Assembly: GCF_036488675.1 (NCBI RefSeq)
Contig: NZ_CP133151.1
Location: 186,001-250,000, forward strand
Origin: Sinorhizobium chiapasense
GTDB taxonomy: Bacteria > Pseudomonadota > Alphaproteobacteria > Rhizobiales > Rhizobiaceae
Length of the DNA: 64,000 bases
Direction: 5' to 3'
A program made the translations under genes and the position numbers. Shown in pieces: positions 1 through 64,000 of this stretch. Under the pieces are notes generated by a model that saw nothing but the letters and a program-made list of their open reading frames with translations, ran no database searches and was not told the DNA's origin. Positions within the stretch are counted from its first letter, which is position 1. Every line of letters starts with the position of its first letter.

Positions 1-566
1 TCGGTGAGTTCCGCGAGCTCGGGGAGGGGAGCGCGGTCGCCGTCCATCGAGTAGAGGCTTTCGACGGCAATCCACGGATGGCCGGTCCGGCCCGCAAGTC
101 GCCATCGCCGGATCGCGTCGGCAAAACCTTCGACGTCGTTGTGCGGTACGGAGACTGCCGGTGCCTTGCTTGCCGAAATGCCTTCGTGCGCGCTGGCATG
201 CACCAGTGCGTCATGGACAATCAGATCATCCCGTTGTGGCAGGGTCGCAAAGAGCGCGGCGTTGGCCGCATAGCCGCTGCCCAAATAAAGGCAGCGCTCG
301 GTGCCGAAATGGGCAGCAGCCTCGGCCTCGAGCGCCTGATGCTCCGGATGATTGCCGCGCAGCAGCCGCGAGCCGCCGGCACCAACCGGCACGCCGCGTT
401 CGATCGCGGCGGCGATCGCAGCCTTGAGGCGTGGAGAATCGGCGAGTGCCAGATAGTCGTTGGACGTGAAATCGATCGCACCCGGCGGCAGCAGCACCCT
501 GCGCCGTCCCTTGCGCTCGAGCGCTGCCAATGTGCGTGCGTAGCGGTCGAGGCCGCAGCCGTTCAT
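1..566 (-). CDS. bioF: 8-amino-7-oxononanoate synthase BioF (partial, runs off left edge)
   Basis: BioF is a cytoplasmic PLP enzyme that condenses pimeloyl thioester with L-alanine in biotin synthesis. The reading frame opens with ATG at 566 and is open to the window edge, giving about 188 N-terminal residues of a protein usually near 380. The stretch [10 protein letters not shown] near residue 34, then [16 protein letters not shown] and [12 protein letters not shown], are typical of alpha-oxoamine synthases. The catalytic PLP lysine lies beyond the edge. The start codon overlaps the bioB stop as ATGA, so the two genes are translationally coupled in a bioBF(D A Z) operon order common in rhizobia. 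Confidence 0.93.
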
Positions 567-1555
567 GTGTTCGGCTCCAGTGCCATCGGCTTCAGGCCGA
601 GTCGGCGGAAGAGCCCGGCATCTTGGTCTTCCCCGGGATTGTCGGCGGTCAGCAACGTGTCGCCGACAAAGATCGAATTGGCCCCGGCAAAGAAACAAAG
701 AGCCTGCATCTCGTCGGTCATTTCCGTCCGTCCGGCGGACAGTCGCACATGGGATTGCGGCATCAGGATGCGCGCAAGCGCGATGACGCGAACGAACTCG
801 ATGGGGTCGACCGGAGCCGCATCGGCCAGTTTCGAGCCGGGAATCGGAATGAGCATGTTGATCGGCACGCTTTCGGGCGGGGAGTGAAGATTGGCGAGAG
901 TGACCAGCATGGAGATGCGGTCATCGGCCGTCTCGCCCATCCCCAGAATGCCGCCGGCACAGACGTTGATGCCGGCCTCGCGCACATTCGAAAGGGTTTC
1001 GAGGCGGTCGGCGAAAGTACGAGTGGTGATGATTTCGCTGTAGAAGCGCTCCGAGGTGTCGATATTGTGGTTGTAGTAATCGAGACCGGCGTCGGCGAGC
1101 GCCGCGCTCTGTGCCGGCGACAACATTCCGAGCGTCATGCACGTCTCCATGCCGAGCTGCTTTACGCCGCGAACCATCGCGACGATTGCGTCCATGTCGC
1201 GGTCTTTCGGGCTGCGCCAGGCTGCACCCATGCAATAGCGTGTCGCGCCCCCCTCCTTGGCCTTGCCCGCCTCGGCGATAACTCTTTCGACTTCCATTAG
1301 CTTCGAGGCCTTGAGCCCCGTCGGATAATGAGCCGACTGGCTGCAATAGCCGCAATCTTCGGCGCAGCCGCCTGTCTTGATCGAAAGCAGCCGGCTCATC
1401 TGCACCACATTGGGGTCGAAATTTGCCCGGTGCACCGTCTGTGCCTGGTACAGCAAATCGTTGAATGGCAAATTATAGATTTTTTTGGCTTCTGAAGGGA
1501 CGCATCGCTTCGATTTTTGTTCGTTTGCGACAGTTCGGTTCAGCTTTCCCGGCAA
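563..1555 (-). CDS. bioB: Biotin synthase BioB
   Basis: BioB is a radical-SAM enzyme that inserts sulfur into dethiobiotin, the last step of biotin synthesis. The 330-residue length is normal. The CxxxCxxC cluster motif is Cys64, Cys68 and Cys71 within [17 protein letters not shown], and ICAGGI/GMGE-type barrel motifs follow ([11 protein letters not shown]). The ATG at 1555 precedes [13 protein letters not shown], a variable N-terminal tail. It is the first gene of the bio operon and ends by overlapping bioF. A BioR-like operator lies about 45 bases upstream, which suggests biotin-status repression. Confidence 0.97.
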
Positions 1556-1597
1556 GTTCGCCTCCGCGCAAGAATCATTATCAATAGAAGATGTGTT

Positions 1598-1607
1598 CTA
1601 TCTATAA
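1598..1607. promoter_or_regulatory. Probable BioR operator upstream of bioB
   Basis: The bases CTATCTATAA match the alphaproteobacterial BioR box TTATCTATAA at 9 of 10 positions and lie about 45 bases before bioB. A weaker 8/10 match, TTATCAATAG, is at 1578-1587. BioR is known as a GntR-family repressor of bio genes, and a GntR gene lies just beyond at 1717-2394. Function is inferred from sequence and position. Confidence 0.72.
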
Positions 1608-1716
1608 TTTGCGGTCGGATGCAAGCAAGCACGCCGAGAGCGTGTACCCTCTGACACTCAACTGCCGGGCGAGGCGTCGTGGTGAATGAAGTGGGTCGGG
1701 AGGAGGGGCCCGGCCC

Positions 1717-2394
1717 TCAGCCGGCGATTGCGAAGATATCGCGCCTCGCGCCGGCGGGTCCTTTGGTCGGTCTCTGGCCAATCCGTTGGACGTGACGCTC
1801 CAGAATTGCCGAGGCGTTTTCGGTTTTTCCCTCGCGCAGAAAGGCAAGGATGGCACGATGCTCGTGGTCGGTCCGCACTTCCCATTCGGACCGCCAGGAC
1901 GCAAACAGAAAGCGCGCGCTTGCGGCATGTAGATCATCAATTGCAGCAAGCAGGCGCGGCATTCCGCAAGGTGTAAGAATGAGCCTGTGGAAACGCCTGT
2001 TTGCATCCTCCCAGGATCGGACATCGCGCGAATCGTCGCCTGCGACTGTCGCTTCTTCTGCCTCGTTGAGAATGGATGGCGTCAAGTGCGGCGCCGCATG
2101 CCTGAGCGCGAGCACTTCCAGTGCTGCCCGCATTTCCGCCACCTCCCGGACCTCATTGAGATCGAAGGAGGCCACTCGGACGCCGCGGCGTGGCTCGCTA
2201 ACGACCAAACCTTGCGCTTCAAGCCGCCGAAACGCCTCGCGCACCGGTACATGGCTCGCGCCGAATTCCTCTGCGAACTTGTCCTGCTTCAGCTTCATGC
2301 CTGGGGCAAGCTGGCCAGTGACAATCCGATCGGCGAGGATGCGGCTGATGCGGCTGGCAATTGTGTCGTCGTTTGCTGCGATCATGGCTTCCAT
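1717..2394 (-). CDS. bioR: GntR-family regulator, probable BioR biotin repressor
   Basis: This 225-residue protein has an N-terminal winged-helix GntR DNA-binding domain (about residues 8-75, with ASHVPVREAFRRLEAQGLV as the recognition region and the PRRGVRVAS wing) and a C-terminal FCD-type all-helical domain (about 85-215). BioR proteins of Agrobacterium and Brucella have this architecture and sit next to bio genes. It is on the same strand as bioB, 160 bases upstream, with a candidate BioR box between. The family assignment is secure. The BioR identity rests on neighbourhood and the operator. Another FCD-type GntR regulator of unrelated catabolism is the alternative. Confidence 0.8.
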   Translation of the reverse strand: MEAMIAANDDTIASRISRILADRIVTGQLAPGMKLKQDKFAEEFGASHVPVREAFRRLEAQGLVVSEPRRGVRVASFDLNEVREVAEMRAALEVLALRHAAPHLTPSILNEAEEATVAGDDSRDVRSWEDANRRFHRLILTPCGMPRLLAAIDDLHAASARFLFASWRSEWEVRTDHEHRAILAFLREGKTENASAILERHVQRIGQRPTKGPAGARRDIFAIAG

Positions 2395-2742
2395 TCAGTT
2401 CCGGCCAACTGGTGTCGTCCCTGTACACCGTTTCCATCCCGGATTGCTACCGTGATAAGGAGGCCGGCTGCGGGTATGATCGTCGGGCACGTGATCAGTT
2501 TGGCAGCGAACCGGTCTGCAATAACTCAGGCATCGCATGCCCTTTGAGCCCAAAGTGCCGCAACGCGACCAAGCTTCACGGGACGAGCGCCGCAACCTTG
2601 CGGGCGCCTCCATTTCGAACGACAGCGAAAAAGACGGCTCTAGGAGACCGCTGCGCAAATGCGCAACAGGTGTGACAGCTATTTCCGAGACTATTTAACG
2701 ACACTTCAGGTCGATCGCTGGCCCGCCGAAGCTGAGGGCTGC

Positions 2743-3183
2743 CTACCGTTTCTTGCCCAAACCGGTTGCGCGCGCGAGGGCCGAGCGTTGTTGAGCATAG
2801 TTTGGAGCAATCATCGGGTAGTCATCCGGAAGACTCCATTTTGCACGATATTCCTCCGGTGTGAGCCCGTACTTTGCCATCAGGTGCCGCCTCAGCGTTT
2901 TGAACTTTTGGCCATCCTCGAGGCAAATGATGAAATCGGCCGTCACCGACTTCTTGATCGGAACGGCGGGGCGACGTTCTCCAACGGCAGAGTCAGGTTC
3001 GGCCGTGCCTGGCTGAGATGTGCTGCTTAATGAGGAAAACGTCTGCTCAATAAGATTAGGCAGGCCCTCAACAGGAACGACATTGCGGCTCAGATAAGCG
3101 GCGACGATTCGGCTCGTCAGCTCAAGCTTCCGTTCCTCGTTGCCCGAACGTGATTCACTCAACGTCTTCTCCTTTGTCTTCAT
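2743..3183 (-). CDS. Ros/MucR-family transcriptional regulator
   Basis: The 146-residue protein carries the Ros/MucR domain at about residues 75-140: ICLEDGQKFKTLRRHL, then YGLTPEEYRAKWSLP and YPMIAPNYAQQRS, all family signatures. Ros/MucR proteins are H-NS-like, AT-rich-DNA-binding regulators of exopolysaccharide, motility and symbiosis genes. In the prototype Ros finger the first lines read CLxC; here the second cysteine is Asp (CLED), a change also known in several Mesorhizobium homologues that fold without zinc. The gene is monocistronic. Its target genes cannot be told from sequence. Confidence 0.92.
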   Translation of the reverse strand: MKTKEKTLSESRSGNEERKLELTSRIVAAYLSRNVVPVEGLPNLIEQTFSSLSSTSQPGTAEPDSAVGERRPAVPIKKSVTADFIICLEDGQKFKTLRRHLMAKYGLTPEEYRAKWSLPDDYPMIAPNYAQQRSALARATGLGKKR

Positions 3184-3559
3184 GTCGGTCAGATTCGTTC
3201 AACGTGCAGGTATTTCAGCCGGAAGGAAGGCGGTAACAGATGCTGATTTGTCTTTTTCGACAGATTCCCGTCTTTTTTGTCATGTCTTGACCCTGTCGAC
3301 TCCTTTCGCATTTGCCAGAGTCCGATGCGGCTTCTGTCCTGTTGCACTCGAAGAACACGGGAGGGATGCCGGCCAAGTCGCCGAACTGTCCATACGTTAG
3401 GCGCAATGTGCCGCGTGTCGCAGCGCTTACGAGTTCGTTTCTGGGTCGCTTAACTACGCGGTTAGAGCCTTCGTCATTTGTTGCCCATCGCGACCCGTGC
3501 CCCTTTACGACTGGGCATCGTGATCTGTCGATGATCCCCCGCGCCACCGCGTTCGATCC

Positions 3560-4036
3560 TCAGCCTCTAGTGTGGCCGCCGGCCGAAGCAGTAAGCGCGC
3601 CGCGCCCGTGCAAGATCTTCCCTATCTTCAGCGACAACTCGTCGAGCGTTGCCATAACTCGGTTCACTTGCGACAGGGTGGCGGTCATTTCAGGGCCGTA
3701 TCTGGTGATGAGGTATTCTCTGCTGGATGACAGGGTCGCCAAGTGCTGTCCTGTGCGCTTGCGCAAGAGTAGGCCCGCATCAATCGCCATTCGCGCTCGT
3801 TCGCTGACATCGTGTTGAAGGCCGCGAAGGGACTTAGAGTCGTACCCTCTAGTGATGAGATACGCGTTCAGGTGCGGCTCAATCGAGTGGAGGGCCAGAA
3901 GCCGGCGGGGAGCGTGGGATAACTGCTTACCCCGTGGCGCGTGTTCGCCAAGCAATTTAGCGGCCATCCTGTAATGCCCTGCTAACTCAAGAATGTCGTC
4001 AACGCTTGCCGCGTCCCCAGGATACGCTAAATCCAC
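3560..4036 (-). CDS. Hypothetical protein, helical, coupled to next gene
   Basis: I do not recognise this protein. The GTG start at 4036 is preferred because GGAG lies a few bases upstream; a longer reading from TTG at 4105 overlaps the upstream gene stop. From the GTG it is about 158 residues, mostly predicted helical, with segments such as DDILELAGHYRMAAKLLGE and HSIEPHLNAYLITRGYD that resemble helical HEPN-like or DUF proteins seen on rhizobial plasmids. It follows the small gene at 4102-4329 on the same strand, suggesting a two-gene unit. Function is unknown. Confidence 0.6.
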   Translation of the reverse strand: MDLAYPGDAASVDDILELAGHYRMAAKLLGEHAPRGKQLSHAPRRLLALHSIEPHLNAYLITRGYDSKSLRGLQHDVSERARMAIDAGLLLRKRTGQHLATLSSSREYLITRYGPEMTATLSQVNRVMATLDELSLKIGKILHGRGALTASAGGHTRG

Positions 4037-4101
4037 GAACGATCTCCTACCCCCACGCACTGCAACCGACAGGTCGTAGGCTGTCACAGTGCAAGTCGCG
4101 G

Positions 4102-4329
4102 TCAAGGATTAGGGGCGCCGCCCAAACGGGGTACTGGTGCCCCGTGTAATCTTCTTTCGTCGTCTATGGCTCGATCGATCGCCTCGATGCTCATCTGAAA
4201 TTCAATCACGCCCTTTGCAGTTGCCACGATCTCCCCTGGCTCGTTATTGCTGGCAACCGCGCGTCGACGCTCGACCAATTCCTGACGCAATCTCAACAGG
4301 TTATCGATGTGTTCCTTGCTTCTCGTCAC
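4102..4329 (-). CDS. Small hypothetical protein
   Basis: This is a protein of about 75 residues starting at GTG 4329 with a GGGAG ribosome site just upstream. The sequence begins VTRSKEHIDNLLRLRQEL and is charged and helical, probably a short coiled coil. A longer frame extends to 4566, but a strong terminator for the upstream gene lies inside that extension, so the shorter start is chosen. The gene ends near the next gene on the same strand. I know no function. Confidence 0.5.
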   Translation of the reverse strand: MTRSKEHIDNLLRLRQELVERRRAVASNNEPGEIVATAKGVIEFQMSIEAIDRAIDDERRLHGAPVPRLGGAPNP

Positions 4330-4393
4330 GCCATCTCTCCCGCGACATCTGTAGCAGTGTAGATAGTTTGGCATCTCACGAGCAGTAGGCAAC

Positions 4394-4421
4394 AAAAAAG
4401 GCCGGGCTACCCCGACCTTCC
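4394..4421 (-). terminator. Rho-independent terminator
   Basis: Read on the minus strand, AAGGTCGGG and CCCGGCCTT form a stem with a short loop followed by a run of T. It lies downstream of the small gene at 4553-4735. Confidence 0.85.
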
Positions 4422-4552
4422 TGCAGCCATTACCAGTACATCCCTGGTCAATGGCGAGATTGCTACCTCTTAGCCGTCGAGCGTGACGACAGCGTGACAA
4501 TTGCTTGAGGCGTTCGGTCCGTGCCATGTGCAGCGGAATGCCGCCGGCAGAC

Positions 4553-4735
4553 CTATGCCGTCCCACCTGTAACCGGATTCACTTTCGGTTTTTCGCTCGT
4601 GTCCTTAGCGCCAGGTGGCTGAACCGTAGACGGTGCAATCGACTCCTCATCCTGATGCTTCTTGCGGTCCGCGGGTTGATGGACGTCGGCAGGCGTCGCC
4701 TGTTCTGGCTTTGCGTTGGTGTCCTTGGTTGCCAT
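4553..4735 (-). CDS. Small hydrophilic hypothetical protein
   Basis: This 60-residue protein begins MATKDTNAKPEQATPADVH, has a good GGAGGA ribosome-binding site about 5 bases before the ATG, and is followed by a strong terminator. It is rich in Lys, Pro, Thr, Glu and Ala, without hydrophobic segments, so it is probably disordered and cytoplasmic. Expression signals support it as a real gene. I do not recognise a family. Confidence 0.6.
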   Translation of the reverse strand: MATKDTNAKPEQATPADVHQPADRKKHQDEESIAPSTVQPPGAKDTSEKPKVNPVTGGTA

Positions 4736-4846
4736 GACTTCCTCCGTGCGTATGACGGAAAACGGCGGCGGACGGTGAGGGGTTCCTTCATGTCACGGCA
4801 TCAGCGACTGCCACTCACGCGCCTCGTCGGTTAGCGCGTTCAGGTG

Positions 4847-5116
4847 TCAATGCAATTTCTGCACCGGCTCGTCTAGAAAGCTCCGCATGCCATCACGCTG
4901 AACGGTGGCCAGAAATTCTTCGAATGCCTCTCGATCGGTGTCGAAGGTGTCATTCCAGACGGTAGTGTTTCCTTCCTCGTCGAACACCTCGAGCGTCCAG
5001 TCGGCGTTTGTGCCGGCGGGACGGTAAATGCGCAAAATGACGGTCACATCGTCGTCGACAAATTCGCCGGAGAATTCAGAAAACTCGTAGTGCTGCTCGC
5101 TTTCAGGCATGGACAT
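4847..5116 (-). CDS. Small acidic hypothetical protein
   Basis: This protein of 89 residues is strongly acidic and beta-rich in appearance (VTVILRIYRPAGTNADWTLE, then VFDEEGNTTVWND). Either of two ATG codons, two residues apart (MSMPES), may be used. Similar short proteins of unknown function are common on rhizobial plasmids. It stands alone on the minus strand. Function is unknown. Confidence 0.62.
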   Translation of the reverse strand: MSMPESEQHYEFSEFSGEFVDDDVTVILRIYRPAGTNADWTLEVFDEEGNTTVWNDTFDTDREAFEEFLATVQRDGMRSFLDEPVQKLH

Positions 5117-5190
5117 TCATAACACGTTCCGTGGGCGAACACGATTGGCTTGCCAGCGCATCCCGTCGCCTTTGGCCTCCTCTGGTCACG

Positions 5191-5215
5191 AAAAAGCCCC
5201 GCGCGAGGGCGGGGC
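5191..5215 (-). terminator. Rho-independent terminator
   Basis: On the minus strand GCCCCGCCC pairs with GCGCGGGGC and is followed by TTTTT. It lies about 150 bases beyond the gene at 5370-5660, which it probably serves. Confidence 0.7.
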
Positions 5216-5369
5216 AAGTCCCGCTATCCAGTTGCCTTCCTTGGATGCGGGGACGCAGCCGAAGAGAATCAGCTACGTAGAGACGCTATCTACGCTTTCA
5301 CCAGAGAGGAAGTCCGATTCCACGTTTCCGCTACGCCTCTTCAAAAGCACGGGGGAGGGTAAACGCCTT

Positions 5370-5660
5370 TCATTCCTTCCCATCAAGCAGAATCTTCAAC
5401 GTCCTGATCACATCGGCGGCATCGATGAGAGTGTCTCTGATCTCTGCAGCGGTCAGGCTATCCGCTCGGGCCGCCGCCACCTGAAGGTCAATCACAACAT
5501 CCTTCGCTCGGTTGCTGCCTGGTATCCCGATCTCCTCGCGCATGTCGCGTATTGTCGCGATCGAGCGATTGAGGAGCCGCTTGACCTCGAACGGCGTCAG
5601 CCTGTCCGCTTCGTTGGCGGCTCTGATCAGCTCGGCAATGAATTGGGTGGTGAGGCTCAT
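5370..5660 (-). CDS. Small helical hypothetical protein
   Basis: This 96-residue protein is nearly all helical. It contains two similar halves, each with the pattern L-T-x-x-E-(V/I)-(K/R): DRLTPFEVKRLLNRSIATIR near residue 19 and DSLTAAEIRDTLIDAADVIR near residue 67. The repeat suggests a two-fold helical bundle. I do not recognise a characterised family. It is transcribed alone, with a terminator downstream. Confidence 0.65.
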   Translation of the reverse strand: MSLTTQFIAELIRAANEADRLTPFEVKRLLNRSIATIRDMREEIGIPGSNRAKDVVIDLQVAAARADSLTAAEIRDTLIDAADVIRTLKILLDGKE

Positions 5661-5948
5661 TGCTTGGTTTGGATCATTGTTGGGGAAAACGCAATTTGTG
5701 AATTCGCGACTGAGGCGCCCTTCGCTGAAATGCTGGCGAGGAGGATCGATGCATGTTGCTCTCGTTTCATGCTCGCAGCGCCGCGATATCCGAACGCAAC
5801 CGCCGAAGAGCGCAACGGGAGGGCGTGACCATAAACGGTGACAAGCTACCGACGAGGAGATAGATATCCTTCGCCATCACCACCCGCAGGAAATCGCTCG
5901 AAAACTACCGCACCGGACGCCAAGGGCTATCGAAATGAAGCGGATAAG

Positions 5949-6357
5949 ATGGGCTTGTCTAAGCAAATCCATTTTTGGGCAGCAGCAGAGATATCAAAAC
6001 TTCGCCGCATGTACCCAAGAAGTTCGCAGGAAGAAATCTGTGCTGCATTCCCACATTCGACGTGGGTGAATATTAGCCAGGCCGCCCGATATCACGGATT
6101 CCGACGCGAGAAGCCCGGCCTATAAACCCACGGGGCACGTGGCCATCGACCAAATACGCGAGAAATGCCACGAGATTAGGTGGTCAATGGTAGACCTCGA
6201 CCGAGAAGCAGGAACTAAGACATACTTCAGGAGAAGCGGTTGGTAGCGCAAGCGTATCAATTACAAGGCCGTTGGGCGAGCGCTGGAGGCCCTGGATGGC
6301 CAAATGACGATCAAGTGGCGGGATGAGTCCGACGACCGCTCGATCCGCATCACCTGA
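5949..6357 (+). pseudogene. Decayed small HTH-like plasmid gene (frameshift and nonsense)
   Basis: The first part, from ATG 5949, encodes a SANT/Myb-like segment (ISKLRRMYPRSSQEEICAAF then TWVNISQAARYHGF) and hits a stop at 6123. One frame over, the protein continues YKPTGHVAIDQIREKCHEI, then MVDLDREAGTKTYF, meets TAG at 6244, and resumes RKRINYKAVGRALEALDGQ to a stop at 6355. As I recall, related rhizobial proteins join these parts in one chain. The gene therefore appears broken by one frameshift near 6115 and one nonsense codon. Function of the family is unknown to me. Confidence 0.6.
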
Positions 6358-6792
6358 GACTTGGTTCTACTGCATGTTTCCTTAAATCGTAGCCGATTTG
6401 AGGATAAAAACATGCAGCAATTCAAAGTGCTGCAGCGTCCTTGCGCGTCTGATAAGAGGCGCGGCGCTGTAGCTGTGTGAGGACCGTCGGCGGGAATACA
6501 GCCTCAGCCGTTCCGTTTCCCTACCAGCCTGACGCCTGGCTGGCCGTAGTTTAGGAATGCCCGTTGCTCGCCGCGGCATTCAGCCAATCAGTCATAAAGC
6601 TGAATTTGCCACACTGGCCCGTCTCTCGAATGAGGCGGGCTTTTTTGATTCCGCTATTTTTTGCACCGGTTCATGTCGCGTGGGTTCGCGTTTCCTTGAG
6701 CCGGCATGAGCAATCTGTTTAATCTTTGTGAAGGACTGGCGGCGATTGTAGCCACATCCTCAGGCGATTCGCCTGCCAATGATGGAGACAGC
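6358..6792. other. Intergenic stretch with a terminator
   Basis: No convincing gene. It contains the terminator at 6617-6646, which points rightwards from the decayed gene upstream. Confidence 0.5.
6617..6646 (+). terminator. Rho-independent terminator
   Basis: GCCCGTCTC and GAGGCGGGC form a stem with one G-U pair, followed by TTTTTT. Confidence 0.85.
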
Positions 6793-7044
6793 ATGACGGT
6801 TCTGCAGTTCCCGGCTAATCGGCGCATGGGCGATGTCAAACGCTGCGCAGAAGCCCTCCATAGGCTCCATGGAGAGCAAGCAAACCGTTTCTGGCGGTCT
6901 GAGATGACCGACTTTGCCGCCGCGCTGAGAAGGTCGGGCGTTGTCCAGGAAGAGATATCGCGCCAAGCCGGCCTATTCATGCACGCGGTACAGATGGAGC
7001 TGCAAGTGGCGTTCGCCATCGAAGAGAACAACGCGTCCGCTTAA
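6793..7044 (+). CDS. DUF6074-like small protein
   Basis: The preferred ATG at 6793 gives about 83 residues beginning MTVLQFPANRRMGDVKRCAE and continuing with RFWRSEMTDFAAALRRSGV. This pattern (PANRR, RCAxALxxLHG, ANRFWR) is that of a short protein family found in many copies on rhizobial plasmids, listed as DUF6074 as far as I recall. A longer reading starts at 6706. The role is unknown. It is helical and cytoplasmic. Confidence 0.7.
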   Translation: MTVLQFPANRRMGDVKRCAEALHRLHGEQANRFWRSEMTDFAAALRRSGVVQEEISRQAGLFMHAVQMELQVAFAIEENNASA

Positions 7045-7475
7045 CCTGATTCGGCGCGATTGGAAATCATGCCCGGTTGGCCATCTCCTAAACATGTTGC
7101 ATCCATGTCGCACGGATTGGCCGTCATCCGGAAGAGCCGCTGCCAATCGTCTGCGGCTGAGTATCCATGTTGGCTGCCATCGGGGCGGGGCGATCGAAGT
7201 ACCGTCGGATCGCTCGGACAAGGGCAACTTGCCAAGTTCCCGTGTCGATCAACCCTGGACCGTCCAGTCGGTGATAGAGACCAGAACGGACCTCCGCTAC
7301 CACACGTCCCCCCAGCATTCAACGTTGGCGCCATCAGGGCGGACAGGTGGCCGCTTCACAGCCTCATATCGGCACGGACCCAACATCAACCATGCGAAAA
7401 ATAGGAGTTTGACGGTTCTGTTGACTCTGTAGTTCACTCAGCCGACAACAGACGATGGCTAAGGAGGGTCCAGGG
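7045..7475. other. Intergenic stretch
   Basis: No supportable gene. Short frames here lack ribosome sites and family resemblance. The last 15 bases hold the AAGGAGGG ribosome site of syrB. Confidence 0.4.
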
Positions 7476-7928
7476 ATGGCTGACGAGAGTAATACAGGGC
7501 AGGTCTCTGCGGTTGCAGAGACGAATGCCGAAGCGAAACCACCAACGGGTAAGAAGCAGAGGTCGCCACGGCGTCAGAAGACCGCTGCCGAACCGGTTCG
7601 AACTGCCGCAAAGCCGGCCGCGAAGACCAGGAAATATAGCGAACCAGAAAAAAGCGAGAAGCTCAAGCTGATCGAAACGCAGGTCGCCGAAGGCAAAGGC
7701 ACACTTAAGGACGCTATCAGGAGCGCCGGCATATCGGAGCAAACCTACTATCAGTGGAAAAAGGCTGCAAAGTCCGCTGATGAAGGAGACAAGAAGCCCC
7801 TTCCGGCTGGAGATGAATTGGCAGATCTCGTCCAGCTTGAAGAGGAGAATCAGAGGCTTCGCAAAATTCTGGCGGAAAAGTTGCGCGCGGAAAATGCCGA
7901 ACTGCGCAAGAGGCTCGGCCTGGATTAG
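7476..7928 (+). CDS. syrB: SyrB-family symbiosis regulator
   Basis: The protein is about 150 residues from ATG 7476, chosen because AAGGAGGG lies 7 bases upstream and the sequence then begins MADESNTG as in known SyrB. A low-complexity Ala/Lys/Pro N-terminus is followed by a helix-turn-helix-like segment of transposase type (LKDAIRSAGISEQTYYQWKK, about residues 75-95) and a coiled-coil tail (EEENQRLRKILAEKLRAENA). In Sinorhizobium meliloti SyrB represses expression of syrM, a LysR activator of nodulation and exopolysaccharide genes. No syrM is seen nearby. The next gene shares its tail. Confidence 0.88.
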   Translation: MADESNTGQVSAVAETNAEAKPPTGKKQRSPRRQKTAAEPVRTAAKPAAKTRKYSEPEKSEKLKLIETQVAEGKGTLKDAIRSAGISEQTYYQWKKAAKSADEGDKKPLPAGDELADLVQLEEENQRLRKILAEKLRAENAELRKRLGLD

Positions 7929-8178
7929 ATATGATTCAGGCTGCGCAGGCACTCAATCGTCCCAATCTTGCGTGACAGGAGTAATTTTGGGGCCGGCCTC
8001 GAATGTTCCCGCAGAACGGCGTCGTCAGACGCATGCCGACTATCAGGTGTCGCGAGAGACAAGTCGACGCGCTCGCGCGCTTGTTAGTTGAAGCGTGCGG
8101 TAAGGAGATATATGGGTCCGCCGGCGAGCGCAGTGGCGCCGATTGGTGTTGTTTCAGGGATTACTAGGGTTCAGGTAT

Positions 8179-8784
8179 ATGAAAGTGCCACAACGGAACT
8201 TCGTTGTTGAAATCAAGTCGGCGCGCCGACAACCAAAGGCGAAGACGAACTCAATTTGGGGCGATACAGACCTCAAGGCGTTGTCCCGCGCAGTAGAAGA
8301 TGAGGCGTCGCACCTGTTCAATTCAACCGAAGCACCCGTCACGCCTGACACTGACATCACGCCGGGTGAGCCGTTAAATACAGGCTCTGCCAACGAGGGC
8401 GCAGACAACATCGAAGTCGTCCCACCAGCAATGTCGGCGGTCGCGGAAGCAGGAGTCGAAGCCCCCAATCAGCCCGAGGCGGAAGGTCCGGCAGCCGAAA
8501 CTGTTGCGCAAGCGCAGGAAAGCCAGCCGGCATCGCAGCCGCGAAGAGCATCACGTGGCACTTCTCGAACGCGCAAGGCACATATGAACGCAATCACCCC
8601 GACTTCGGTGCCTGCATACAGCGATCGAAGCACGCAGTACAACACCGCAAATCATCTGATTTCTTTCGAGGAACTCGCGGCCCTTGACGTAGAAAACAGG
8701 CGTCTCAAGGGGCTTTTGGCTGAACAGCTTCGTGCACAGAACTCGCAGCTCAAGAGGATGCTTGAGCGGTTTGATGCCGCATAA
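8179..8784 (+). CDS. Hypothetical regulator with SyrB-like C-terminal tail
   Basis: From ATG 8179 the protein has about 201 residues. The N-terminus MKVPQRNFVVEIKSARRQPK and the motif SIWGDTDLKALSR are conserved in a rhizobial family of unknown function, often near syrB. The middle (about 75-150) is a Pro/Ala/Glu-rich linker. The last 40 residues (LENRRLKGLLAEQLRA-type heptads) resemble the tail of SyrB encoded 250 bases upstream. A role in regulation or in complex formation with SyrB is inference. Confidence 0.75.
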   Translation: MKVPQRNFVVEIKSARRQPKAKTNSIWGDTDLKALSRAVEDEASHLFNSTEAPVTPDTDITPGEPLNTGSANEGADNIEVVPPAMSAVAEAGVEAPNQPEAEGPAAETVAQAQESQPASQPRRASRGTSRTRKAHMNAITPTSVPAYSDRSTQYNTANHLISFEELAALDVENRRLKGLLAEQLRAQNSQLKRMLERFDAA

Positions 8785-8910
8785 GCAAGGTCCACCGTAA
8801 GATTGCCGCCATGGCTGGACAAGCAATGCGAGCCAACCTGGACTGCGGCGAGGAACCCTCGACTCCAAACTTTGTCCATTAGAGCGACGACGGAAGTGAT
8901 GGTGAAGTAA

Positions 8911-9363
8911 TTGAGAAAGCTGGTCGCAGGCAAATTGCATGGCATCCATGTGACCGAGTCAAATCTCAACTATCATGGATCGATTACGTTGGATCCGGAT
9001 CATTGCGAGGAAGCTGGCATTCTGCCCATGGAGTTCGTTGAAATCTGGAACAAGAATTCCGGCGCACGGATCTCCACTTACGTTATCCTTGGCGAACGCG
9101 GCTCAAGGTGCTGCATTCTTAACGGAGCCGCGGCACGTACCTGTCAGCCCGGTGACCAGATCATCATTTGCAACTCCGTCTATCTCGACGAACGCCAGAT
9201 CACCTCGTTGAAGCCGAAGGTCCTCACGTTCGATGAGAACAATCATATACGCGACCGGTTGAGCTATTCAGTTACTGTGGGTCCGGATGGGAAATACACT
9301 TTCGAAATCCTCGATCACACGGATACCGCCTTGAGCATCCCGCTGATGGTATCTGGCGCATAG
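8911..9363 (+). CDS. panD: Aspartate 1-decarboxylase PanD
   Basis: PanD makes beta-alanine for pantothenate and CoA. The protein is 150 residues, somewhat longer than the 126 of E. coli. The self-cleavage pair is Gly23-Ser24 within NYHGSITLD, which would yield the pyruvoyl cofactor; Lys9, a barrel segment [15 protein letters not shown] and PGDQIIIC are family features. The start is TTG at 8911 ([11 protein letters not shown] aligns with other PanD starts). It stands alone here, with no panB or panC. Plasmid-borne pan genes are known in rhizobia. Confidence 0.92.
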
Positions 9364-10113
9364 CGAGCACACCACGTGCCGCCGATAGGAGAGGCCAGTT
9401 TACAGTCCTTTCGAGCAGACAAGCCTCCTGCTTGGAGGCGAGGCGTCTTCCCGAGACCCCTCATTGACGCCCTTGTCGCTGTGGAACTGCTCAGCCGCTA
9501 TGCACCGCAGTCGCGTTGGATAGCTTACAGCATTAGATTGCTGGCCAGATGAAGCCAAGTGCGCCTCGTCGACGTCAGTGCCGGCACACACGACAACGTC
9601 ACCGATGACAACTTCAATCGCTGCGCCTGCAACTGGCAACAGGGAATACCCTGTATTACGCGTGCGCCCGAAGGGGCGTATTCAATCCGGTGATAGCTTC
9701 CACGGAGACTTCTCCGGTTGGGCACAGCGCTTGCTTGTAGGCACTGACTTCCCTCAGGAGCGGAGCAGCTCGATGACGACACCCACGACTTCCCGGAAGG
9801 TCCGGAATGGCATCATTCGCGAATTTCTCGCGTTGGTCGGAACATAGTTCAATTGTATCAGGAAGATACAAGTGCTTACTAGAGTGTGTAGTAAATCTTG
9901 GTTGCCACAGTCATTTGGACAAGCGAGGCAAGCATTCGCAATGGCCTAATCTGGAAGCAGATGGGGATTTGATGTGTGCGATGTTTTGCCGACATACGAA
10001 GACCCTCGGCAGGGCCCGCTGCATATCTTTCCAACAAGTACTCTTCAACTGCAGGAGCGCCAGAAAACTGTTGAACACTCAACAGCATTACCGATCGTCT
10101 TCGGAGAGAACGT
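9364..10113. other. Intergenic stretch without a recognisable gene
   Basis: About 750 bases with only short frames on both strands that lack family resemblance. It may hold relics of a former gene. Confidence 0.4.
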
Positions 10114-10824
10114 ATGAGTGAGCTCGATAGAATCAGGACAGTGCTCAGGACTAGTCAACAGAGAACTTTCCCGCGGAAGATGCGGGAGTTCGGGCTCGAT
10201 TTGATCGTACGAGAAGGCGTTTTTCCTCCTGAAGATTTCCAAAGTTGGCGTTGGTTTAGCGAGAACTTCCCTCCATTCAATGCAAAGACCATTTTGGAAA
10301 TCGGCTGCGGTTTCGGTCTCCCGGGCCTCTTGTTGGCAAAGACTGGTGCGCTGTCGTTGCTAGCCTGCGATATCAATCCGAAGGCTGTCGCGAACACGTT
10401 GGAGAATGCCGCAAGAAACGGCATTAAGAACGTTGGGGTCATCGAAAGCGATATCTTCAGTAACATTCCTCCTGGGAGGAAGTTCGACGTTATATTTTGG
10501 AACCACCCTTGGAACTTCGCTCCGGAAAACTTCGAGTTTATAAATGACGTCGAGCGTGGAGCATTTGATCCCGGCTACAGCCTGCTCGAGAGATTTCTGT
10601 CGGAAGGCCGAGACTTTCTTACGGAAAGAGGCAAAATCCTTCTAGGGTTCGGCACTAATGCCCGTGACGACCTTCTCGAGCGATTCGTAGCTGTGAATGA
10701 TCTTAAATCGGTGATTGTGAAGTCGGGGACATACCCCAACCTCAACTCAACTTATCGGCTGTTCTCGATACGCCGGAGTGCGACAGCGTATGGTTTCCGA
10801 CCTTCAATGTCCGTTGATACGTGA
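10114..10824 (+). CDS. Class I SAM-dependent methyltransferase
   Basis: The 236-residue protein has the Rossmann SAM-binding motif I TILEIGCGFGLPGLLLA (about residues 60-76), an acidic motif II end (LLACDINPKAVANTLENAA) and the post-motif NHPW near residue 130. The last replaces the NPPY of PrmC/HemK-type amino-methyltransferases, so the substrate is probably polar, but its identity is unknown. It is monocistronic on the plus strand. It does not resemble NodS. Confidence 0.85.
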   Translation: MSELDRIRTVLRTSQQRTFPRKMREFGLDLIVREGVFPPEDFQSWRWFSENFPPFNAKTILEIGCGFGLPGLLLAKTGALSLLACDINPKAVANTLENAARNGIKNVGVIESDIFSNIPPGRKFDVIFWNHPWNFAPENFEFINDVERGAFDPGYSLLERFLSEGRDFLTERGKILLGFGTNARDDLLERFVAVNDLKSVIVKSGTYPNLNSTYRLFSIRRSATAYGFRPSMSVDT

Positions 10825-11174
10825 GTGCCAGCGATGATCCGCCCGAACGGTGCACTTCACGTCCTCCAGGCCAAACGGCCACAGTATGCTGATGCTTTAC
10901 CAAATATCCGCACTGAGCCAGCCAGTTGAAGCCGAGATGCAGGCATGCCTGGATGATCGCCTTGTGGCGATCTACTGGGAACTGACGGGCGCGGCCAGTC
11001 CTCTGCCATCCTTTGCCCAAACTCGTCCTTTGCCAGCGTTCACGCCGATTAAGCGCGCACGCTCCCAGGCGACCGGCTCTTGCCGCCATTTCCGGGGCCG
11101 CCGGCCGAGCAGTCCGCCACTACATCACTACATCGGGCAACTACACGTCGGATCTACCTCGGTATTCGGTTCCC
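10825..11174. other. Intergenic stretch
   Basis: Between convergent genes. No supportable gene was seen. Confidence 0.4.
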
Positions 11175-12212
11175 CTAAAGAAAGACCCGCGGGCCTCTAT
11201 AGTCTGCTGCATTCATGGCTGCCGCCAGGTTCGTTCGCACCCGCTTGGGCAGCGGATTAGATTCCAGGAAAACCATGCACCCGGAGCCTAGCTGTGCCAG
11301 CAATTTATCGGGCAGGCTGATCAACAGGTTGCACCTGGCGTTAAGCCTCCGCAGCCCGGCCGGAAGGTTGGTTGGCAGACCGGTCAGCTGGTTGCCGGCG
11401 GCGCCGAGCGTCCGCAGTCCGGCCGGGAGATCGCCGGGAAGGTCGGTGAGTTGATTGCCGCTGGCATTGAGCGTCTCGAGCCCGGCCGGGAAATTGTCGG
11501 GAAGGCTTGTCAACCGATTGCCGTCGGCGTTGAGAGTCTGGAGCAGGGCCGGGAGGTTGAGGGGAACGCTAGTCAGTTGATTGCCGTCGACGTTGAGTGT
11601 CTGAAGCCCGGACGGGAGATTGTCTGGAAGGCTGGTTAACTGGTTTTCGCCTGCGTCGAGCCACCGAAGCGTAGTCGGTAGGACATCGGGCAGGCTGGTC
11701 AGCCGGTTGTAGCTGACCTCGAGGGTCTGGAGTCCGGCCGGGAGGGGGTCGGGTAGGCTGGCCAACTGGTTGTACTTGGCGTTGAGCGTCTGAAGCTCGA
11801 CCGGGAACTCGGCCGGCAGGTTGGTCAACTCATTACAGTCGGCATTGAAGTGCCGGAGTCCGGCCGGCAACGCGGCGGGCAGGGTCCTAAGGCGCAGGGA
11901 TGACAGGTTCAGCGCTGCATTGAGATCGCCGGCATCCACCCAAGCACTGATTCGTCTCACCGCCTCTTGCCGACCCTCATCTTCCCCTTGCCCCTCTTCG
12001 GCAGCCCACTCGTCCAGGATCTGGTCCAGCGATGTTGCCCGGAGGACTGTGGCAAGGCTCGGATTGCCGGGAAGGCCCGCGGACAACTGCTGCGCCCGCC
12101 GCAAGTTATCGGTTGCGGTTGTGGTGAGATCACCTTGAGTGGCCGCACATTGCCGGCTGTCTTCTTTAGAAGTATTGCCATCGCATGGCTGCGCCTGTCC
12201 TGTTTTCACCAT
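11175..12212 (-). CDS. IpaH/NopM-like leucine-rich-repeat effector lacking the ligase domain
   Basis: The 345-residue protein has a polar N-terminus (1-70), a helical segment ILDEWAAEEGQGEDEGRQEA as in the rhizobial type III effector NopM, and about ten LPX-type leucine-rich repeats of about 20 residues (for example LPSGLQTLNVDGNQLTS). NopM and IpaH proteins then carry a C-terminal E3 ubiquitin ligase (NEL) domain of about 200 residues. Here the frame stops right after NAADYRGPRVFL, the junction before that domain, so the catalytic part is missing. It is either a truncated relic or a repeat-only effector. A nod box lies about 280 bases upstream in the same orientation. Confidence 0.8.
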   Translation of the reverse strand: MVKTGQAQPCDGNTSKEDSRQCAATQGDLTTTATDNLRRAQQLSAGLPGNPSLATVLRATSLDQILDEWAAEEGQGEDEGRQEAVRRISAWVDAGDLNAALNLSSLRLRTLPAALPAGLRHFNADCNELTNLPAEFPVELQTLNAKYNQLASLPDPLPAGLQTLEVSYNRLTSLPDVLPTTLRWLDAGENQLTSLPDNLPSGLQTLNVDGNQLTSVPLNLPALLQTLNADGNRLTSLPDNFPAGLETLNASGNQLTDLPGDLPAGLRTLGAAGNQLTGLPTNLPAGLRRLNARCNLLISLPDKLLAQLGSGCMVFLESNPLPKRVRTNLAAAMNAADYRGPRVFL

Positions 12213-13333
12213 TGGCCCTCTCTACTGGCTAAGGACGTGCCGAATGCTAGTTAACGATGACCGCTTCTCATCCGCGGTTTCGCCGAAAGCGGTGACCGGA
12301 CAAACCGCGGGTCGGTCCCGGCTAGATCGCCGGCGAAGCGGGAGGCGAAAGCTTCATCACGAGCTCCTTTCTGTGCATGAAACACATTCATCCGGCCGCT
12401 GAGCTTAGCGACCTGGGTACATCGCCCAGGGACTCTCAAACCGCTGCGATCACCCCCGGTCTGGTCTGATTGACTTCATGCAACATTGCCTCGGATCGGC
12501 AAAATTTATTGTTTGGATGAAACCTATTGGCGCCATGGATAAAAGACATGCGTTTTCAGGGGCTTTGGAGAAGATATGCCGGGTGCAGATGGCGTCTGAA
12601 GGGTTGCGGTTGACCCGCGTTCGCACAAATATGCCAGGCAGCCGGGATCCGGTAACCAAGGCACTTCCGCGACAGTAAGCTCCGTTCAGGAACAAGGTCA
12701 CAGCTGCTGCTGAGCAAAGGTGAAAACATTAGTATCCCCAGTTATCAAAAAGCCGATGCATTTCTGGCATTTTTGACCGCACCGTTCTGCCGCCGAACAT
12801 TCGGGGCGCCGGGAGCGGTTGTCGCCGAAGAGCGCTCTTGCGATTTCAAAGGAATGGGTTGCGCGCACTGCCCAGGATGCAGCTGACGGAACCGCTTCCG
12901 CGGGATCTTCTTGGCAGCGCATGCGCTCCTGCCGCCCCCAACCAGGTGGCATTTAGAAGTTGCTCCTCCTGAGTTAGCGAAAGCAGGGTCCTTGATGCCA
13001 TTATGGCCTTCGTTGTTGTGCCGATAACGGCCCTGTTCGCGTATATTTTCGCCAGATGAAGCAGGAGGATTAGAATTTGGGCTCAGAAACGGGACAGAGG
13101 AGCCCGAAGTACCTCATGGAGCCGGCCAGCCGTCAATCGACTACTAAGACAACCGAAGGAATTCCGCCTTGCAATCTTCAGGATCTACGGACGTGCAAGT
13201 TCCACCGAAGCCCGTGGAGCCTGATCGGATCACGACCTTCCGAAGATTCCATTGCAAACTGCCTTTCGGCGTTGCGCGGGGCTATCTTGGATGTTGCGGA
13301 TTCCTTGGCTTCTCAGATTTTGAAGCCTTATCT
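12213..13333. other. Long non-coding stretch with a nod box
   Basis: No gene is convincing except a possible very short frame (MKLSPPASPAI) with AGGAG upstream on the minus strand near 12365. The nod box at 12494-12540 is the main content. The right half overlaps only shadows of the XRE gene. Confidence 0.4.
12494..12540 (-). promoter_or_regulatory. nod box (leftward)
   Basis: On the minus strand it starts ATCCATGGCGCC and continues ATCCAAACAATAAATTTTGC, matching the NodD-binding nod box consensus (ATCCA...GATG...ATCNAAACAATCGATTTTAC) except that GATG is AATA and CGAT is AAAT. ATGTTGCAT follows at the spacing seen at two other boxes. The first substantial gene downstream is the LRR effector. 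Confidence 0.8.
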
Positions 13334-13777
13334 TCATCCATCCCGATCCGCGACGGCCTTCAAAAGGCCGATGGCCCAGCTTCGAACACTCGCATCCCCG
13401 ATACGGGAGAAGGCCTTAATCAGTGCGAGGCCCTCGTCGCTCGATGCGAAGTCGATAATTTCAGGTTGAAGTTGGGATTGCACGGCGCGGCGATCGAAGC
13501 CGTTCGTGTCGGCGCCAGGCACTTCTTCGAAGAAATACGATGGCGGCACGTCCAGCGCGTCGGCGATCTGTTGCAGGCGACTCGCTCCGACTCGGTTGAT
13601 GCCCTTCTCGTATTTTTGCACCTGCTGAAACGTCACCCCGATTTGTTCGGCAAGGGTCGTCTGTGACATCGACATCCAAACACGCCGCATACGAATTCGA
13701 TGGCCGACATGCAAATCAACAGCCTTGGGCTCCGCTTTTTTCTGTCCAGGGTTCGCAATAAGCATGCATTTCTCCAT
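13334..13777 (-). CDS. XRE-family transcriptional regulator
   Basis: From the ATG at 13777 the protein has about 147 residues (a longer reading begins at 13858). Residues about 25-80 form a Cro/C1 helix-turn-helix (VGHRIRMRRVWMSMSQTTLA, then FQQVQKYEKGINRVGASRL), followed by ADALDVPPSYFFEEVPG and a helical C-terminal part. This is a very common rhizobial type of XRE regulator. A perfect inverted repeat at 13950-13967 lies 170 bases upstream and could be an operator. Target genes are unknown. Confidence 0.88.
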   Translation of the reverse strand: MEKCMLIANPGQKKAEPKAVDLHVGHRIRMRRVWMSMSQTTLAEQIGVTFQQVQKYEKGINRVGASRLQQIADALDVPPSYFFEEVPGADTNGFDRRAVQSQLQPEIIDFASSDEGLALIKAFSRIGDASVRSWAIGLLKAVADRDG

Positions 13778-13949
13778 GTTTATCTCGCGACGGTACCCCT
13801 CCCGTGACCTATCGCGCTCTACGGTTGCTTCCGCCTTGATGAGGTGTTTGGCCGGCACTTTTCCTTAGTGGGTTTTTTCGTTCACAATCCAGTAGAACTG
13901 GCGGGCAATTCACTATGGCCGAGCAGCCATAGCCTTGTATAGCTGTTAA

Positions 13950-13967
13950 GGTTCCATTTTTGGAACC
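13950..13967. repeat. Short perfect inverted repeat GGTTCC-6-GGAACC
   Basis: GGTTCC and GGAACC are separated by ATTTTT. It sits between the divergent XRE-regulator upstream region and the end of the dioxygenase gene, so it may be an operator. No direct evidence. Confidence 0.4.
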
Positions 13968-14008
13968 CTAGACTTGGATCAGCATAATTGCGGTCGCCAC
14001 GATGGAAA

Positions 14009-14974
14009 CTAGCGAATGACTGGCTCACCGTGGTATCGGCGCTTTGATGGCTTCGAGACGCCAAATCCGACCTCCATCATCAGACGCGGCTTTTCTTTTG
14101 CCAACGTGCCCATGTGGAAGCCGAACGGATCTTCGACGAAGCCTGTGCCCGTTTTGCCGGTTAAAGTGATGGCGTTTTCTTCACCGTAGAAAGCCAGCAC
14201 TTCCTGGGCAGGATGACCGACGAGCAGCGTCAGTTGATGCTTCAAACGTCTGCGATTGTGGCTGCCGCGCAAGTAGACATGAGGGCCGGAAGTCGCATCG
14301 ACGTCGGACAGATAGAAGAAAAACTTCAGCATCCGCCAATCATCGAGATCAAAGTGGAACTTGAAGGAAGCACGGCTGAGATCCGCATCGGAGGCATTTC
14401 GTGTCGGGAAGCTCCACCACGTCCGCGTCGTGATCAATCTGGCTTCGCCGCCGAGATAGTGCCTTGCCACATTAAGAAGCAGCGGGTCTTGCTGCACGGC
14501 TACGGCGGCGTCGCATTGCATAATCCGCTCATAATGATGGCCACTCAAAATAGTGCGGCCGAAGCGACGCTCGGCTTCGGCATGATCGCCGGCCAGGAAC
14601 TCGAGCTTGCGTTCGAAATTGCCGAAGCAAGGCGTTTCGTGCCCGAAGCGTGCAATTGCTTCCTGAATTGGGCCTGGCAGGGTCAGGCCCGTAAAAATAC
14701 CCGTTCTTCTAAGTTCCTCGGCGATCGCTTCCGCCTGGAGGTCGCCAAAAATGGAAGGCGTAGCACTCTTGTCCCGCACAACGGGTCTTGCGGTTAGCCA
14801 ATGCGCTTTGCGGAACGGCATCATGCGAGCCAATAGGAACATCGGAAGCCAAGCCGGGTTCTCCCGCACATCCGTAAGATACGTAGGAACTCGGGCCGCT
14901 ATGCGGCGGACAGTCCCGCCGCTGCGGGCGATTGCTTCGAGATCCTTCGGATCGGAGTGAGCGGAACTAAGCAT
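14009..14974 (-). CDS. Phytanoyl-CoA dioxygenase (PhyH)-like Fe(II)/2-oxoglutarate oxygenase
   Basis: The 321-residue protein has the metal-binding HxD (FKFHFDLDDWRMLKFFFYLSD) near residue 215, a following GPHVYLRGSHNRRR segment, and a distal His in EDPFGFHMGTLAKEKPRLMM with a candidate 2-oxoglutarate Arg. These match the PhyH family, whose members hydroxylate lipids and small molecules. Substrate is unknown. The ATG at 14974 has no close strong ribosome site. A nod box faces it 320 bases upstream, so flavonoid and NodD control is likely, suggesting a role in making or modifying a symbiotic signal or surface molecule (inference). Confidence 0.82.
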   Translation of the reverse strand: MLSSAHSDPKDLEAIARSGGTVRRIAARVPTYLTDVRENPAWLPMFLLARMMPFRKAHWLTARPVVRDKSATPSIFGDLQAEAIAEELRRTGIFTGLTLPGPIQEAIARFGHETPCFGNFERKLEFLAGDHAEAERRFGRTILSGHHYERIMQCDAAVAVQQDPLLLNVARHYLGGEARLITTRTWWSFPTRNASDADLSRASFKFHFDLDDWRMLKFFFYLSDVDATSGPHVYLRGSHNRRRLKHQLTLLVGHPAQEVLAFYGEENAITLTGKTGTGFVEDPFGFHMGTLAKEKPRLMMEVGFGVSKPSKRRYHGEPVIR

Positions 14975-15294
14975 TCAATTGCCTTTCGTGCTGTTAGATC
15001 TTCTTGATACCCCCGTGCGACCGCGAATAAGCACAACGGGTTCGGATTCCGGGCGAGCCGCCCGATCAAGCATTAGACATCGGCGAACTGAATGGTCGCG
15101 CCGTTTGCGAGGATCACGCGTTCGTCTTTGCGGAGATCCGGCTGCGGGGCTTGAGTCGACGTCTCAAAATCGTTTTCGCCTCAGTTTAACTTACAACGGG
15201 TCATACCCGAAAACGGTACATGGCCAACGTATATGGGGGTACTGTTCAAACCACCCGCTCTCGGTGCGGTCGGTCCTAATGCAACATCCCGTAA

Positions 15295-15341
15295 GTTCGG
15301 CAAAATCGAATGATTGGATTGAACACATCCAGGTCATGGAT
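15295..15341 (-). promoter_or_regulatory. nod box (leftward)
   Basis: On the minus strand it starts ATCCATGACCTGGATG and continues ATCCAATCATTCGATTTTGC, a good match to the nod box. It is followed at the usual spacing by ATGTTGCAT (15279-15287). The PhyH-like gene is the first gene downstream. Confidence 0.85.
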
Positions 15342-15672
15342 GGTCGAAGGTCGCATCTGAAGCTGTGCGTTCATGCTGAGCGCGACTTTGCGGCGTGTGC
15401 GCTGTTGGAGGTTCTAATCTTGACCGGCGCGTCACAAAATCTCTTTTCGATGGCGTCGAAAGGCCTACGCCCCACATCATTGCCAGGTTGATCGCGGACC
15501 GCGAACTGTGCGCGCACACTGACGCTGCGCAAAGTCAAGCCGCTTCTCGATCGCTCGCTCGCCACAATACTGGTCATGGGAGCAGACCCGCATACGCGCC
15601 AGCAATCGCGAAGGATCCGAGGAGCGTTTACCGTGCCGTGTGTTCTTTTAAAGAGGCGTACCGGACCGCCCT

Positions 15673-15720
15673 ATCCGTGGCGCGGATGGGGATCATCCAA
15701 ATAATCGATTTTACGAATTA
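15673..15720 (+). promoter_or_regulatory. nod box (rightward)
   Basis: It starts ATCCGTGGCGCGGATG and continues ATCCAAATAATCGATTTTAC, a near-consensus NodD site. Downstream are the nodA and nodB relics and then the first acyltransferase gene. Confidence 0.92.
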
Positions 15721-15959
15721 GCCGACACACCTCATAGAAGAACATCAATCAAATGAAATCAATCACATCGACAGCCCACTGCGAGCGCTGGAAGGACGGG
15801 AATGGCTTGAGAACAGATCGGACCGGAACTTGACGCAAGGATTATGCCGGCCAATTGAGAGCATCGCAATAATTGGCGACCACGCCTGATGCGCACCAAT
15901 CAGGAGCGGCTTCGATCGCGGCCTGCCTCGGGAACGATCAAGAAGGCGGAGGTCTTTGC

Positions 15960-16200
15960 ATGTGCTCTGAGGTGCGGTGCAAGCTGCACCGGGAATGTAG
16001 GTAGCAACTCGCCGACCATGTCGAAGTCGCCAAGCTCTTTTGTAATCGTACCGGCCGACAGGGGCCTTCAACGCAAGACGATTCGAAGGCAATTCGAAGT
16101 TGGACCGCAGCCGGACCTGAGCTTTGCGCGATCGCCTACGATTCGAGTGATGTCGCTGCTCGTTTGGGCGGTCTGAGCCGTTTCAAAACGTCGGCGTGGT
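15960..16200 (+). pseudogene. nodA: nodA relic (acyltransferase of Nod factor synthesis)
   Basis: From ATG 15960 (with GGCGGAGG upstream) the frame reads MCSEVRCKLHRECR, meets TAG at 16002, and continues QLADHVEVAKLF, then IRSWTAAGPELCAIAYDSSD and VAARLGGLSRF. These align with NodA ([47 protein letters not shown]). NodA transfers a fatty acyl chain to the chitin oligomer backbone. The frame loses similarity near 16195, about 80-90 codons in, whereas NodA has about 196 residues. The position 240 bases after a nod box is that of a normal nodA. The gene is plainly non-functional. Confidence 0.78.
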
Positions 16201-16203
16201 TGC

Positions 16204-16330
16204 TTGGCACGAGTGCACAGGCGGCACAGCATTCACTTGGCATTCGACGACGACGGTCCTCATCTGTTCGGCATGTCGGAAATCCTCGTTGTGGTCGCCC
16301 ACGTGAAGGCGACTTCTTGTACCGGCGAAG
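16204..16330 (+). pseudogene. nodB: nodB N-terminal relic (chitooligosaccharide deacetylase)
   Basis: The frame from 16204 reads RRHSIHLAFDDDGPHLFGMS and then EILVVVAHVKATS, which aligns with the NodB start RSIYLTFDDGPNPHCTPEIL and DVLAEYGVPATFF. The metal-binding Asp-Asp pair of this polysaccharide deacetylase family is still visible, with an extra Asp. Only about 40 of about 215 residues remain. It directly follows the nodA relic, the normal nodAB order. Confidence 0.65.
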
Positions 16331-16466
16331 AAACGGAAGAACGGCAAGCTAAAGCAACGTACGACTGCCGAAGGCATGAACTTTGCTGCGGGCAACTCTG
16401 GCTGAGTACCACCCTTTGCGAGCCCTCAGTTGATCCGCTTGAATCGAAATTTCAACAGGTCCACTA

Positions 16467-18395
16467 ATGTCACGAGAGTTTCGAACCGATATCCAGGCCT
16501 TGCGGGGTTTGGCTGTCCTGCTGGTCGTCCTTTATCATGCCCGCATCGAGCCGTTCGGGTATCTTGGCGTCGATATTTTCTTCGTGATTTCGGGCTTTCT
16601 GATCACCGGCCTCATCAAGACGCAGCTTGAGCAATCACGCTTCAGCTTTTGGGATTTCTATTATCGGCGCGCGAAACGTCTGTTGCCGGCTGCCTATGTC
16701 GTCATTGCGCTTACAACGATCGCTGCGCCTTTCTTCCTGTCAGATATGGGCATGCAGGAGTTCCGAAATCAGGTCCTCGGAGCGCTCACATTGACCGGCA
16801 ATATTGTTCTCTGGTTTCAGTCGGACTATTTCGGCGGAGCCGCTGAAACGAAGCCCCTCCTGCATTTCTGGTCGCTCGCTGTCGAAGGGCAGTGTTACCT
16901 GCTGCTCCCTGCCTTCTTGGCCTTGACCCCCAAAAGATGGTGGCTCACGGGGGTTAGTTCACTCCTCGTTGCCAGCGCGGTGCTATGTTTCTATGTGGCC
17001 TTTCGTCACCCATCCGCTGCATTTTATCTTCTGCCGACCCGCTTTTGGGAAATGGCTATTGGTTCGCTCGGGGCGCTGCTTCCCGCCAGCTCTCGCGTGG
17101 CTGTCAAGGTTGCGATACTGCGCCTCCCGGCGCTAGCGCTTCTCCTCATTGTTCCCATTGCCCCTACTGGGCTTCAGAACCCGGTCATGGATGCCGCGTT
17201 GGTTTGCTTGGCAACCCTGATCCTCCTGCTTTCACCCAGCAGCAATAATGTGGCGGTTCGAGGCATGGCAAGGATCGGGGACATCTCGTACTCGCTCTAT
17301 CTGATCCATTGGCCCGTGCTCGTCTACGTGCGGTCTGCTTGGCTGGCAGAGCCTCCTGCGATTGCGATCTATACGGCAATTGCCTTCTCAGTTGTTGCGA
17401 GCTGGGCTCTTTACCGTTTCGTGGAGGAACCCTTCCGGCGGGGGGTGGTCACGTCGCATGTACGGCTGGCCCCCGGATTCGTTGCCGCATCGGTTCTTCT
17501 CGGCTTCGCACCCGCAGTCGACATTGCCGCAACCCAGAGCAAGAGTGACTTTTCTGAGATCCGGCGGATCAATTACGGCCTGGGAAGGGCATGTGATCTC
17601 ACACCTGGATCACCTCCTCATGGTGTCCCGGAGGCCTGTCAGACGACGAAAAGGCCCAAATTGCTGGTTTGGGGCGATTCATTTGCCATGGCACTGGTTC
17701 CCGGCTTGGCCAAGACAGTCGGAGAAGCCGGACTGGCTCAACTCACCATGAGCGGATGCCTCCCCGCCATTGGCGTTGCCGCCTTCTCCAAGCGGGCAGC
17801 GTCTCCCTATCCCCGCGCCTTCGGCGAGGATTGCATTCGCTTCAATGACAGTGTCTTGGCTATCCTGAAAAGTCGGCCGGAGATACGAACTGTCGTCATC
17901 TCAAGCCCATTTGACTCCCCTGTATCCAACGACTTCATGCTGCTTGAGAGGCGTGATGGTGCGTTCACGGAGGTTGAAACTTCGGAAGATGGAGCCGCCG
18001 AGGGTATCAAGGCTCTCGTCGAAGCCGTTCGCGCCTTGGGCAGGCGAGTGGTCGTTGTTGCTCCTCCGCCAGTCGCAAGCTTCGATATCGCCGATTGCCT
18101 TGAGCGAAAGGCAAGGGGAAGTGTTATGCTCGGGCGCCACAGTGATTGTAAGATATATGTCAGCGATTACCGCCGGATGCGATCCCGCACCCTCGAGCTC
18201 TTGGACCAAGTGGCCTCGAAAGCTGACGTAGAGGTTGTCTCTTACCGCGACTTTCTCTGCGACGACACTACATGCAAGACCGAGATCGACGGCAAATTCC
18301 TTTACCGAGACAGCGGTCATCTTTCCTATGAAGGCTCCGAAATTATCGCTCGAAAGGCGAGACTTGCAGAGAGGCTGATCAAAGCTGCTCGTTAG
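16467..18395 (+). CDS. Acyltransferase-3/SGNH membrane protein, copy 1
   Basis: The 642-residue protein has an N-terminal acyltransferase-3 domain (about 5-340, ten or so membrane helices; RTDIQALRGLAVLLVVLYHA, YLGVDIFFVISGFLITG) and a periplasmic SGNH domain (about 390-640) with GDS in LVWGDSFAMALV and the DxxH pair in DSGHLSYEGSEII. Such OafA-like enzymes O-acylate surface polysaccharides or, by analogy with NodX/NolL, Nod factors. It is about 85-90 percent identical to copy 2 by eye. One odd change is VEGQCYLLLP where copy 2 and the family have VEEQ(Y/F)Y. It lies behind a nod box and the nodAB relics. Confidence 0.9.
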   Translation: MSREFRTDIQALRGLAVLLVVLYHARIEPFGYLGVDIFFVISGFLITGLIKTQLEQSRFSFWDFYYRRAKRLLPAAYVVIALTTIAAPFFLSDMGMQEFRNQVLGALTLTGNIVLWFQSDYFGGAAETKPLLHFWSLAVEGQCYLLLPAFLALTPKRWWLTGVSSLLVASAVLCFYVAFRHPSAAFYLLPTRFWEMAIGSLGALLPASSRVAVKVAILRLPALALLLIVPIAPTGLQNPVMDAALVCLATLILLLSPSSNNVAVRGMARIGDISYSLYLIHWPVLVYVRSAWLAEPPAIAIYTAIAFSVVASWALYRFVEEPFRRGVVTSHVRLAPGFVAASVLLGFAPAVDIAATQSKSDFSEIRRINYGLGRACDLTPGSPPHGVPEACQTTKRPKLLVWGDSFAMALVPGLAKTVGEAGLAQLTMSGCLPAIGVAAFSKRAASPYPRAFGEDCIRFNDSVLAILKSRPEIRTVVISSPFDSPVSNDFMLLERRDGAFTEVETSEDGAAEGIKALVEAVRALGRRVVVVAPPPVASFDIADCLERKARGSVMLGRHSDCKIYVSDYRRMRSRTLELLDQVASKADVEVVSYRDFLCDDTTCKTEIDGKFLYRDSGHLSYEGSEIIARKARLAERLIKAAR

Positions 18396-19016
18396 AGCGT
18401 TTTCGACGTGGATCCAGTTCACCTTTCGAAGCGCAGCTGATTTCTTGGGTTAGAGTCGAACCGCCCGTGAACATACCCAAGAACTGCGGTATCCGGCAAA
18501 ATGCCTTGCCGTTACCGCACAATGGCTGAAGGACCTCTTGCGGATGCATGCGGTGGCGCTGTCCTGTGGCGTGATAAAAAGCTCCCTCTGCTTTTTGACC
18601 TAAGTCTTCGCCACAGGCACCCAGCGATCGTAAACCGGCATGCCAAGCCGATAGGTAGTCGTGGCAGTGATTGTTGCTCCAGCGAATGCGGTCCGAAGCA
18701 CCGGATGCAGCCGATCGAGCCTTCTGGCGAACGCGTTACGAGGACGAACGCTCCGATCGCATCTGGGCCAGGTTGCTGCGGATTGCGCCGCGGCAAGTAT
18801 TTGCCCCTGTCCGGAGCGTCTCGCGCGACAGGCTCATGACATCAAGGCGTATTCAAGGAACTCGATCGCCTTGTGATTCCGAGAAACTCGAATCCGAGAA
18901 ATCCAGCACGTATCCGCCCCTCGAGCGAAGTCGACGAAGTCAGTCAAACAGGCGCAGGTCAATGGATCGTGACGAGCTAGTCTAATGGACTTTTCTCCCC
19001 ACAGGGTCGCCTTGTG
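18396..19016. other. Intergenic stretch
   Basis: About 620 bases after the first acyltransferase with no recognisable gene. A frame at 18671-18985 has arginine-rich, low-similarity sequence and is not supported. Confidence 0.4.
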
Positions 19017-20056
19017 CTATTTGTTTATTGTTTCTTGGAGAGCCGCGAGTTTCTCAAGTATTTCGTCGAGGGGTGGCGGGCTCTCATCGAACATCATGAG
19101 GGCCATTGCCCTGTAGTCGGCGCGGAGATCCTTGATCCGCCTTTCGTCCGGCAAGAGCCGTAGCGCGCCTGGACGGGCGGTGTCGTAACTGGCCCAGCCG
19201 GAACGAAAGAAGGTTGCCTTGTGCTTGGCGACCTGAGCGAGAAGCTCGAAATCGGTGGCGGCGGCTTTGCCCTCGTCCGTGCCGAGGAGCATCGCGAGAT
19301 CGTAGTAGTGTCGCGAAAAATATTGCGGCGTCGGAGACTCGGCGGGGCGATGTGCCTCCGCATGCAATGCGGTCGCCTTCTCCCAGAAGGTGCGGCGGGC
19401 GGAGAGGACGGTGACGGTGCTCTCAGGCTCCTCAAAGAAGTAGGGATAGTCCTCCGCCGCATATGGGCGAATGATCCTCTGTTCAGTGGGCCATGGATCG
19501 CCGCGCGCGCCGAGTTCGAGCTTCACCCGTGGGGTGATGTAGGCCATGCCTTCATATTCGGAGGTAGGTAGCACGGTCGGATAGTGGAAGTTCACCGTCT
19601 GCGCGTCGCTGGCGTCGATTTCCAACGACCATTCGCCTTTGGTCGGCTCGCCGAGTTGCTCGACGATGGCGAATCGAAGAGCCGGAAGCAGCTTCTCCGC
19701 AATATGCTTCTCGACATCGCTCACCAGGGCTTCAATAAGTTTGTTCGCCTGCTTCTTGCTGATGCCTTCCTTCTCGGGATCGCGGTCGCCCGTGTAGCCG
19801 AGATCCGCTCGATCGAAAGACAGGTATCGATATCTTCGGAAAAGCGACGGATTGCGCCGAACGCCTTGGAAAGGGACGTGCCACCTTTGAAGACAAGGGT
19901 GGCGGTATCCTTCTCAGGCAGGCCGAAAAGCCGCTTCAACGTCCAGCAGACCCAGAAGTCCTTTTCGATGATCGTATTGGCGACTCCTCGGCCAGCGCCT
20001 GTTTCGCCAAAGAGGGCTGCCCGATCCCCGGCTGGAAGAAGAGCTACCTTATCCAT
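19017..20056 (-). pseudogene. AbiEii/AbiGii-type nucleotidyltransferase toxin, frameshifted
   Basis: The N-terminal part starts at ATG 20056 and holds the nucleotidyltransferase core ([20 protein letters not shown], then DID). Near 19825 the frame goes wrong; the continuation in another frame reads [38 protein letters not shown] and on to a stop at 19017. AbiEii-type toxins transfer nucleotides onto tRNA or other targets and pair with an AbiEi-type antitoxin, which is present immediately upstream with an 8-base overlap. The frameshift probably inactivates the toxin unless it is a sequencing error. Confidence 0.78.
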
Positions 20057-20678
20057 CGATCTCACCCGACGCTGCATTGGCGATCGAAACAAGGGTCGGC
20101 CGCATCCAGGCGGGAGCTTGGACCGCAGTCGATGCGAGCTTCTTCTTGTCGCTGACCGAAAGACGACGGGCCGCGATCTGCGCAACATCGCGGGCACGTA
20201 CCGCCCCCACGTGACGAAGGGCCTGTACGACTGTGCCGGCCGCGCTACCCGGAGCGATCAGATGCTTGGGCGAGGCGTGACGCAGATCGACCACGCGCTT
20301 GCCCAGTACGACACGGCGGGAGGGGCCATCGGTCAGATAGATGCTCTTTGCCGGAACCTGAGTGGAAAGACCGAGCGCGTTCGCTGCACGCGCACCCGCG
20401 ATCTGCACATGGGATCCAGTCTCCCGCGCCAATGCTTGCGCGACATCGTCGGGAGTCGGCGAAAGGGGACCAAGTTGCGGATGGACCTTCGGGAAGTCGT
20501 ACAGGCCTCGCGCTAGGCGCCGAAGCTTTCCAGCCTTGACCAGTCGGGAGAGCGCCTGGTCGACCGCCGCGCGTTCAGCCACATCCAGGAAGTCGCTAGG
20601 CGTGAAAACCCCACCACGCCCGCGTGCACGGGCGCGCGTCATGATCTGATCCGGTACTGAGGTCGCAGTGGTTTTCAT
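20049..20678 (-). CDS. AbiEi-like antitoxin (DUF6088-type)
   Basis: The 209-residue protein has an N-terminal winged helix (about 10-60: [39 protein letters not shown]) and a C-terminal domain typical of AbiEi-type antitoxins ([35 protein letters not shown]). These repress their own operon and neutralise the toxin. It overlaps the toxin start by 8 bases, the normal arrangement. It appears intact although the toxin is frameshifted. Confidence 0.82.
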
Positions 20679-20681
20679 ATG

Positions 20682-20996
20682 TCAGAAAATAGCCCACATT
20701 TTTCTGACATTCAAGGTCGGAGTGTTGCGCGATCTGAAGCGAGCGAGAACCTTCGCTCTGGCTTGTTTGGAACGCATCGAAAATCTATCCAGAGACATAC
20801 CCCGCTGCCCAAACCGACGATAAAGCCAATTGTCGAGGAAGTATGGTTTTACATGGCGATCAAGATCGCTCGCCAAGCCCGAGGAAAGAAGTTTTTCGAC
20901 CCGCGCGCCAATTGCCGGAAACATGAATTTCAGAAAAGGCAGCGTCTCGGGATCTGGCAGAAAGCGCTCCTTACCATCCAGGATCGCCTGTCGCAT
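20682..20996 (-). CDS. Hypothetical protein (doubtful)
   Basis: This 104-residue frame starts at ATG 20996. The middle (PFLKFMFPAIGARVEKLLSS, YFLDNWLYRRFGQRGMSL) looks protein-like, but the end runs into the upstream region of the antitoxin gene, so it may be the rest of a truncated gene. I do not recognise it. Confidence 0.3.
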   Translation of the reverse strand: MRQAILDGKERFLPDPETLPFLKFMFPAIGARVEKLLSSGLASDLDRHVKPYFLDNWLYRRFGQRGMSLDRFSMRSKQARAKVLARFRSRNTPTLNVRKMWAIF

Positions 20997-21109
20997 GACC
21001 TGTGATCGTTTCGCCCATTTTCCTTTTTTCCTGGGCTTTTATCAGATCATCGCATTCGTCTTCTCGAAGAGCAAAGCCATAGTCAGCGCGTGTTCCGGGT
21101 ATGCGAGCG

Positions 21110-21157
21110 ATCCAGCGCCTGGATGCAGGTCATCCAAACAATCGATTTTACGAATTA
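21110..21157 (+). promoter_or_regulatory. nod box (rightward)
   Basis: It starts ATCCAGCGCCTGGATG and continues ATCCAAACAATCGATTTTAC, an essentially perfect nod box. ATGCTTCAT lies downstream at the same spacing as ATGTTGCAT at the leftward boxes. The second acyltransferase starts 235 bases later. Confidence 0.95.
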
Positions 21158-21391
21158 CCGGACATGCTTCATTAGAAGAACATCAATTGACGAAAACCAA
21201 GCACACAACACCTGCTGCCGACGACTTTCTTCGTCATTGGCGAGGAGACGGACAACGGGCGCCGAAACCAATCCAGCGAATGATTCCAGACGGCGCCATT
21301 TTCCACTTCGTTCCTGCAGACAGCTGTGGCTGACAACGTGCCCCCAGTCCTCAGTTCATCCACTTAAATCGAGAATTTCATCAGGTCTTCC

Positions 21392-23332
21392 ATGCCGAGA
21401 GAATTTCGAAGTGATATCCAGGCCTTGCGTGGTTTGGCTGTACTGCTGGTTGTCCTTTATCATGCCCGTGTCGAGCCGTTCGCAGCGGGTTATCTTGGCG
21501 TTGATATTTTCTTCGTGATTTCAGGCTTTCTGATCACCGGCCTCATCAAGACGCAGCTTGAGCAATCACGCTTCAGCTTTTGGGATTTCTATTATCGGCG
21601 CGCGAAACGTCTGTTGCCGGCTGCCTATGTCGTCATTGCACTTACAACGATCGCTGCGCCCTTCTTCCTGTCAGATGTCGGCCTGCGGGAGTTTCGTACT
21701 CAGGTCCTCGGGGCGCTTACATTTACCGCCGGTATCGTTTTCTGGTTTCAGTCGGACTATTTCGGCGGAGCCGCCGAAACGAAGCCCCTCCTGCATTTCT
21801 GGTCGCTCGCTGTCGAAGAACAGTATTATTTGCTGCTTCCCGCCTTCTTGGCTTTGACTCCCAAGCGATGGTGGCTCACGGGAGTTAGTTCGCTCCTCAT
21901 TGCCAGCGTCGTGCTATGTCTTTACGTGGCTTCTCGTGACCCATCCGCTGCATTTTATCTTCTGCCGACCCGCTTTTGGGAAATGGCCATTGGTTCGCTC
22001 GGGGCTTTGCTTCCCGCCAGCTCTCGCGTGGCTGTCAAGGTTTCGATACTGCGCCTCCCGGCGCTCGCGCTTCTCCTTGTTATTCCCGTTGCCCCTGTTG
22101 GTTCCCAGCACCCTGGCGTCGATGCCGCTTTGGTTTGCTGGGCAACCCTGATCCTCCTGCTTGCACCCAGCAGGAATAATGTGGCAGTCCGAGGCATGGC
22201 GAGGATTGGGGACATCTCGTACTCGCTCTATCTGATCCATTGGCCCGTGCTCGTCTATGTGAGGGCTGTTTGGCTGGCAGAGCCGCCTGCGCTTGCGATC
22301 TATGCGGCAGTTGCCTTCTCTTTTGTTGCGAGCTTGGCTCTTCACCGTTTCGTGGAGGAGCCGTTCCGGCAGGGGGTCGTCACGTCTCGCAGGAAGATGG
22401 CCTCAGGCCTGCTCGCCGTATCGGTTATTCTCGGCTTCGCACCCTCAGTCGCCATTGCCGAAACCCAAAGTATGGTCGAGTTTTCTGAGATCCGACGCAT
22501 CAATTACGGCCTGGGAAGCGCATGTGTTTTCAGTCCCGGAGCGCCTCCTCAGGGTATCCCGAAGGACTGCCAGACGACGGACAGACCACGATTGCTGGTC
22601 TGGGGCGATTCATTTGCGATGGCACTGGTTCCCGGCTTGGCCAAGACAGTCGGAGAAGCCGGACTGGCTCAGCTCACCATGAGCGCATGCCTCCCCGCCA
22701 TTGGCGTTGCTGCCTTCTCGAAGAGCTCAACAACTACTCCTTATTACCCCCGTGCCTTTGGCAAGGACTGTATTCGCTTCAATGACAGTGTTCTGGACAT
22801 CCTGAAAAATCGCCCCGAGGTGAGCACCGTTGTCATTTCAAGCCCATTTGCCACCGCCGTATCGAAGGACTTCATGCTGCTCAAGAGGAGTAATGATACT
22901 TTCACGGAGGTTGAAGCTTCGGTAGATGGAGCCGCCGAGGGCATCAAGTCTCTCGTTGAAGCTGTTCGCGCCCTGGGCAGGCGAGTGGTGATTGTTGCGC
23001 CTCCGCCAGTCGCAAGTTTCGATATCGCCGATTGCCTTGAGCGAAAGGCAAGAGGGAGTGTTATGCTCGGGCTCTACAGTGATTGTAAGATACATGTCAG
23101 CGATTACCGCCGAATGCGATCGCGCACTCTTGAGCTCTTGAATCAAGTGGCCTCGAAGGCTGACGTAGAGGTTGTCTCTTACCACGACTTTCTCTGCGAC
23201 GACATCACATGCAAGACCGAGATCGACGGCAAATTCCTTTACCGAGACAGCGGTCACCTTTCCTATGAAGGGTCAGAGATTATCGCTGGAAAGACGAGGC
23301 TTGCTGAGACGCTGATCAGGGCTGCTCGTTAG
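21392..23332 (+). CDS. Acyltransferase-3/SGNH membrane protein, copy 2 (nod-box driven)
   Basis: This 646-residue protein has the same two-domain plan as copy 1: a multi-pass acyltransferase-3 domain with the conserved LYHARVEP histidine and SLAVEEQYYLLLPAFLAL, then a periplasmic SGNH domain with LVWGDSFAM and DSGHLSYEG. All family motifs look intact, so this is the likely working copy. The nod box 235 bases upstream predicts induction by NodD and flavonoids. A role in O-acylating a Nod factor or a surface glycan during nodulation is inference; the known Nod factor acetyltransferases NodX and NolL are shorter and lack the SGNH part. Confidence 0.92.
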   Translation: MPREFRSDIQALRGLAVLLVVLYHARVEPFAAGYLGVDIFFVISGFLITGLIKTQLEQSRFSFWDFYYRRAKRLLPAAYVVIALTTIAAPFFLSDVGLREFRTQVLGALTFTAGIVFWFQSDYFGGAAETKPLLHFWSLAVEEQYYLLLPAFLALTPKRWWLTGVSSLLIASVVLCLYVASRDPSAAFYLLPTRFWEMAIGSLGALLPASSRVAVKVSILRLPALALLLVIPVAPVGSQHPGVDAALVCWATLILLLAPSRNNVAVRGMARIGDISYSLYLIHWPVLVYVRAVWLAEPPALAIYAAVAFSFVASLALHRFVEEPFRQGVVTSRRKMASGLLAVSVILGFAPSVAIAETQSMVEFSEIRRINYGLGSACVFSPGAPPQGIPKDCQTTDRPRLLVWGDSFAMALVPGLAKTVGEAGLAQLTMSACLPAIGVAAFSKSSTTTPYYPRAFGKDCIRFNDSVLDILKNRPEVSTVVISSPFATAVSKDFMLLKRSNDTFTEVEASVDGAAEGIKSLVEAVRALGRRVVIVAPPPVASFDIADCLERKARGSVMLGLYSDCKIHVSDYRRMRSRTLELLNQVASKADVEVVSYHDFLCDDITCKTEIDGKFLYRDSGHLSYEGSEIIAGKTRLAETLIRAAR

Positions 23333-23418
23333 AGCATGATCCACAAATGGGTTCGAAGCATCCAGCTCGTGATCCGGCCCGGTGCTCGTCCTCTTGTTTG
23401 CGTTGACGTCTTTGGAAG

Positions 23419-24408
23419 TCAGAACGAGCCCTTGAGCCCGAAGGAGATCGAGATCGCCTCGAAATTCGCCCCGCCTCATCCTTCGTCCACGGGAGGCGGG
23501 TTCCGTCCAACAGGTCCCGTATTTCCATTTTGCCGCGGTTGTGAAACACGCGCTCGAACGAACCGGACAGATAAAGCGAAGCACCTGGCGTCAATGCGGA
23601 ATTTACCGCAACCGTGGCGCCGATCGCCGGCGCCGGATCCATATCGTCAGATAACGCCGGGCCGCCGAAGTGGTCGTCGATGTCCCTGATACCCAAGCTC
23701 AAGCCGCCCTGAATGCCGCCGCGGATCCTGAGATCGCCGATGGCCTGATGGCCGCTCAGGCCGATGAAGCTAACCGGAACCTTTTGCCGATAGCTGTTTC
23801 TAATTCCCGGTCTGCCCATACAACGGGCTGATCGCGGAAGCCATCCTCGCTCGAATGGGTGCCCGATCCGCCATAGGCTGTCCACTGAACGTCAGTGTGG
23901 CGCAAACCGGCGCCGATCGTGATACTGCTGGTCTCATTGCTGTAGATGATCCGATCCAATTCGATTGCTCCGGCGACATAATGATCGGTGTTGGGGCGGG
24001 TTGAGCGATCGCTCCAGTCATCGTGCCCAGGACTCAGCCAGTCGGTGTCGACCATATGACCGGTGCCGAAGTTGACGCTGCCCTTCACGCTCCGGTCGTC
24101 GTCGATCTGCGCGTCTGCACCGGCGGTGAAAAGGGTGATCCCCTTGCTCTCCCAGTTCAGCTGACTGCACTTGTGGCCCTTTGCGCTCCCCAACCCGAGT
24201 TTGTGCACGACTGTGCGCCGTTGTAGACAAATTCCTGGGCCTTGATGTTAGTAAGGCCGATTCCGCCGAAAGCGATGAAAGTGCCATTGTCGGAGGAAAA
24301 CAGAACGTCGTGTGCGGCAGCGATTGACGGAGTGGCCACCAAAAAATAGGAATTGACTGCGGATCCGGCGATGACGCGCTTGATCAGCTGACCACGTGTT
24401 TCGTCCAC
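23419..24408 (-). pseudogene. Omptin-family outer-membrane protease, frameshifted
   Basis: Three frames must be joined. The first (from about 24408) gives a signal-like N-terminus (VIAGSAVNSYFLVATPSIAA) and FIAFGGIGLTNIKAQEFVYN. The second (24208 on) gives LNWESKGITLFTAGADAQID and GHMVDTDWLSPGHDDWSDRS. The third (about 23850 on) gives VPVSFIGLSGH, GGLSLGIRDIDDHF and DDMDPAPAIGA. After another shift near 23470 the end reads ANFEAISISFGLKGSF with a C-terminal Phe. Omptin Asp pair VDTD and the Asp-His pair DDH are all present, so the gene was once a full protease. The frames make it a pseudogene unless sequencing is at fault. A nod box lies 430 bases upstream. Confidence 0.8.
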
Positions 24409-24736
24409 CGCCTCCGTGTCGAGCCTGAGCTTCCACGCCTCTGACGCTCTTGTGGGGCATTAGACTTGCGCTCAGCGCACGCCACCGCCGTTGATGGAAC
24501 CGCTTCGCGCTGCCGCCGAGCGGCAGCCCGCGTCAAGCCGTCCGGCGACTGCACGTACGTTTGGCGCATGTCGTTGTCCTTTGCTGAAGAGCGATCGAAT
24601 TGTCAGCACGAGGCAGACACGCCGCGCGGATATCTTTGCCGAAACAGCGACCGCACGAGCGCATTGCCTGCGAGCGCGCTGGAAAGCTGCGCCTGATCGC
24701 GCTCGCCTCCTCGGCGATTTTACCTGAAAAGCAGTA

Positions 24737-24811
24737 CCCAGGGACACGTCTGGGAGGTGTCCTGACACCGGTTCTGAGGGGGCTCGGCGTGTAGGTCGAC
24801 GTGTCCCTGGG
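24737..24811. repeat. 14-base inverted repeat with 47-base spacer
   Basis: CCCAGGGACACGTC at 24737-24750 is the exact complement of GACGTGTCCCTGGG at 24798-24811. A smaller hairpin, GGTGTC-CT-GACACC, lies inside. It is just downstream of the leftward nod box, so it would fold in the transcript leader. Confidence 0.6.
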
Positions 24812-24838
24812 CATGTACCCTAATGCAACATCCCGTAC

Positions 24839-24885
24839 GAACCGCAAAATCGATTTCTTGGATGGCGCCGATCCACCCTACGGAT
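24839..24885 (-). promoter_or_regulatory. nod box (leftward)
   Basis: On the minus strand it starts ATCCGTAGGGTGGATC and continues ATCCAAGAAATCGATTTTGC. A 19-base stretch next to it (24820-24838) is identical to that beside the box at 15295-15341. The omptin relic is the first recognisable gene downstream. Confidence 0.82.
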
Positions 24886-25591
24886 GAATGAAGACATGTG
24901 TGGGCCGAGGCGAGAGGTTCGGTAATGTCTGCGTCACAGTAGTCGTAGCCAACTGTCCGACGAGCCGTCGTCCTTCACCTCGGGCGGGATACTGGCCGAC
25001 CAGCTCCCCTGGTTGTCCGGGTTTATAAGTGACCCTATGTATGCATACCCCACCGCTCCTATGACGGCTAACATGTTCTCCAGCGAACAATGGCATGAAA
25101 TCCTGCGAACGGCTCGACGGCACTCGGATTCTTCAAGGGCCGCCTCCCACTGTCTGGCTCTCCTCCGGTACGGACGGGACGAATTACAGCCTCGTCAACC
25201 GTGTCGTGACGGCGGGCGGCAGGACGTACGACTAGACAGTGCGGCTCAAGGTGAGGGCGAAGTAGTTAACCGGCCTTCTTCAACCCGGCAGCCTTTCTAA
25301 GGTCGTCGTTCATCCGGGTTTGCCAGCCTTTGCCGCATGCTTCCGCCCATGCTGTCGGACGCTGAGCGTATACCGGCTGCCCGTACACATTGAGCTGCGG
25401 GGCGGCTACAGTGGCGCTGATGGCGATGGCTCCAGCTTCATACGGGTGCGGGAGACGACAAAGCGCACGCACTGCCGGTTACACGCGTTGTTAGAACTTC
25501 GACAACTGTCGGACATAGCACAAGGCGCTATGAATGCCATCCAATTGATCTGCAACAATGCTCCCATTCGGCACGATGCTTGCTTGCCTCT

Positions 25592-25621
25592 CCGCTAACG
25601 CGGTGGTCACCGCGTTAGCGG
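25592..25621. repeat. Near-perfect 30-base palindrome
   Basis: CCGCTAACGCGGTG and CACCGCGTTAGCGG are exact complements around a central GT. It lies 80 bases before the OmpW-like gene and could be a regulatory site or an insertion scar. Confidence 0.6.
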
Positions 25622-25702
25622 ATGTAAACCCCCTCGCTAGCTGTACCGGTGTGAGGGACTCAGGAAAGGCGAGAACCACGAATCTCGGTCGAAGGAGGAA
25701 AA

Positions 25703-26386
25703 ATGATCTCCAGCAACATCGTCCACGCCAGCGTCACCGCCGCAGCATTGGTTGCCGCCTGCACCGCGCAAGCGGCGAACCTGACGACGGCACAATTTAC
25801 GGCGCCCGCCGCTGCTGCAGCGGCAGACACGACCCCTTGGCAGATACGCTTGCGGGGGCTTAACGTGATCACCAACGACTCCGGCCGCGTCGACGGAGTG
25901 CCGGGCTCGGATCTTTCCTTTTCGAATACGGTCATACCAGAATTCGACATCTCGTATTTCTTCAACGAGAATATCGCCGCCGAGCTCATCCTAGGCACAA
26001 CCTACGCCAATGTTTACGGCAGTGGCTCAATTTCAACGCTCGGAGAGATCGGCAAGACTTGGCTGCTGCCGCCAACCCTGACCCTTCAATACCATTTCAC
26101 CGATTTCGGCACCTTTCGGCCCTATGTCGGCGCCGGCGTCAATTATACGCTGTTCTACAACCAGTCAGGCAAAAGTGCCCGTAGCCTTGATGTCAAGAAC
26201 ACCTTCGGCGTCGCCCTACAGGCTGGCTTCGACTATATGGTCGACGACCACTGGGGCGTGAACTTCGATGCGAAGAAAATCTTCCTGAGACCAGATTTCG
26301 ACGCCAATGTCGGTGGCACCGGCGTCAGCGGCAAGGCCAAGCTCGATCCATGGCTGATCGGCGGGGGCATCACTTACCGTTTCTAG
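25703..26386 (+). CDS. OmpW-family outer-membrane protein
   Basis: The 227-residue protein has a signal peptide (VTAAALVAACTAQAA, about residues 11-25) and then an eight-stranded barrel pattern: WQIRLRGLNVITNDSG, VIPEFDISYFFNENIAAELI, TLTLQYHFTDFGTFRPYVGA and a C-terminal YRF. These are OmpW features. OmpW-type proteins form small channels for hydrophobic compounds. The start has AGGAGG 8 bases upstream (GAAGGAGGAAAA). It stands alone between a palindrome and a hairpin. Confidence 0.93.
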   Translation: MISSNIVHASVTAAALVAACTAQAANLTTAQFTAPAAAAAADTTPWQIRLRGLNVITNDSGRVDGVPGSDLSFSNTVIPEFDISYFFNENIAAELILGTTYANVYGSGSISTLGEIGKTWLLPPTLTLQYHFTDFGTFRPYVGAGVNYTLFYNQSGKSARSLDVKNTFGVALQAGFDYMVDDHWGVNFDAKKIFLRPDFDANVGGTGVSGKAKLDPWLIGGGITYRF

Positions 26387-26438
26387 TCCGGTATCTGTCG
26401 GCGGGGCATGGGATCGTAACGACCTGATCCAGATGCGT

Positions 26439-26464
26439 CTCGCGGCCAGGCTTATGGCCGCGAG
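26439..26464 (+). terminator. Hairpin after the OmpW-like gene
   Basis: CTCGCGGCCA and TGGCCGCGAG are perfect complements around a six-base loop. There is no T run, so termination is only suggested by position. Confidence 0.45.
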
Positions 26465-26820
26465 AAAGTGGCGGGTTCCTTGTCATATCTCGTCGCGATG
26501 CTGTGGAACTGCTTGAGTTTGTTGAAGAACCGTTCGATCACATTTTGCTGAGGGGGACCTGAACTTGCGGTTCGTTTTGACGGAATGTCAGCCCAAGCCG
26601 TTTTTCTTTGGCCAAGAGTCTTGGAAGGTATTGGTGTCGTAGGCGCGGTCAGTAAGAGGTTCGCGTCCTCACGCATGTCTTGCAGCATCGGTTCTGCCAT
26701 TGGATGGTCCTGGACTCACCCTGCCGTCGATCAAAGGTTACTCGGTCTGCCGTCTGCGTCGATGACCGCGTGGCTCTTTTTGGTCAAACCGCCTGTCTTG
26801 GTAGGTGCGCAATGAAAAAC
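26452..26820 (-). pseudogene. IS5-family transposase C-terminal remnant
   Basis: The minus strand reads GGLTKKSHAVIDADGRPSNL, passes stops, and then gives NVIERFFNKLKQFHSIATRY, the C-terminal signature of IS5-family transposases. Several stops and frame changes show decay. Ends of the element were not found. Confidence 0.75.
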
Positions 26821-27309
26821 AATGAACGCTACCTTGCGCGCCTTGCGCCATCGGCCGCCACCATGATGCAAAATGGCGCGGTCGATCAGATCGGGGCGAT
26901 CTGCCACCGGTTAGGCGAGAACGGAGGCGTTCAGATTCTGCTGATCACAACGCGAGCCTCTCGCCGATGGACGATACCAAAAGGGTGGCCTATCAAGGAT
27001 CTGAAACCTCACCGTGTTGCCGAGCGGGAGGCGTGGGAAGAGGCCGGCATAACAGGAAAAGCGAAGAAACGCCCTTGGGGCTATTACACCTATCTCAAGA
27101 CACTCGCGAATGGCAGGAAAGTTGCTCCGGTTGTCGCGGCGCACTTGCTCAAGGTGGACGGGGTCCACAGCAAGTTTCCAGAGCAGGGAGAAAGACAACT
27201 CGAGTGGCTTTCGCCGACTGACGCCGCCGCTCGTGTTCAAGAGCCCGAGTTGAAGGGATTGCTCACGAGTGTGTTGAAGAAAATTCCCGCTGAAAGCTAC
27301 AGCCGGTGA
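26812..27309 (+). CDS. Nudix hydrolase
   Basis: From ATG 26812 the protein has about 165 residues, the better start because the upstream extension overlaps the IS remnant. The Nudix box is PKGWPIKDLKPHRVAEREAW then EEAGI, with REAWEEAG intact and Leu where the first Glu is usual. Nudix enzymes hydrolyse nucleoside diphosphate derivatives. The short DIPP-like type (RRWTIPKGWP) may act on inositol or dinucleoside polyphosphates. The substrate is unknown. It is convergent with the monooxygenase gene. Confidence 0.88.
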   Translation: MKNNERYLARLAPSAATMMQNGAVDQIGAICHRLGENGGVQILLITTRASRRWTIPKGWPIKDLKPHRVAEREAWEEAGITGKAKKRPWGYYTYLKTLANGRKVAPVVAAHLLKVDGVHSKFPEQGERQLEWLSPTDAAARVQEPELKGLLTSVLKKIPAESYSR

Positions 27310-27613
27310 AACATAAACGGCTCCCGCATAGCTCGCAGGGATGAGCGATTCATCCTGGGTAAATGGCCCTTCGTCACGGTCCGGAGAATCCGCGCCGGAC
27401 GACCCTAGCTCGCAAGAGCCGCTACACGGTATCAAGATGGCAGCCGCCACTCACGGTCGGTCATGAACAGCCTTCCGAGAAGGCGACACGCGCGGCCGGG
27501 TGGCGCAGGGCGCGTCGGTAACGTTATATCGCGACTTCGCTGCCACGACCTCGTCCTTTAGATGTCGTGAGCCTGGTTTGCTCCAGCGACTGACCTTAGG
27601 CGGGCTTGCTGTG

Positions 27614-28723
27614 TCAGGACAAGAGCGGGCGTGTGAGGGGTTCGTAAGTGCGCCGGTACAGCGAGTCGCCGAACAGCAGCAGGACAGCGTTTCGTATCGT
27701 ACTCGAACCCGTTCTGAGGTTGTCGCGTGCGCGTGACTTCTTCTGTACCCATGCGACCCGGCCAATGCGGGCCTCGTGAAACCGTTGAAGGATGCCTTCG
27801 ATCGGACCGCCCTTGGTGACAAGCTCTGCAAGAACGACCGCGTCCTCGATTGCCATGCCGGCGCCCTGGGCCATGCTCGGCGATGAGGCGTGCGCTGCGT
27901 CACCGATCAGGACACAACGATTCGCTACCCACCGTCTTGCGGGAACTTCCTGCAAAACGGCTCGATGGACTGCGGTGTCCGGATCTAGAGCCGCCACCAT
28001 CGGGCCCAACGGCCCGGCGAAGTCGCCGAACAGCCGTTTCAGAACATCGACGGAGCCGTCGTCGAATTCGCTCGAGCGACAGTCGGCGTATATGTACGTT
28101 TCCCTTTCACTGATCGGAATGCCGAGCAGGGTGCGGCCCTTCCCGATCATCGCCGTCCAGCCATCGATCTCGCCGTTGTTGCGGACGACCAGACGCCAGC
28201 AGGAGATGTCGATCTGGCGAGCGGCATTCGGACCGAACACTGCGCTTCGTAGCGGCGAATTGACGCCTGCCGCGCCGACCACAAGATCGTATTCTCTTTC
28301 TCGACCGTCGGAGAAGCGAACCATGCGCTTATCACCACCGGACACCGTCGAAACCGCTTCCAAGCCATAGTTCACGGTGCCACGATTCAGCGACGTCTCG
28401 AGGATGCCTGTCAGGGATTGGCGCGATAGGGCGAGACAGGGTCCGCAATCCTTCCAGACGCTTGCGGTCCTGACGTCGTTCAGAACGGAACCCGAAGGCG
28501 AAAGGATTTGTTGAGAAGCTATTGGATAGGCGACGGACCTGACTTCGTCGAGCAGCCCCAGGTCGCCGAGCGCTGTTGCGGCGTTTCCCAGAAGGAAGAT
28601 TCCTGCGCCCTCGATCGGCGGCCGTTCTCGCCGTTCGACGACCTCGCACTCGACGTCTTTCATTTCCAATGCTCGTGCCGCCGAAAGTCCAGCTACTCCT
28701 GCCCCCGCAATCAATACTCTCAT
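27614..28723 (-). CDS. FAD-dependent monooxygenase (PHBH-like)
   Basis: The 369-residue protein starts with the FAD-binding MRVLIAGAGVAGLSAARALE and has the second FAD motif CVLIGDAAHASSPSMAQGAG followed by MAIEDAVVLAELV. These define group A flavin monooxygenases, which hydroxylate aromatic or enolisable substrates using NAD(P)H. As the last gene in the leftward NRPS cluster it could tailor the peptide product or its building block. A gap of 318 bases separates it from the phosphopantetheinyl transferase, so co-transcription is uncertain. Confidence 0.9.
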   Translation of the reverse strand: MRVLIAGAGVAGLSAARALEMKDVECEVVERRERPPIEGAGIFLLGNAATALGDLGLLDEVRSVAYPIASQQILSPSGSVLNDVRTASVWKDCGPCLALSRQSLTGILETSLNRGTVNYGLEAVSTVSGGDKRMVRFSDGREREYDLVVGAAGVNSPLRSAVFGPNAARQIDISCWRLVVRNNGEIDGWTAMIGKGRTLLGIPISERETYIYADCRSSEFDDGSVDVLKRLFGDFAGPLGPMVAALDPDTAVHRAVLQEVPARRWVANRCVLIGDAAHASSPSMAQGAGMAIEDAVVLAELVTKGGPIEGILQRFHEARIGRVAWVQKKSRARDNLRTGSSTIRNAVLLLFGDSLYRRTYEPLTRPLLS

Positions 28724-29041
28724 CGATCATTCCTGTGTAAGCGACCTGCGGTCGACATTGTTTTTCAACTTGCGAGCTCGATATGACACACTCGACGATG
28801 GATCGCCACCCGGACTTTTAGACGGCTGAGCAGTAGCCGCGTTGCCTCGTTCCGGCGCTCTCCACCTCTCGAAGGCAAGTGGAGAACCTAGTGCGAGCGC
28901 AACAATGACGAGTGGAGGGCAAGGCATTACCCGCATTCGCCCATAATGACGGCATATGCGAGGTCGCCGAAAGCCGTAGGTTAATATCCGGGCTCAACGC
29001 CCTCTGCCGCCCGGTTCCAGCGCAAAATGATCAACCTTTGA
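28724..29041. other. Gap between monooxygenase and PPTase genes
   Basis: No gene seen; it may hold a promoter for the monooxygenase. Confidence 0.4.
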
Positions 29042-29692
29042 TCACGGCCCCGCAATGAAAACTGCAGTCAGGATTAGTCCATTTGCAACAAGAAAGCGGC
29101 CGCGGAGCTTCCGCGGATAATCGTTCGCCAGCACGTGTGTGTGCGGAAGCTGAACAACAAATGAGCCATCGTGCGGAACGATAGTGACCACGGCATCCTC
29201 GAAGCCCAACCATTCACGCGTGAGCGGGTACCACGCCTTGAAGATGCTCTCCTTAGCGCTGAAGAGCAGCCGTCCCCAATTGAGGCGTCCGGGTGCGTTG
29301 GCAATCCAATATCGCTCCTCGTCACCCGAAATGAGCGACAACACGCCTGAGGGCAGCTCCTCGTCGACTTCTGCATCGATTCCAAGCGCAACGTAGTCTT
29401 CCTGCAAGGCCACAGCAGCGGCATAGAACCCAGCGCAATGAGTTATGCTGCCAACGATGCCAGACGGCCAAAGCGGTTCCCGGTGAGGCCCACTTGGGAT
29501 CGCGCACGGAGGAAAGCCAAGCTTGGACAATGCCGCTCTAGCACAGGCCCGCCCGATCGAGAATTCACGCCTTCTGCTTTCGACTGCGGTGGCGATTGCA
29601 CTCTCTTCTTCGGCCATCACTTGGACTCCGCTGCCTTCACCTGCTCGACAAGTTTGCACGGCAACATTCGATGGAAGCAGCGTTGCTATCAC
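29042..29692 (-). CDS. 4'-phosphopantetheinyl transferase (EntD/Sfp type)
   Basis: The 216-residue protein carries RREFSIGRACARAALSKLG (about 40-58), the GIVGSITHCAGFYAAAV CoA-binding region, the metal-binding LGIDAEVDEE, and FSAKESIFKAWYPLT, all hallmarks of EntD-type transferases. These attach the phosphopantetheine arm of CoA to the serine of NRPS carrier domains, so it very probably primes the two carrier domains of the 2153-residue NRPS in the same cluster. Confidence 0.93.
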   Translation of the reverse strand: MIATLLPSNVAVQTCRAGEGSGVQVMAEEESAIATAVESRRREFSIGRACARAALSKLGFPPCAIPSGPHREPLWPSGIVGSITHCAGFYAAAVALQEDYVALGIDAEVDEELPSGVLSLISGDEERYWIANAPGRLNWGRLLFSAKESIFKAWYPLTREWLGFEDAVVTIVPHDGSFVVQLPHTHVLANDYPRKLRGRFLVANGLILTAVFIAGP

Positions 29693-29896
29693 CTGAGACT
29701 TCCTCGCGCTCTAGCACAAAGTACTGTTGGGGGACCTCACGCCAAATCGCGCTTGCGGCCTACGGCGCATCCCTGCCGATGCCATTGAACCGGGTTCAGC
29801 ATTAGCGGCTAAGATAGGCGTGACCTCCTCATTGGATCCGGCTGGTCATCTACATCCCCAGCAGGTCCGAAATGATCGCCACATTAACATCAGCTC

Positions 29897-31309
29897 TCAG
29901 CCTTCACCGCTCGTTGGCCGGGAAGGGAGTCTACCTTTGAGATCGCCGAACTGCCTGAGTATTACAAATACAGCCAGCAGCCCTGCCACCAGCTCAGCAG
30001 CTGCCTGGCTGATCAATACTCCGTCGAAGCCCCAAATATCCGGCAACAGTAGTATGGCTGGTACGAAGAGATATCCTTGCCTCGCGAAGGAAACGACCGC
30101 GCTCAGACGTGCTCTCCCGAACGACTGAAGCATGGTTATTACAACGTACTGAACACCAAAGAGTCCGAAAAAGAGATGGAACATGATGCAGGTCGAGACA
30201 GCGATTTCAGCCACGCCCTCGCTATCGCTCAAAAGTCGGACGATTGGCCGGGCAAAAATCACGACCACGGCAGAAAAGGTTGCTGAAAATGCAACGGCTA
30301 CGGATAGCATGAACTTCGCGGCCTTCTGTACCCGAGCGAAATCCTGTGCTCCCCAGCTGAAACCGAGAACCGACTGGGAGCCTATGCATAGGCCCATTAT
30401 CGGGAGTGCCCCGATTGTTAACAATCGTACGGCTATACCCACAGCGGCAACGGAATGGTCGCCGAATGGTGCGGCAGCCCTGTTCAAGAGCAAGGACGCA
30501 ATAGCAGACAAAATACCCGTGACGGTTGCGGGAGCTCCAATGGCGGCGATCTGCTTTACGCGGCCGCCTTTCAAAGTGATGTAGGAAGGTCGGACACGGA
30601 CAATTCCACATTGCTTCCCAAAATATAAGGCGTATAGGCTGGTGGCAGCGATCTGAGACAACAGTGTAGCGAGCGCCGCGCCGCGAATTCCGAGATCCAG
30701 CGAAAACATTAGAATGGGATCAAGCAGGGCATTCAGCGCAAAAGACGTAATCATGGTCCACATGCTATATCGTGTATTACCCTCGGCCCTCACGATGAAT
30801 CCGTTGACCATGTTCAACAGCATGAGAGTGTACCCGAATACGAGCATCGATGCGTAGTCGAGCGCGGCTGGCATCATTGTCGGACTGGCGCCGAGCAAAG
30901 CGAGAACATCGCGCAAACTGAGACTCAGAGCGACAGTAAGGGCCACTCCGATCGGAGCCGCGAGAGCGAGTGCCGAGCTCGCGCCTCGACTCGCCTCTAG
31001 CGAGTTGCCGGCGCCAAGATTGCGTGACACGAAAGATGCTGTGCCGACGCCAATGCCCTGCCCAACTGAGGTGAGTAGGAGTATGATGGGCAAAGTTATG
31101 CTGACGGCTGCGATAGCCTGCGCGCCGAGCGTTCCAACAAAGATTGCATTCACGAACTGCTGAAGTGCATTGAGCGACAAACCGACAATCGAGGGAATGG
31201 CGAGCCGTATGATGAGGCGGGAAACCTTGCCATCCGACAAACTGATATGCCCTGCCGGTGAAGCCATGCGCTCGTCTTCACCCTTTATCGGTGGCTCCGA
31301 CGGCCTCAT
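29897..31309 (-). CDS. MATE-family efflux transporter
   Basis: The 470-residue protein has about twelve hydrophobic segments and MATE features such as SIVGLSLNALQQFVNAIFVG and MMLNMVNGFIVRAEGNTRYS. MATE pumps export drugs and metabolites using Na+ or H+ gradients. Its start overlaps the NRPS stop by four bases (ATGA), which couples the two genes and points to export of the NRPS product across the inner membrane. Confidence 0.93.
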   Translation of the reverse strand: MRPSEPPIKGEDERMASPAGHISLSDGKVSRLIIRLAIPSIVGLSLNALQQFVNAIFVGTLGAQAIAAVSITLPIILLLTSVGQGIGVGTASFVSRNLGAGNSLEASRGASSALALAAPIGVALTVALSLSLRDVLALLGASPTMMPAALDYASMLVFGYTLMLLNMVNGFIVRAEGNTRYSMWTMITSFALNALLDPILMFSLDLGIRGAALATLLSQIAATSLYALYFGKQCGIVRVRPSYITLKGGRVKQIAAIGAPATVTGILSAIASLLLNRAAAPFGDHSVAAVGIAVRLLTIGALPIMGLCIGSQSVLGFSWGAQDFARVQKAAKFMLSVAVAFSATFSAVVVIFARPIVRLLSDSEGVAEIAVSTCIMFHLFFGLFGVQYVVITMLQSFGRARLSAVVSFARQGYLFVPAILLLPDIWGFDGVLISQAAAELVAGLLAVFVILRQFGDLKGRLPSRPTSGEG

Positions 31310-34300
31310 CCGTCATTGCCTGTTTGACCGAATTCTCGAAATGCATCGACAGTCTGTATGAGTTCCTCGCGCAAGATCGTGCAGAGGTTGCGGGTCGTTT
31401 CGTAGCCAACTTGTCGTGGATCGTATCTCACTTCGATTTGTAGTTCGCCCGATTGGTACCCGACGCGAAACCAGAAGAGATAGTTCATAACTGACTGATC
31501 CATATCTTCGCCGATCCACAATGGGTGTGGATCTCTGGATAACAGACGGCGCGGATAATGACGTTGGAGTCTCGCTCGATAGTTCAATCCGATGCGGGGT
31601 AACGGCAGGCGATCGATGCGGTCCCGCACGGCGGGATGGCGATTCAAGAACTTCAAAGCTCGGAAACCTATGCCCCGGCGAGGCAACGAGCTGCGCTGCT
31701 GATATATGGAGCGGGCGCGGTCGGGATGAGACTCCGTTCCGGTAAGGTATAACGGAAGCGGCACCAGTTCACCGATATAGCCAATGATCTGAGACGGGTC
31801 GATGTCGTCGAACAGCTGTCCCCTGGTCGAAGTGAGGCTGTCGATCCAGAGGGAGTAATTTCCGAAAGCGCGGCCAAATGCCCCCGAAATAGCCGCAAGC
31901 ACTAGATCAAAATCCTCGCATTGAGCAGACGCCGCCGCAACCTTGAGAAGTTTCCCCGTTGTCTCCTCGCTGATCCTTAGATGATAGGTGGCCTGATCTT
32001 TCCAAAGTGGTCTGCAGAATTCTTCATCGATATGTTCCTCAGAGCCCGCATAGTGGAGCCACCTCGCAGTTTCAGCAGAAAACCCCGCGGCATCCGACCC
32101 AGTGTCGCTCACACCTATGTCAAACAGGTCATACCGTATGCCCTCCCAATGCTCGAGCTCGGTTGCCGCTTCGCCATTCGCGTAATTATCCAATCGCTGC
32201 AGCCATAGAGATAGGGGCGTCGTCTCTGGATCTGCAGTAGTCCGGCCGGCAGCAAACGAATCATAGGCTGCTTCGAGTGCATTCAGGAACAGCCTGTATC
32301 CAACCCCGTCTGCTACAAAGTGGTGCAGCAAAACAAGCAAATAGTAATCGCCACTCTCTGATGTCCGGAAGGCTGAGACTCTGATAAGAGGTGTCCGACC
32401 GTCAAATCGAAATGTGCGCTGACGCTCCGCGCAGGCCTGCTCGATGGCCGTGAGTTGTTGCGCTGCGGCCATGCCGACAAGGTTGATTTCTTCTACGATG
32501 GGATCTGGTATCGATCCGATTACCTGAGATAGGCCGCTCTCCGTTTCAGCGACTCGGAGCCTCAGTGCTTCCTCCCGGCCGATGACATGCGCAAGTGCAC
32601 GTTCAAGAATGGAGACATTCAAGATGCCGGCGGGCATGAAGAAGAGATCAACAATGTTGTAGTGCTCGCCGATTCCGACACAACGATTCCAATGTGAGAC
32701 CGCAGGGGTCACTGGAAGCGGTCCATCGGAAGCCGATAAGGCAGATGTCGCGGCCGAGGTTTTGTACGTTGCCAGTTCCCTGATGGTTGGTGTCCGGTGC
32801 ACTTGGTTGACTGTTAGGCTCAGTCCCGCTTTGCGCGCCAGTGTAACGCACCGCACACTCAGAAGCGAATTTCCACCGATATCAAAGAAGCTATCATCGA
32901 TGCCAATAGATTTAGCGCCCAACAGCTCTTGCCAGATATCGGCGAGAAGTCGCTCCCTCTCCGTCCTTGGCTCAGCGGACTTGGCCTTTTGCATTTCGCG
33001 GGATGAGACGGAAGGGAGACGAGCCCGATCTATCTTCCCGCTCGCTGTGAGCGGCATATGGTGCACCGCCTGAACATCGGATGGGATCATGTAAGATGGC
33101 AGTGTCTGCCGCAGGTGGCCCACAATGTCTCCTGAGTTCAGGCCATCGTCAGCTGGGACCACAAGGGCAACCAGTCGCCGATCATCATCCTCGCCCTTTA
33201 CAAATGCGGCGGCCTGCGTGATGCCAGGATGAGATACGAGTGCCGTCTCAATCTCCTCAAGCTCAATTCGAAACCCCCGAAGCTGGACTTGATTGTCCGC
33301 TCGACCGCAAATCTCCAGAAGACCTTTGGCTGAGATGCGGGCGATATCACCACTCCGATAAAGGACGCTGTATTGACCTTCATCGTACGGATTTGGAACG
33401 AAACAGTGTTGTGTTCGCTCTGGATCCTTCCAATATCCCGCGCTCACGCAGCGTCCTGCCACACAGAGTTCACCTGCGACTCCGACGGGAACCCGCTTCA
33501 ACTGTGCGTCAAGGACGTACATTCTCACATTATCGATCGGGCGCCCGACGGGCACAGCTGAAGAGCCATCGTCGGCGTCGGATGTTCCGTACACCGCTGC
33601 ATTAGACGCGCACTCTGTCGTGCCATAAAAATTCCACAGCGGCACATCTGGAAAACACTCTCGCCAACGAAAAGGAAGCGAAGGCGGCATCGGTTCAGCG
33701 CTGCTTGTTACCAGGCGCAGGTTGGTCATTTTCTGCAGTCGCTTTTGAGCGGCAATTAAACCGGACAGAATAGGCGGAGAAGCAAACAACCGCGTGACGT
33801 GATGCCGTGCCAATGCCCTCAACAAGAGGTCGGGGTCGTGCAACTGCTCATGGGTCAGGATCAGCGTGGGCACCCCCTTGAGGAGCCCTCCAAAGTACTC
33901 CCATGCTGCAGCAACAAGTGCCGCTGACTTCTGTATAGCCATCACGTCGAAGCGATCAAAGGGAAAGCATCGCCACATCCAGTTCAGTCGATTGAGTATT
34001 GCGGATTCCGGTATGAGAACGCCCTTCGCCTTACCCGTCGACGATGAAGTGTATATCAGGCTGGCTGCGCCCTCATCGGCCAATTCGACAGTTCGGTGCG
34101 TGAGCCGTCCGGGGGCGTATCTAGCCTCCAGGGTAGACAGATTAACGCACGGCACACCGAAATCGACCTCTTCGTCCTCGCTGGCGTGAACAAGCAGCTT
34201 CGCGCCACTGTCCCTCAGAATATGGCCGACCCGTTCCTCCGGGTAATCTGGCGATATAGGCACGGCAGTTGCCCGCAAATCCCGGATGGCCAAAGTTGTG

Positions 34301-37300
34301 GCCGCTACATCCGGCGACCTGTCGACCAGCATCGCAACGATGTCACCCGGCCCCACACCGCACGTTCGCAGAACGGACCGGATCGCAGCCATGCGTTCGC
34401 GCAGTTGGCCAAACGTGATTGCTCCGAACTCACCGAAGTAAGCCACCCGATCTATATTTGAAGCGCTCACCTGATCGAACGCTTCTACAAGCGAAGGCTC
34501 GTTCTCATATGACCGTTCATCGGCGTTGAGCGAGCTTAGAATGGCGACGTCCGACGAGCTGAGGCTGCTCAGGGCGACAATCGGCTCGGCCGATCTCTCG
34601 ACACAGGCAGCAAGGAGATGGCGAAGATTATCGGCCATGCGAGCGATGACATCGCTCGAAAATACGTCTTCCGCATAAGCCAGTTGCAATGCAATTGCAT
34701 CGCCTTCGTCCTGCGCGTAAAGCGTTAGATCGAATTTCACATAACCTGTGTCGTATTCGCGAAATGTCAGTTCCAAATCGCATTTGGCAGGGGGTTCCGC
34801 AGGCTCGGAGTACATGTTGAACATGACTTGGAAGATCGGCGATCGACCGGGCTCGCGGTGGAGTCGGGTATCCCTGACCATCCAGCTAAATGGATACGCC
34901 GAGTTCGCGATCGCATCGCTTATGAGGTCCTGCACGTGAGTTACGTGAGCCGCGAAGGACTTATTGACGTCGATCGTGGTTCGAATTGGCAGCATGTTGA
35001 GGAAAAATCCCACGATCTCCTCGGTGCCTGGCTGGCTGCGCACCACGTGCGGTATGCCAACGATCACATCGTCTTGGCCGCTATACATCCGCAACAGCAG
35101 CTTGAAGCATGCCAATAGGATTGTGGAGGTCGTGCACCTGTGCCGGCGCGCAAAATCTCGCACTTGATCAGACAGTTCGCCGCCAAGGAGAATCGCATGC
35201 GAGTTCCCGCGGTAGGAGCTTACTTTCGACCGCAGTCGATCATTCCCGAGCGAAAGTACGGGAGGATTGTCGCCTAGCTGACGACGCCAATAGCGCCGCT
35301 GATCACTCAGCGACTCCGGTGTGACATGTACACTTTCCCAGAGCGCATAGGTCGAGAGTGAAGGGCGATCTGCTGGAGAAACTGCAGCGGCATTGGAGTA
35401 TCTCGTTTGTAAATCTCTGAGCAGGACAGAGATTGACCATGCATCTATGATGATTTCGTGCGCGGTTATCAGCATGAGATGGTCGTCGGCGCCAAGACGG
35501 ATCAGGCGCGCACGAAACAAATTCCCCTGACTGAGATCAAAGGGATTGTTGAGCTCCGTCCGCCGCAGCTCCGCCAAAAGCTCCTCGGCCTCTTCATGAG
35601 GCAGGTGAGTGGCGTCCACCAACTCTATATCGGAGCTCTGCGGATCATCAAAAATCTGAACCGGCCCATCTTCGTCGATGAAACGTGCTGAAAGCGCGTC
35701 ATGCGTCTCAACAACATCGTTCCAGGTTTTATTGAATGCGGTTAGGTCGATATCACCTCGGATACGCACGCCGCCCTGAATAATGTAATTTTTGGCAGTT
35801 GGATCCAACTGCCAGAGAAACCAAAGGTGTTCTTGCACTCGCGTCAGGGGCGCCCGTCTGAGCTTCCCACAGGCGGGAAGCACGTTCTTTGTCGTTTCGG
35901 ATTGGCTTGATATCGACGATGCAAGCGACCTGATGGTCCCATTCAGAACAACCCTGAAATCCGCATTTGCTCCGAGCTGCCTCTGAATCTGAGCCAATAT
36001 GAGTACCGCGCGGAGCGAGTCGCCCCCGAGATCCATGAATTGGTCATTGACGCCAATGCCTTCGATCCGAAGAACGCTGGACCATATAGCTCGTAGTGTC
36101 TTTTCAAGCTCCGTCTTTGGTTGCTCGAGCGGACCCAACTGCTCCGGGCGAACCGTTGTCGGATCTGGCAGTAACGCGAGATCTACCTTCCCGTTTCGGG
36201 TGAGCGGCATCCGCTCGACACGAATGATCCGCTCCGGAAGCATGTAGCCAGGAAGCGTTTCGGCAGCAAAGCTCCGGAGGTCACCCTCCGAAAGTTCGCC
36301 AGGAGCCGACACATAGGCCAGTATTCGTCTTGGCCCAGTTTCTCGGTTGGTGTTGGTTATTTCCCGAGCCGTGAGCTTCACGCTCTCGTTGACAGGTGCG
36401 ATAGCAACGGCGGCACTTACCAAAGGATGAGCGCAGAGGCGAGACTCGATTTCTCCAAGTTCGATCCGGTGCCCCCGGATCTTGATCTGCCGATCTCGTC
36501 TACCAAGACACTCCAGCAGGCCATCTGCCCTGATGCGTCCGAGATCGCCGGTCTTGTAGAGCTGCCGATAGGATGGGTGGTCCGTGAACGGGTTCGCCAA
36601 AAAGACGTCTTTGGTACGCACGCCATCGTTGATGTATCCATCAGCGACACCGACTCCGCTAACACAGATCTCGCCAACTTCTCCCGTCTTGCACAGACGC
36701 GATCCATTGGCGACATAAACCCTGAGATTGGCAATAGGCTTACCGATGGGCAAATAGGTGTCAGCTGTGCTGGGCGGGAGAGATATCAAATGGTGTGTAA
36801 CCCCATCCGCACATTCGGTCGGTCCGTAGTGATTGAGAATTGGGACTCGAGGAAAGAGTGTCAGCCACCCGTGCGCCAAGGCAGGCGTCAGCGGCTCGCC
36901 GACCGTGGAGACCTTGCGCAAGGCACGAAGAAACCGCTTCTTGACTGAGAGTGTCTGGAGATACTCAACGAAGACGGCCAGCATCGATGGAACGAATTGG
37001 GCAATTGTGACGCGATTTGCCTGCAGTGCCTCAAGAAGGGCCGTCGGAGATCTCACTGTCGAATCATCTATGATCGCGACGCAACTGCCGACGCATAACC
37101 CTGCCAAAAGCTGCCACAGCGAGATGTCAAAGCTATGCGAGGCAGTTTGTGCGACACAGTCCTTCTCACCTAGCTCGAGCGCGTCCATCTTGGCCCTCAG
37201 GTGGTTGTTCAGGCCTGCGCGCTTGACCATCACCCCCTTGGGTCTCCCCGTCGAACCGGACGTAAACAGAATGTAAGCGAGATGGCCCTCAGCAGAAGCT

Positions 37301-37767
37301 GGCATTCCAGGAGAGGCACGGCCACCGCGTAGCGCCGTCTGCACCGTCAAGAATTGCCGGCCGGTGCTGTTTTCCTGAAAGAGGCCAAGCTCTTCCGGTC
37401 TTTCCGGCCCGATAATCAGAGTGCATCCACTCTGCTCGATCATGAAAGAAATGCGGGAGGCCGGTAAGGACGGATCAAGTGGCAAATATGTTGCGCCGCT
37501 CTTCAGAATTGCAATTACTGTGGCTGCCCAATGAGGGTTTCGTTCACCGAAATACCCCACGATTTTACCCTCTGCGCCGCGCTCTCGCAGTGTGTTCGCA
37601 ATTTTGTCCGACAGCAGTCGCAGCTCAGCATATGTGAGTTCTTCCGCGCCATGTTTGATCGCTATCCTGTTCGGGAACGACGCCGCAATTTCATCGATAG
37701 CCGTAACCACATCGATGAGCTGACTTCCGACAAATTCGGACTTCGCAGTCCGGCCTTCGTTGAGCAT
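31306..37767 (-). CDS. Two-module non-ribosomal peptide synthetase (A-T-C-A-T-C/E)
   Basis: The 2153-residue protein opens directly with an adenylation domain (about 20-520: YILFTSGSTGRPKGVMV, NHYGPTE, YKTGDLGRI, NGKVD), then a carrier (DLGGDSL near 581), a condensation domain (about 640-1070), a second adenylation domain (about 1090-1590: IYTSSSTGKAKGV, NFYGTTE, SGKID), a carrier (DIGGNSL near 1629) and a terminal condensation/epimerisation-like domain (HHFVADG near 1816). No thioesterase is present. The first condensation domain has HEIIIDA in place of HHxxxDG. The second A domain lacks the usual Asp for the amino group (KSAALVAAAWEYF). It would join two building blocks; the product is unknown. 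Confidence 0.95.
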   Translation of the reverse strand: MLNEGRTAKSEFVGSQLIDVVTAIDEIAASFPNRIAIKHGAEELTYAELRLLSDKIANTLRERGAEGKIVGYFGERNPHWAATVIAILKSGATYLPLDPSLPASRISFMIEQSGCTLIIGPERPEELGLFQENSTGRQFLTVQTALRGGRASPGMPASAEGHLAYILFTSGSTGRPKGVMVKRAGLNNHLRAKMDALELGEKDCVAQTASHSFDISLWQLLAGLCVGSCVAIIDDSTVRSPTALLEALQANRVTIAQFVPSMLAVFVEYLQTLSVKKRFLRALRKVSTVGEPLTPALAHGWLTLFPRVPILNHYGPTECADGVTHHLISLPPSTADTYLPIGKPIANLRVYVANGSRLCKTGEVGEICVSGVGVADGYINDGVRTKDVFLANPFTDHPSYRQLYKTGDLGRIRADGLLECLGRRDRQIKIRGHRIELGEIESRLCAHPLVSAAVAIAPVNESVKLTAREITNTNRETGPRRILAYVSAPGELSEGDLRSFAAETLPGYMLPERIIRVERMPLTRNGKVDLALLPDPTTVRPEQLGPLEQPKTELEKTLRAIWSSVLRIEGIGVNDQFMDLGGDSLRAVLILAQIQRQLGANADFRVVLNGTIRSLASSISSQSETTKNVLPACGKLRRAPLTRVQEHLWFLWQLDPTAKNYIIQGGVRIRGDIDLTAFNKTWNDVVETHDALSARFIDEDGPVQIFDDPQSSDIELVDATHLPHEEAEELLAELRRTELNNPFDLSQGNLFRARLIRLGADDHLMLITAHEIIIDAWSISVLLRDLQTRYSNAAAVSPADRPSLSTYALWESVHVTPESLSDQRRYWRRQLGDNPPVLSLGNDRLRSKVSSYRGNSHAILLGGELSDQVRDFARRHRCTTSTILLACFKLLLRMYSGQDDVIVGIPHVVRSQPGTEEIVGFFLNMLPIRTTIDVNKSFAAHVTHVQDLISDAIANSAYPFSWMVRDTRLHREPGRSPIFQVMFNMYSEPAEPPAKCDLELTFREYDTGYVKFDLTLYAQDEGDAIALQLAYAEDVFSSDVIARMADNLRHLLAACVERSAEPIVALSSLSSSDVAILSSLNADERSYENEPSLVEAFDQVSASNIDRVAYFGEFGAITFGQLRERMAAIRSVLRTCGVGPGDIVAMLVDRSPDVAATTLAIRDLRATAVPISPDYPEERVGHILRDSGAKLLVHASEDEEVDFGVPCVNLSTLEARYAPGRLTHRTVELADEGAASLIYTSSSTGKAKGVLIPESAILNRLNWMWRCFPFDRFDVMAIQKSAALVAAAWEYFGGLLKGVPTLILTHEQLHDPDLLLRALARHHVTRLFASPPILSGLIAAQKRLQKMTNLRLVTSSAEPMPPSLPFRWRECFPDVPLWNFYGTTECASNAAVYGTSDADDGSSAVPVGRPIDNVRMYVLDAQLKRVPVGVAGELCVAGRCVSAGYWKDPERTQHCFVPNPYDEGQYSVLYRSGDIARISAKGLLEICGRADNQVQLRGFRIELEEIETALVSHPGITQAAAFVKGEDDDRRLVALVVPADDGLNSGDIVGHLRQTLPSYMIPSDVQAVHHMPLTASGKIDRARLPSVSSREMQKAKSAEPRTERERLLADIWQELLGAKSIGIDDSFFDIGGNSLLSVRCVTLARKAGLSLTVNQVHRTPTIRELATYKTSAATSALSASDGPLPVTPAVSHWNRCVGIGEHYNIVDLFFMPAGILNVSILERALAHVIGREEALRLRVAETESGLSQVIGSIPDPIVEEINLVGMAAAQQLTAIEQACAERQRTFRFDGRTPLIRVSAFRTSESGDYYLLVLLHHFVADGVGYRLFLNALEAAYDSFAAGRTTADPETTPLSLWLQRLDNYANGEAATELEHWEGIRYDLFDIGVSDTGSDAAGFSAETARWLHYAGSEEHIDEEFCRPLWKDQATYHLRISEETTGKLLKVAAASAQCEDFDLVLAAISGAFGRAFGNYSLWIDSLTSTRGQLFDDIDPSQIIGYIGELVPLPLYLTGTESHPDRARSIYQQRSSLPRRGIGFRALKFLNRHPAVRDRIDRLPLPRIGLNYRARLQRHYPRRLLSRDPHPLWIGEDMDQSVMNYLFWFRVGYQSGELQIEVRYDPRQVGYETTRNLCTILREELIQTVDAFREFGQTGNDG

Positions 37768-37800
37768 GCGTTTTCCTCGTAGGGCGAGACAATCACCAGG

Positions 37801-38180
37801 TCAGGATTCGGTTATGATATCGGGGGTGCCAGGCTGGGGCCTGGCCTGAGCGGCGCGAGGCAGAATATCGTAGGATGGGGGGTGTCGATCCAGGACCGCC
37901 GCGACACCGAAGTGTGTACCCGAACCGGAGTGGGGCCCGCGAGTATTCGACCGTGCGGGTGTCAGGGCCAAGCAGCTTTTGTCGATCGTCCCGCTGGTGC
38001 ATGTGACGGCGAGGGCGGTCGTGGCGTCGGCGCCCGCGCTTATGACGCCAGACGAGCTGAAGTCCGGATCGATCGCGGAATCGACCTGACAGTTCGCGGT
38101 GATCGTCGTCTGGGTTGAGCTTCGTGGTGGCAGGCTGTCCGAATGTGAAGCCGACGAAGAGTGCCAGTAAGCGCCGCAAG
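37801..38180 (-). pseudogene. Spore-coat-U/SCPU-domain secreted protein relic
   Basis: A signal-like start (MRRLLALFVGFTFGQPA) near 38179 runs in one frame; a different frame then gives TTITANCQVDSAIDPDFSSS and GADATTALAVTCTSGT, typical of SCPU domains of secreted adhesin-like (Csu-type) pili. The two are separated by a frameshift, and the C-terminal part is again lost. The gene is decayed. Confidence 0.55.
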
Positions 38181-38514
38181 CGCGTTTAAAATCTAAGTAG
38201 TGTGTTTGCACTGCGTCCGTCCGAGATGCTTCAGAAATGGAATGTTTATTGATGTTGTCATCCACGACATGAAAGTCGGGTTGGCAGCTCCTGCCGCCTC
38301 GCGACAAGGGAGTTTCAAAAGTCGTGCCAACTACGCAGGGGAGGGAACAGGAGCAATTCTCTGTATATTATCAAAGGCCTATGAAGGCGTAGGGATCGAA
38401 CAGCATCGTGTCGCGGACTCGACAAATCGACAAGTAGGTGTCGGGTAATCTGACCGATCTCTGGTCGAAGTGCCGCCGCCAGACGCTTGCCGAAGCCATC
38501 GATGACACTTTTGA
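38181..38514. other. Intergenic stretch
   Basis: No supportable gene. Confidence 0.4.
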
Positions 38515-38760
38515 CTAGAGGCCGAACCCTCCGGGCGCACCTTGGGCGACACTCGGTAACCAAAGGCCATCGGCGCCACGCCAGCCGACAATCGGAATGT
38601 CGCACTTGCGATCGAACTTGCCAATCGGCGCCTGGCGTACACAATTCACCGCAGTCCGGAACTTGTGGCCGGGAATCTGGATGGTGCTATCCCTCGAATA
38701 GGCGACGTCGCACGATAAGAGGGCTAGGGCGATCAGGCCGCAGAGGCTGCGCTTTGGCAT
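38515..38760 (-). CDS. Small secreted protein of unknown function
   Basis: This 81-residue protein has a signal peptide (MPKRSLCGLIALALLSCDVA, cleavage near residue 22) and a mature part with two cysteines (VNCVRQAPIGKFDRKCDIP). A good AGGAAGGA ribosome site precedes the ATG. The protein is probably periplasmic or secreted with one disulfide. I do not recognise a characterised family. Confidence 0.6.
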   Translation of the reverse strand: MPKRSLCGLIALALLSCDVAYSRDSTIQIPGHKFRTAVNCVRQAPIGKFDRKCDIPIVGWRGADGLWLPSVAQGAPGGFGL

Positions 38761-38931
38761 AGTGAGTCCTTCCTCATTTCAGCAAATGCTGATTTTACAT
38801 CGGGCGGAGGAGTTTGGCCCTTATCCTTTCCGAACTAGCTCCGGCGGACGATCCGCGAGGCGCACTGCCGTCAAGGCGGCGCACGCGTTTGAACGGTATG
38901 TGACAGGCAGGAACCGTCTCTGGTGCATTAA

Positions 38932-38968
38932 CAAAAAAAGGGCGCAATCTGGAAAACCAGACCGCGCC
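38932..38968 (-). terminator. Rho-independent terminator of dctA
   Basis: On the minus strand GGCGCGGTCTGG and CCAGATTGCGCC pair around TTTT and are followed by seven T. It is 30 bases beyond the dctA stop. Confidence 0.92.
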
Positions 38969-38999
38969 AAACCGCACTTCTCGTGCGGGCCCTGGGAGG

Positions 39000-40337
39000 C
39001 TATTCGGCGGGCTGGACGGTCGCCGGGACGGTTTTGACCGGCGCTTCACCCGCAAGTGCCGCAGAAAGTTGCGCGTGGTCGAGCTCGCCTTCCCACCTCG
39101 CCACGACCAGCGTCGCGGCCGCATTACCGATAATATTGGTGAGCGCGCGGCATTCCGACATGAAGCGGTCGATGCCGAGGATCAGCGCCATGCCGGCGAC
39201 CGGTACCGAGGGAACGACCGAGAGCGTTGCGGCAAGGGTGATGAAGCCCGCGCCGGTGATGCCGGCAGCCCCCTTCGAGCTCAGCATTGCGACAAGCAGG
39301 AGCAGGATCTGGTCACCGAGGGACAGCGGGATATCGGTCGCCTGCGCGATGAAGAGCGCGGCAAGCGTCATGTAGATGTTGGTGCCGTCGAGGTTGAAGG
39401 AATAACCGGTCGGGATGACGAGGCCGACGACCGAGCGCTTGCAGCCTGCCTTCTCCATCTTGTTCATCAGGCCCGGCAGTGCCGCCTCCGAGGAGGACGT
39501 GCCGAGCACGAGCAGCAGTTCTTCCTTGATGTAGCGGATGAGCGCGACGATCGAGAAGCCGTTGTAGCGTGCGACCGCGCCGAGCACGATGAAGACGAAG
39601 AGGAAGGAGGTGAGATAGAAGGTGCCAATCAGCATGGCGAGGTTGGCGATCGATGCCACGCCGTACTTGCCGATGGTGAAGGCCATCGCGCCGAAGGCGC
39701 CTATCGGAGCGGCCTTCATCAGGATCGCGACCAGACGGAAAATCGGCAGCGTCAGCGCATGCAGGAAATCGACCACCGGCTGGCCTTTTTCGCCGACCAT
39801 GGCAAGCGCTATGCCGAAGAGAACCGAGATGAGCAGCACCTGCAGGATGTCGCCCTCGGCGAAGGCACTGACCAGCGTCGTCGGAATGATGTTCATGAGA
39901 AAGCCGGTTACCGACTGCTCATGCGCCTTCTCGGTATAAGTGGTTACCGCCTTCATATCGAGCGAGGCCGGATCGATATGCATGCCGGAGCCGGGCTGGA
40001 CCACATTCGCGACCACCAGACCGACGATGAGCGCCAGCGTCGAGAAGGTCAGGAAGTAGATCATCGCCTTGCCGGCGACGCGACCGACCTTGGCGAGATC
40101 GGTCATGCCGGCAATACCGGTCGCGACCGTCAGGAAGATGACCGGCGCGATGATCATCTTGACGAGCTTGATGAAGGCATCGCCGAGCGGTTTGAGCTCG
40201 GTGCCGACATCCGGATAGAAATGCCCGAGCAGGATGCCCGCAGCGATCGCCGCGAGGACCTGGACATAGAGATGCCGATAGAGCGGTGTCTTGCCGCGGA
40301 CCTCCGCGGAATGTTGTGCGATCATGATATCCTCCAC
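39000..40337 (-). CDS. dctA: C4-dicarboxylate transporter DctA
   Basis: This 445-residue inner-membrane symporter of the DAACS family imports succinate, fumarate and malate, which fuel nitrogen-fixing bacteroids. The family motifs [16 protein letters not shown] and [19 protein letters not shown] are present, with about eight membrane helices and two hairpins. The start is MIAQHS or the upstream [11 protein letters not shown] sigma-54 promoter lies 90 bases upstream, as in known rhizobial dctA genes activated by DctD. The usual divergent dctBD genes are absent, so control would come from elsewhere. Confidence 0.97.
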
Positions 40338-41036
40338 GCGGGCCTAGTCCGGCAACAGGCCGGGCCTCCCAGGCCACCTTCCGAAGATCGACAGCACCGC
40401 TGCCTTGTAGAGCTATCGAGCAAACGGCATGCCAACCGACAGCGGCTCGATTAACGCCCTGAAATAGCGAGGCATTCCTCTTCGAGCGCCGGAGCCCAAC
40501 ACAAACGTGTGCGGAAATCCGCAAGATCGACCGGGGCAATGGGCGAAAACATACACAATGCTGTCATATTCAGAGCGGCGACGACCTTCGCGCATCGCGC
40601 GCTCGCGTGCGGCGAGGACGGTCCCGACCCATGCTTGTGTGACGCGGGCCGGCAGCCCATAGAAGACGAAATCCTGGGCGGAGGGAGCCTTGCCGACGTA
40701 ACGAGAGAAAGGGCCGGAGGACAGCGGAACGAGGCGTAGCGGTTACTCAAAGTACCTGTTAGTTCAGCATAAAAAACTGACGGTCCTGCAAAAAGGCCAG
40801 TGGCGTAGCCCGCTGGAGTGGATCGGGGACAAATACGCCGCAGATCTCAATCAAATCCCCAAGGGGCACTCTTTCATAGTACCCTATCAAGATTGATACC
40901 TCGTTCGGAGATGTTTCTTCCGCCCAGACAAACGTGTCTCTGGTCCCTAGAGGCGTATAGTGAACATCCTCCGGGGAGCTAACCGTGTTCTTTCGACTGG
41001 GCCACCGCCGCAAGCATCGCCAAGCTGAATCGCCCG
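40338..41036. other. dctA upstream region and a doubtful short frame
   Basis: Apart from the promoter, it holds a minus-strand frame (40759-41013, TTG start, 84 residues with TSPNEVSILIGYYERVPLGD) that looks protein-like and follows the TIR gene by 24 bases. I list it only as possible. Confidence 0.35.
40419..40434 (-). promoter_or_regulatory. Sigma-54 promoter of dctA
   Basis: On the minus strand TGGCATGCCGTTTGCT matches the -24/-12 consensus TGGCACG-N4-TTGCA with the correct spacing. It is about 80-95 bases before the dctA start. Confidence 0.85.
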
Positions 41037-42245
41037 CTAGTTTCGACTCTTCACAAAGCGGCGGGTGTGGTCCGTCGCCACGACCCTGAACGAATACCAG
41101 TCGTTCGCCAATGTCCGATAATCAATGATGAGCTTCCGCTCCATGAGATATGCGAGAGCGGGATTCATGCGACGAACATCCCAAGAGTACCGGGCAGCCA
41201 CCTCTTCGGTATTGTGGGGCATTGAAGGATCATTGACTAGATCGGCGGCTAAACGAAGAGCATCCTTTTCGGGCGACCAATCCTTGAAGAAGCCGTCGAA
41301 GGCAGTGTACAGCGTGGTCTTCGGCAGGACCCTGTTGAGGGTAACCGTAACCATGTCGCCCAGCTCATAGAGGGCATCTTCGATGTCTTCTACCGAGACA
41401 CCGATTACTGCCGCGAGCTCGTCGGTTTCCTTCTGCGGATCTCCAAATAATGCCGTTTTCGTTTCGCGAACGAAAATCTCCGCAATCGCCGTTGCGGTCT
41501 TCGAATGACTGGTGGTGGGCAGCTGCGTTGTCGCTGGTGCCTTTCCAAGTGGGGGTTTGCGCGAGATGCCGTGAATATCGTTTACAAGATCACGGATGCT
41601 TTCATCGAAATTCTCGTTTGTAATCTCAGGAGACATCATCCCTGAAAGCAATGCGGGGAGCTGGCTCGCCGGCAGTTCGTGTCGCAGGGCAACGAATCGC
41701 GCTTGTCCTGCAATGCGCTTCACAAGACCAGCATCCATTTCTTGATTAACCCAAGGCTTCTTCTGCGAACCGGGTGTCAACAGCACGATAAAATGGGTAC
41801 ATCCGGCGAGGCCTTCATCGATGCGCTGACGGAGACTGTCGCCTGCCTTCATCTCCCATTCCGCCCACCAAACGTCGATTCCGTGCTCCATCAGCGAATT
41901 TGCAATCCGCCGGGCGATATCACCGTCATCAAAGGAATAGCTCAAGAACGCTTTTGGTTTCAGAGTTTGGTCTGTTGCCATAAAAATGGTGGCCTCTCTA
42001 TCGTCCCGGTCCATTTGCTCCTTTACATGGTCAAGAAGAGATTGTGTGCCTTCAATCTTAAGGTGAAGGTCCTCGATCGTGTTTCCCAAAACCAATACGG
42101 TCGGAAATTCGCCAGTCTCCGGATGGCGAATGGAGGCGAAACGCTGCCACAACTGTTCCTTCATCTGCTCGACTGCCGCTGTCTCAATATCCTTTGCGAA
42201 GGTACTGGCGTTGAAGGGCCGCCCTTTATACGTCAAAGCCATCAT
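41037..42245 (-). CDS. TIR-domain protein with N- and C-terminal extensions
   Basis: The 402-residue protein has a TIR domain at about 97-225: KPKAFLSYSFDDGDIARRIA, VWWAEWEMKAGDSLRQRID and WVNQEMDAG, where Glu169 is the expected NAD-cleaving residue. Residues 1-95 precede it without a recognised family. Residues about 250-402 look like helical, winged-helix-type domains (AAVIGVSVEDIEDALYEL; EEVAARYSWDVRRMNPALAY), which may sense a ligand or partner. It is the last gene of the TIR/caspase locus, 135 bases after the second TIR gene. Confidence 0.9.
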   Translation of the reverse strand: MMALTYKGRPFNASTFAKDIETAAVEQMKEQLWQRFASIRHPETGEFPTVLVLGNTIEDLHLKIEGTQSLLDHVKEQMDRDDREATIFMATDQTLKPKAFLSYSFDDGDIARRIANSLMEHGIDVWWAEWEMKAGDSLRQRIDEGLAGCTHFIVLLTPGSQKKPWVNQEMDAGLVKRIAGQARFVALRHELPASQLPALLSGMMSPEITNENFDESIRDLVNDIHGISRKPPLGKAPATTQLPTTSHSKTATAIAEIFVRETKTALFGDPQKETDELAAVIGVSVEDIEDALYELGDMVTVTLNRVLPKTTLYTAFDGFFKDWSPEKDALRLAADLVNDPSMPHNTEEVAARYSWDVRRMNPALAYLMERKLIIDYRTLANDWYSFRVVATDHTRRFVKSRN

Positions 42246-42380
42246 TCACTCCCATCGCCTTTATTCTTCATCATGTCGCCAAAGCCGGAACGGATTCTGC
42301 CAAATGAAGGGCGTCCGAATGTCTCTTGCGTAGCTCACGACATCGGTCGCAACTCTGATGCGCACTGATACCAATTCTCA

Positions 42381-42857
42381 TCACTGGCCGAGATCTTTCC
42401 TCAGGATCGAGTAGAAGTCGCGCGTGGCTCTAAACCGCGCGACCCCTTCATTGAGCGTGGCACGTTTTTGAATGAGGCTGCGCTGAGCGGCCCTGGATGC
42501 CTTGGCATAGAGGTCAAGATCAGCATGGGAGCGAAGGTATGGCCATTTACGGAGATACTCGGGCGGTCGAGTCGCACCCTCCGCATATGTGGCCAAAGGA
42601 TAGTCCTTTTCAGTCGCAACGCCGATTTCCCACGGCACCCACCAAGACTGTTGAGTTTTCTCCGAAACTACTGCCAGCAGTTGCGTACATTTGCCCATCT
42701 CAGTCTGGATATGCAGAGCGAGATCCTCGCCCTTCTGGATATTGGGATCGATTAGATCGAGGTAGCTATCAATCTCATGACGCGTCTTGAGCCGCCGGGC
42801 AATATCAGCTGCCAGCAGGCCGTCGGCGGCTTGATGGGAAATAAATACCTTTATCAA
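42381..42857 (-). CDS. Short TIR-domain protein
   Basis: The 158-residue protein is almost wholly a TIR domain: [20 protein letters not shown] at the start, [33 protein letters not shown] with Glu77 as probable catalytic residue, and a C-terminal helical tail. TIR domains of this kind in bacteria hydrolyse NAD or make cyclic ADP-ribose signals on phage infection. It overlaps the caspase gene by four bases, so the two are coupled and likely act together. Confidence 0.93.
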
Positions 42858-43801
42858 ATCAAACCTCTTTCGACCAAACGACGATAATGCTCACCCAATG
42901 CGGTAAGTTTCGCGGTTCGGCTCTCCATTGCTGCGTAGTACATATGTGGAGCGCCGACCGGCACCAGCAAATTGACGCGATTGAACTTCTGCAAAATGGC
43001 AAAAACAGCGTTCTTGTCCGGGTCAGGATTGGGGCTATCCGGTTCATATTCCGGGCTAAGCGGAAACTCATAACCGGGCGAAGGAAAAAACTCCGCAATC
43101 CTTCGAAGATGGCCCAATTCCAAAGGTGGCTGGACGGATCGCAGCGATACGAATGTCTTCACATTGGTTTTGAATACCGGGCGTTGTGCCCATGGTCCGA
43201 GGGACTGATCGACATGCGCGTACACACCACCTGGCGTCACGTCGCCAACAAGGTTGGCTGCGGCACCACCTAGAGCGTCCACGAGAAGACCGGTGAACAC
43301 GCCGGAACCATTTTCTTCTGTCGCGTATTGCTCCGCCGTCGAAGCGGTCAGGATTGTCATCCCATCAGACAGCTCTGACATCGCGGGTTGTCCCGGATCC
43401 TGGGCTATTCCGCCCCCGTGGCAGCTGTCCAAAATAATGACTTTATTGCGGGACTTCGACTTGTTGGCAAAGATCATAATGTCGGAGAGTGCCAACCCAT
43501 CATCGCCGCTCTTTGTATCGCTGGCACAAAGATAGCCGCCTGTCGATTCAATGTAGCCGTGCCCCGCAAAATAAAGGAGTGCGATCTCGTCATCTCCTTC
43601 GAATAGTTCCTTTATGGCATCGCGCAGCTCTTGCCGCGTCGCCACGTCACCAGCGCCAGTGATCAACCGGACGCCGAAGTTCACGGAGCCGTCTGCATTG
43701 CGGTCCAGCATAGCCTTGACCGCATAAGCGTCGTTGACGCACCCATGGAGGCTGGAGATGTGCTTGTAGAAGTCAATCCCCACAACCAAAGCCTTACGCA
43801 T
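42854..43801 (-). CDS. Caspase-family (C14) cysteine protease
   Basis: The 315-residue protein has a caspase-like fold at about 1-200 with His81 in [12 protein letters not shown] and Cys127 in [11 protein letters not shown] as catalytic pair, and substrate-loop features [13 protein letters not shown]-terminal domain (about 235-315) includes [20 protein letters not shown] and [20 protein letters not shown], a pattern I recall from caspase proteins beside TIR genes, possibly the signal-binding part. In such systems a TIR-made nucleotide activates the protease, which kills or arrests infected cells. It sits between two TIR genes. Confidence 0.92.
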
Positions 43802-43819
43802 GCCACTCCCCTTTGCCCG

Positions 43820-44209
43820 TTACAGTCTGTCGATAAAGTTCTTGATGTTGTCCCAGGTCCAAGGAACGGTAGTGACACCGTCAAGCTTTGAACGATCGTC
43901 GTTATAAACCCATATCGCCAGGATCGGCTTTTTCTCTTCTTTCGCGCACTGAATTTCCCATTTCTGACCAGAGGACCGCAGCGAGTTCTTGCTGGCGAGA
44001 GCAATCACCCCGTGCGATCGCCGGATACGCGTGCGCACCTTTTCCTTCCAATCTGTCTCGTAGGCCTCTTTGACAGACGTATCGATATACTCGAAAGGCG
44101 ATTTCGTGTGCAGAGATTGGCCTTTAAGGAAGTCCCGTGACCGCTCATCCTCGATGGCAAACGCCACAAACACTATTTTCTTGTCACCCATGAGAATCAT
44201 AGCCTCCAC
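43820..44209 (-). CDS. ThsB-like TIR protein (DUF1863 / MTH538 type)
   Basis: The protein is about 129 residues from GTG 44209, or shorter from internal ATGs (MILMGDKK). The pattern KKIVFVAFAIEDERSRDFLK, SPFEYIDTSVKEAYETDWKE, RIRRSHGVIALASKNS and KWEIQCAKEEKKPILAIWVY is that of the Thoeris ThsB TIR family, with Glu85 as probable catalytic residue. ThsB senses phage and makes a cyclic ADP-ribose-type signal. It is the first gene of the locus, 18 bases before the caspase gene. Confidence 0.9.
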   Translation of the reverse strand: MEAMILMGDKKIVFVAFAIEDERSRDFLKGQSLHTKSPFEYIDTSVKEAYETDWKEKVRTRIRRSHGVIALASKNSLRSSGQKWEIQCAKEEKKPILAIWVYNDDRSKLDGVTTVPWTWDNIKNFIDRL

Positions 44210-44899
44210 TTGATGTAGCCATTGGTTTCATTGCCATAGTTCGTCGGATAGGCGAAAAAAACGCGAAATCCATATTATGGAGCGGGACGGGCCGATCTGC
44301 TGAACGACGAGCCCTGCCGCCAACGAGCCCAGATCGCAGCAATCCTTGAGGCTCCTCCTGGTATTCCTGACGGCCTGCTCCCGCTTCAGCTGAGGATTGG
44401 CCTGACTATTCACGGCGCTATCAAGCGACACGCCACAGGTTCGAGCCGCTGTCAGGTCACGCCTCCATCAGCTGTAGATTCGGCAGCCGCACCTCGTGCG
44501 GCATTGAGAAAAAGGTGGCTGCCGCCGAAACGTGTTCGACGACAGCCAGGTCGCCCTGGGAGGTCGGGCGGAAGAAGGATGAGTCTTGGCGGGATCAACT
44601 GCGGGTATAACTGTCCGATCCGGCCAATCAGGCACAGAAGACACTTCATTGACACACGCAGAAACTGGAGAAAAAGCGGGGGCCGTTGAAACAGATCAAC
44701 GACATCCGAATGACCTGAGAGGGCGGGGAAAAAGTCGCCACACTTAGGGTTGAAGTATGTTCAGGATCGACCGGTTGCTCGGCGTGGATGATGTGGCCGC
44801 TATGAAACGAACACTTGCATGTCTCGACCGAGGAGACCTCGGTCGTGCAGCTCACTGCAACCGGCTTCCACATGGCGAGATCCAGGTCCGTCTCTTTCA
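44210..44899. other. Intergenic stretch
   Basis: Nearly 700 bases upstream of the TIR/caspase locus with no recognisable gene; it should include the promoter of that locus. Confidence 0.4.
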
Positions 44900-45907
44900 T
44901 CAGGTTTCATCGCTTTCAACGTTATCCATCTTGCCCTCATCGCGTGCGAAGCGCAGGGCGGAAGAGGGGCTGCAGCCGTAGGCGCTCCTGTAGAGAACCG
45001 AGAAACGACTGAGATTGGAAAACTGGAGGCTCATCGCCAAGTCGGTTATACTCGTCATTCGGCCGGCCTTGATCGCGCCGTGCGCTGCAGCCAGCCTGTA
45101 ACTACAGAGAATGCCAACGGGCGAGTCGCCGCGATGGCTACGGAACATCCTCTGCAGCGCCTGCGGGCTGCAGCCTGCAGCGACCGCGAGATCGTCGATG
45201 GTTATCGGGTTGGATAAGTTCTCCCGCATGAAGGCCTCGGCCTTGAGGAGTTGCCTTGGGGCATCCGTCAGCGATCCGCGCCCGAGTTCCTCGGCGAGGT
45301 TGTGCGGCGTCTTGGCAAACAGCTTCGCCAGTGCCAACTGTTGGTACGCTTTTGCCAATATCGGTCTTTCTTCAGAAGAAACGGAAGAAAGATCCTCTTC
45401 TGCCTGTCTGAGCGTTCGATAGAGGCCCAGCCCATCGTCTTCACAAAACCTGATCGGCGGCAGCACGAATTCCTGGACATATGGCCGCCCGGTCAAGTCC
45501 TCAAAGTGTCGCCGCAAGGTGGGCTCGGGAATGTGGAACGCCAACCACGAACTGTGAGGTTCGATAGCCAAGCGTTTTCCAGAACTTTCGCAGGCGCTTG
45601 CAACGTGGTTCGCGGGGATGGACAGAACCGAGCGCGCCGTGCGATCACTAATTTCCATCGCGCCGGCCAGCACGAAATAGATGCTGATGCGCGCCGTATT
45701 GCGTCTGGCGACGGCGCCGATACCGACGGAATGCTCGATGGTCACTATCGAGCCCGTGTGAAGATATTGTCGCCTGAACTTGAGTGAGCAATCTTCATCC
45801 GAATGGGCCGTGATCGTCCACCGCCAGTTCGGTTCCACGGCATCAAGATTGCGCCGGATCGCATCATTCGAACTTGCTTCGAAGCCAATACTTCTGAGCA
45901 CACTCAT
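44900..45907 (-). CDS. AraC-family transcriptional regulator
   Basis: The 335-residue protein has an N-terminal effector-type domain (about 1-200, AraC-binding-like) and a C-terminal pair of helix-turn-helix motifs (about 225-320): [20 protein letters not shown] and then [20 protein letters not shown] with YGCSPS. It overlaps the UPF0262 copy 1 stop by four bases (ATGA), so it is the last gene of a coupled run of UPF0262 copy 2, copy 1 and this regulator. Targets and effector are unknown. Confidence 0.9.
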
Positions 45908-46473
45908 CCACGATGCTCCCTTTTAGTCAAACCGCGACTCGGTCCCAATTGGTGGCGCGGGGCTGCGCCTTCGTTGTCATTATTGGAGGGTGCGCTCGGC
46001 GATCGTCGCATGAGCAGTACGTAGATCAGCGTGAACAGCCGTCGGGCGGTGTCTTTGTCGACGATCACCTTGGCCGCGAGCCGCTCTCTCAGTACTTCGG
46101 CGGCGTCGTTGTGAATGGCACGACGGCCCATGTCGATTGCTTCGAACCTGGCGGGGCTCGCGCCTGGCATGGCGTCGTAGAAACTCTCGCAGGTCAGGAT
46201 GTAGTCCTTGAGCAGCCGGCGGAAGGGCGCGAGCGACAGGAAATGGCTCATGACATGCGCTCCCGCCTCGGTTGAGATATGCAATGCTAGCTGCGCCCCC
46301 GCCAAGGCGAGGCTGAGGCGATAGGGCCCGCCGTCATGACCGACTGGAATGAAGGTGTTCTTCTCGAGCAGGTCGTAGACGGCAATGGCGCGTTCCCGCT
46401 CGAAGTGGGGATTGCGGCTGCTGAACGAGCCGTCAAGCGTCACATGGCCCAGTCGGAACGCGGCGGCACTCAT
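45904..46473 (-). CDS. UPF0262-family protein, copy 1
   Basis: The 189-residue protein matches the UPF0262 family: [20 protein letters not shown]-type region, [48 protein letters not shown] and [13 protein letters not shown]. The usual family length is about 158, so the C-terminus is extended. The family is normally a single chromosomal gene near hisD in rhizobia and has no known function. Start and stop overlap the neighbours by four bases each. Confidence 0.85.
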
Positions 46474-47054
46474 CGACGTTGCTCCGCTCGCGAGGCTTCA
46501 ATGCCGATGGCGATACCCACTCCAGCACCGGTGCAGAGCTTCCTCAGACCGGGTTGTGGCACTTCTCGAACCGCTGCCGGGTGGCGTTCTGCAAAGAGCG
46601 CATAGAACAATGTGAACAGCCGCCGAGCGGTGTTTTTGTCAACAGTAACCTTCGGCGCGAGCCGCTCTCGGAGCACGTCCGAGGCGTCATCATGAATTGC
46701 CCGACGGCCCATGTCGATTGCTTCGAGCCTTTGCGGGTTCGGGTGTGTCAAGGCGTTGTGATAGCTTTCACAGATCAGGAAGTAGTCCTTGAACAGCCGA
46801 CGGAACGAAGTGAGCGACAAGGAGTGTCTCACCACATGCGCGCCGTCCTCCGTCGTGATGTGCAGCGCCAAGCGTGAATCCGCTAATGCAAGACTGAGAC
46901 GATAGGGGCCGCCCTCATGACCGACGGGAACAAAGGTGTTGTACTCAAGCAAGTCATCGATGGCGATCGCTTGTTCGCGCTTTAGGTGCGAGTTGCGGCC
47001 GCTCAAGGAACCATCAAGCGACACGTCGTAAAGCCGGAACATGGCGGCGGTCAT
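46470..47054 (-). CDS. UPF0262-family protein, copy 2, with thiolase-derived tail
   Basis: From ATG 47054 the protein has about 194 residues. Core motifs are [35 protein letters not shown] and [20 protein letters not shown]. The C-terminus reads [20 protein letters not shown], a decayed thiolase end ([16 protein letters not shown]), so the gene reads through into what was a thiolase tail preceding copy 1. Another such tail (LAKLCNGRRRAIAMCIASL) lies in frame just before its own start. It overlaps copy 1 by four bases. Confidence 0.83.
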
Positions 47055-47310
47055 CGACGTTGCATCCGGTCGTAAGGATGCAATGCACATGGCGATGGCT
47101 CTTCGACGGCCATTGCAGAGCTTCGCCAGGGCCGATTGCGGCGCTTCATTCTCATTCGGCTGAAGGGTGTCAAGATTGAGTAGCTGTCTGCGCATGGTTT
47201 CATAAATCTTCTGAGCACGTTCTTCCGGTATGTTTCCGAACTTGCGGCTGACTTGGGCCGTAGGAGTTATGTTATAACATCGCATAAGATAGCTTATGGA
47301 ACTCGGAAGT

Positions 47311-48374
47311 TCATATCCCTATAGCTTCATAGGCATCGGCAATCTGTCGGATTGATGCAACGTAGGCGGCGGTTCGGTAATCACCGAGTTCCGGTTGCTG
47401 TTCGATGAGGTCGGCGATGCGCCCCCAGGTGCTGTGCATAACGTCTTCCAGCCCGGAACGGACGAGATCGATTTCAGCGCCGCCTTCGAGAAACTCGTCT
47501 CGGATATCGGCAGGGAATTCCTTGCCGGTCATGCGTTCGAGTGCCGCGGCAATCGTCTGGTTGCGCCGCTCGCGCCGGCGCCGCTCCATCAGGCCGAAGG
47601 GGATATGCGTCAAATTCTTCACCCACTCGAAGTAGCTGACGACAACGCCGCCGGCATTGACGTAGAGATCGGGAAGGATGGTAACGCCACGGGTGCGCAG
47701 CACTTTGTCGGCCTCGAAGGTAACCGGGCCGTTGGCTGCCTCGACCACCAGGTTTGCCTTGATGCGGTCTGCATTGCCCGCATGGATGGCATTTTCGACA
47801 GCGGCTTGACGGTCACGCAGGCGCGGGCATTGATAACGTCGGTCGGGTTGGCGCGGCGGAACTCGTCCATCATCCAGGCCATTTCCCGCTCGCCCGTGCC
47901 GATGTCGGGCGCCGGGACGTTGACGCCGGGGCCGATCAGGCCGCGCTTGTTGAGCTCCTGCGTGAAGCGGCGGGTGATACGCTCGAGTTCCTGCGGGGTC
48001 CATTCGCGCGGATCGATTTTCAGCGCGCCCTTCGAGCCGCCGAAGGGAACATCGATCAGCGAGCATTTGAGTCATGAGTGCCGCCAGCGCCTCGACTTCC
48101 TCAGCGTCAGCATTCGACGCATAGCGGATGCCGCCCTTCACCGGTTCGCAGTGTTCGCTGTGGACCGATCGCCAACGGATGAAGCTGTACATGCGGCCGC
48201 GTAGCCGGACGCCGAACCGTACCGTGCAGGTCGAGTTGCACTGCATGATCCGCTCCGACAGGCCTTCCGGCAGGTCGAGGAACGTCATCGCATGGTGGAA
48301 GTTCTGGTCAACGCTATCCAGAAAGCCCGCGGAGCTGGTTTCTCCGGACTGTATGCCGCGATGTGGTATTGCAT
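47311..48374 (-). pseudogene. Glutamate dehydrogenase relic lacking the NAD-binding region
   Basis: ATG 48374 has AAGGAGGA upstream and starts NAIPHRGIQSGETSSAGFLD, then QCNSTCTVRFGVRLRGRMYS and VKGGIRYASNADAEEV as in NAD-type glutamate dehydrogenases. Frames change around 48065 and 47830 (one frame reads [19 protein letters not shown], then ARACVTVKP), and the sequence then jumps to [20 protein letters not shown]. The Rossmann dinucleotide-binding part is deleted. The C-terminal part to the stop at 47311 is well preserved. The original enzyme would be over 500 residues. Confidence 0.8.
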
Positions 48375-48391
48375 TCACTTGGGGTTCCTCC

Positions 48392-48769
48392 TTAGGCAGC
48401 CTCGTTATGGACGCCACGCCGGCCCATATCGATCGCCTCAAGCAGTTCAGGGCCTGGGTGGCGGATGGCGTCGTAGTAACTCTCGCAGATACGGATGTAG
48501 TCTTTGAGCAGTCGACGGAAGGGGGTGATCGACGGGTGGTGACTGACGACATGCTCGCCCTGATCATCAGCGACATGTATTGCAAGGCGCCCTACAACCG
48601 CTTCGATCCTGAGGCGATAAGGCCCCCCCGCCGTGACCGACCGGGATGAATGTTTGCTTTCCAACAGGTCGATGACCGCGAGCGCTTGCTCCCGCTCGAT
48701 TCTCGCGTCCCGGCCACCAAACGACCGGTCGAGCGATACGTCGCAGAGACGGTACTCGGCGGAGGTCAT
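48392..48769 (-). pseudogene. UPF0262-family copy 3, broken
   Basis: The frame begins [20 protein letters not shown], shows a pair of compensating frameshifts at [15 protein letters not shown] (others read [15 protein letters not shown]) and stops after [11 protein letters not shown], about 35 residues short of the family end. It lies between phbA and the glutamate dehydrogenase relic. Confidence 0.75.
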
Positions 48770-48781
48770 GACCTTGTCCCC

Positions 48782-49963
48782 TCAAAGCGTTTCCACACAC
48801 ATGGCGACACCCATGCCGCCGCCGATGCACAAGGTGGCAAGGCCCTTGGAAACCCCGCGCCGCTTCATCTCGAACAGTAGCGTATTGAGAACGCGCGCAC
48901 CGGAAGCGCCGATCGGATGGCCGATCGCGATCGCACCGCCATTGACGTTGACGATCGACGGATCCCAGCCGAGGTCCTTGTTGACGGCGCAGGCCTGTGC
49001 CGCGAAGGCCTCGTTCGCTTCTACGAGCCCGACGTCGCCGACGGACCAGCCGGCCTTCTCCAGCGCCTTGCGCGAGGCCGGGATCGGCCCCGTCCCCATG
49101 ATCTGCGGATCGACGCCGGCCGTCGCCCAGGAAACGATGCGGGCAAGCGGCTGGATGCCGCGCCTGCCGGCTTCCGCCTCGGTCATCAGCAGCGTCGCGG
49201 CGGCACCATCATTGAGCCCGGACGCATTGCCGGCAGTGACGGTTCCTTCCTTGTCAAAGGCGGAGCGGAGCTTCGCCATGGAATCGAGCGTGGCGCCGTG
49301 GCGGATATATTCGTCCTGGTCGACGGTCACATCGCCCTTGCGGGTCTTGACGATGAACGGCACGATCTCGTCGGCGAAACGGCCAGCCTTCTGTGCGGCT
49401 TCAGCCTTGTTCTGCGAAGCGAGCGCGAATTCATCCTGCTCTTCACGGGTAAGCTGCCACTTGCGGGCGACGTTCTCGGCGGTGATGCCCATGTGATAGC
49501 CGTAGAAGGCGTCCGTCAGGCCATCCTTGATCATCGTGTCGATCGTCTTGAAATCGCCCATCTTCACGCCGCCGCGAAGGTGCGCGCAATGCGGTGCCAT
49601 CGACATCGATTCCATGCCGCCGGCCACGATGATATCCGCATCGCCGGCCACGATCTGCTGCATGCCGAGCGCCACGGCGCGCAGGCCCGAACCGCAAAGC
49701 TGGTTCATGCCCCAAGCCGTCTTCTCCTGCGGGATGCCGGCCTTCATCGCAGCCTGACGGGCCGGGTTCTGCCCTTCGCCCGCGGAAAGAACCTGGCCGA
49801 GGATCACCTCGTCCACCTCTCCCGCGTCGACGCCCGCCCGCTCGAGCACAGCCTTGATGGCGCCCGCGCCCAACTCGTGCGCGGGGGTGTTGCCGAAGGC
49901 ACGGTTGAAGGATCCGACGGCGGTGCGAGCCGCGCTGGCGATGACGATCGATGGGGTGCTCAT
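48782..49963 (-). CDS. phbA: Acetyl-CoA acetyltransferase (thiolase) PhbA
   Basis: The 393-residue enzyme condenses two acetyl-CoA to acetoacetyl-CoA, the first step of PHB synthesis, or cleaves acetoacetyl-CoA in ketone-body use. Catalytic residues are Cys90 (NQLCGSGLR), His349 ([14 protein letters not shown]) and Cys379 (CIGGGMG). Given the adjacent succinyl-CoA:acetoacetate CoA-transferase genes, it probably works in acetoacetate use. It follows the transferase subunit B by 72 bases. Confidence 0.96.
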
Positions 49964-50035
49964 GGTGGTCTCCTCTATGGTCCTGCGAAGCCGGCAGACT
50001 ATCGGCTCCAGCCTTTCGGCAAAGAACCGCTGGCC

Positions 50036-50665
50036 TTAGTTGACGATTGTCGCCTCGGTGGCGCTGCGGATCTCGCCGTCGGTGACGCCTTCGGCGAGTT
50101 CGATCAACTTCAGTCCGCCCTCGACGACGTCGAGGACGCCAAGATTGGTGATGATGCGGTCGACGACGCTCTGTCCGGTCAGCGGCAGGGTGCAGGTCTT
50201 CAGCACCTTGGATTCGCCGGCCTTGTTGGTGTGGTCCATGATGACGACCACCCGCTTGACGCCGGCGACGAGATCCATGGCGCCACCCATGCCCTTGACG
50301 AGCTTGCCGGGGATCATCCAGTTGGCAAGGTCGCCGTTTTCGGCCACTTCCATGGCGCCGAGGATCGCCATGGCGATCTTGCCGCCGCGGATCATCGCGA
50401 AGCTCTGCGCTGAATCGAAGAAGGCCGAATGCGGCAGCGCTGTCACCGTCTGCTTGCCGGCATTGATGAGATCGGCGTCGATCTCACCTTCGGTCGGGAA
50501 CGGGCCGATGCCGAGCAGGCCGTTCTCCGACTGCAGCGTCACATGGACGCCATCCGGGATATAGTTGGCGACCAGCGTCGGAATACCGATGCCGAGATTG
50601 ACGTAGGTGCCGTCTTCGAGTTCGCGGGCAGCGCGCGCCGCCATCTGGTTTCTGTCCCAGGCCAT
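50036..50665 (-). CDS. scoB: 3-oxoacid CoA-transferase subunit B
   Basis: The 209-residue protein has the catalytic glutamate motif SENGLLG (Glu47) and [37 protein letters not shown] and [20 protein letters not shown], all typical of subunit B of succinyl-CoA:acetoacetate transferases. It follows subunit A by 15 bases. With PhbA it converts acetoacetate to two acetyl-CoA. It could alternatively be named pcaJ, but no protocatechuate genes are near. Confidence 0.93.
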
Positions 50666-50680
50666 GTCTCCCCCTGCCCT

Positions 50681-51379
50681 TCAAGCCGCCGCGCGCGTGG
50701 TGCGCTGTTCGATGCGTTTCTCGTGCTGACCCTGGATCAGGCGATGCACGTAGATCCCCGGCACGTGAATATGGTCCGGATCGAGGCTGCCGACCGGTAC
50801 GATTTCCTCTACCTCGGCGACGCATATCTTGCCGCAAGTAGCGGCCGGCGGATTGAAGTTGCGCGCCGTCTTGCGGAAGACGAGGTTACCCGACGCATCG
50901 GCCTTCCAGGCCTTGACGATCGACAGGTCCGCGACGATACGGGTCTCGAGAACGTAGGTCTCGCCGTTGAAGGTCTTCGTCTCCTTCCCCTCGGCAACGA
51001 CGGTGCCGACGCCGGTCTTGGTATAGAAGCCAGCAATACCGGCGCCGCCGGCGCGCATACGTTCGGCAAGCGTTCCCTGCGGATTGAACTCCAGCTCGAG
51101 TTCGCCGCTGAGGTATTGCCGCATGAACTCCGCGTTCTCTCCGACATAGGATGAGATCATCTTGCTGATCTGCTTGGTCTTCAGCAGCACGCCGAGACCG
51201 AAGTCGTCGACACCGCAATTGTTCGACGCGATCGTCAGGTCCTTCGTGCCCGCCTCACGGATGGCGCTGATCAGGAGTTCAGGAATGCCGCAAAGCCCAA
51301 ATCCGCCCGCGGCAATGAACATTCCGTTGAACAACAAATTTTCCAGTGCCGAACCAGCGTTCAAATAGATCTTGCTCAT
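50681..51379 (-). CDS. scoA: 3-oxoacid CoA-transferase subunit A
   Basis: The 232-residue protein has GMFIAAGGFGLCGIPELLIS, SNNCGVDDFGLGVLL, GGAGIAGFYTKTGVGTVVAE and YVLETRIVADLSIVKAWKAD, features of subunit A. It is the first gene of a coaligned set, A then B then phbA. The ATG at 51379 is preceded by GAGGGG. A weak GG-N10-GC match upstream is not convincing as a sigma-54 promoter. Confidence 0.93.
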   Translation of the reverse strand: MSKIYLNAGSALENLLFNGMFIAAGGFGLCGIPELLISAIREAGTKDLTIASNNCGVDDFGLGVLLKTKQISKMISSYVGENAEFMRQYLSGELELEFNPQGTLAERMRAGGAGIAGFYTKTGVGTVVAEGKETKTFNGETYVLETRIVADLSIVKAWKADASGNLVFRKTARNFNPPAATCGKICVAEVEEIVPVGSLDPDHIHVPGIYVHRLIQGQHEKRIEQRTTRAAA

Positions 51380-51719
51380 ATCAGCCCCTCAATATGGCCA
51401 GACACGTTGATGAGAGCGCATTGTCCAGTCGCATCATTATGGCCAATAGTTTTCAGGCGCGGAGGTTTTCCCGAGCCACACGTGGAGAACAATTCACTGA
51501 AGTAAGAGCTGACGCGAGCAACAAGCGTTATTCCACTTGGCTAATATTTATGCTGTTCGATGAACCGAATGCTGACGCGGTGAACGCAGCACGGTGTAGC
51601 GTGTTGACGTTGCGCAGCTTGCGGCGTGAATGAATATAATTTCCTGCTTGGCGCGTCGCAGCATGAAGTAGTGGCGGATCAATCCCCGCACTACGGTGCA
51701 TTGAGGGAGTCTGTGTCCA

Positions 51720-52620
51720 CAGTGGAGACTTGGACACAATGACATTGAATGGAACGAGCCTATTAGGGCATTTGAAGATCGTCAGGGTCCTTCGCAACGG
51801 AAAGCGGCGATATGGTCCGGCTGAGCAGGCGCGGCTGATCTACGTGTGCCTTTGAACCGAGGGTATTGGTTGTTGCGGGCCTTGAGCTGGCGCACGGCGT
51901 GAACGCCAACCAGTTGCGTCGCTGGGTCAAAGTTCGCCAGGGGCGGCAGGCGGAACGCCGGGTTTCTTCCTCGCCTTAAGGGCTTCGATAAAGCGTCCCC
52001 TGGCGTGAGCTCGGCATCCGCTACGCGGTGGCCCCTTTCAACGTGCGCCAGGCGAGTAGCGTCGCTCATCAGGATGCCGCGATAGTCGCTGTGGAAGGCC
52101 CGTCGGTGTTCCTGCACGCGACCGGGCTGATAATCGATCGCTGTCCTTGCCGCTACGATAGGCCCAGATATACGAGTGCTGGTGGGATCCTTGCCCTCTT
52201 CCTTCAGCACCTTTCCTGAACGCAAATAAGCTATAAGCCATAACCCGTGGCTCGACGCGATCGCACCGAAGGTCGTGCCCGACACCAAGCTCGAGGATGT
52301 CGTCTCCTACACGCTCAACCAATGAGATTATCTGACGCGCTACATCGAAGACGGCAGGTGCCGATCGACAACAACCTTCTGGAACGCCACATCCGAATTT
52401 TTGCTCCCTCAAGGAGAGTTGGATCTCTTCAGCGATACAGTCCAGTGGGCCAAGGCCAGCGCCGTCGTCCACATCTTCATGCTAACCTGTCGTGCTTGCC
52501 GTGTCGAACCCTTTGCCTGTTTGCGGCACGTCTGCACCGAACTGCCTCAGCGCACGGAGGACTCCGAAATCGACGATCTGCTGCCCTCAACTTCAAAAAG
52601 CAGTCTATCTGACCGGCCGC
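51720..52620 (+). mobile_element. Decayed IS66-family element
   Basis: Fragments in changing frames resemble IS66 proteins: an orfA-like RYGPAEQARLIYVCL and HGVNANQLRRWVKVRQG near 51800-51940, and the transposase end IDNNLLERHIRIFAPSRR, FSDTVQWAKASA and EPFACLRHVCTELPQ near 52360-52560. Stops and shifts show it is long dead. Confidence 0.7.
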
Positions 52621-52929
52621 CTTAAGCTGATTCACGACGCGCACCGAAATGCGCGCTTACGCTGAGCGCGGTCAGATAGCCATAAGTCCATCATGGTCCA
52701 AGCGCTGCAAGTTGCCTATTCTTCGTCGCCAGATCGCGCTCGCCTTCCAACGCCAAGAAGACGGTATTTCCAGCTCGTCGGCTCTCACTTCCCCGCAGAT
52801 AATTTGTTCCAGCCGATCGGTGGTATCCAATCTGAGGATTAACGCCATCAAGTTTTGCGTTTGTGCCAAGCGGTGAAAGGATTGTGAGGGTCCCATCACC
52901 GCGGGTGTTTACGCTATAACGTCATTTCA

Positions 52930-53973
52930 TTAAGCACGAGATTTTGCGCCAGGCCCATCTGTAGCCGCCACAGCCGAATCTTCCGAGACCTTTGTCGCCG
53001 GTGCGCGCACGTGACAAGCCACGACGCGCCCGTCTGCTATCGGTACCAAAGGCGGCACTTCGACTCGACAACGATCGACCGCGAGCGGACACCGCGGGTG
53101 GAACGCGCACCCGCTCGGCGGATTGATCGGGCTCGGCACCTCGCCCTCGACGGGCGCCGGTAGCCGAACGCGGGTTGGGTCGGCTACCGGCGCTGCGGCG
53201 ATCAGTGCTTCGGTGTAGGGGTGGACCGGTTTGGCAAAGAGGGCTTCACACTGCGCAAGTTCTACAATCCGTCCCAGATACATGACCGCAACGCGATGGC
53301 CGATATGCTCTACGACACCAAGGTCATGCGAGATAAAAATGAATGCAATACCCATCTGCTGCTGGAGATCCATAAGCAGATTCAGAATCTGTGCCTGCAC
53401 GGAGACGTCAAGGGCTGACACCGCTTCGTCGGCGATGATAATCGATGGCTTGAGGGCCAGCGCTCGTGCAATGCCGAGCCGCTGGCGTTGACCGCCCGAC
53501 AGCTCGGAAGGAAGTCTGTGCATCATCTCGGGCGACATTCCGACCTTCTGGAGCAAGTCCGCAGCAAGCGCGTTGCGCTGCTTGCGGGTGAGGCGTTCAA
53601 AATTCTCGACTGGTTCGGTGATGATCTGTCCAGCGGTGAGGCGCGGATTTAGCGACGAGTAAGGATCCTGAAAGACCATCTGCATCTGACGGCGATACGC
53701 GCGCAACTCATGTTTCTTTAGGCCAGCTATATCGGTTTCATAGATCAGGACGCGTCCGCCCGTCGGCTCCACGAGCCGCATCAAGAGCCGCGCGACAGTG
53801 GATTTGCCGCAACCCGATTCCCCGACGATGCAGAGCGTCTCGCCTGCTTCGACAGAAAAGGATACATCCTCCACCGCCCGGACCACCGGAATGGTGTTCT
53901 TCAGGAATCCCGCACCAATGGGATAATGCTTAGTTAGATTTTCGACTTTTAGCAATGGACCGCTCATGCGCAT
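52930..53973 (-). CDS. dppF: Dipeptide/oligopeptide ABC transporter ATPase DppF
   Basis: From ATG 53973 (GAGGAG upstream, inside the dppD end) the protein has 347 residues with Walker [14 protein letters not shown]-loop [11 protein letters not shown], signature [16 protein letters not shown], Walker [12 protein letters not shown] and the oligopeptide-type C-terminus ([16 protein letters not shown]), whose cysteines are family features and may hold a metal cluster. It energises uptake with DppD and is the last gene of the dpp set. Confidence 0.95.
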
Positions 53974-54971
53974 ACAATCTCCTCTGAGCGCCAGCATGCC
54001 GCGGTGTGACCCGATTCGACGTCACGCAGGACGGGCGTCTTTTCACGGCAAATGTCGATTGCGAATGGGCACCGTGGTGCAAAGCTGCACCCGATAATCG
54101 GTTCACGCAGGTTGGGCACAATTCCAGGGATTTCGGACAGACGACTCTGTCGGCCTCGCCGCCGATCAGGCACGGAACGCATGAGACCCTGAGTGTACGG
54201 GTGCATGGGTCGCGCGAACAGATCCATCACAGAAGCTTGCTCAACGATCCGGCCGGCATACATGACGATGACGCGCTGGCATGTCTCGGCCACCACGCCA
54301 AGATCATGGGTGATGAACATCACGGCAGTCCCCGTGCGCTCCTTCAGATCGACGATCAGCCGCAGGATCTGCGCCTGGATAGTGACGTCGAGTGCGGTTG
54401 TCGGCTCGTCGGCGATCAACAGTTCCGGTGAGCAGGCCAGAGCCATGGCGATCATGACTCGTTGACGCATGCCTCCTGACATCTCATGCGGGTAATTGGT
54501 GACACGGCGCCCGGGGTCCGCGATGCAGACGAAACGGAGCATATCTTCTGCTTTCGCCATCGCAACTGAACGTGAGGCGCCGGTGTGAATTTGTACAGCC
54601 TCGGCGATCTGATGACCGATCGTGTAAACCGGGTTCAGACTTGTCATCGGGTCCTGGAAGATCATTGCGATTTTACCACCGCGGATCTTTCGCATCTCCT
54701 GCTCGGACAACTTCAAAAGGTCTTGTCCGTGGTATCGGACCTCGCCGCCCACAGTTCTGGCCGTCGTCTTCGGCAGCAGCCGAAGAATGGAAAGGGCAGT
54801 GACACTCTTGCCGCACCCGGATTCTCCGACGACACCAAGGGTTTCGCCTTTCATTATCTGGAAGCTGACGCCGCCCAGCGCGCGGGTAATGCTTTCTTCG
54901 CCGTAAAAATGTGTTTCAAGATCTCGAACGTCGAGAAGCACGTCGTCCCTTACCGCCTTGTGCATTTGCAT
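53964..54971 (-). CDS. dppD: Dipeptide/oligopeptide ABC transporter ATPase DppD
   Basis: From ATG 54971 the protein has 335 residues. It has Walker [26 protein letters not shown], the signature [16 protein letters not shown] and Walker [13 protein letters not shown], with the cysteine-containing end [16 protein letters not shown] longer reading begins in dppC and is unlikely. It overlaps the start of dppF by 10 bases. Confidence 0.95.
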
Positions 54972-54972
54972 G

Positions 54973-55854
54973 TCAGCCCCTCCGCTTCGCGCGGGGATCA
55001 AACATGTCGCGCAGACCATCCCCCAGCAGGTTGACCGCCAGAACCGTAACGGCAAGACAAATGCCCGGGCCAAAGATCGTCAATGGAGCACTTGCCAGGT
55101 ACAACCGCGAACTTGCAATCATGTTGCCCCAACTGGGGATTTCCGGAGGTACGCCTGCGCCGAGGAAACTAAGCGCCGCCTCCGTCATAATGGCGCTGGC
55201 GCACACGGTGGCGCTCTGCACCATCAGCGCCGGTATGGTGCTCGGCAGAATATGCCGCCAGAGCACCTTGGGCAGGCGCGCACCGCCACAGAGAGCGGCC
55301 TCCACATAGGGACGTTCCCGAACGCTAAGTACCACTGAGCGAACCAATCGCGCAACCGCCGGTGTCTCGGGAATCGCAATTGCGGCAATAAGGATGCCAA
55401 TCCCCGGGCTCGTTAGAGAAATGAGCGCGATGGCAAGCAGAATCGTCGGGATCGACATCAGACCATCCATGACCCGCATCATAATACTGTCGAAAGTGCG
55501 GCTGTAACCGGCGAGGATGCCGATCAAAAGCCCAACAATGGCGGCACAGCCTGCCGATGCCAATCCAACCATTAGCGATATCCGCGCGCCGAAGATCGTC
55601 CGGGCAAACACATCACGGCCCAGATTGTCGCTCCCGAACCACATCTCGCTCGACGGTGGCTGTAGGCGTTTGAACGGATCCATGTTTTCCGGATCGCCAG
55701 CGTAAAGGGGGGCAGCGAGGGCGAGAACTATCAGGACGGTCAATAGGGCGCCGCCGATCAGTACCAGTGGGTGCCGCCTTGTGAGGCGGGCGAGACTGAA
55801 AAGTGTCGGTGGGGACGACGTCGCGGTCTCGAGTGTTGTGGAGGGGAGCGTCAT
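54973..55854 (-). CDS. dppC: Dipeptide ABC transporter permease DppC
   Basis: The 293-residue inner-membrane protein has an N-terminal helix ([19 protein letters not shown]) and the DppC-type permease core with the EAA loop [19 protein letters not shown] and the end [17 protein letters not shown], a family signature. About six membrane helices are expected. It starts one base after the dppB stop. Confidence 0.95.
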
Positions 55855-55855
55855 A

Positions 55856-56797
55856 TCAATACCGTATACGCGGATCGATCAGCGAATAGGCAAGATCGAC
55901 GGCCAGGTTAATAAGAACGTACAGGCCTGAAGTTAGGATGAGCACGCTCTGGATGATGGGATAGTCACGGTTGTTAATCGCATCGACAACAAGCCGTCCG
56001 ATACCGGGTATGTTAAATACCGTTTCCGTTAGAACCACACCGCCGATCAGATAGGCGAAGCTTATGCCGATGACTGTGAGGATAGGAACGCCAGCATTCT
56101 TCAAGGCATGGTGGAAAAGGATGGAGTAGGACGAAGCACCTTTTGCGGCAGCCGTTCGTATGTAGTCTTCTGAAATAACCTCCAACATGCTCGCTCGTGT
56201 AACCCGTGCAATGAATGCGATGAAACCAAGACTTAACGCTAAAGTAGGCAGGATCAAGTGTACAAACCATAGCCCAAGCCCCTGGTTGATCTGCACATAT
56301 CCCTGCACTGGCAACCAATGCGTCCTGATCGCTAAGAAATATACGAGAAAATAGCCGACCACGAACACCGGAACAGAATAACCCAGTGCCGAAAAGGCTG
56401 CGAGGAGCCGATCAACGAGACGGCCACTTCGCCACGCGGCAACAACACCGAAGGAGACTCCGACCGACACCGAAAACATCATCGTCAGGATCGCCAAGGA
56501 AATGGTAGGTTCGAGTCGCTGAGAGATCAGCTCGAGAACCGGTCGTCCGGAAAAGATCGAGATGCCGAAATCGCCACCGAGCATCTGACGCACCCAATGG
56601 ATGAACTGAACCGGCAGTGGCGCGTTCAGCCCAAGCTGCTCGCGGATGTTGGCGATTATCTCGGCCGTCGCATTGCGGCCGGCGATGATCGCCGCCGGGT
56701 CGCCGGGCGCCAGCCTGAGGAGCAGAAAAACGAAGGCCCCGACCATCGCCATGACGGCGATGGCCGAAACCAATCTGCGCAGGATGTACGCGGACAT
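55856..56797 (-). CDS. dppB: Dipeptide ABC transporter permease DppB
   Basis: From ATG 56797, which shares one base with the dppA stop, the protein has 313 residues. It shows the DppB pattern: ILRRLVSAIAVMAMVGAFVF, MLGGDFGISIFSGRPV, an EAA loop EDYIRTAAAKGASSYSILF and the end VDLAYSLIDPRIRY, with about six membrane helices. It pairs with DppC to form the channel. Confidence 0.95.
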   Translation of the reverse strand: MSAYILRRLVSAIAVMAMVGAFVFLLLRLAPGDPAAIIAGRNATAEIIANIREQLGLNAPLPVQFIHWVRQMLGGDFGISIFSGRPVLELISQRLEPTISLAILTMMFSVSVGVSFGVVAAWRSGRLVDRLLAAFSALGYSVPVFVVGYFLVYFLAIRTHWLPVQGYVQINQGLGLWFVHLILPTLALSLGFIAFIARVTRASMLEVISEDYIRTAAAKGASSYSILFHHALKNAGVPILTVIGISFAYLIGGVVLTETVFNIPGIGRLVVDAINNRDYPIIQSVLILTSGLYVLINLAVDLAYSLIDPRIRY

Positions 56798-58398
56798 TAC
56801 GCCGAAGCCTTCTGCATGTTCCACATCGGCCAATAAGCCGCGTGAAAATGCACAAGGCCAGTTAGAGATTTTCGGCGAGCGATTGGCTCAAAATATTGAC
56901 CCAACATGACATTGCTAACGAAGTCCCAAGCGAGGCTCTGCATCTCGCGGGCCAACGCCTTGCGCTCCTGGAGCGTTTCGATTTTCACCCATTTGGCCCG
57001 AAGAACCTCGTATTGATCGTTCTTCGGCCAGCCAAAAAAAGCGTCTGCGCCGTTTGCGCGGAACAACGGCACACTGATCGGATTGTCGAGTTCGGCATCG
57101 GTCCAATCGTTTACATATATGTTCCAGCCGCCGTCCTCAATCGGACCCTTGTTTGCTCGGCGTTTAGCAACTCCGCCCCAGTCACTCGGCGCAAGCTCGG
57201 CATTGACTCCAATCTTCCGCAGGGTAAATGCGAGATATTCGGCGGCCTTGCTAGCTGTCGGCCAATCCGTGGATTGGAGAATAACGACTTTCTCGTCAGT
57301 ATATCCGGCTTCCTGAAAAAGTTGCTTGGCCTTTTCTGGGTCGCCCCCCTTCTTGTACCATCCCGTATTCTCGTCGTTGGAATACGGGGTACTGTTTCCA
57401 AATATCGACTTAACAGGACGGAAGTATTTCGGATTGAAGCCGGCGGCAAGCATAATCGCCTCCTGATCAATCAGGTGAAGCATCGCCTGGCGCGCCTTGG
57501 CGTTGTCAAAAGGCGACTGCAGAAAATTCATGCTCACGAACATGACCCTGCCCGACTCGTTCACGTTTTCCAATGCGAGGTTGGGATCGCTTTCGATCAG
57601 CGGATAAAGATCGGATGGCGGTGTTGCAAGGAAATCGACCTCTCCGGCTTGGAGCGCCGCAACGGCAGTCTGTTGATCCGAAATAACTCGCCAGACCACT
57701 CGATCGACCTTGGCGACCTTTCCGCCGGCATACCCGTCTGCTGGTTCCTGACGGGGTATATATTGTTCATTTCGGTCGTAAGTGAAGCTTACGCCTGGAT
57801 TGGCTAGAGCGTTATTGAACTTGAATGGCCCGGATCCGATATTCGCGGTTACCTGCTCCGTTGGGGGAAGCGTCGCGTCTTTCTCGCGCATGATAGCAAG
57901 ATAATACCCGCCGGAGGACGCGAGCAAAGGTATGAGAAGCGGCAACGGCTCGTTGAGCGTGATCGTGAAGGTCTTCTCGTTTTCTTTCGAGATATCCTTG
58001 ACAATGGCCATGATCAGTTTTCCACCTGAATCCACCTGGCTCCAGCGTCGTATCGAGGCCACACAGTCCGCCGCGGTGACTGGGCTGCCGTCGTGGAAGG
58101 TCAGGCCTTCGCGGAGTTGGAATGTGTAAGTCTTCTTGTCCTCGGATAGGCTCCATTTTCCCACCATTTGAGGCTGCGGCATCCCTTTGGAATCGAGTGC
58201 GAAAAGGGTGTCGTAAATCTGATAAGCATGATATCCGGCAGTTACTGAGATGATCGGATCGAACACAAAGACGTTAGAAGCGACCCAGCGGACGGTCCGA
58301 GCGTCATCCGGCGTCTGCGCCCGAAGGATTGTCGGCATTGATAAAGCCGTTCCGGCGGCCAAACCTGCTTTGATAATTTCGCGTCTAGTTATTGTCAT
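56797..58398 (-). CDS. dppA: Periplasmic substrate-binding protein (DppA-like, SBP family 5)
   Basis: The 533-residue protein has a twin-arginine-type signal (TRREIIKAGLAAGTALSMP) and the SBP_bac_5 pattern: YDTLFALDSKGMPQPQMVGK, FQLREGLTFHDGSPVTAADC, FLQSPFDNAKARQAMLHLID. It binds peptides or related compounds for uptake through DppBCDF. It follows the MlrC-like peptidase by 46 bases, which may hint that the cargo or its breakdown product is a peptide. A fragment of a paralogue lies at 60850-61242. Confidence 0.94.
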   Translation of the reverse strand: MTITRREIIKAGLAAGTALSMPTILRAQTPDDARTVRWVASNVFVFDPIISVTAGYHAYQIYDTLFALDSKGMPQPQMVGKWSLSEDKKTYTFQLREGLTFHDGSPVTAADCVASIRRWSQVDSGGKLIMAIVKDISKENEKTFTITLNEPLPLLIPLLASSGGYYLAIMREKDATLPPTEQVTANIGSGPFKFNNALANPGVSFTYDRNEQYIPRQEPADGYAGGKVAKVDRVVWRVISDQQTAVAALQAGEVDFLATPPSDLYPLIESDPNLALENVNESGRVMFVSMNFLQSPFDNAKARQAMLHLIDQEAIMLAAGFNPKYFRPVKSIFGNSTPYSNDENTGWYKKGGDPEKAKQLFQEAGYTDEKVVILQSTDWPTASKAAEYLAFTLRKIGVNAELAPSDWGGVAKRRANKGPIEDGGWNIYVNDWTDAELDNPISVPLFRANGADAFFGWPKNDQYEVLRAKWVKIETLQERKALAREMQSLAWDFVSNVMLGQYFEPIARRKSLTGLVHFHAAYWPMWNMQKASA

Positions 58399-58444
58399 GC
58401 TACGTTCCTCTCTTTTTATTTTTCAGGGGTATTTCCCAGTCTTC

Positions 58445-59992
58445 TCACGAATTTATGGATACGTCAGCAGAGTGCTGCCGAGCGGTGATTTCGGGACTGG
58501 CGATATCGTGTTCAGGCCAGAAATGAGCTTTCCGGAATTCGAATTGGTGTTTTTTATAGTATCCCACGCCAGGCGTGTTCACGAGCACTGGAGTCGCAAC
58601 ACCAGCGAAGTTCGAAACAAAATGGAAACCTGATTTAACGACTACGAAATCGAGATCTTCGATAACCACTGCTTGGCTTGTAAAAGCCGCTGGATCAAGG
58701 GTTTCTCCAGGCTTTGTGGTCAGCAGAACTTGTATCCGGTCATCTACCCTAATAACAGCCGTTGGCCCCATGGCCCAGCGAGCGCCCCCGCCAACGGGAC
58801 CCTTCGCAGTAAAACTTCCGTCACTCACGTGCTCAATAATCCCAGTGATAAGTCGAGGCGTGAAACCCGGCGTGTATCCAGCGCCGACCGCAAAAGTGAC
58901 AGTTGCACCTACACCAGCCTCAATCGCGCTAGCCGCTGCGGCGGGGTCTGTAATCGGCACCGCGCCGCAAAGTCCCGGATAGCGATCGAGCGCTGCGGAA
59001 AGCAAAATTGTGCTGTCTCCGGGGGCACCCGCTGCGACCCGATCGCCCATATCTCCGATCGCGAACGGCCGTTCATCTGGCGAACTCTGCACACGCTCAA
59101 AGGCCTCCTCAACCGTCAGAAGGTCGTCCTTGAAACGCTCACGTTCAACCCAAAAGCGAGTCGCAAGGTCTACAGCTATGGAAGGTGCATCAGCGCTTGG
59201 GCCGTTGCTCAATACCGTAACAACCTGACCGATTTCATAGTCATCGGTAAAGCGGAATACGTTATAGATCGATATATCCTCAATCGATGGATGGAGCGCC
59301 GCGTATTCGCGTGCCTTCGCATGGATTTCAGCCAACGGCCCAGAGCCGGTTTCACCCGCACCCGGCAGGATCATAGGCACCCGCGCCGAAACCGTGACCG
59401 GCTTTAGACGCCCCTCAAGTTGCTCGATCAGCAGTTCTGCAACTTTCTGGCCACATTCGACAAAGTCGGAATGAGGGTTTTCCTTGCAGGCAATACAAAT
59501 GTCGGAGTTGTCGAGCATGCGGGGTGTGATATGGCCATGCAGGTCGAGACCGACGCCGATCGGCACGGTGGGGCCGACGAGACGGCGAAGCGCTTGAAGA
59601 AGATCGCCTTCGGCATCGGGCGTTTGTGTGGTTCCCATGGCGCCGTGAAGGCTCAACCCGATTGCATCAGGCTTGGTGCGCCGAACCGCATCCAAAAGTT
59701 GCTCACGCATACGCAAGTAGAAATCATGATCGACAAGGCCGCCGGCGCCACCGCTCGCCGAAAAGACTGGTTCAATTGTCACACCCGCGTTGACAAGCGC
59801 TTCAGCCAGTCCCTTCAGCACGCCGGTTGGCGACCGAAGAATATCGCGGCCACGTTCCACCACGAAGAGCTCCTCGTCGGCAGACCTTGGGTTCAGCCTG
59901 TTGGATTCCTGGCAGAAGCAGGCAACAAGAATGCGATAAGGTTGTGATAGTTCTGGCAAGCGATTACTCCGGATTTTTGTGATCGTATGCAA
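58445..59992 (-). CDS. M81-family metallopeptidase (MlrC / microcystinase C-like)
   Basis: The 515-residue protein has the N-terminal DUF1485 domain (about 20-310: RILVACFCQESNRLNP, LSLHGAMGTTQTPDAEGDLL, VGLDLHGHITPRML, KENPHSDFVECGQKVAELL) and the C-terminal MlrC domain (PFAIGDMGDRVAAGAPGDST, VVIEDLDFVVVKSGFHF). MlrC cleaves linearised microcystin-derived tetrapeptide in Sphingomonas. Most homologues have unknown peptide or amide substrates. It heads the dpp transporter set, so it may degrade the imported peptide. Confidence 0.92.
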   Translation of the reverse strand: MHTITKIRSNRLPELSQPYRILVACFCQESNRLNPRSADEELFVVERGRDILRSPTGVLKGLAEALVNAGVTIEPVFSASGGAGGLVDHDFYLRMREQLLDAVRRTKPDAIGLSLHGAMGTTQTPDAEGDLLQALRRLVGPTVPIGVGLDLHGHITPRMLDNSDICIACKENPHSDFVECGQKVAELLIEQLEGRLKPVTVSARVPMILPGAGETGSGPLAEIHAKAREYAALHPSIEDISIYNVFRFTDDYEIGQVVTVLSNGPSADAPSIAVDLATRFWVERERFKDDLLTVEEAFERVQSSPDERPFAIGDMGDRVAAGAPGDSTILLSAALDRYPGLCGAVPITDPAAAASAIEAGVGATVTFAVGAGYTPGFTPRLITGIIEHVSDGSFTAKGPVGGGARWAMGPTAVIRVDDRIQVLLTTKPGETLDPAAFTSQAVVIEDLDFVVVKSGFHFVSNFAGVATPVLVNTPGVGYYKKHQFEFRKAHFWPEHDIASPEITARQHSADVSINS

Positions 59993-60053
59993 ACCGGTAA
60001 CCGGAGTGCGGCAATCCGGAGTGAATTCTTACAGCATGGGCCTTTAGCCGAAA

Positions 60054-60260
60054 CTACCGGTCAGTGCCGCCAGGCAGGACCTCTTCGGCAGCCTCAAATT
60101 TCTGTCTGCTCGTCGAGGTTCGAGGTTTCATAGACGCGTTACTCATGCGCAGCGGCGTCGCCGATCGTAGACCGAGTTTCTGCGGACTGCAGCATCGCAG
60201 ACGATTCCCTATAACCAGTGTTTCCAAGCACCATAAGAATGCTAGTTTGTGTCTATGCAT
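60054..60260 (-). pseudogene. Truncated N-terminus of a glutamate-1-semialdehyde aminomutase-like protein
   Basis: The frame ends TSRQKFEAAEEVLPGGTDR, which resembles the start of class III aminotransferases of the HemL type (SRxLFExAQxVLPGG), then stops. The rest of about 430 residues is absent. Confidence 0.5.
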
Positions 60261-60400
60261 CGCATGGAGAACGGGCCCGTGAAACTCAGAATAGTTATTT
60301 GCTGCAGCGATTGATTATGCAAATCGTTAGCCTAACCCATCTTATGCATGAGAATGAGAATGTGCATGCGGGGCTGGCGGATCACGGGAATCCTGCACCT
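60261..60400. other. Short non-coding stretch beside IS6 remnant
   Basis: No gene; contains AT-rich bases next to the IS6 fragment. Confidence 0.3.
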
Positions 60401-60801
60401 CACGCACAATAGCCAGCTTCTGCTTGACCGTCCGGGAGCGACGTGTACATCCGTCGGAAGCGACTCACCCCGGGGGCGCTGTCACATTGTCTGCATATAC
60501 ACGCGTTGAGACCTGCGGCCGCTAATGTCAGCTGACCAACGGCCACGGCTTTCCATTTCGCCATGGCCTCCAGGCGGTGAATGTGCGTAGCGAGAGCGGA
60601 GCGTTTGAGCGGAGCGGGGCGGCGGACGAAGCGTTGCAGTGCTCCTGGTGATCGGAAGCCTCGCATAATCCGCTCCCGTTTGCGCAGCGGCACATGTGCA
60701 TTCTCCGCCCAGTTGCTCAATCCCTTGTGCGACCGATGCTCGACGCCCGGCATCACCTGTCGCCTGGCTGCTCCGTAGGAGCGCAGCTTGTCGGTGATCA
60801 T
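60400..60801 (-). pseudogene. IS6-family transposase C-terminal remnant
   Basis: The frame begins MITDKLRSYGAARRQVMPG, then EHRSHKGLSNWAENAHVPLR and KRERIMRGFRSPGALQRF, the C-terminal part of IS6-family (IS26-like) transposases including the final catalytic Glu (WAENAH). The N-terminal half is missing here, but a matching N-terminal piece is at 62331-62570 on the other strand. Confidence 0.78.
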
Positions 60802-60849
60802 GCGCTTCGGCGCGACTGCCTCTTCAGCAGCCGCGTCCGCAAGCGCTTG

Positions 60850-61242
60850 GCCGCCCGAAGCAACCGTACTCCACCGGCGAATTGACGCGACACAGTCCGC
60901 TGCTGTGACGGGGCTCCCATCGCGCCACTTGAGACCGTCACGCGTTCAAAAATCTAGGCCTTCTTATCGTCCGCAACACCCCACTTGCCAACCATCTGGG
61001 GATGCGGGGTTGTAATATGCATCGACCCCGAAAAGCGTATCGTAGATTGCGTATGCGTGCGTATGGGTTGGATCGGATGTGGTGACCACTGGGTCAAAGA
61101 CGCTGAGATTGGAAATGACCATGCGAACAGTCCGGTCAACGGCCGGAGAAGTTCCCGCTTGGAGGAATGAGGGCATTCAAAGCGCCGTTGCTGCGGCGGC
61201 ACCCAACTTGAAGGGACTGCATCGGGAAACGATCATTTCCAG
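60850..61242 (-). pseudogene. DppA-like binding protein fragment
   Basis: The minus strand reads LSVFDPVVTTSDPTHTHAYA, YAIYDTLFGVDAYYNP and QMVGKWGVADDKKA, then RDGSPVTAADCVASIRRW, close to DppA at 56797-58398. Frames change several times, and the fragment ends at the IS6 remnant. Confidence 0.65.
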
Positions 61243-61620
61243 CTCCTTCTTATGACAATTAGCGCCTGTTTGTGCAGGCGCCCGCAAATATAACGGCCGA
61301 GAGAAAATGAGTTGCATCAAAGTGCTGACGCGTGCGAAACCGGCGTTGCACTGCAAGGCGGTATTTCGGAATATTTATGCTGCGGGCTCTCTGTGGTCCA
61401 ACGATCCGGAAGCTTTCGACATTGCGAGACGCTCAATTCAAGACTGCAGTTAAACATTTCTAATCGAGTATTGTGAATGCTCAAAAGAACCAGTTTGGGA
61501 TCACTGTCAGTCTCGGTCATGGCGTTTGGGGGCATGTATCTCTGTACGAAGACGAATGACGAGGCTTCGCGAGAACTTCTCGACGAACTACGCAACCTGG
61601 AGAGTTGAGGTTGCGCGCAC
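61243..61620. other. Non-coding stretch
   Basis: No recognisable gene between the binding-protein fragment and the reductase fragment. Confidence 0.35.
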
Positions 61621-62070
61621 GGTGAGTGCGGCCGCAGGCCTCGCATGTTACACTGCAATTCAACAACGGCATAGCTATTTAAGACCATCGCCCCGGCACG
61701 ACCTGGAAGTTGCCAAGGCGCTGGGCGAGCGTGGGGGGCACAGGGTTTAGGAAGCGGTCGGCTCGGAGATGCTCGACTATGTCGCAGCCCATCCGGGGCT
61801 CCGAATTGTCGGCTATTCTCCGCTTCTGCAGGGCGGCATTGCAGACCCTGAGAGGATGCCCGACGGCTACCGGACCCCGGACAATGAAAAGCGGCGAGCT
61901 GTGCCAGAGACCGTCGCGTCCGAAACTGGCACCTCGACCAGCCAAGTCGTTCTCGCTTGGATGATGGCATCACCGCAAGAAGTCATTCCCTTGGTCGCCT
62001 CTTTCCGAGCCGAACAGCTGCTGTGAGATTGTCGCCCGAACAGATCGTTCGGCTGAATCAAGCCGTGTAA
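61620..62070 (+). pseudogene. Aldo/keto reductase fragment
   Basis: Plus-strand frames read ACYTAIQQRHSYLRP, LDYVAAHPGLRIVGYSPLLQ and SETGTSTSQVVLAWMMASPQ, then EVIPLVASFRAEQL, the C-terminal half of an aldo/keto reductase. The N-terminal part with the catalytic tetrad is missing and frames change. Confidence 0.65.
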
Positions 62071-62079
62071 GTGGCTGCT

Positions 62080-62320
62080 TTTCCTCGCTTGAGGCTATGG
62101 GCTATACCGAATCCGTCGGTCGGCCGGCAGTGGTATCGTTGCGCCCGGAACGAGTAAAGCTGCATCCGGCGCTTTGGTTCCCTGCCAAATACCCTTCAAT
62201 GGCCGAGTCGAGGAGCTGATTTACTTGGGCGACCATGTGCGAACCCGTGTGTCGGTTGGCGGCCCTGATCTCGTGATCAAGCTGCCAATTCGGCGTTATG
62301 AACTTAACTCGCGTTCAGGG
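62080..62320 (+). pseudogene. PotA-like ABC ATPase C-terminal (TOBE) fragment
   Basis: The sequence gives VSLRPERVKLHP and, after a shift, NGRVEELIYLGDHVRTRVSV then GGPDLVIKLPI, as in the TOBE domain at the end of polyamine-type ABC ATPases. No nucleotide-binding part is present. Confidence 0.55.
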
Positions 62321-62330
62321 AATAGACCGA

Positions 62331-62570
62331 TGTCATGAACACCGCAACCGTTAGCTACAAGCGCCATCGTTTCCCGCGGTAGATCATCTCCAATGCAGTC
62401 TGGCTCTACTCCAGGTTCCCCTTGAGCCTGCGTCTGGTCGAGGAAATGCTGCTGGAGCGCGGCATCGTGGTTTCGTATGAGACAATCCGCCGATGGGCAT
62501 CAAGTTCGTTCCGGATTACGCTCGCCGCTTGCGCCGCAAGCAGCAGAGACGGCCGGATGAAATAGTAGGT
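62331..62570 (+). pseudogene. IS6-family transposase N-terminal remnant
   Basis: From ATG 62331 it reads NTATVSYKRHRFPR, a stop, then NAVWLYSRFPLSLRLVEEML and ERGIVVSYETIRRWA, the N-terminus of an IS6-type transposase. A shift and stops follow. Confidence 0.78.
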
Positions 62571-63637
62571 CTCCATCGGTTCAGCAAACGTTCGTTGGTC
62601 GAGACGAAATTAGGGACCGGCGCTACCGACTGCATAATCAATCACCCACGGAAATAACTATTCCGAATTTCCCTGCCCCCCTTCTCCATGTGATGGTATC
62701 AGAACCGCACGCGTGAGCATTCTCATGCGGCTTGGAAACACTGGGGAGATGGAACCGTCTATGATGCACTACCCGGAAGGTTTGCCAGGCCTCAATCCCG
62801 TTCAGGAATTGCCACCGTCGGGCGATCGCGAGACCGCTTCGACGTTGCGTGTGGATGGCCGGCTCGTCTTCCTTGATGGACCTCTACCCAGGTCGACCAG
62901 ACTTCGGTTGTCGCAGCTGGACGCACCATGGCGCGGCGTGTGCTCGACAGGGCAGGCTATAAGGCTTCCAAGGGCGGTGATAAACTGATCCGTGATTAGG
63001 ACTGATATTTTGCAGTATGGAAACCGCACATCGGCAATTCAGGTTCGGGAAGCGAGCTTTCGGGGCGGTCGCCGATCTATTCCTCCACTGTTTGAAAGGT
63101 GTCGCAATCAATCACCGTCGCGCGAGGGTGCGAGGATTTCTGCTCCGTGAGGCTGGTTACCGAGCTTTCAGCTCAGGTCATGCCCTTCAGGAGACCAAGG
63201 ACCTCTTGTTCGAGAAAGCGGTCACCCGGCAGGAGAAGATCAGCGTGCGCTCTTCCAGTCGGTGCGTGCCAAGGAAAATCATGTATCCGGGCATCTGCGT
63301 CGGGCTGGCCTTCCTATCGGAAGGTGTGCCGAGTCGTGCAAAGCATGTCTACCAGCACGATGGGCGGCCACGTCAGTATCACCGGCTCTTACTTGATGGA
63401 GATATGCGTCGGCCGTACACAAAACGTCCAACCTCCTTATCCACGGACCGCATCAAGGAAACACGAGCCAAGAAACTGGCGGTAAGCGAATTGGTGGTAC
63501 CTCTGGAGATCGACCCTCAAGCCACAAGGGCGCTCAATGCCCTGCGGGCATCTGCACGAGTGTTAACTCGAAACAACGAGCCGTGGCTGCGTCCGTTCTT
63601 CGAAGCGCGACATAGCCGGACAAATGGGAAGGCGTTC
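62571..63637. other. Stretch without an identified gene
   Basis: More than 1 kb with several overlapping frames. The last part is open in the frame of the downstream gene (for example ELVVPLEIDPQATRALNALR, then ASARVLTRNNEPWLRPFFEA) and may be the end of an unknown gene, but I recognise nothing. Confidence 0.4.
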
Positions 63638-64000
63638 ATGTCTAAAGAACATCAGTCAGTATACAATCTCGGTTCCAGCAAGCCCAAGATTGCCGTGGAC
63701 GCGTGGATCGCGCCTTCCGCCACCATCGTGGGTGCCGTGACCATCGGGCAGCAGTCCAGTGTCTGGTTCAACTGCGTGCTGCGTGGCGATGACAATACGA
63801 TACAGATCGGTGCGCGAACCAACATCCAGGACGGGTCGGTCATACACATCGATCCCGGCGAATTCGATGTCATCATTGGTAACGATGTTACCGTTGGGCA
63901 TTCCTGCCTAATCCATGGTTGTCACCTGGAAGACCGCGCTTTCGTCGGGATGGCCTCGACCGTCATGAACGGCTGCATCATCGAGCCAGATGGTGTTCTC
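63638..64000 (+). CDS. Gamma-class carbonic anhydrase-like protein (partial, runs off right edge)
   Basis: From ATG 63638 the first 121 residues show the left-handed beta-helix hexapeptide pattern: SATIVGAVTIGQQSSVWFNC, VLRGDDNTIQIGARTNIQDG, SVIHIDPGEFDVIIGNDVTV, GHSCLIHGCHLED. The RGD and the metal-ligand histidines (SVIHID, TVGHSCLIHG) match gamma carbonic anhydrases and the CaiE/PaaY group. The window ends before the C-terminal helix. Whether it acts as anhydrase or as a related hydrolase cannot be told. Confidence 0.9.
   Translation, partial: MSKEHQSVYNLGSSKPKIAVDAWIAPSATIVGAVTIGQQSSVWFNCVLRGDDNTIQIGARTNIQDGSVIHIDPGEFDVIIGNDVTVGHSCLIHGCHLEDRAFVGMASTVMNGCIIEPDGVL

Follow-up and report, generated by a model that had tools for sequence, protein, structure and literature searches.

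A putative type IV Thoeris-like TIR-caspase locus with a caspase-linked second TIR gene in Sinorhizobium chiapasense

Layout of the locus and its flanks

In the 64,000-nucleotide stretch of Sinorhizobium chiapasense DNA analysed here (hereafter the window), four open reading frames, all leftward and ordered A, B, C, D, encode three TIR proteins and one caspase-fold protease. Gene A (43820-44209, minus strand; 129 aa), a ThsB-like TIR, lies directly upstream of the caspase-fold protease gene B (42854-43801, minus strand; 315 aa; His81/Cys127) at a distance of 18 bases. Gene C, the second TIR (42381-42857, minus strand; 158 aa, TTG start, Glu77), overlaps B by 4 bases and is separated by 135 bases from gene D, a TIR with N- and C-terminal extensions (41037-42245, minus strand; 402 aa). 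The first-pass annotation had described four leftward genes with gaps of at most 135 bases and a four-base B-C overlap, and these ORFs confirm it; it had missed the faint gene remains between C and D (a SLOG/YpsA-like remnant at 42273-42381, minus strand, in two pieces and different frames), as well as a likelier start for A. A GGAGG stretch precedes the ATG at 44191, at which several A relatives also start, and this ATG, six codons past the GTG, is the more likely true start, which would give a 123-residue protein in which Glu85 becomes Glu79 (GTG-start numbering is kept below).

Pfam assigns ThsB_TIR (8.4e-8) and TIR_2 (1.7e-6) to A, Peptidase_C14 (3.5e-18) to B, and TIR_2 to both C (2.1e-10) and D (5.1e-22), E-values at which the presence of three TIRs and one caspase is not a matter of chance. 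All four genes lie within a segment (40701-44368) that is absent between the same flanks in the Sinorhizobium terangae plasmid pCB3126_2, where, according to the annotation, other genes occupy the site; the flanks are 92.8% and 89.8% identical to that plasmid, with breakpoints at 40700 (end) and 44369 (start). Promoter- and terminator-like sites between 40800 and 44950 fell below the shuffle means, Rfam gave no match across 36000-50000, and repeats in 40300-45100 do not exceed 23 bases.

A conserved TIR-caspase pair

The catalytic residues named in the first-pass annotation hold throughout the alignments. Glu85 of A is invariant in 23/23 aligned relatives, and the His81/Cys127 dyad of B in 49/49, rising to 64/64 after the addition of 15 rows. 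A single-sequence phmmer search of A against solved structures returned nothing, but the A profile did match 9b7d (ThsB1), 6lhy and 9uv0 (ThsB), with E-values from 1.4e-4 to 3.7e-3. In sequence alignment the Glu column of A lines up with solved TIR chains, and the dyad of B with solved caspase-fold chains. The predicted model of B adopts a caspase fold over residues 1-223 and matches MALT1, structure-match rows reaching residues 1-226 at most. The proposed placement of these residues on TIR and caspase active sites stands at the level of alignment to solved chains and of the MALT1 match.

Relatives of B were found at 63 loci. Among the 40 distinct loci with flanks (out of 62 with a usable caspase), a TIR lies within 4 kb of the caspase in 39, the number of TIR ORFs within that distance being zero in 1 locus, one in 30, two in 7, three in 1 and four in 1; the single locus scored as TIR-less carries a 919-aa downstream ORF whose TIR_2 score of 27.5 bits falls slightly short of the 28-bit cut-off. 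B matches occur on 68 plasmid records; 40 of these were listed, and the ones that carry C as well were inspected. Neither B nor C had a relative in the viral contigs scanned, which contain one D relative, and a phage collection yielded three records with B matches and no C match. A and B are adjacent on the same strand, and the TIR-caspase pair is conserved among relatives; together with the profile matches (ThsB_TIR for A, Peptidase_C14 for B), this upholds the earlier proposal of a Thoeris variant with a caspase-like effector. Searches with Pfam, PADLOC and NCBIfam returned no model named type IV Thoeris, and the sole NCBIfam match was caspase_w_EACC1, whose 95.5 bits fall short of its 140-bit cut-off.

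Beyond the caspase fold, the C-terminal region of B (about residues 226-315) is conserved and is presumed to be the signal receptor. At 15 positions of this region, chosen as invariant in one alignment (A3), conservation extends to the loci that carry C, with 7 positions kept in 18/18 loci and 8 in 15-17 of the 18, which fits a single shared signal.

The second TIR gene and its neighbours

Glu77 of C is invariant in 18/18 aligned relatives, and a reading of C as a TIR devoid of its catalytic Glu was rejected on this ground. At the limits applied, C relatives lie next to another TIR and a caspase in 7/7 genomes (E<=1e-8) and in 15/15 plasmid records (tblastn E<=1e-5). Gene order at these loci varies between A-B-C, C-A-B and divergent arrangements, and as the linkage persists across them, a chance position of C beside the caspase was likewise rejected. 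More distant TIRs recovered with the C profile, at 11025-11618 of locus L009 (1e-11) and 6312-6866 of locus L091 (1e-13), have no adjoining caspase, and strict linkage is limited to the closer C family. C is also uncommon, occurring at 2/63 B-relative loci, from which it follows that the basic TIR-caspase system can do without it. Overall, C is probably a genuine component of a TIR-caspase sub-variant. An AlphaFold model of C, built from 3 sequences, reached a pLDDT of 44 and was not used.

To describe the history of this association we used 18 C-bearing loci, leaving out two with the caspase in two pieces (L079, L083) and the near-duplicates L086 and L116-L118, and counting once each the pairs of entries that represent the same place (L011/L099 and L012/L100). 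Pairwise gene identities are scarcely correlated in Mantel comparisons (A-B, rho 0.15, p 0.14; C-B, rho 0.23, p 0.07; A-C, rho 0.00, p 0.43; the A row of one locus, L101, is cut by a contig end, which lowers the A identities), and A at these loci is 22-83% identical to the A of the window. On the caspase tree the distribution of C requires 5 changes, at least 4 of them by starred branches, although the tree comes from a quick search that warned of long branches meeting, which leaves the number of C gains unsure. Presence of C is clustered on this tree (5 changes versus a shuffled mean of 15.3, with 0/500 shuffles as low), most C-bearing rows having been recruited by the C-query search. A topology that unites all C genes belonging to crown caspases in one clade is rejected (AU p 1.2e-7), and in the C tree a six-member group that includes the window C has support of 91/90 and is not starred. 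The histories of A, B and C inferred from these comparisons are partly separate, and the low identity correlations, the five tree changes and the AU rejection together indicate that C appears to have joined different TIR-caspase pairs more than once.

Between C and D there are likely faint traces of a SLOG-type gene formerly located after C. A start-like piece (about 42346-42384; 3.4 bits) is matched in 1/200 mononucleotide shuffles and an end-like piece in another frame (42273-42347; 8.3 bits) in 0/200, as are both together; in a window-wide SLOG scan the end piece ranks second and the start piece fifth, behind a best match elsewhere (12636-12707, 9.1 bits). This reading is supported by the closest relative, locus L099, in which C also directly follows B with a 4-base overlap and an intact SLOG gene (6218-6739) occupies the same place after C. 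Across the 18 C-bearing loci, a RyR-like gene is present in 8 and a SLOG gene in 5 (one a fragment), in addition to the remnant in the window; none has both and 4/18 have neither. Among 41 C-less loci, a RyR-like gene directly follows the caspase in 22, and no SLOG gene was found within 4 kb, an absence that is not complete as these loci needed only 1 kb per side; in one locus, L039, a SLOG match lies some 5.5 kb away from the caspase.

Models for a two-TIR system and comparison with known systems

The reading that we favour, with moderate confidence, is that A and B form a type IV Thoeris pair, that C is a second TIR feeding the same caspase, and that D is independent. In the type IV mechanism of Rousset et al. 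2025, as cited in PMC12847820, the signal is N7-cADPR. In this reading, phage infection would lead A to turn NAD+ into such a cyclic ADP-ribose signal, which would bind the C-terminal region of B, and the activated protease would degrade cell proteins and abort the infection. With its intact catalytic residue and its dedication to the same caspase, C would most likely act as an extra sensor and synthase for other phage triggers, feeding B with the same signal as A; single effectors served by several ThsB genes are described in other Thoeris types. We infer the identity of the signal, the receptor role of B, phage protection and the role of C, and the proposal that A and C make the same signal draws on conservation.

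A different arrangement, which we regard as unlikely, is a heteromeric sensor in which one of A and C binds a phage protein and recruits the other, and only one makes the signal. Such a ThsB1/ThsB2 sensor is described for the type I Thoeris system of Staphylococcus aureus, and in a streptococcal system catalysis falls to the other TIR (passages in PMC12578639); the position of C directly after B, with the same overlap in the window and in its closest relative, would suit a sensor of this kind. With both Glu residues invariant, neither TIR resembles a dead scaffold, yet the non-catalytic staphylococcal partner also has its Glu; the wide identity range of A and its uncorrelated identities with C argue against a fixed interface. 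Somewhat more doubtful still is that C does not feed the caspase and makes a different ADP-ribose signal for an accessory SLOG- or RyR-like reader, or tunes or ends the response. The frequency of these genes beside C and the restriction of SLOG genes within 4 kb to C-bearing loci point in this direction, as does the hydrolysis of 2'cADPR and 3'cADPR by phage RyR proteins, described in passages of PMC13232231; against it, the SLOG gene of the window is decayed while C is intact, four C-bearing loci have neither partner, and RyR-like genes are present at C-less loci too (22/41).

Whether D belongs to the system bears on the first-pass view of three TIRs beside one caspase. Shared strand, short gaps and confinement to a 3.7-kb segment missing in S. 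terangae would favour one immune unit, as would a Desulfuromonadaceae locus (L035) with four TIR genes followed by one caspase, two of which match the TIR part of D (2e-19, 3e-9), and the five D-type TIR ORFs that the profile finds among the 40 caspase loci. Stretches of 9-15 kb around full-length D relatives, however, contain no caspase match (0/9 on plasmids, 0/4 in other genomes of the family, 0/1 on a viral contig), the two closest A-B-C loci (L099 and L100) have no D, and D comes after the apparent remains of another gene. A three-TIR unit including D was rejected, and we consider it very improbable. Of the original proposal, more than one TIR per caspase stands through the linkage of C, and A, B and C are kept together, but the membership of D falls, its full-length relatives being scattered, which leaves two TIRs. 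D is probably a neighbour outside the TIR-caspase system, and would be an independent TIR defence gene downstream of the SLOG-type remains. Its Glu169 is invariant in 8/8 aligned sequences, D itself and 7 relatives.

Returning to the two-TIR reading, a tentative extension, which we hold to be possible rather than probable, is that C marks a mobile type IV Thoeris subtype in which a repeatedly recruited second TIR, from different TIR-caspase pairs, is combined with one of two alternative nucleotide-binding partners, SLOG-type or RyR-like; this dedicated partner would bind or clear the ADP-ribose signal and switch off the protease that both TIRs drive. The SLOG partner of the window would then have decayed. 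RyR-like genes after the caspase, and SLOG genes found in C-bearing loci only, hint that control of the ADP-ribose signal may be built in. More generally, a TIR-caspase system unites within bacteria two defining components of cell-death immunity in animals, and C, with close relatives only beside a caspase yet apparently mobile between pairs, bears on how sensors come to share one death protease.

Type IV Thoeris, as described in passages that cite Rousset et al. 2025, shares with this locus a ThsB-like TIR directly upstream of a caspase-fold protease, intact catalytic residues and a wide distribution over plasmids and chromosomes, and differs, as far as those passages describe it, in the caspase-linked second TIR and the SLOG- and RyR-like neighbours seen here. 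The S. aureus type I system (ThsA/ThsB1/ThsB2) likewise couples two differing TIR types to one effector, but that effector degrades NAD+ (passages in PMC12578639), whereas here a caspase-fold protease is predicted. Likeness to bSEFIR single-gene defence is confined to D, which matches the PADLOC model over residues 80-342 (1.9e-17; model 34-291 of 412), as do all 8 members of its alignment; the TIR part of D scores better with PDC-S66 (1.8e-19), and its extensions are unplaced, the D profile matching solved chains only along its TIR part and immediately ahead of that. Finally, B shares with MALT1 paracaspase and metacaspases the modelled caspase fold and the aligned His/Cys dyad, and differs from them in being bacterial, in its distinct C-terminal region and in its presumed activator, a TIR-made signal.

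Gene content and plasmid setting

The first-pass annotation proposed a single immune locus of three TIR proteins and one caspase, and its four leftward open reading frames are present at the coordinates it gave, with domain calls that Pfam reproduces: gene A (43820-44209, minus strand) matches ThsB_TIR/TIR_2, gene B (42854-43801, minus) Peptidase_C14, gene C (42381-42857, minus) TIR_2, and gene D (41037-42245, minus; 402 aa) likewise TIR_2. A gap of 18 bases separates A from B, B and C overlap by 4 bases, and 135 bases lie between C and D. The putative catalytic residues singled out in that annotation, whose numbering is kept here, are invariant throughout: Glu85 of A in 23/23 aligned relatives, Glu77 of C in 18/18, Glu169 of D in 8/8 of the alignment, and both His81 and Cys127 of B in 49/49, or 64/64 once 15 more C-bearing loci were added. 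Translation of A probably starts at the ATG at 44191, because several relatives begin there.

The window spans positions 186001-250000 on a contig of 442,576 bases in a genome of 6.87 Mb, and its portion 37800-60000 is matched by 322 plasmid records, 120 of them from Sinorhizobium and 79 from Rhizobium. Both flanks are found on the Sinorhizobium terangae plasmid pCB3126_2 (92.8% up to window position 40700 and 89.8% from 44369) with other genes standing between them, so that A-D sit in a 3.67-kb segment varying among related plasmids; its G+C content is 0.53, versus 0.59-0.61 in 2-kb windows at 39001-41000 and 45001-47000. Within 45904-48769, a family that the annotation of the S. terangae plasmid names UPF0262 is present in several diverged copies; they surround a glutamate-dehydrogenase-like ORF (47311-48585), whose counterpart on that plasmid is longer. 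The same contig carries a second TIR-rich cluster (locus L009, 4588-13386; about C4:38.6-47.4 kb), where five ORFs matching TIR_2, one under the cut-off, surround a large ORF that appears patatin-like by eye. No relative of B was found in this cluster, and the window's genome has only one B.

Distribution and history of genes C and D

Whole-genome searches with C (samples of 394 genomes from the family, 385 from the class and 398 from the phylum, each including the window's own; E<=1e-8) recovered relatives in seven distinct genomes, the window's included, and in 7/7 another TIR gene and a caspase adjoin C. Among 72,556 plasmid records, 15 carry C relatives (tblastn E<=1e-5), all 15 with a TIR gene and a caspase within 5 kb, the caspase being split in two pieces in two of them; C is present in only 2 of 63 caspase loci. 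Gene order is A-B-C in the window, its closest relative L099 and L100, C-A-B in L080-L082, L073 and L103, and divergent in L085. More distant TIRs matching the C profile occur without an adjoining caspase at L009 11025-11618 and L091 6312-6866, which argues against strict linkage of C to the caspase.

Over 18 C-bearing loci, mean pairwise identity is 37.5% for A, 47.6% for B and 46.0% for C, the identities of one gene being barely correlated with those of another. In the caspase tree, the caspase of the window falls together with five C-less loci (98*), whereas in the C tree the window's C groups with C genes of distant caspases (91/90), and the AU p value against a single clade for the C genes of crown caspases is 1.2e-7. 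The C-bearing loci nevertheless fall in clusters on the caspase tree (C presence changes 5 times versus a shuffled mean of 15.3, with 0/500 shuffles as low), arguing against free movement of C. Shared function best explains a gene whose partners change, yet remain of the same kind within its close family.

The best reading of gene D is a TIR defence gene in its own right. Full-length relatives occur in nine plasmid records, four other family genomes of 394 (E<=1e-40) and one viral contig, with no caspase match in the surrounding 9-15 kb (tblastn E<=1e-5) and no match to B in those four genomes at E<=1e-10. L099 and L100, the two closest A-B-C loci, are without D; five sphingomonad records show an overlap between D and a gene for a tyrosine recombinase, and D is similar to the PADLOC bSEFIR model. 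ORFs that are D-like in the TIR part alone do adjoin caspases, most clearly in L035 (2728-6954, Desulfuromonadaceae), where four TIR genes of different types precede one caspase. In a Nocardia locus (L040 7019-9778) no TIR match lies upstream of the caspase, and the gene after it encodes a WD40-repeat protein of 919 aa that gives a borderline match to TIR, possibly a different sensor architecture.

SLOG-type and RyR-like accessory genes

Directly after C, L099 encodes a 173-aa protein with relatives in L084 (DUF1273 in the plasmid annotation), L085 and L078 and a fragment in L073; Pfam YpsA (SLOG) matches one of three scanned copies, weakly (0.0023). This SLOG-type gene was detected in 5/18 C-bearing loci; among the distinct C-less loci, 0/41 gave it within 4 kb. 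The window's C-D gap holds start-like (3.4 bits) and end-like (8.3 bits) pieces of the family, in order and in different frames, with 0/200 shuffles attaining both scores together. As the pieces are singly weak window-wide (E 7 and 0.21, one other place scoring slightly better), our claim that the gap represents the putative remains of a decayed SLOG-type gene rests on place, order and the relative's intact gene.

In 22/41 distinct C-less loci an ORF of ~90-100 aa stands directly after the caspase; in 8/18 C-bearing ones it lies no more than 4 kb from the caspase. Pfam RyR matches 3/3 scanned copies weakly (2.6e-4 to 2.5e-3, below cut-off), examples of the gene being L080 6888-7181, L023 7004-7276 and L100 995-1270; the window gave no match. 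Its product is possibly a signal-binding or signal-clearing partner, and phage RyR-domain proteins are reported to hydrolyse 2'cADPR and 3'cADPR (PMC13232231). RyR-like and SLOG genes occur together in 0/18 C-bearing loci, and 4/18 have neither. C-bearing loci also carry calcineurin-like phosphoesterases (5/18) and S8 proteases (4/18), neither matched in the C-less loci examined (phmmer 1e-5, single queries). In Komagataeibacter (L071 5567-11757), one C gene, a RyR-like gene and an S8 protease have around them two caspases that face each other, both preceded by a TIR or a fragment of one.

Proposed mechanism and comparison with known systems

Most likely, A would sense infection and make an ADP-ribose signal, B would bind this signal by its C-terminal region, and proteolysis by B would stall or kill the cell, with C acting as a second signal-making sensor that serves the same protease. 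Fifteen C-terminal positions of B are invariant in alignment A3, of which seven are kept in 18/18 C-bearing loci and the other eight in 15-17, a pattern consistent with a common signal. Alternatively, C may make a second signal read by the SLOG or RyR proteins, or A and C might form a two-TIR sensor complex by analogy with that described for S. aureus (PMC12578639). For C as a second sensor of the same protease, our literature search found neither a second TIR dedicated to a caspase nor SLOG/RyR-like accessory genes described, which is weak evidence of absence since most subscription papers lay outside the search. The TIR-caspase pair A-B, which we read as type IV Thoeris, is already known.
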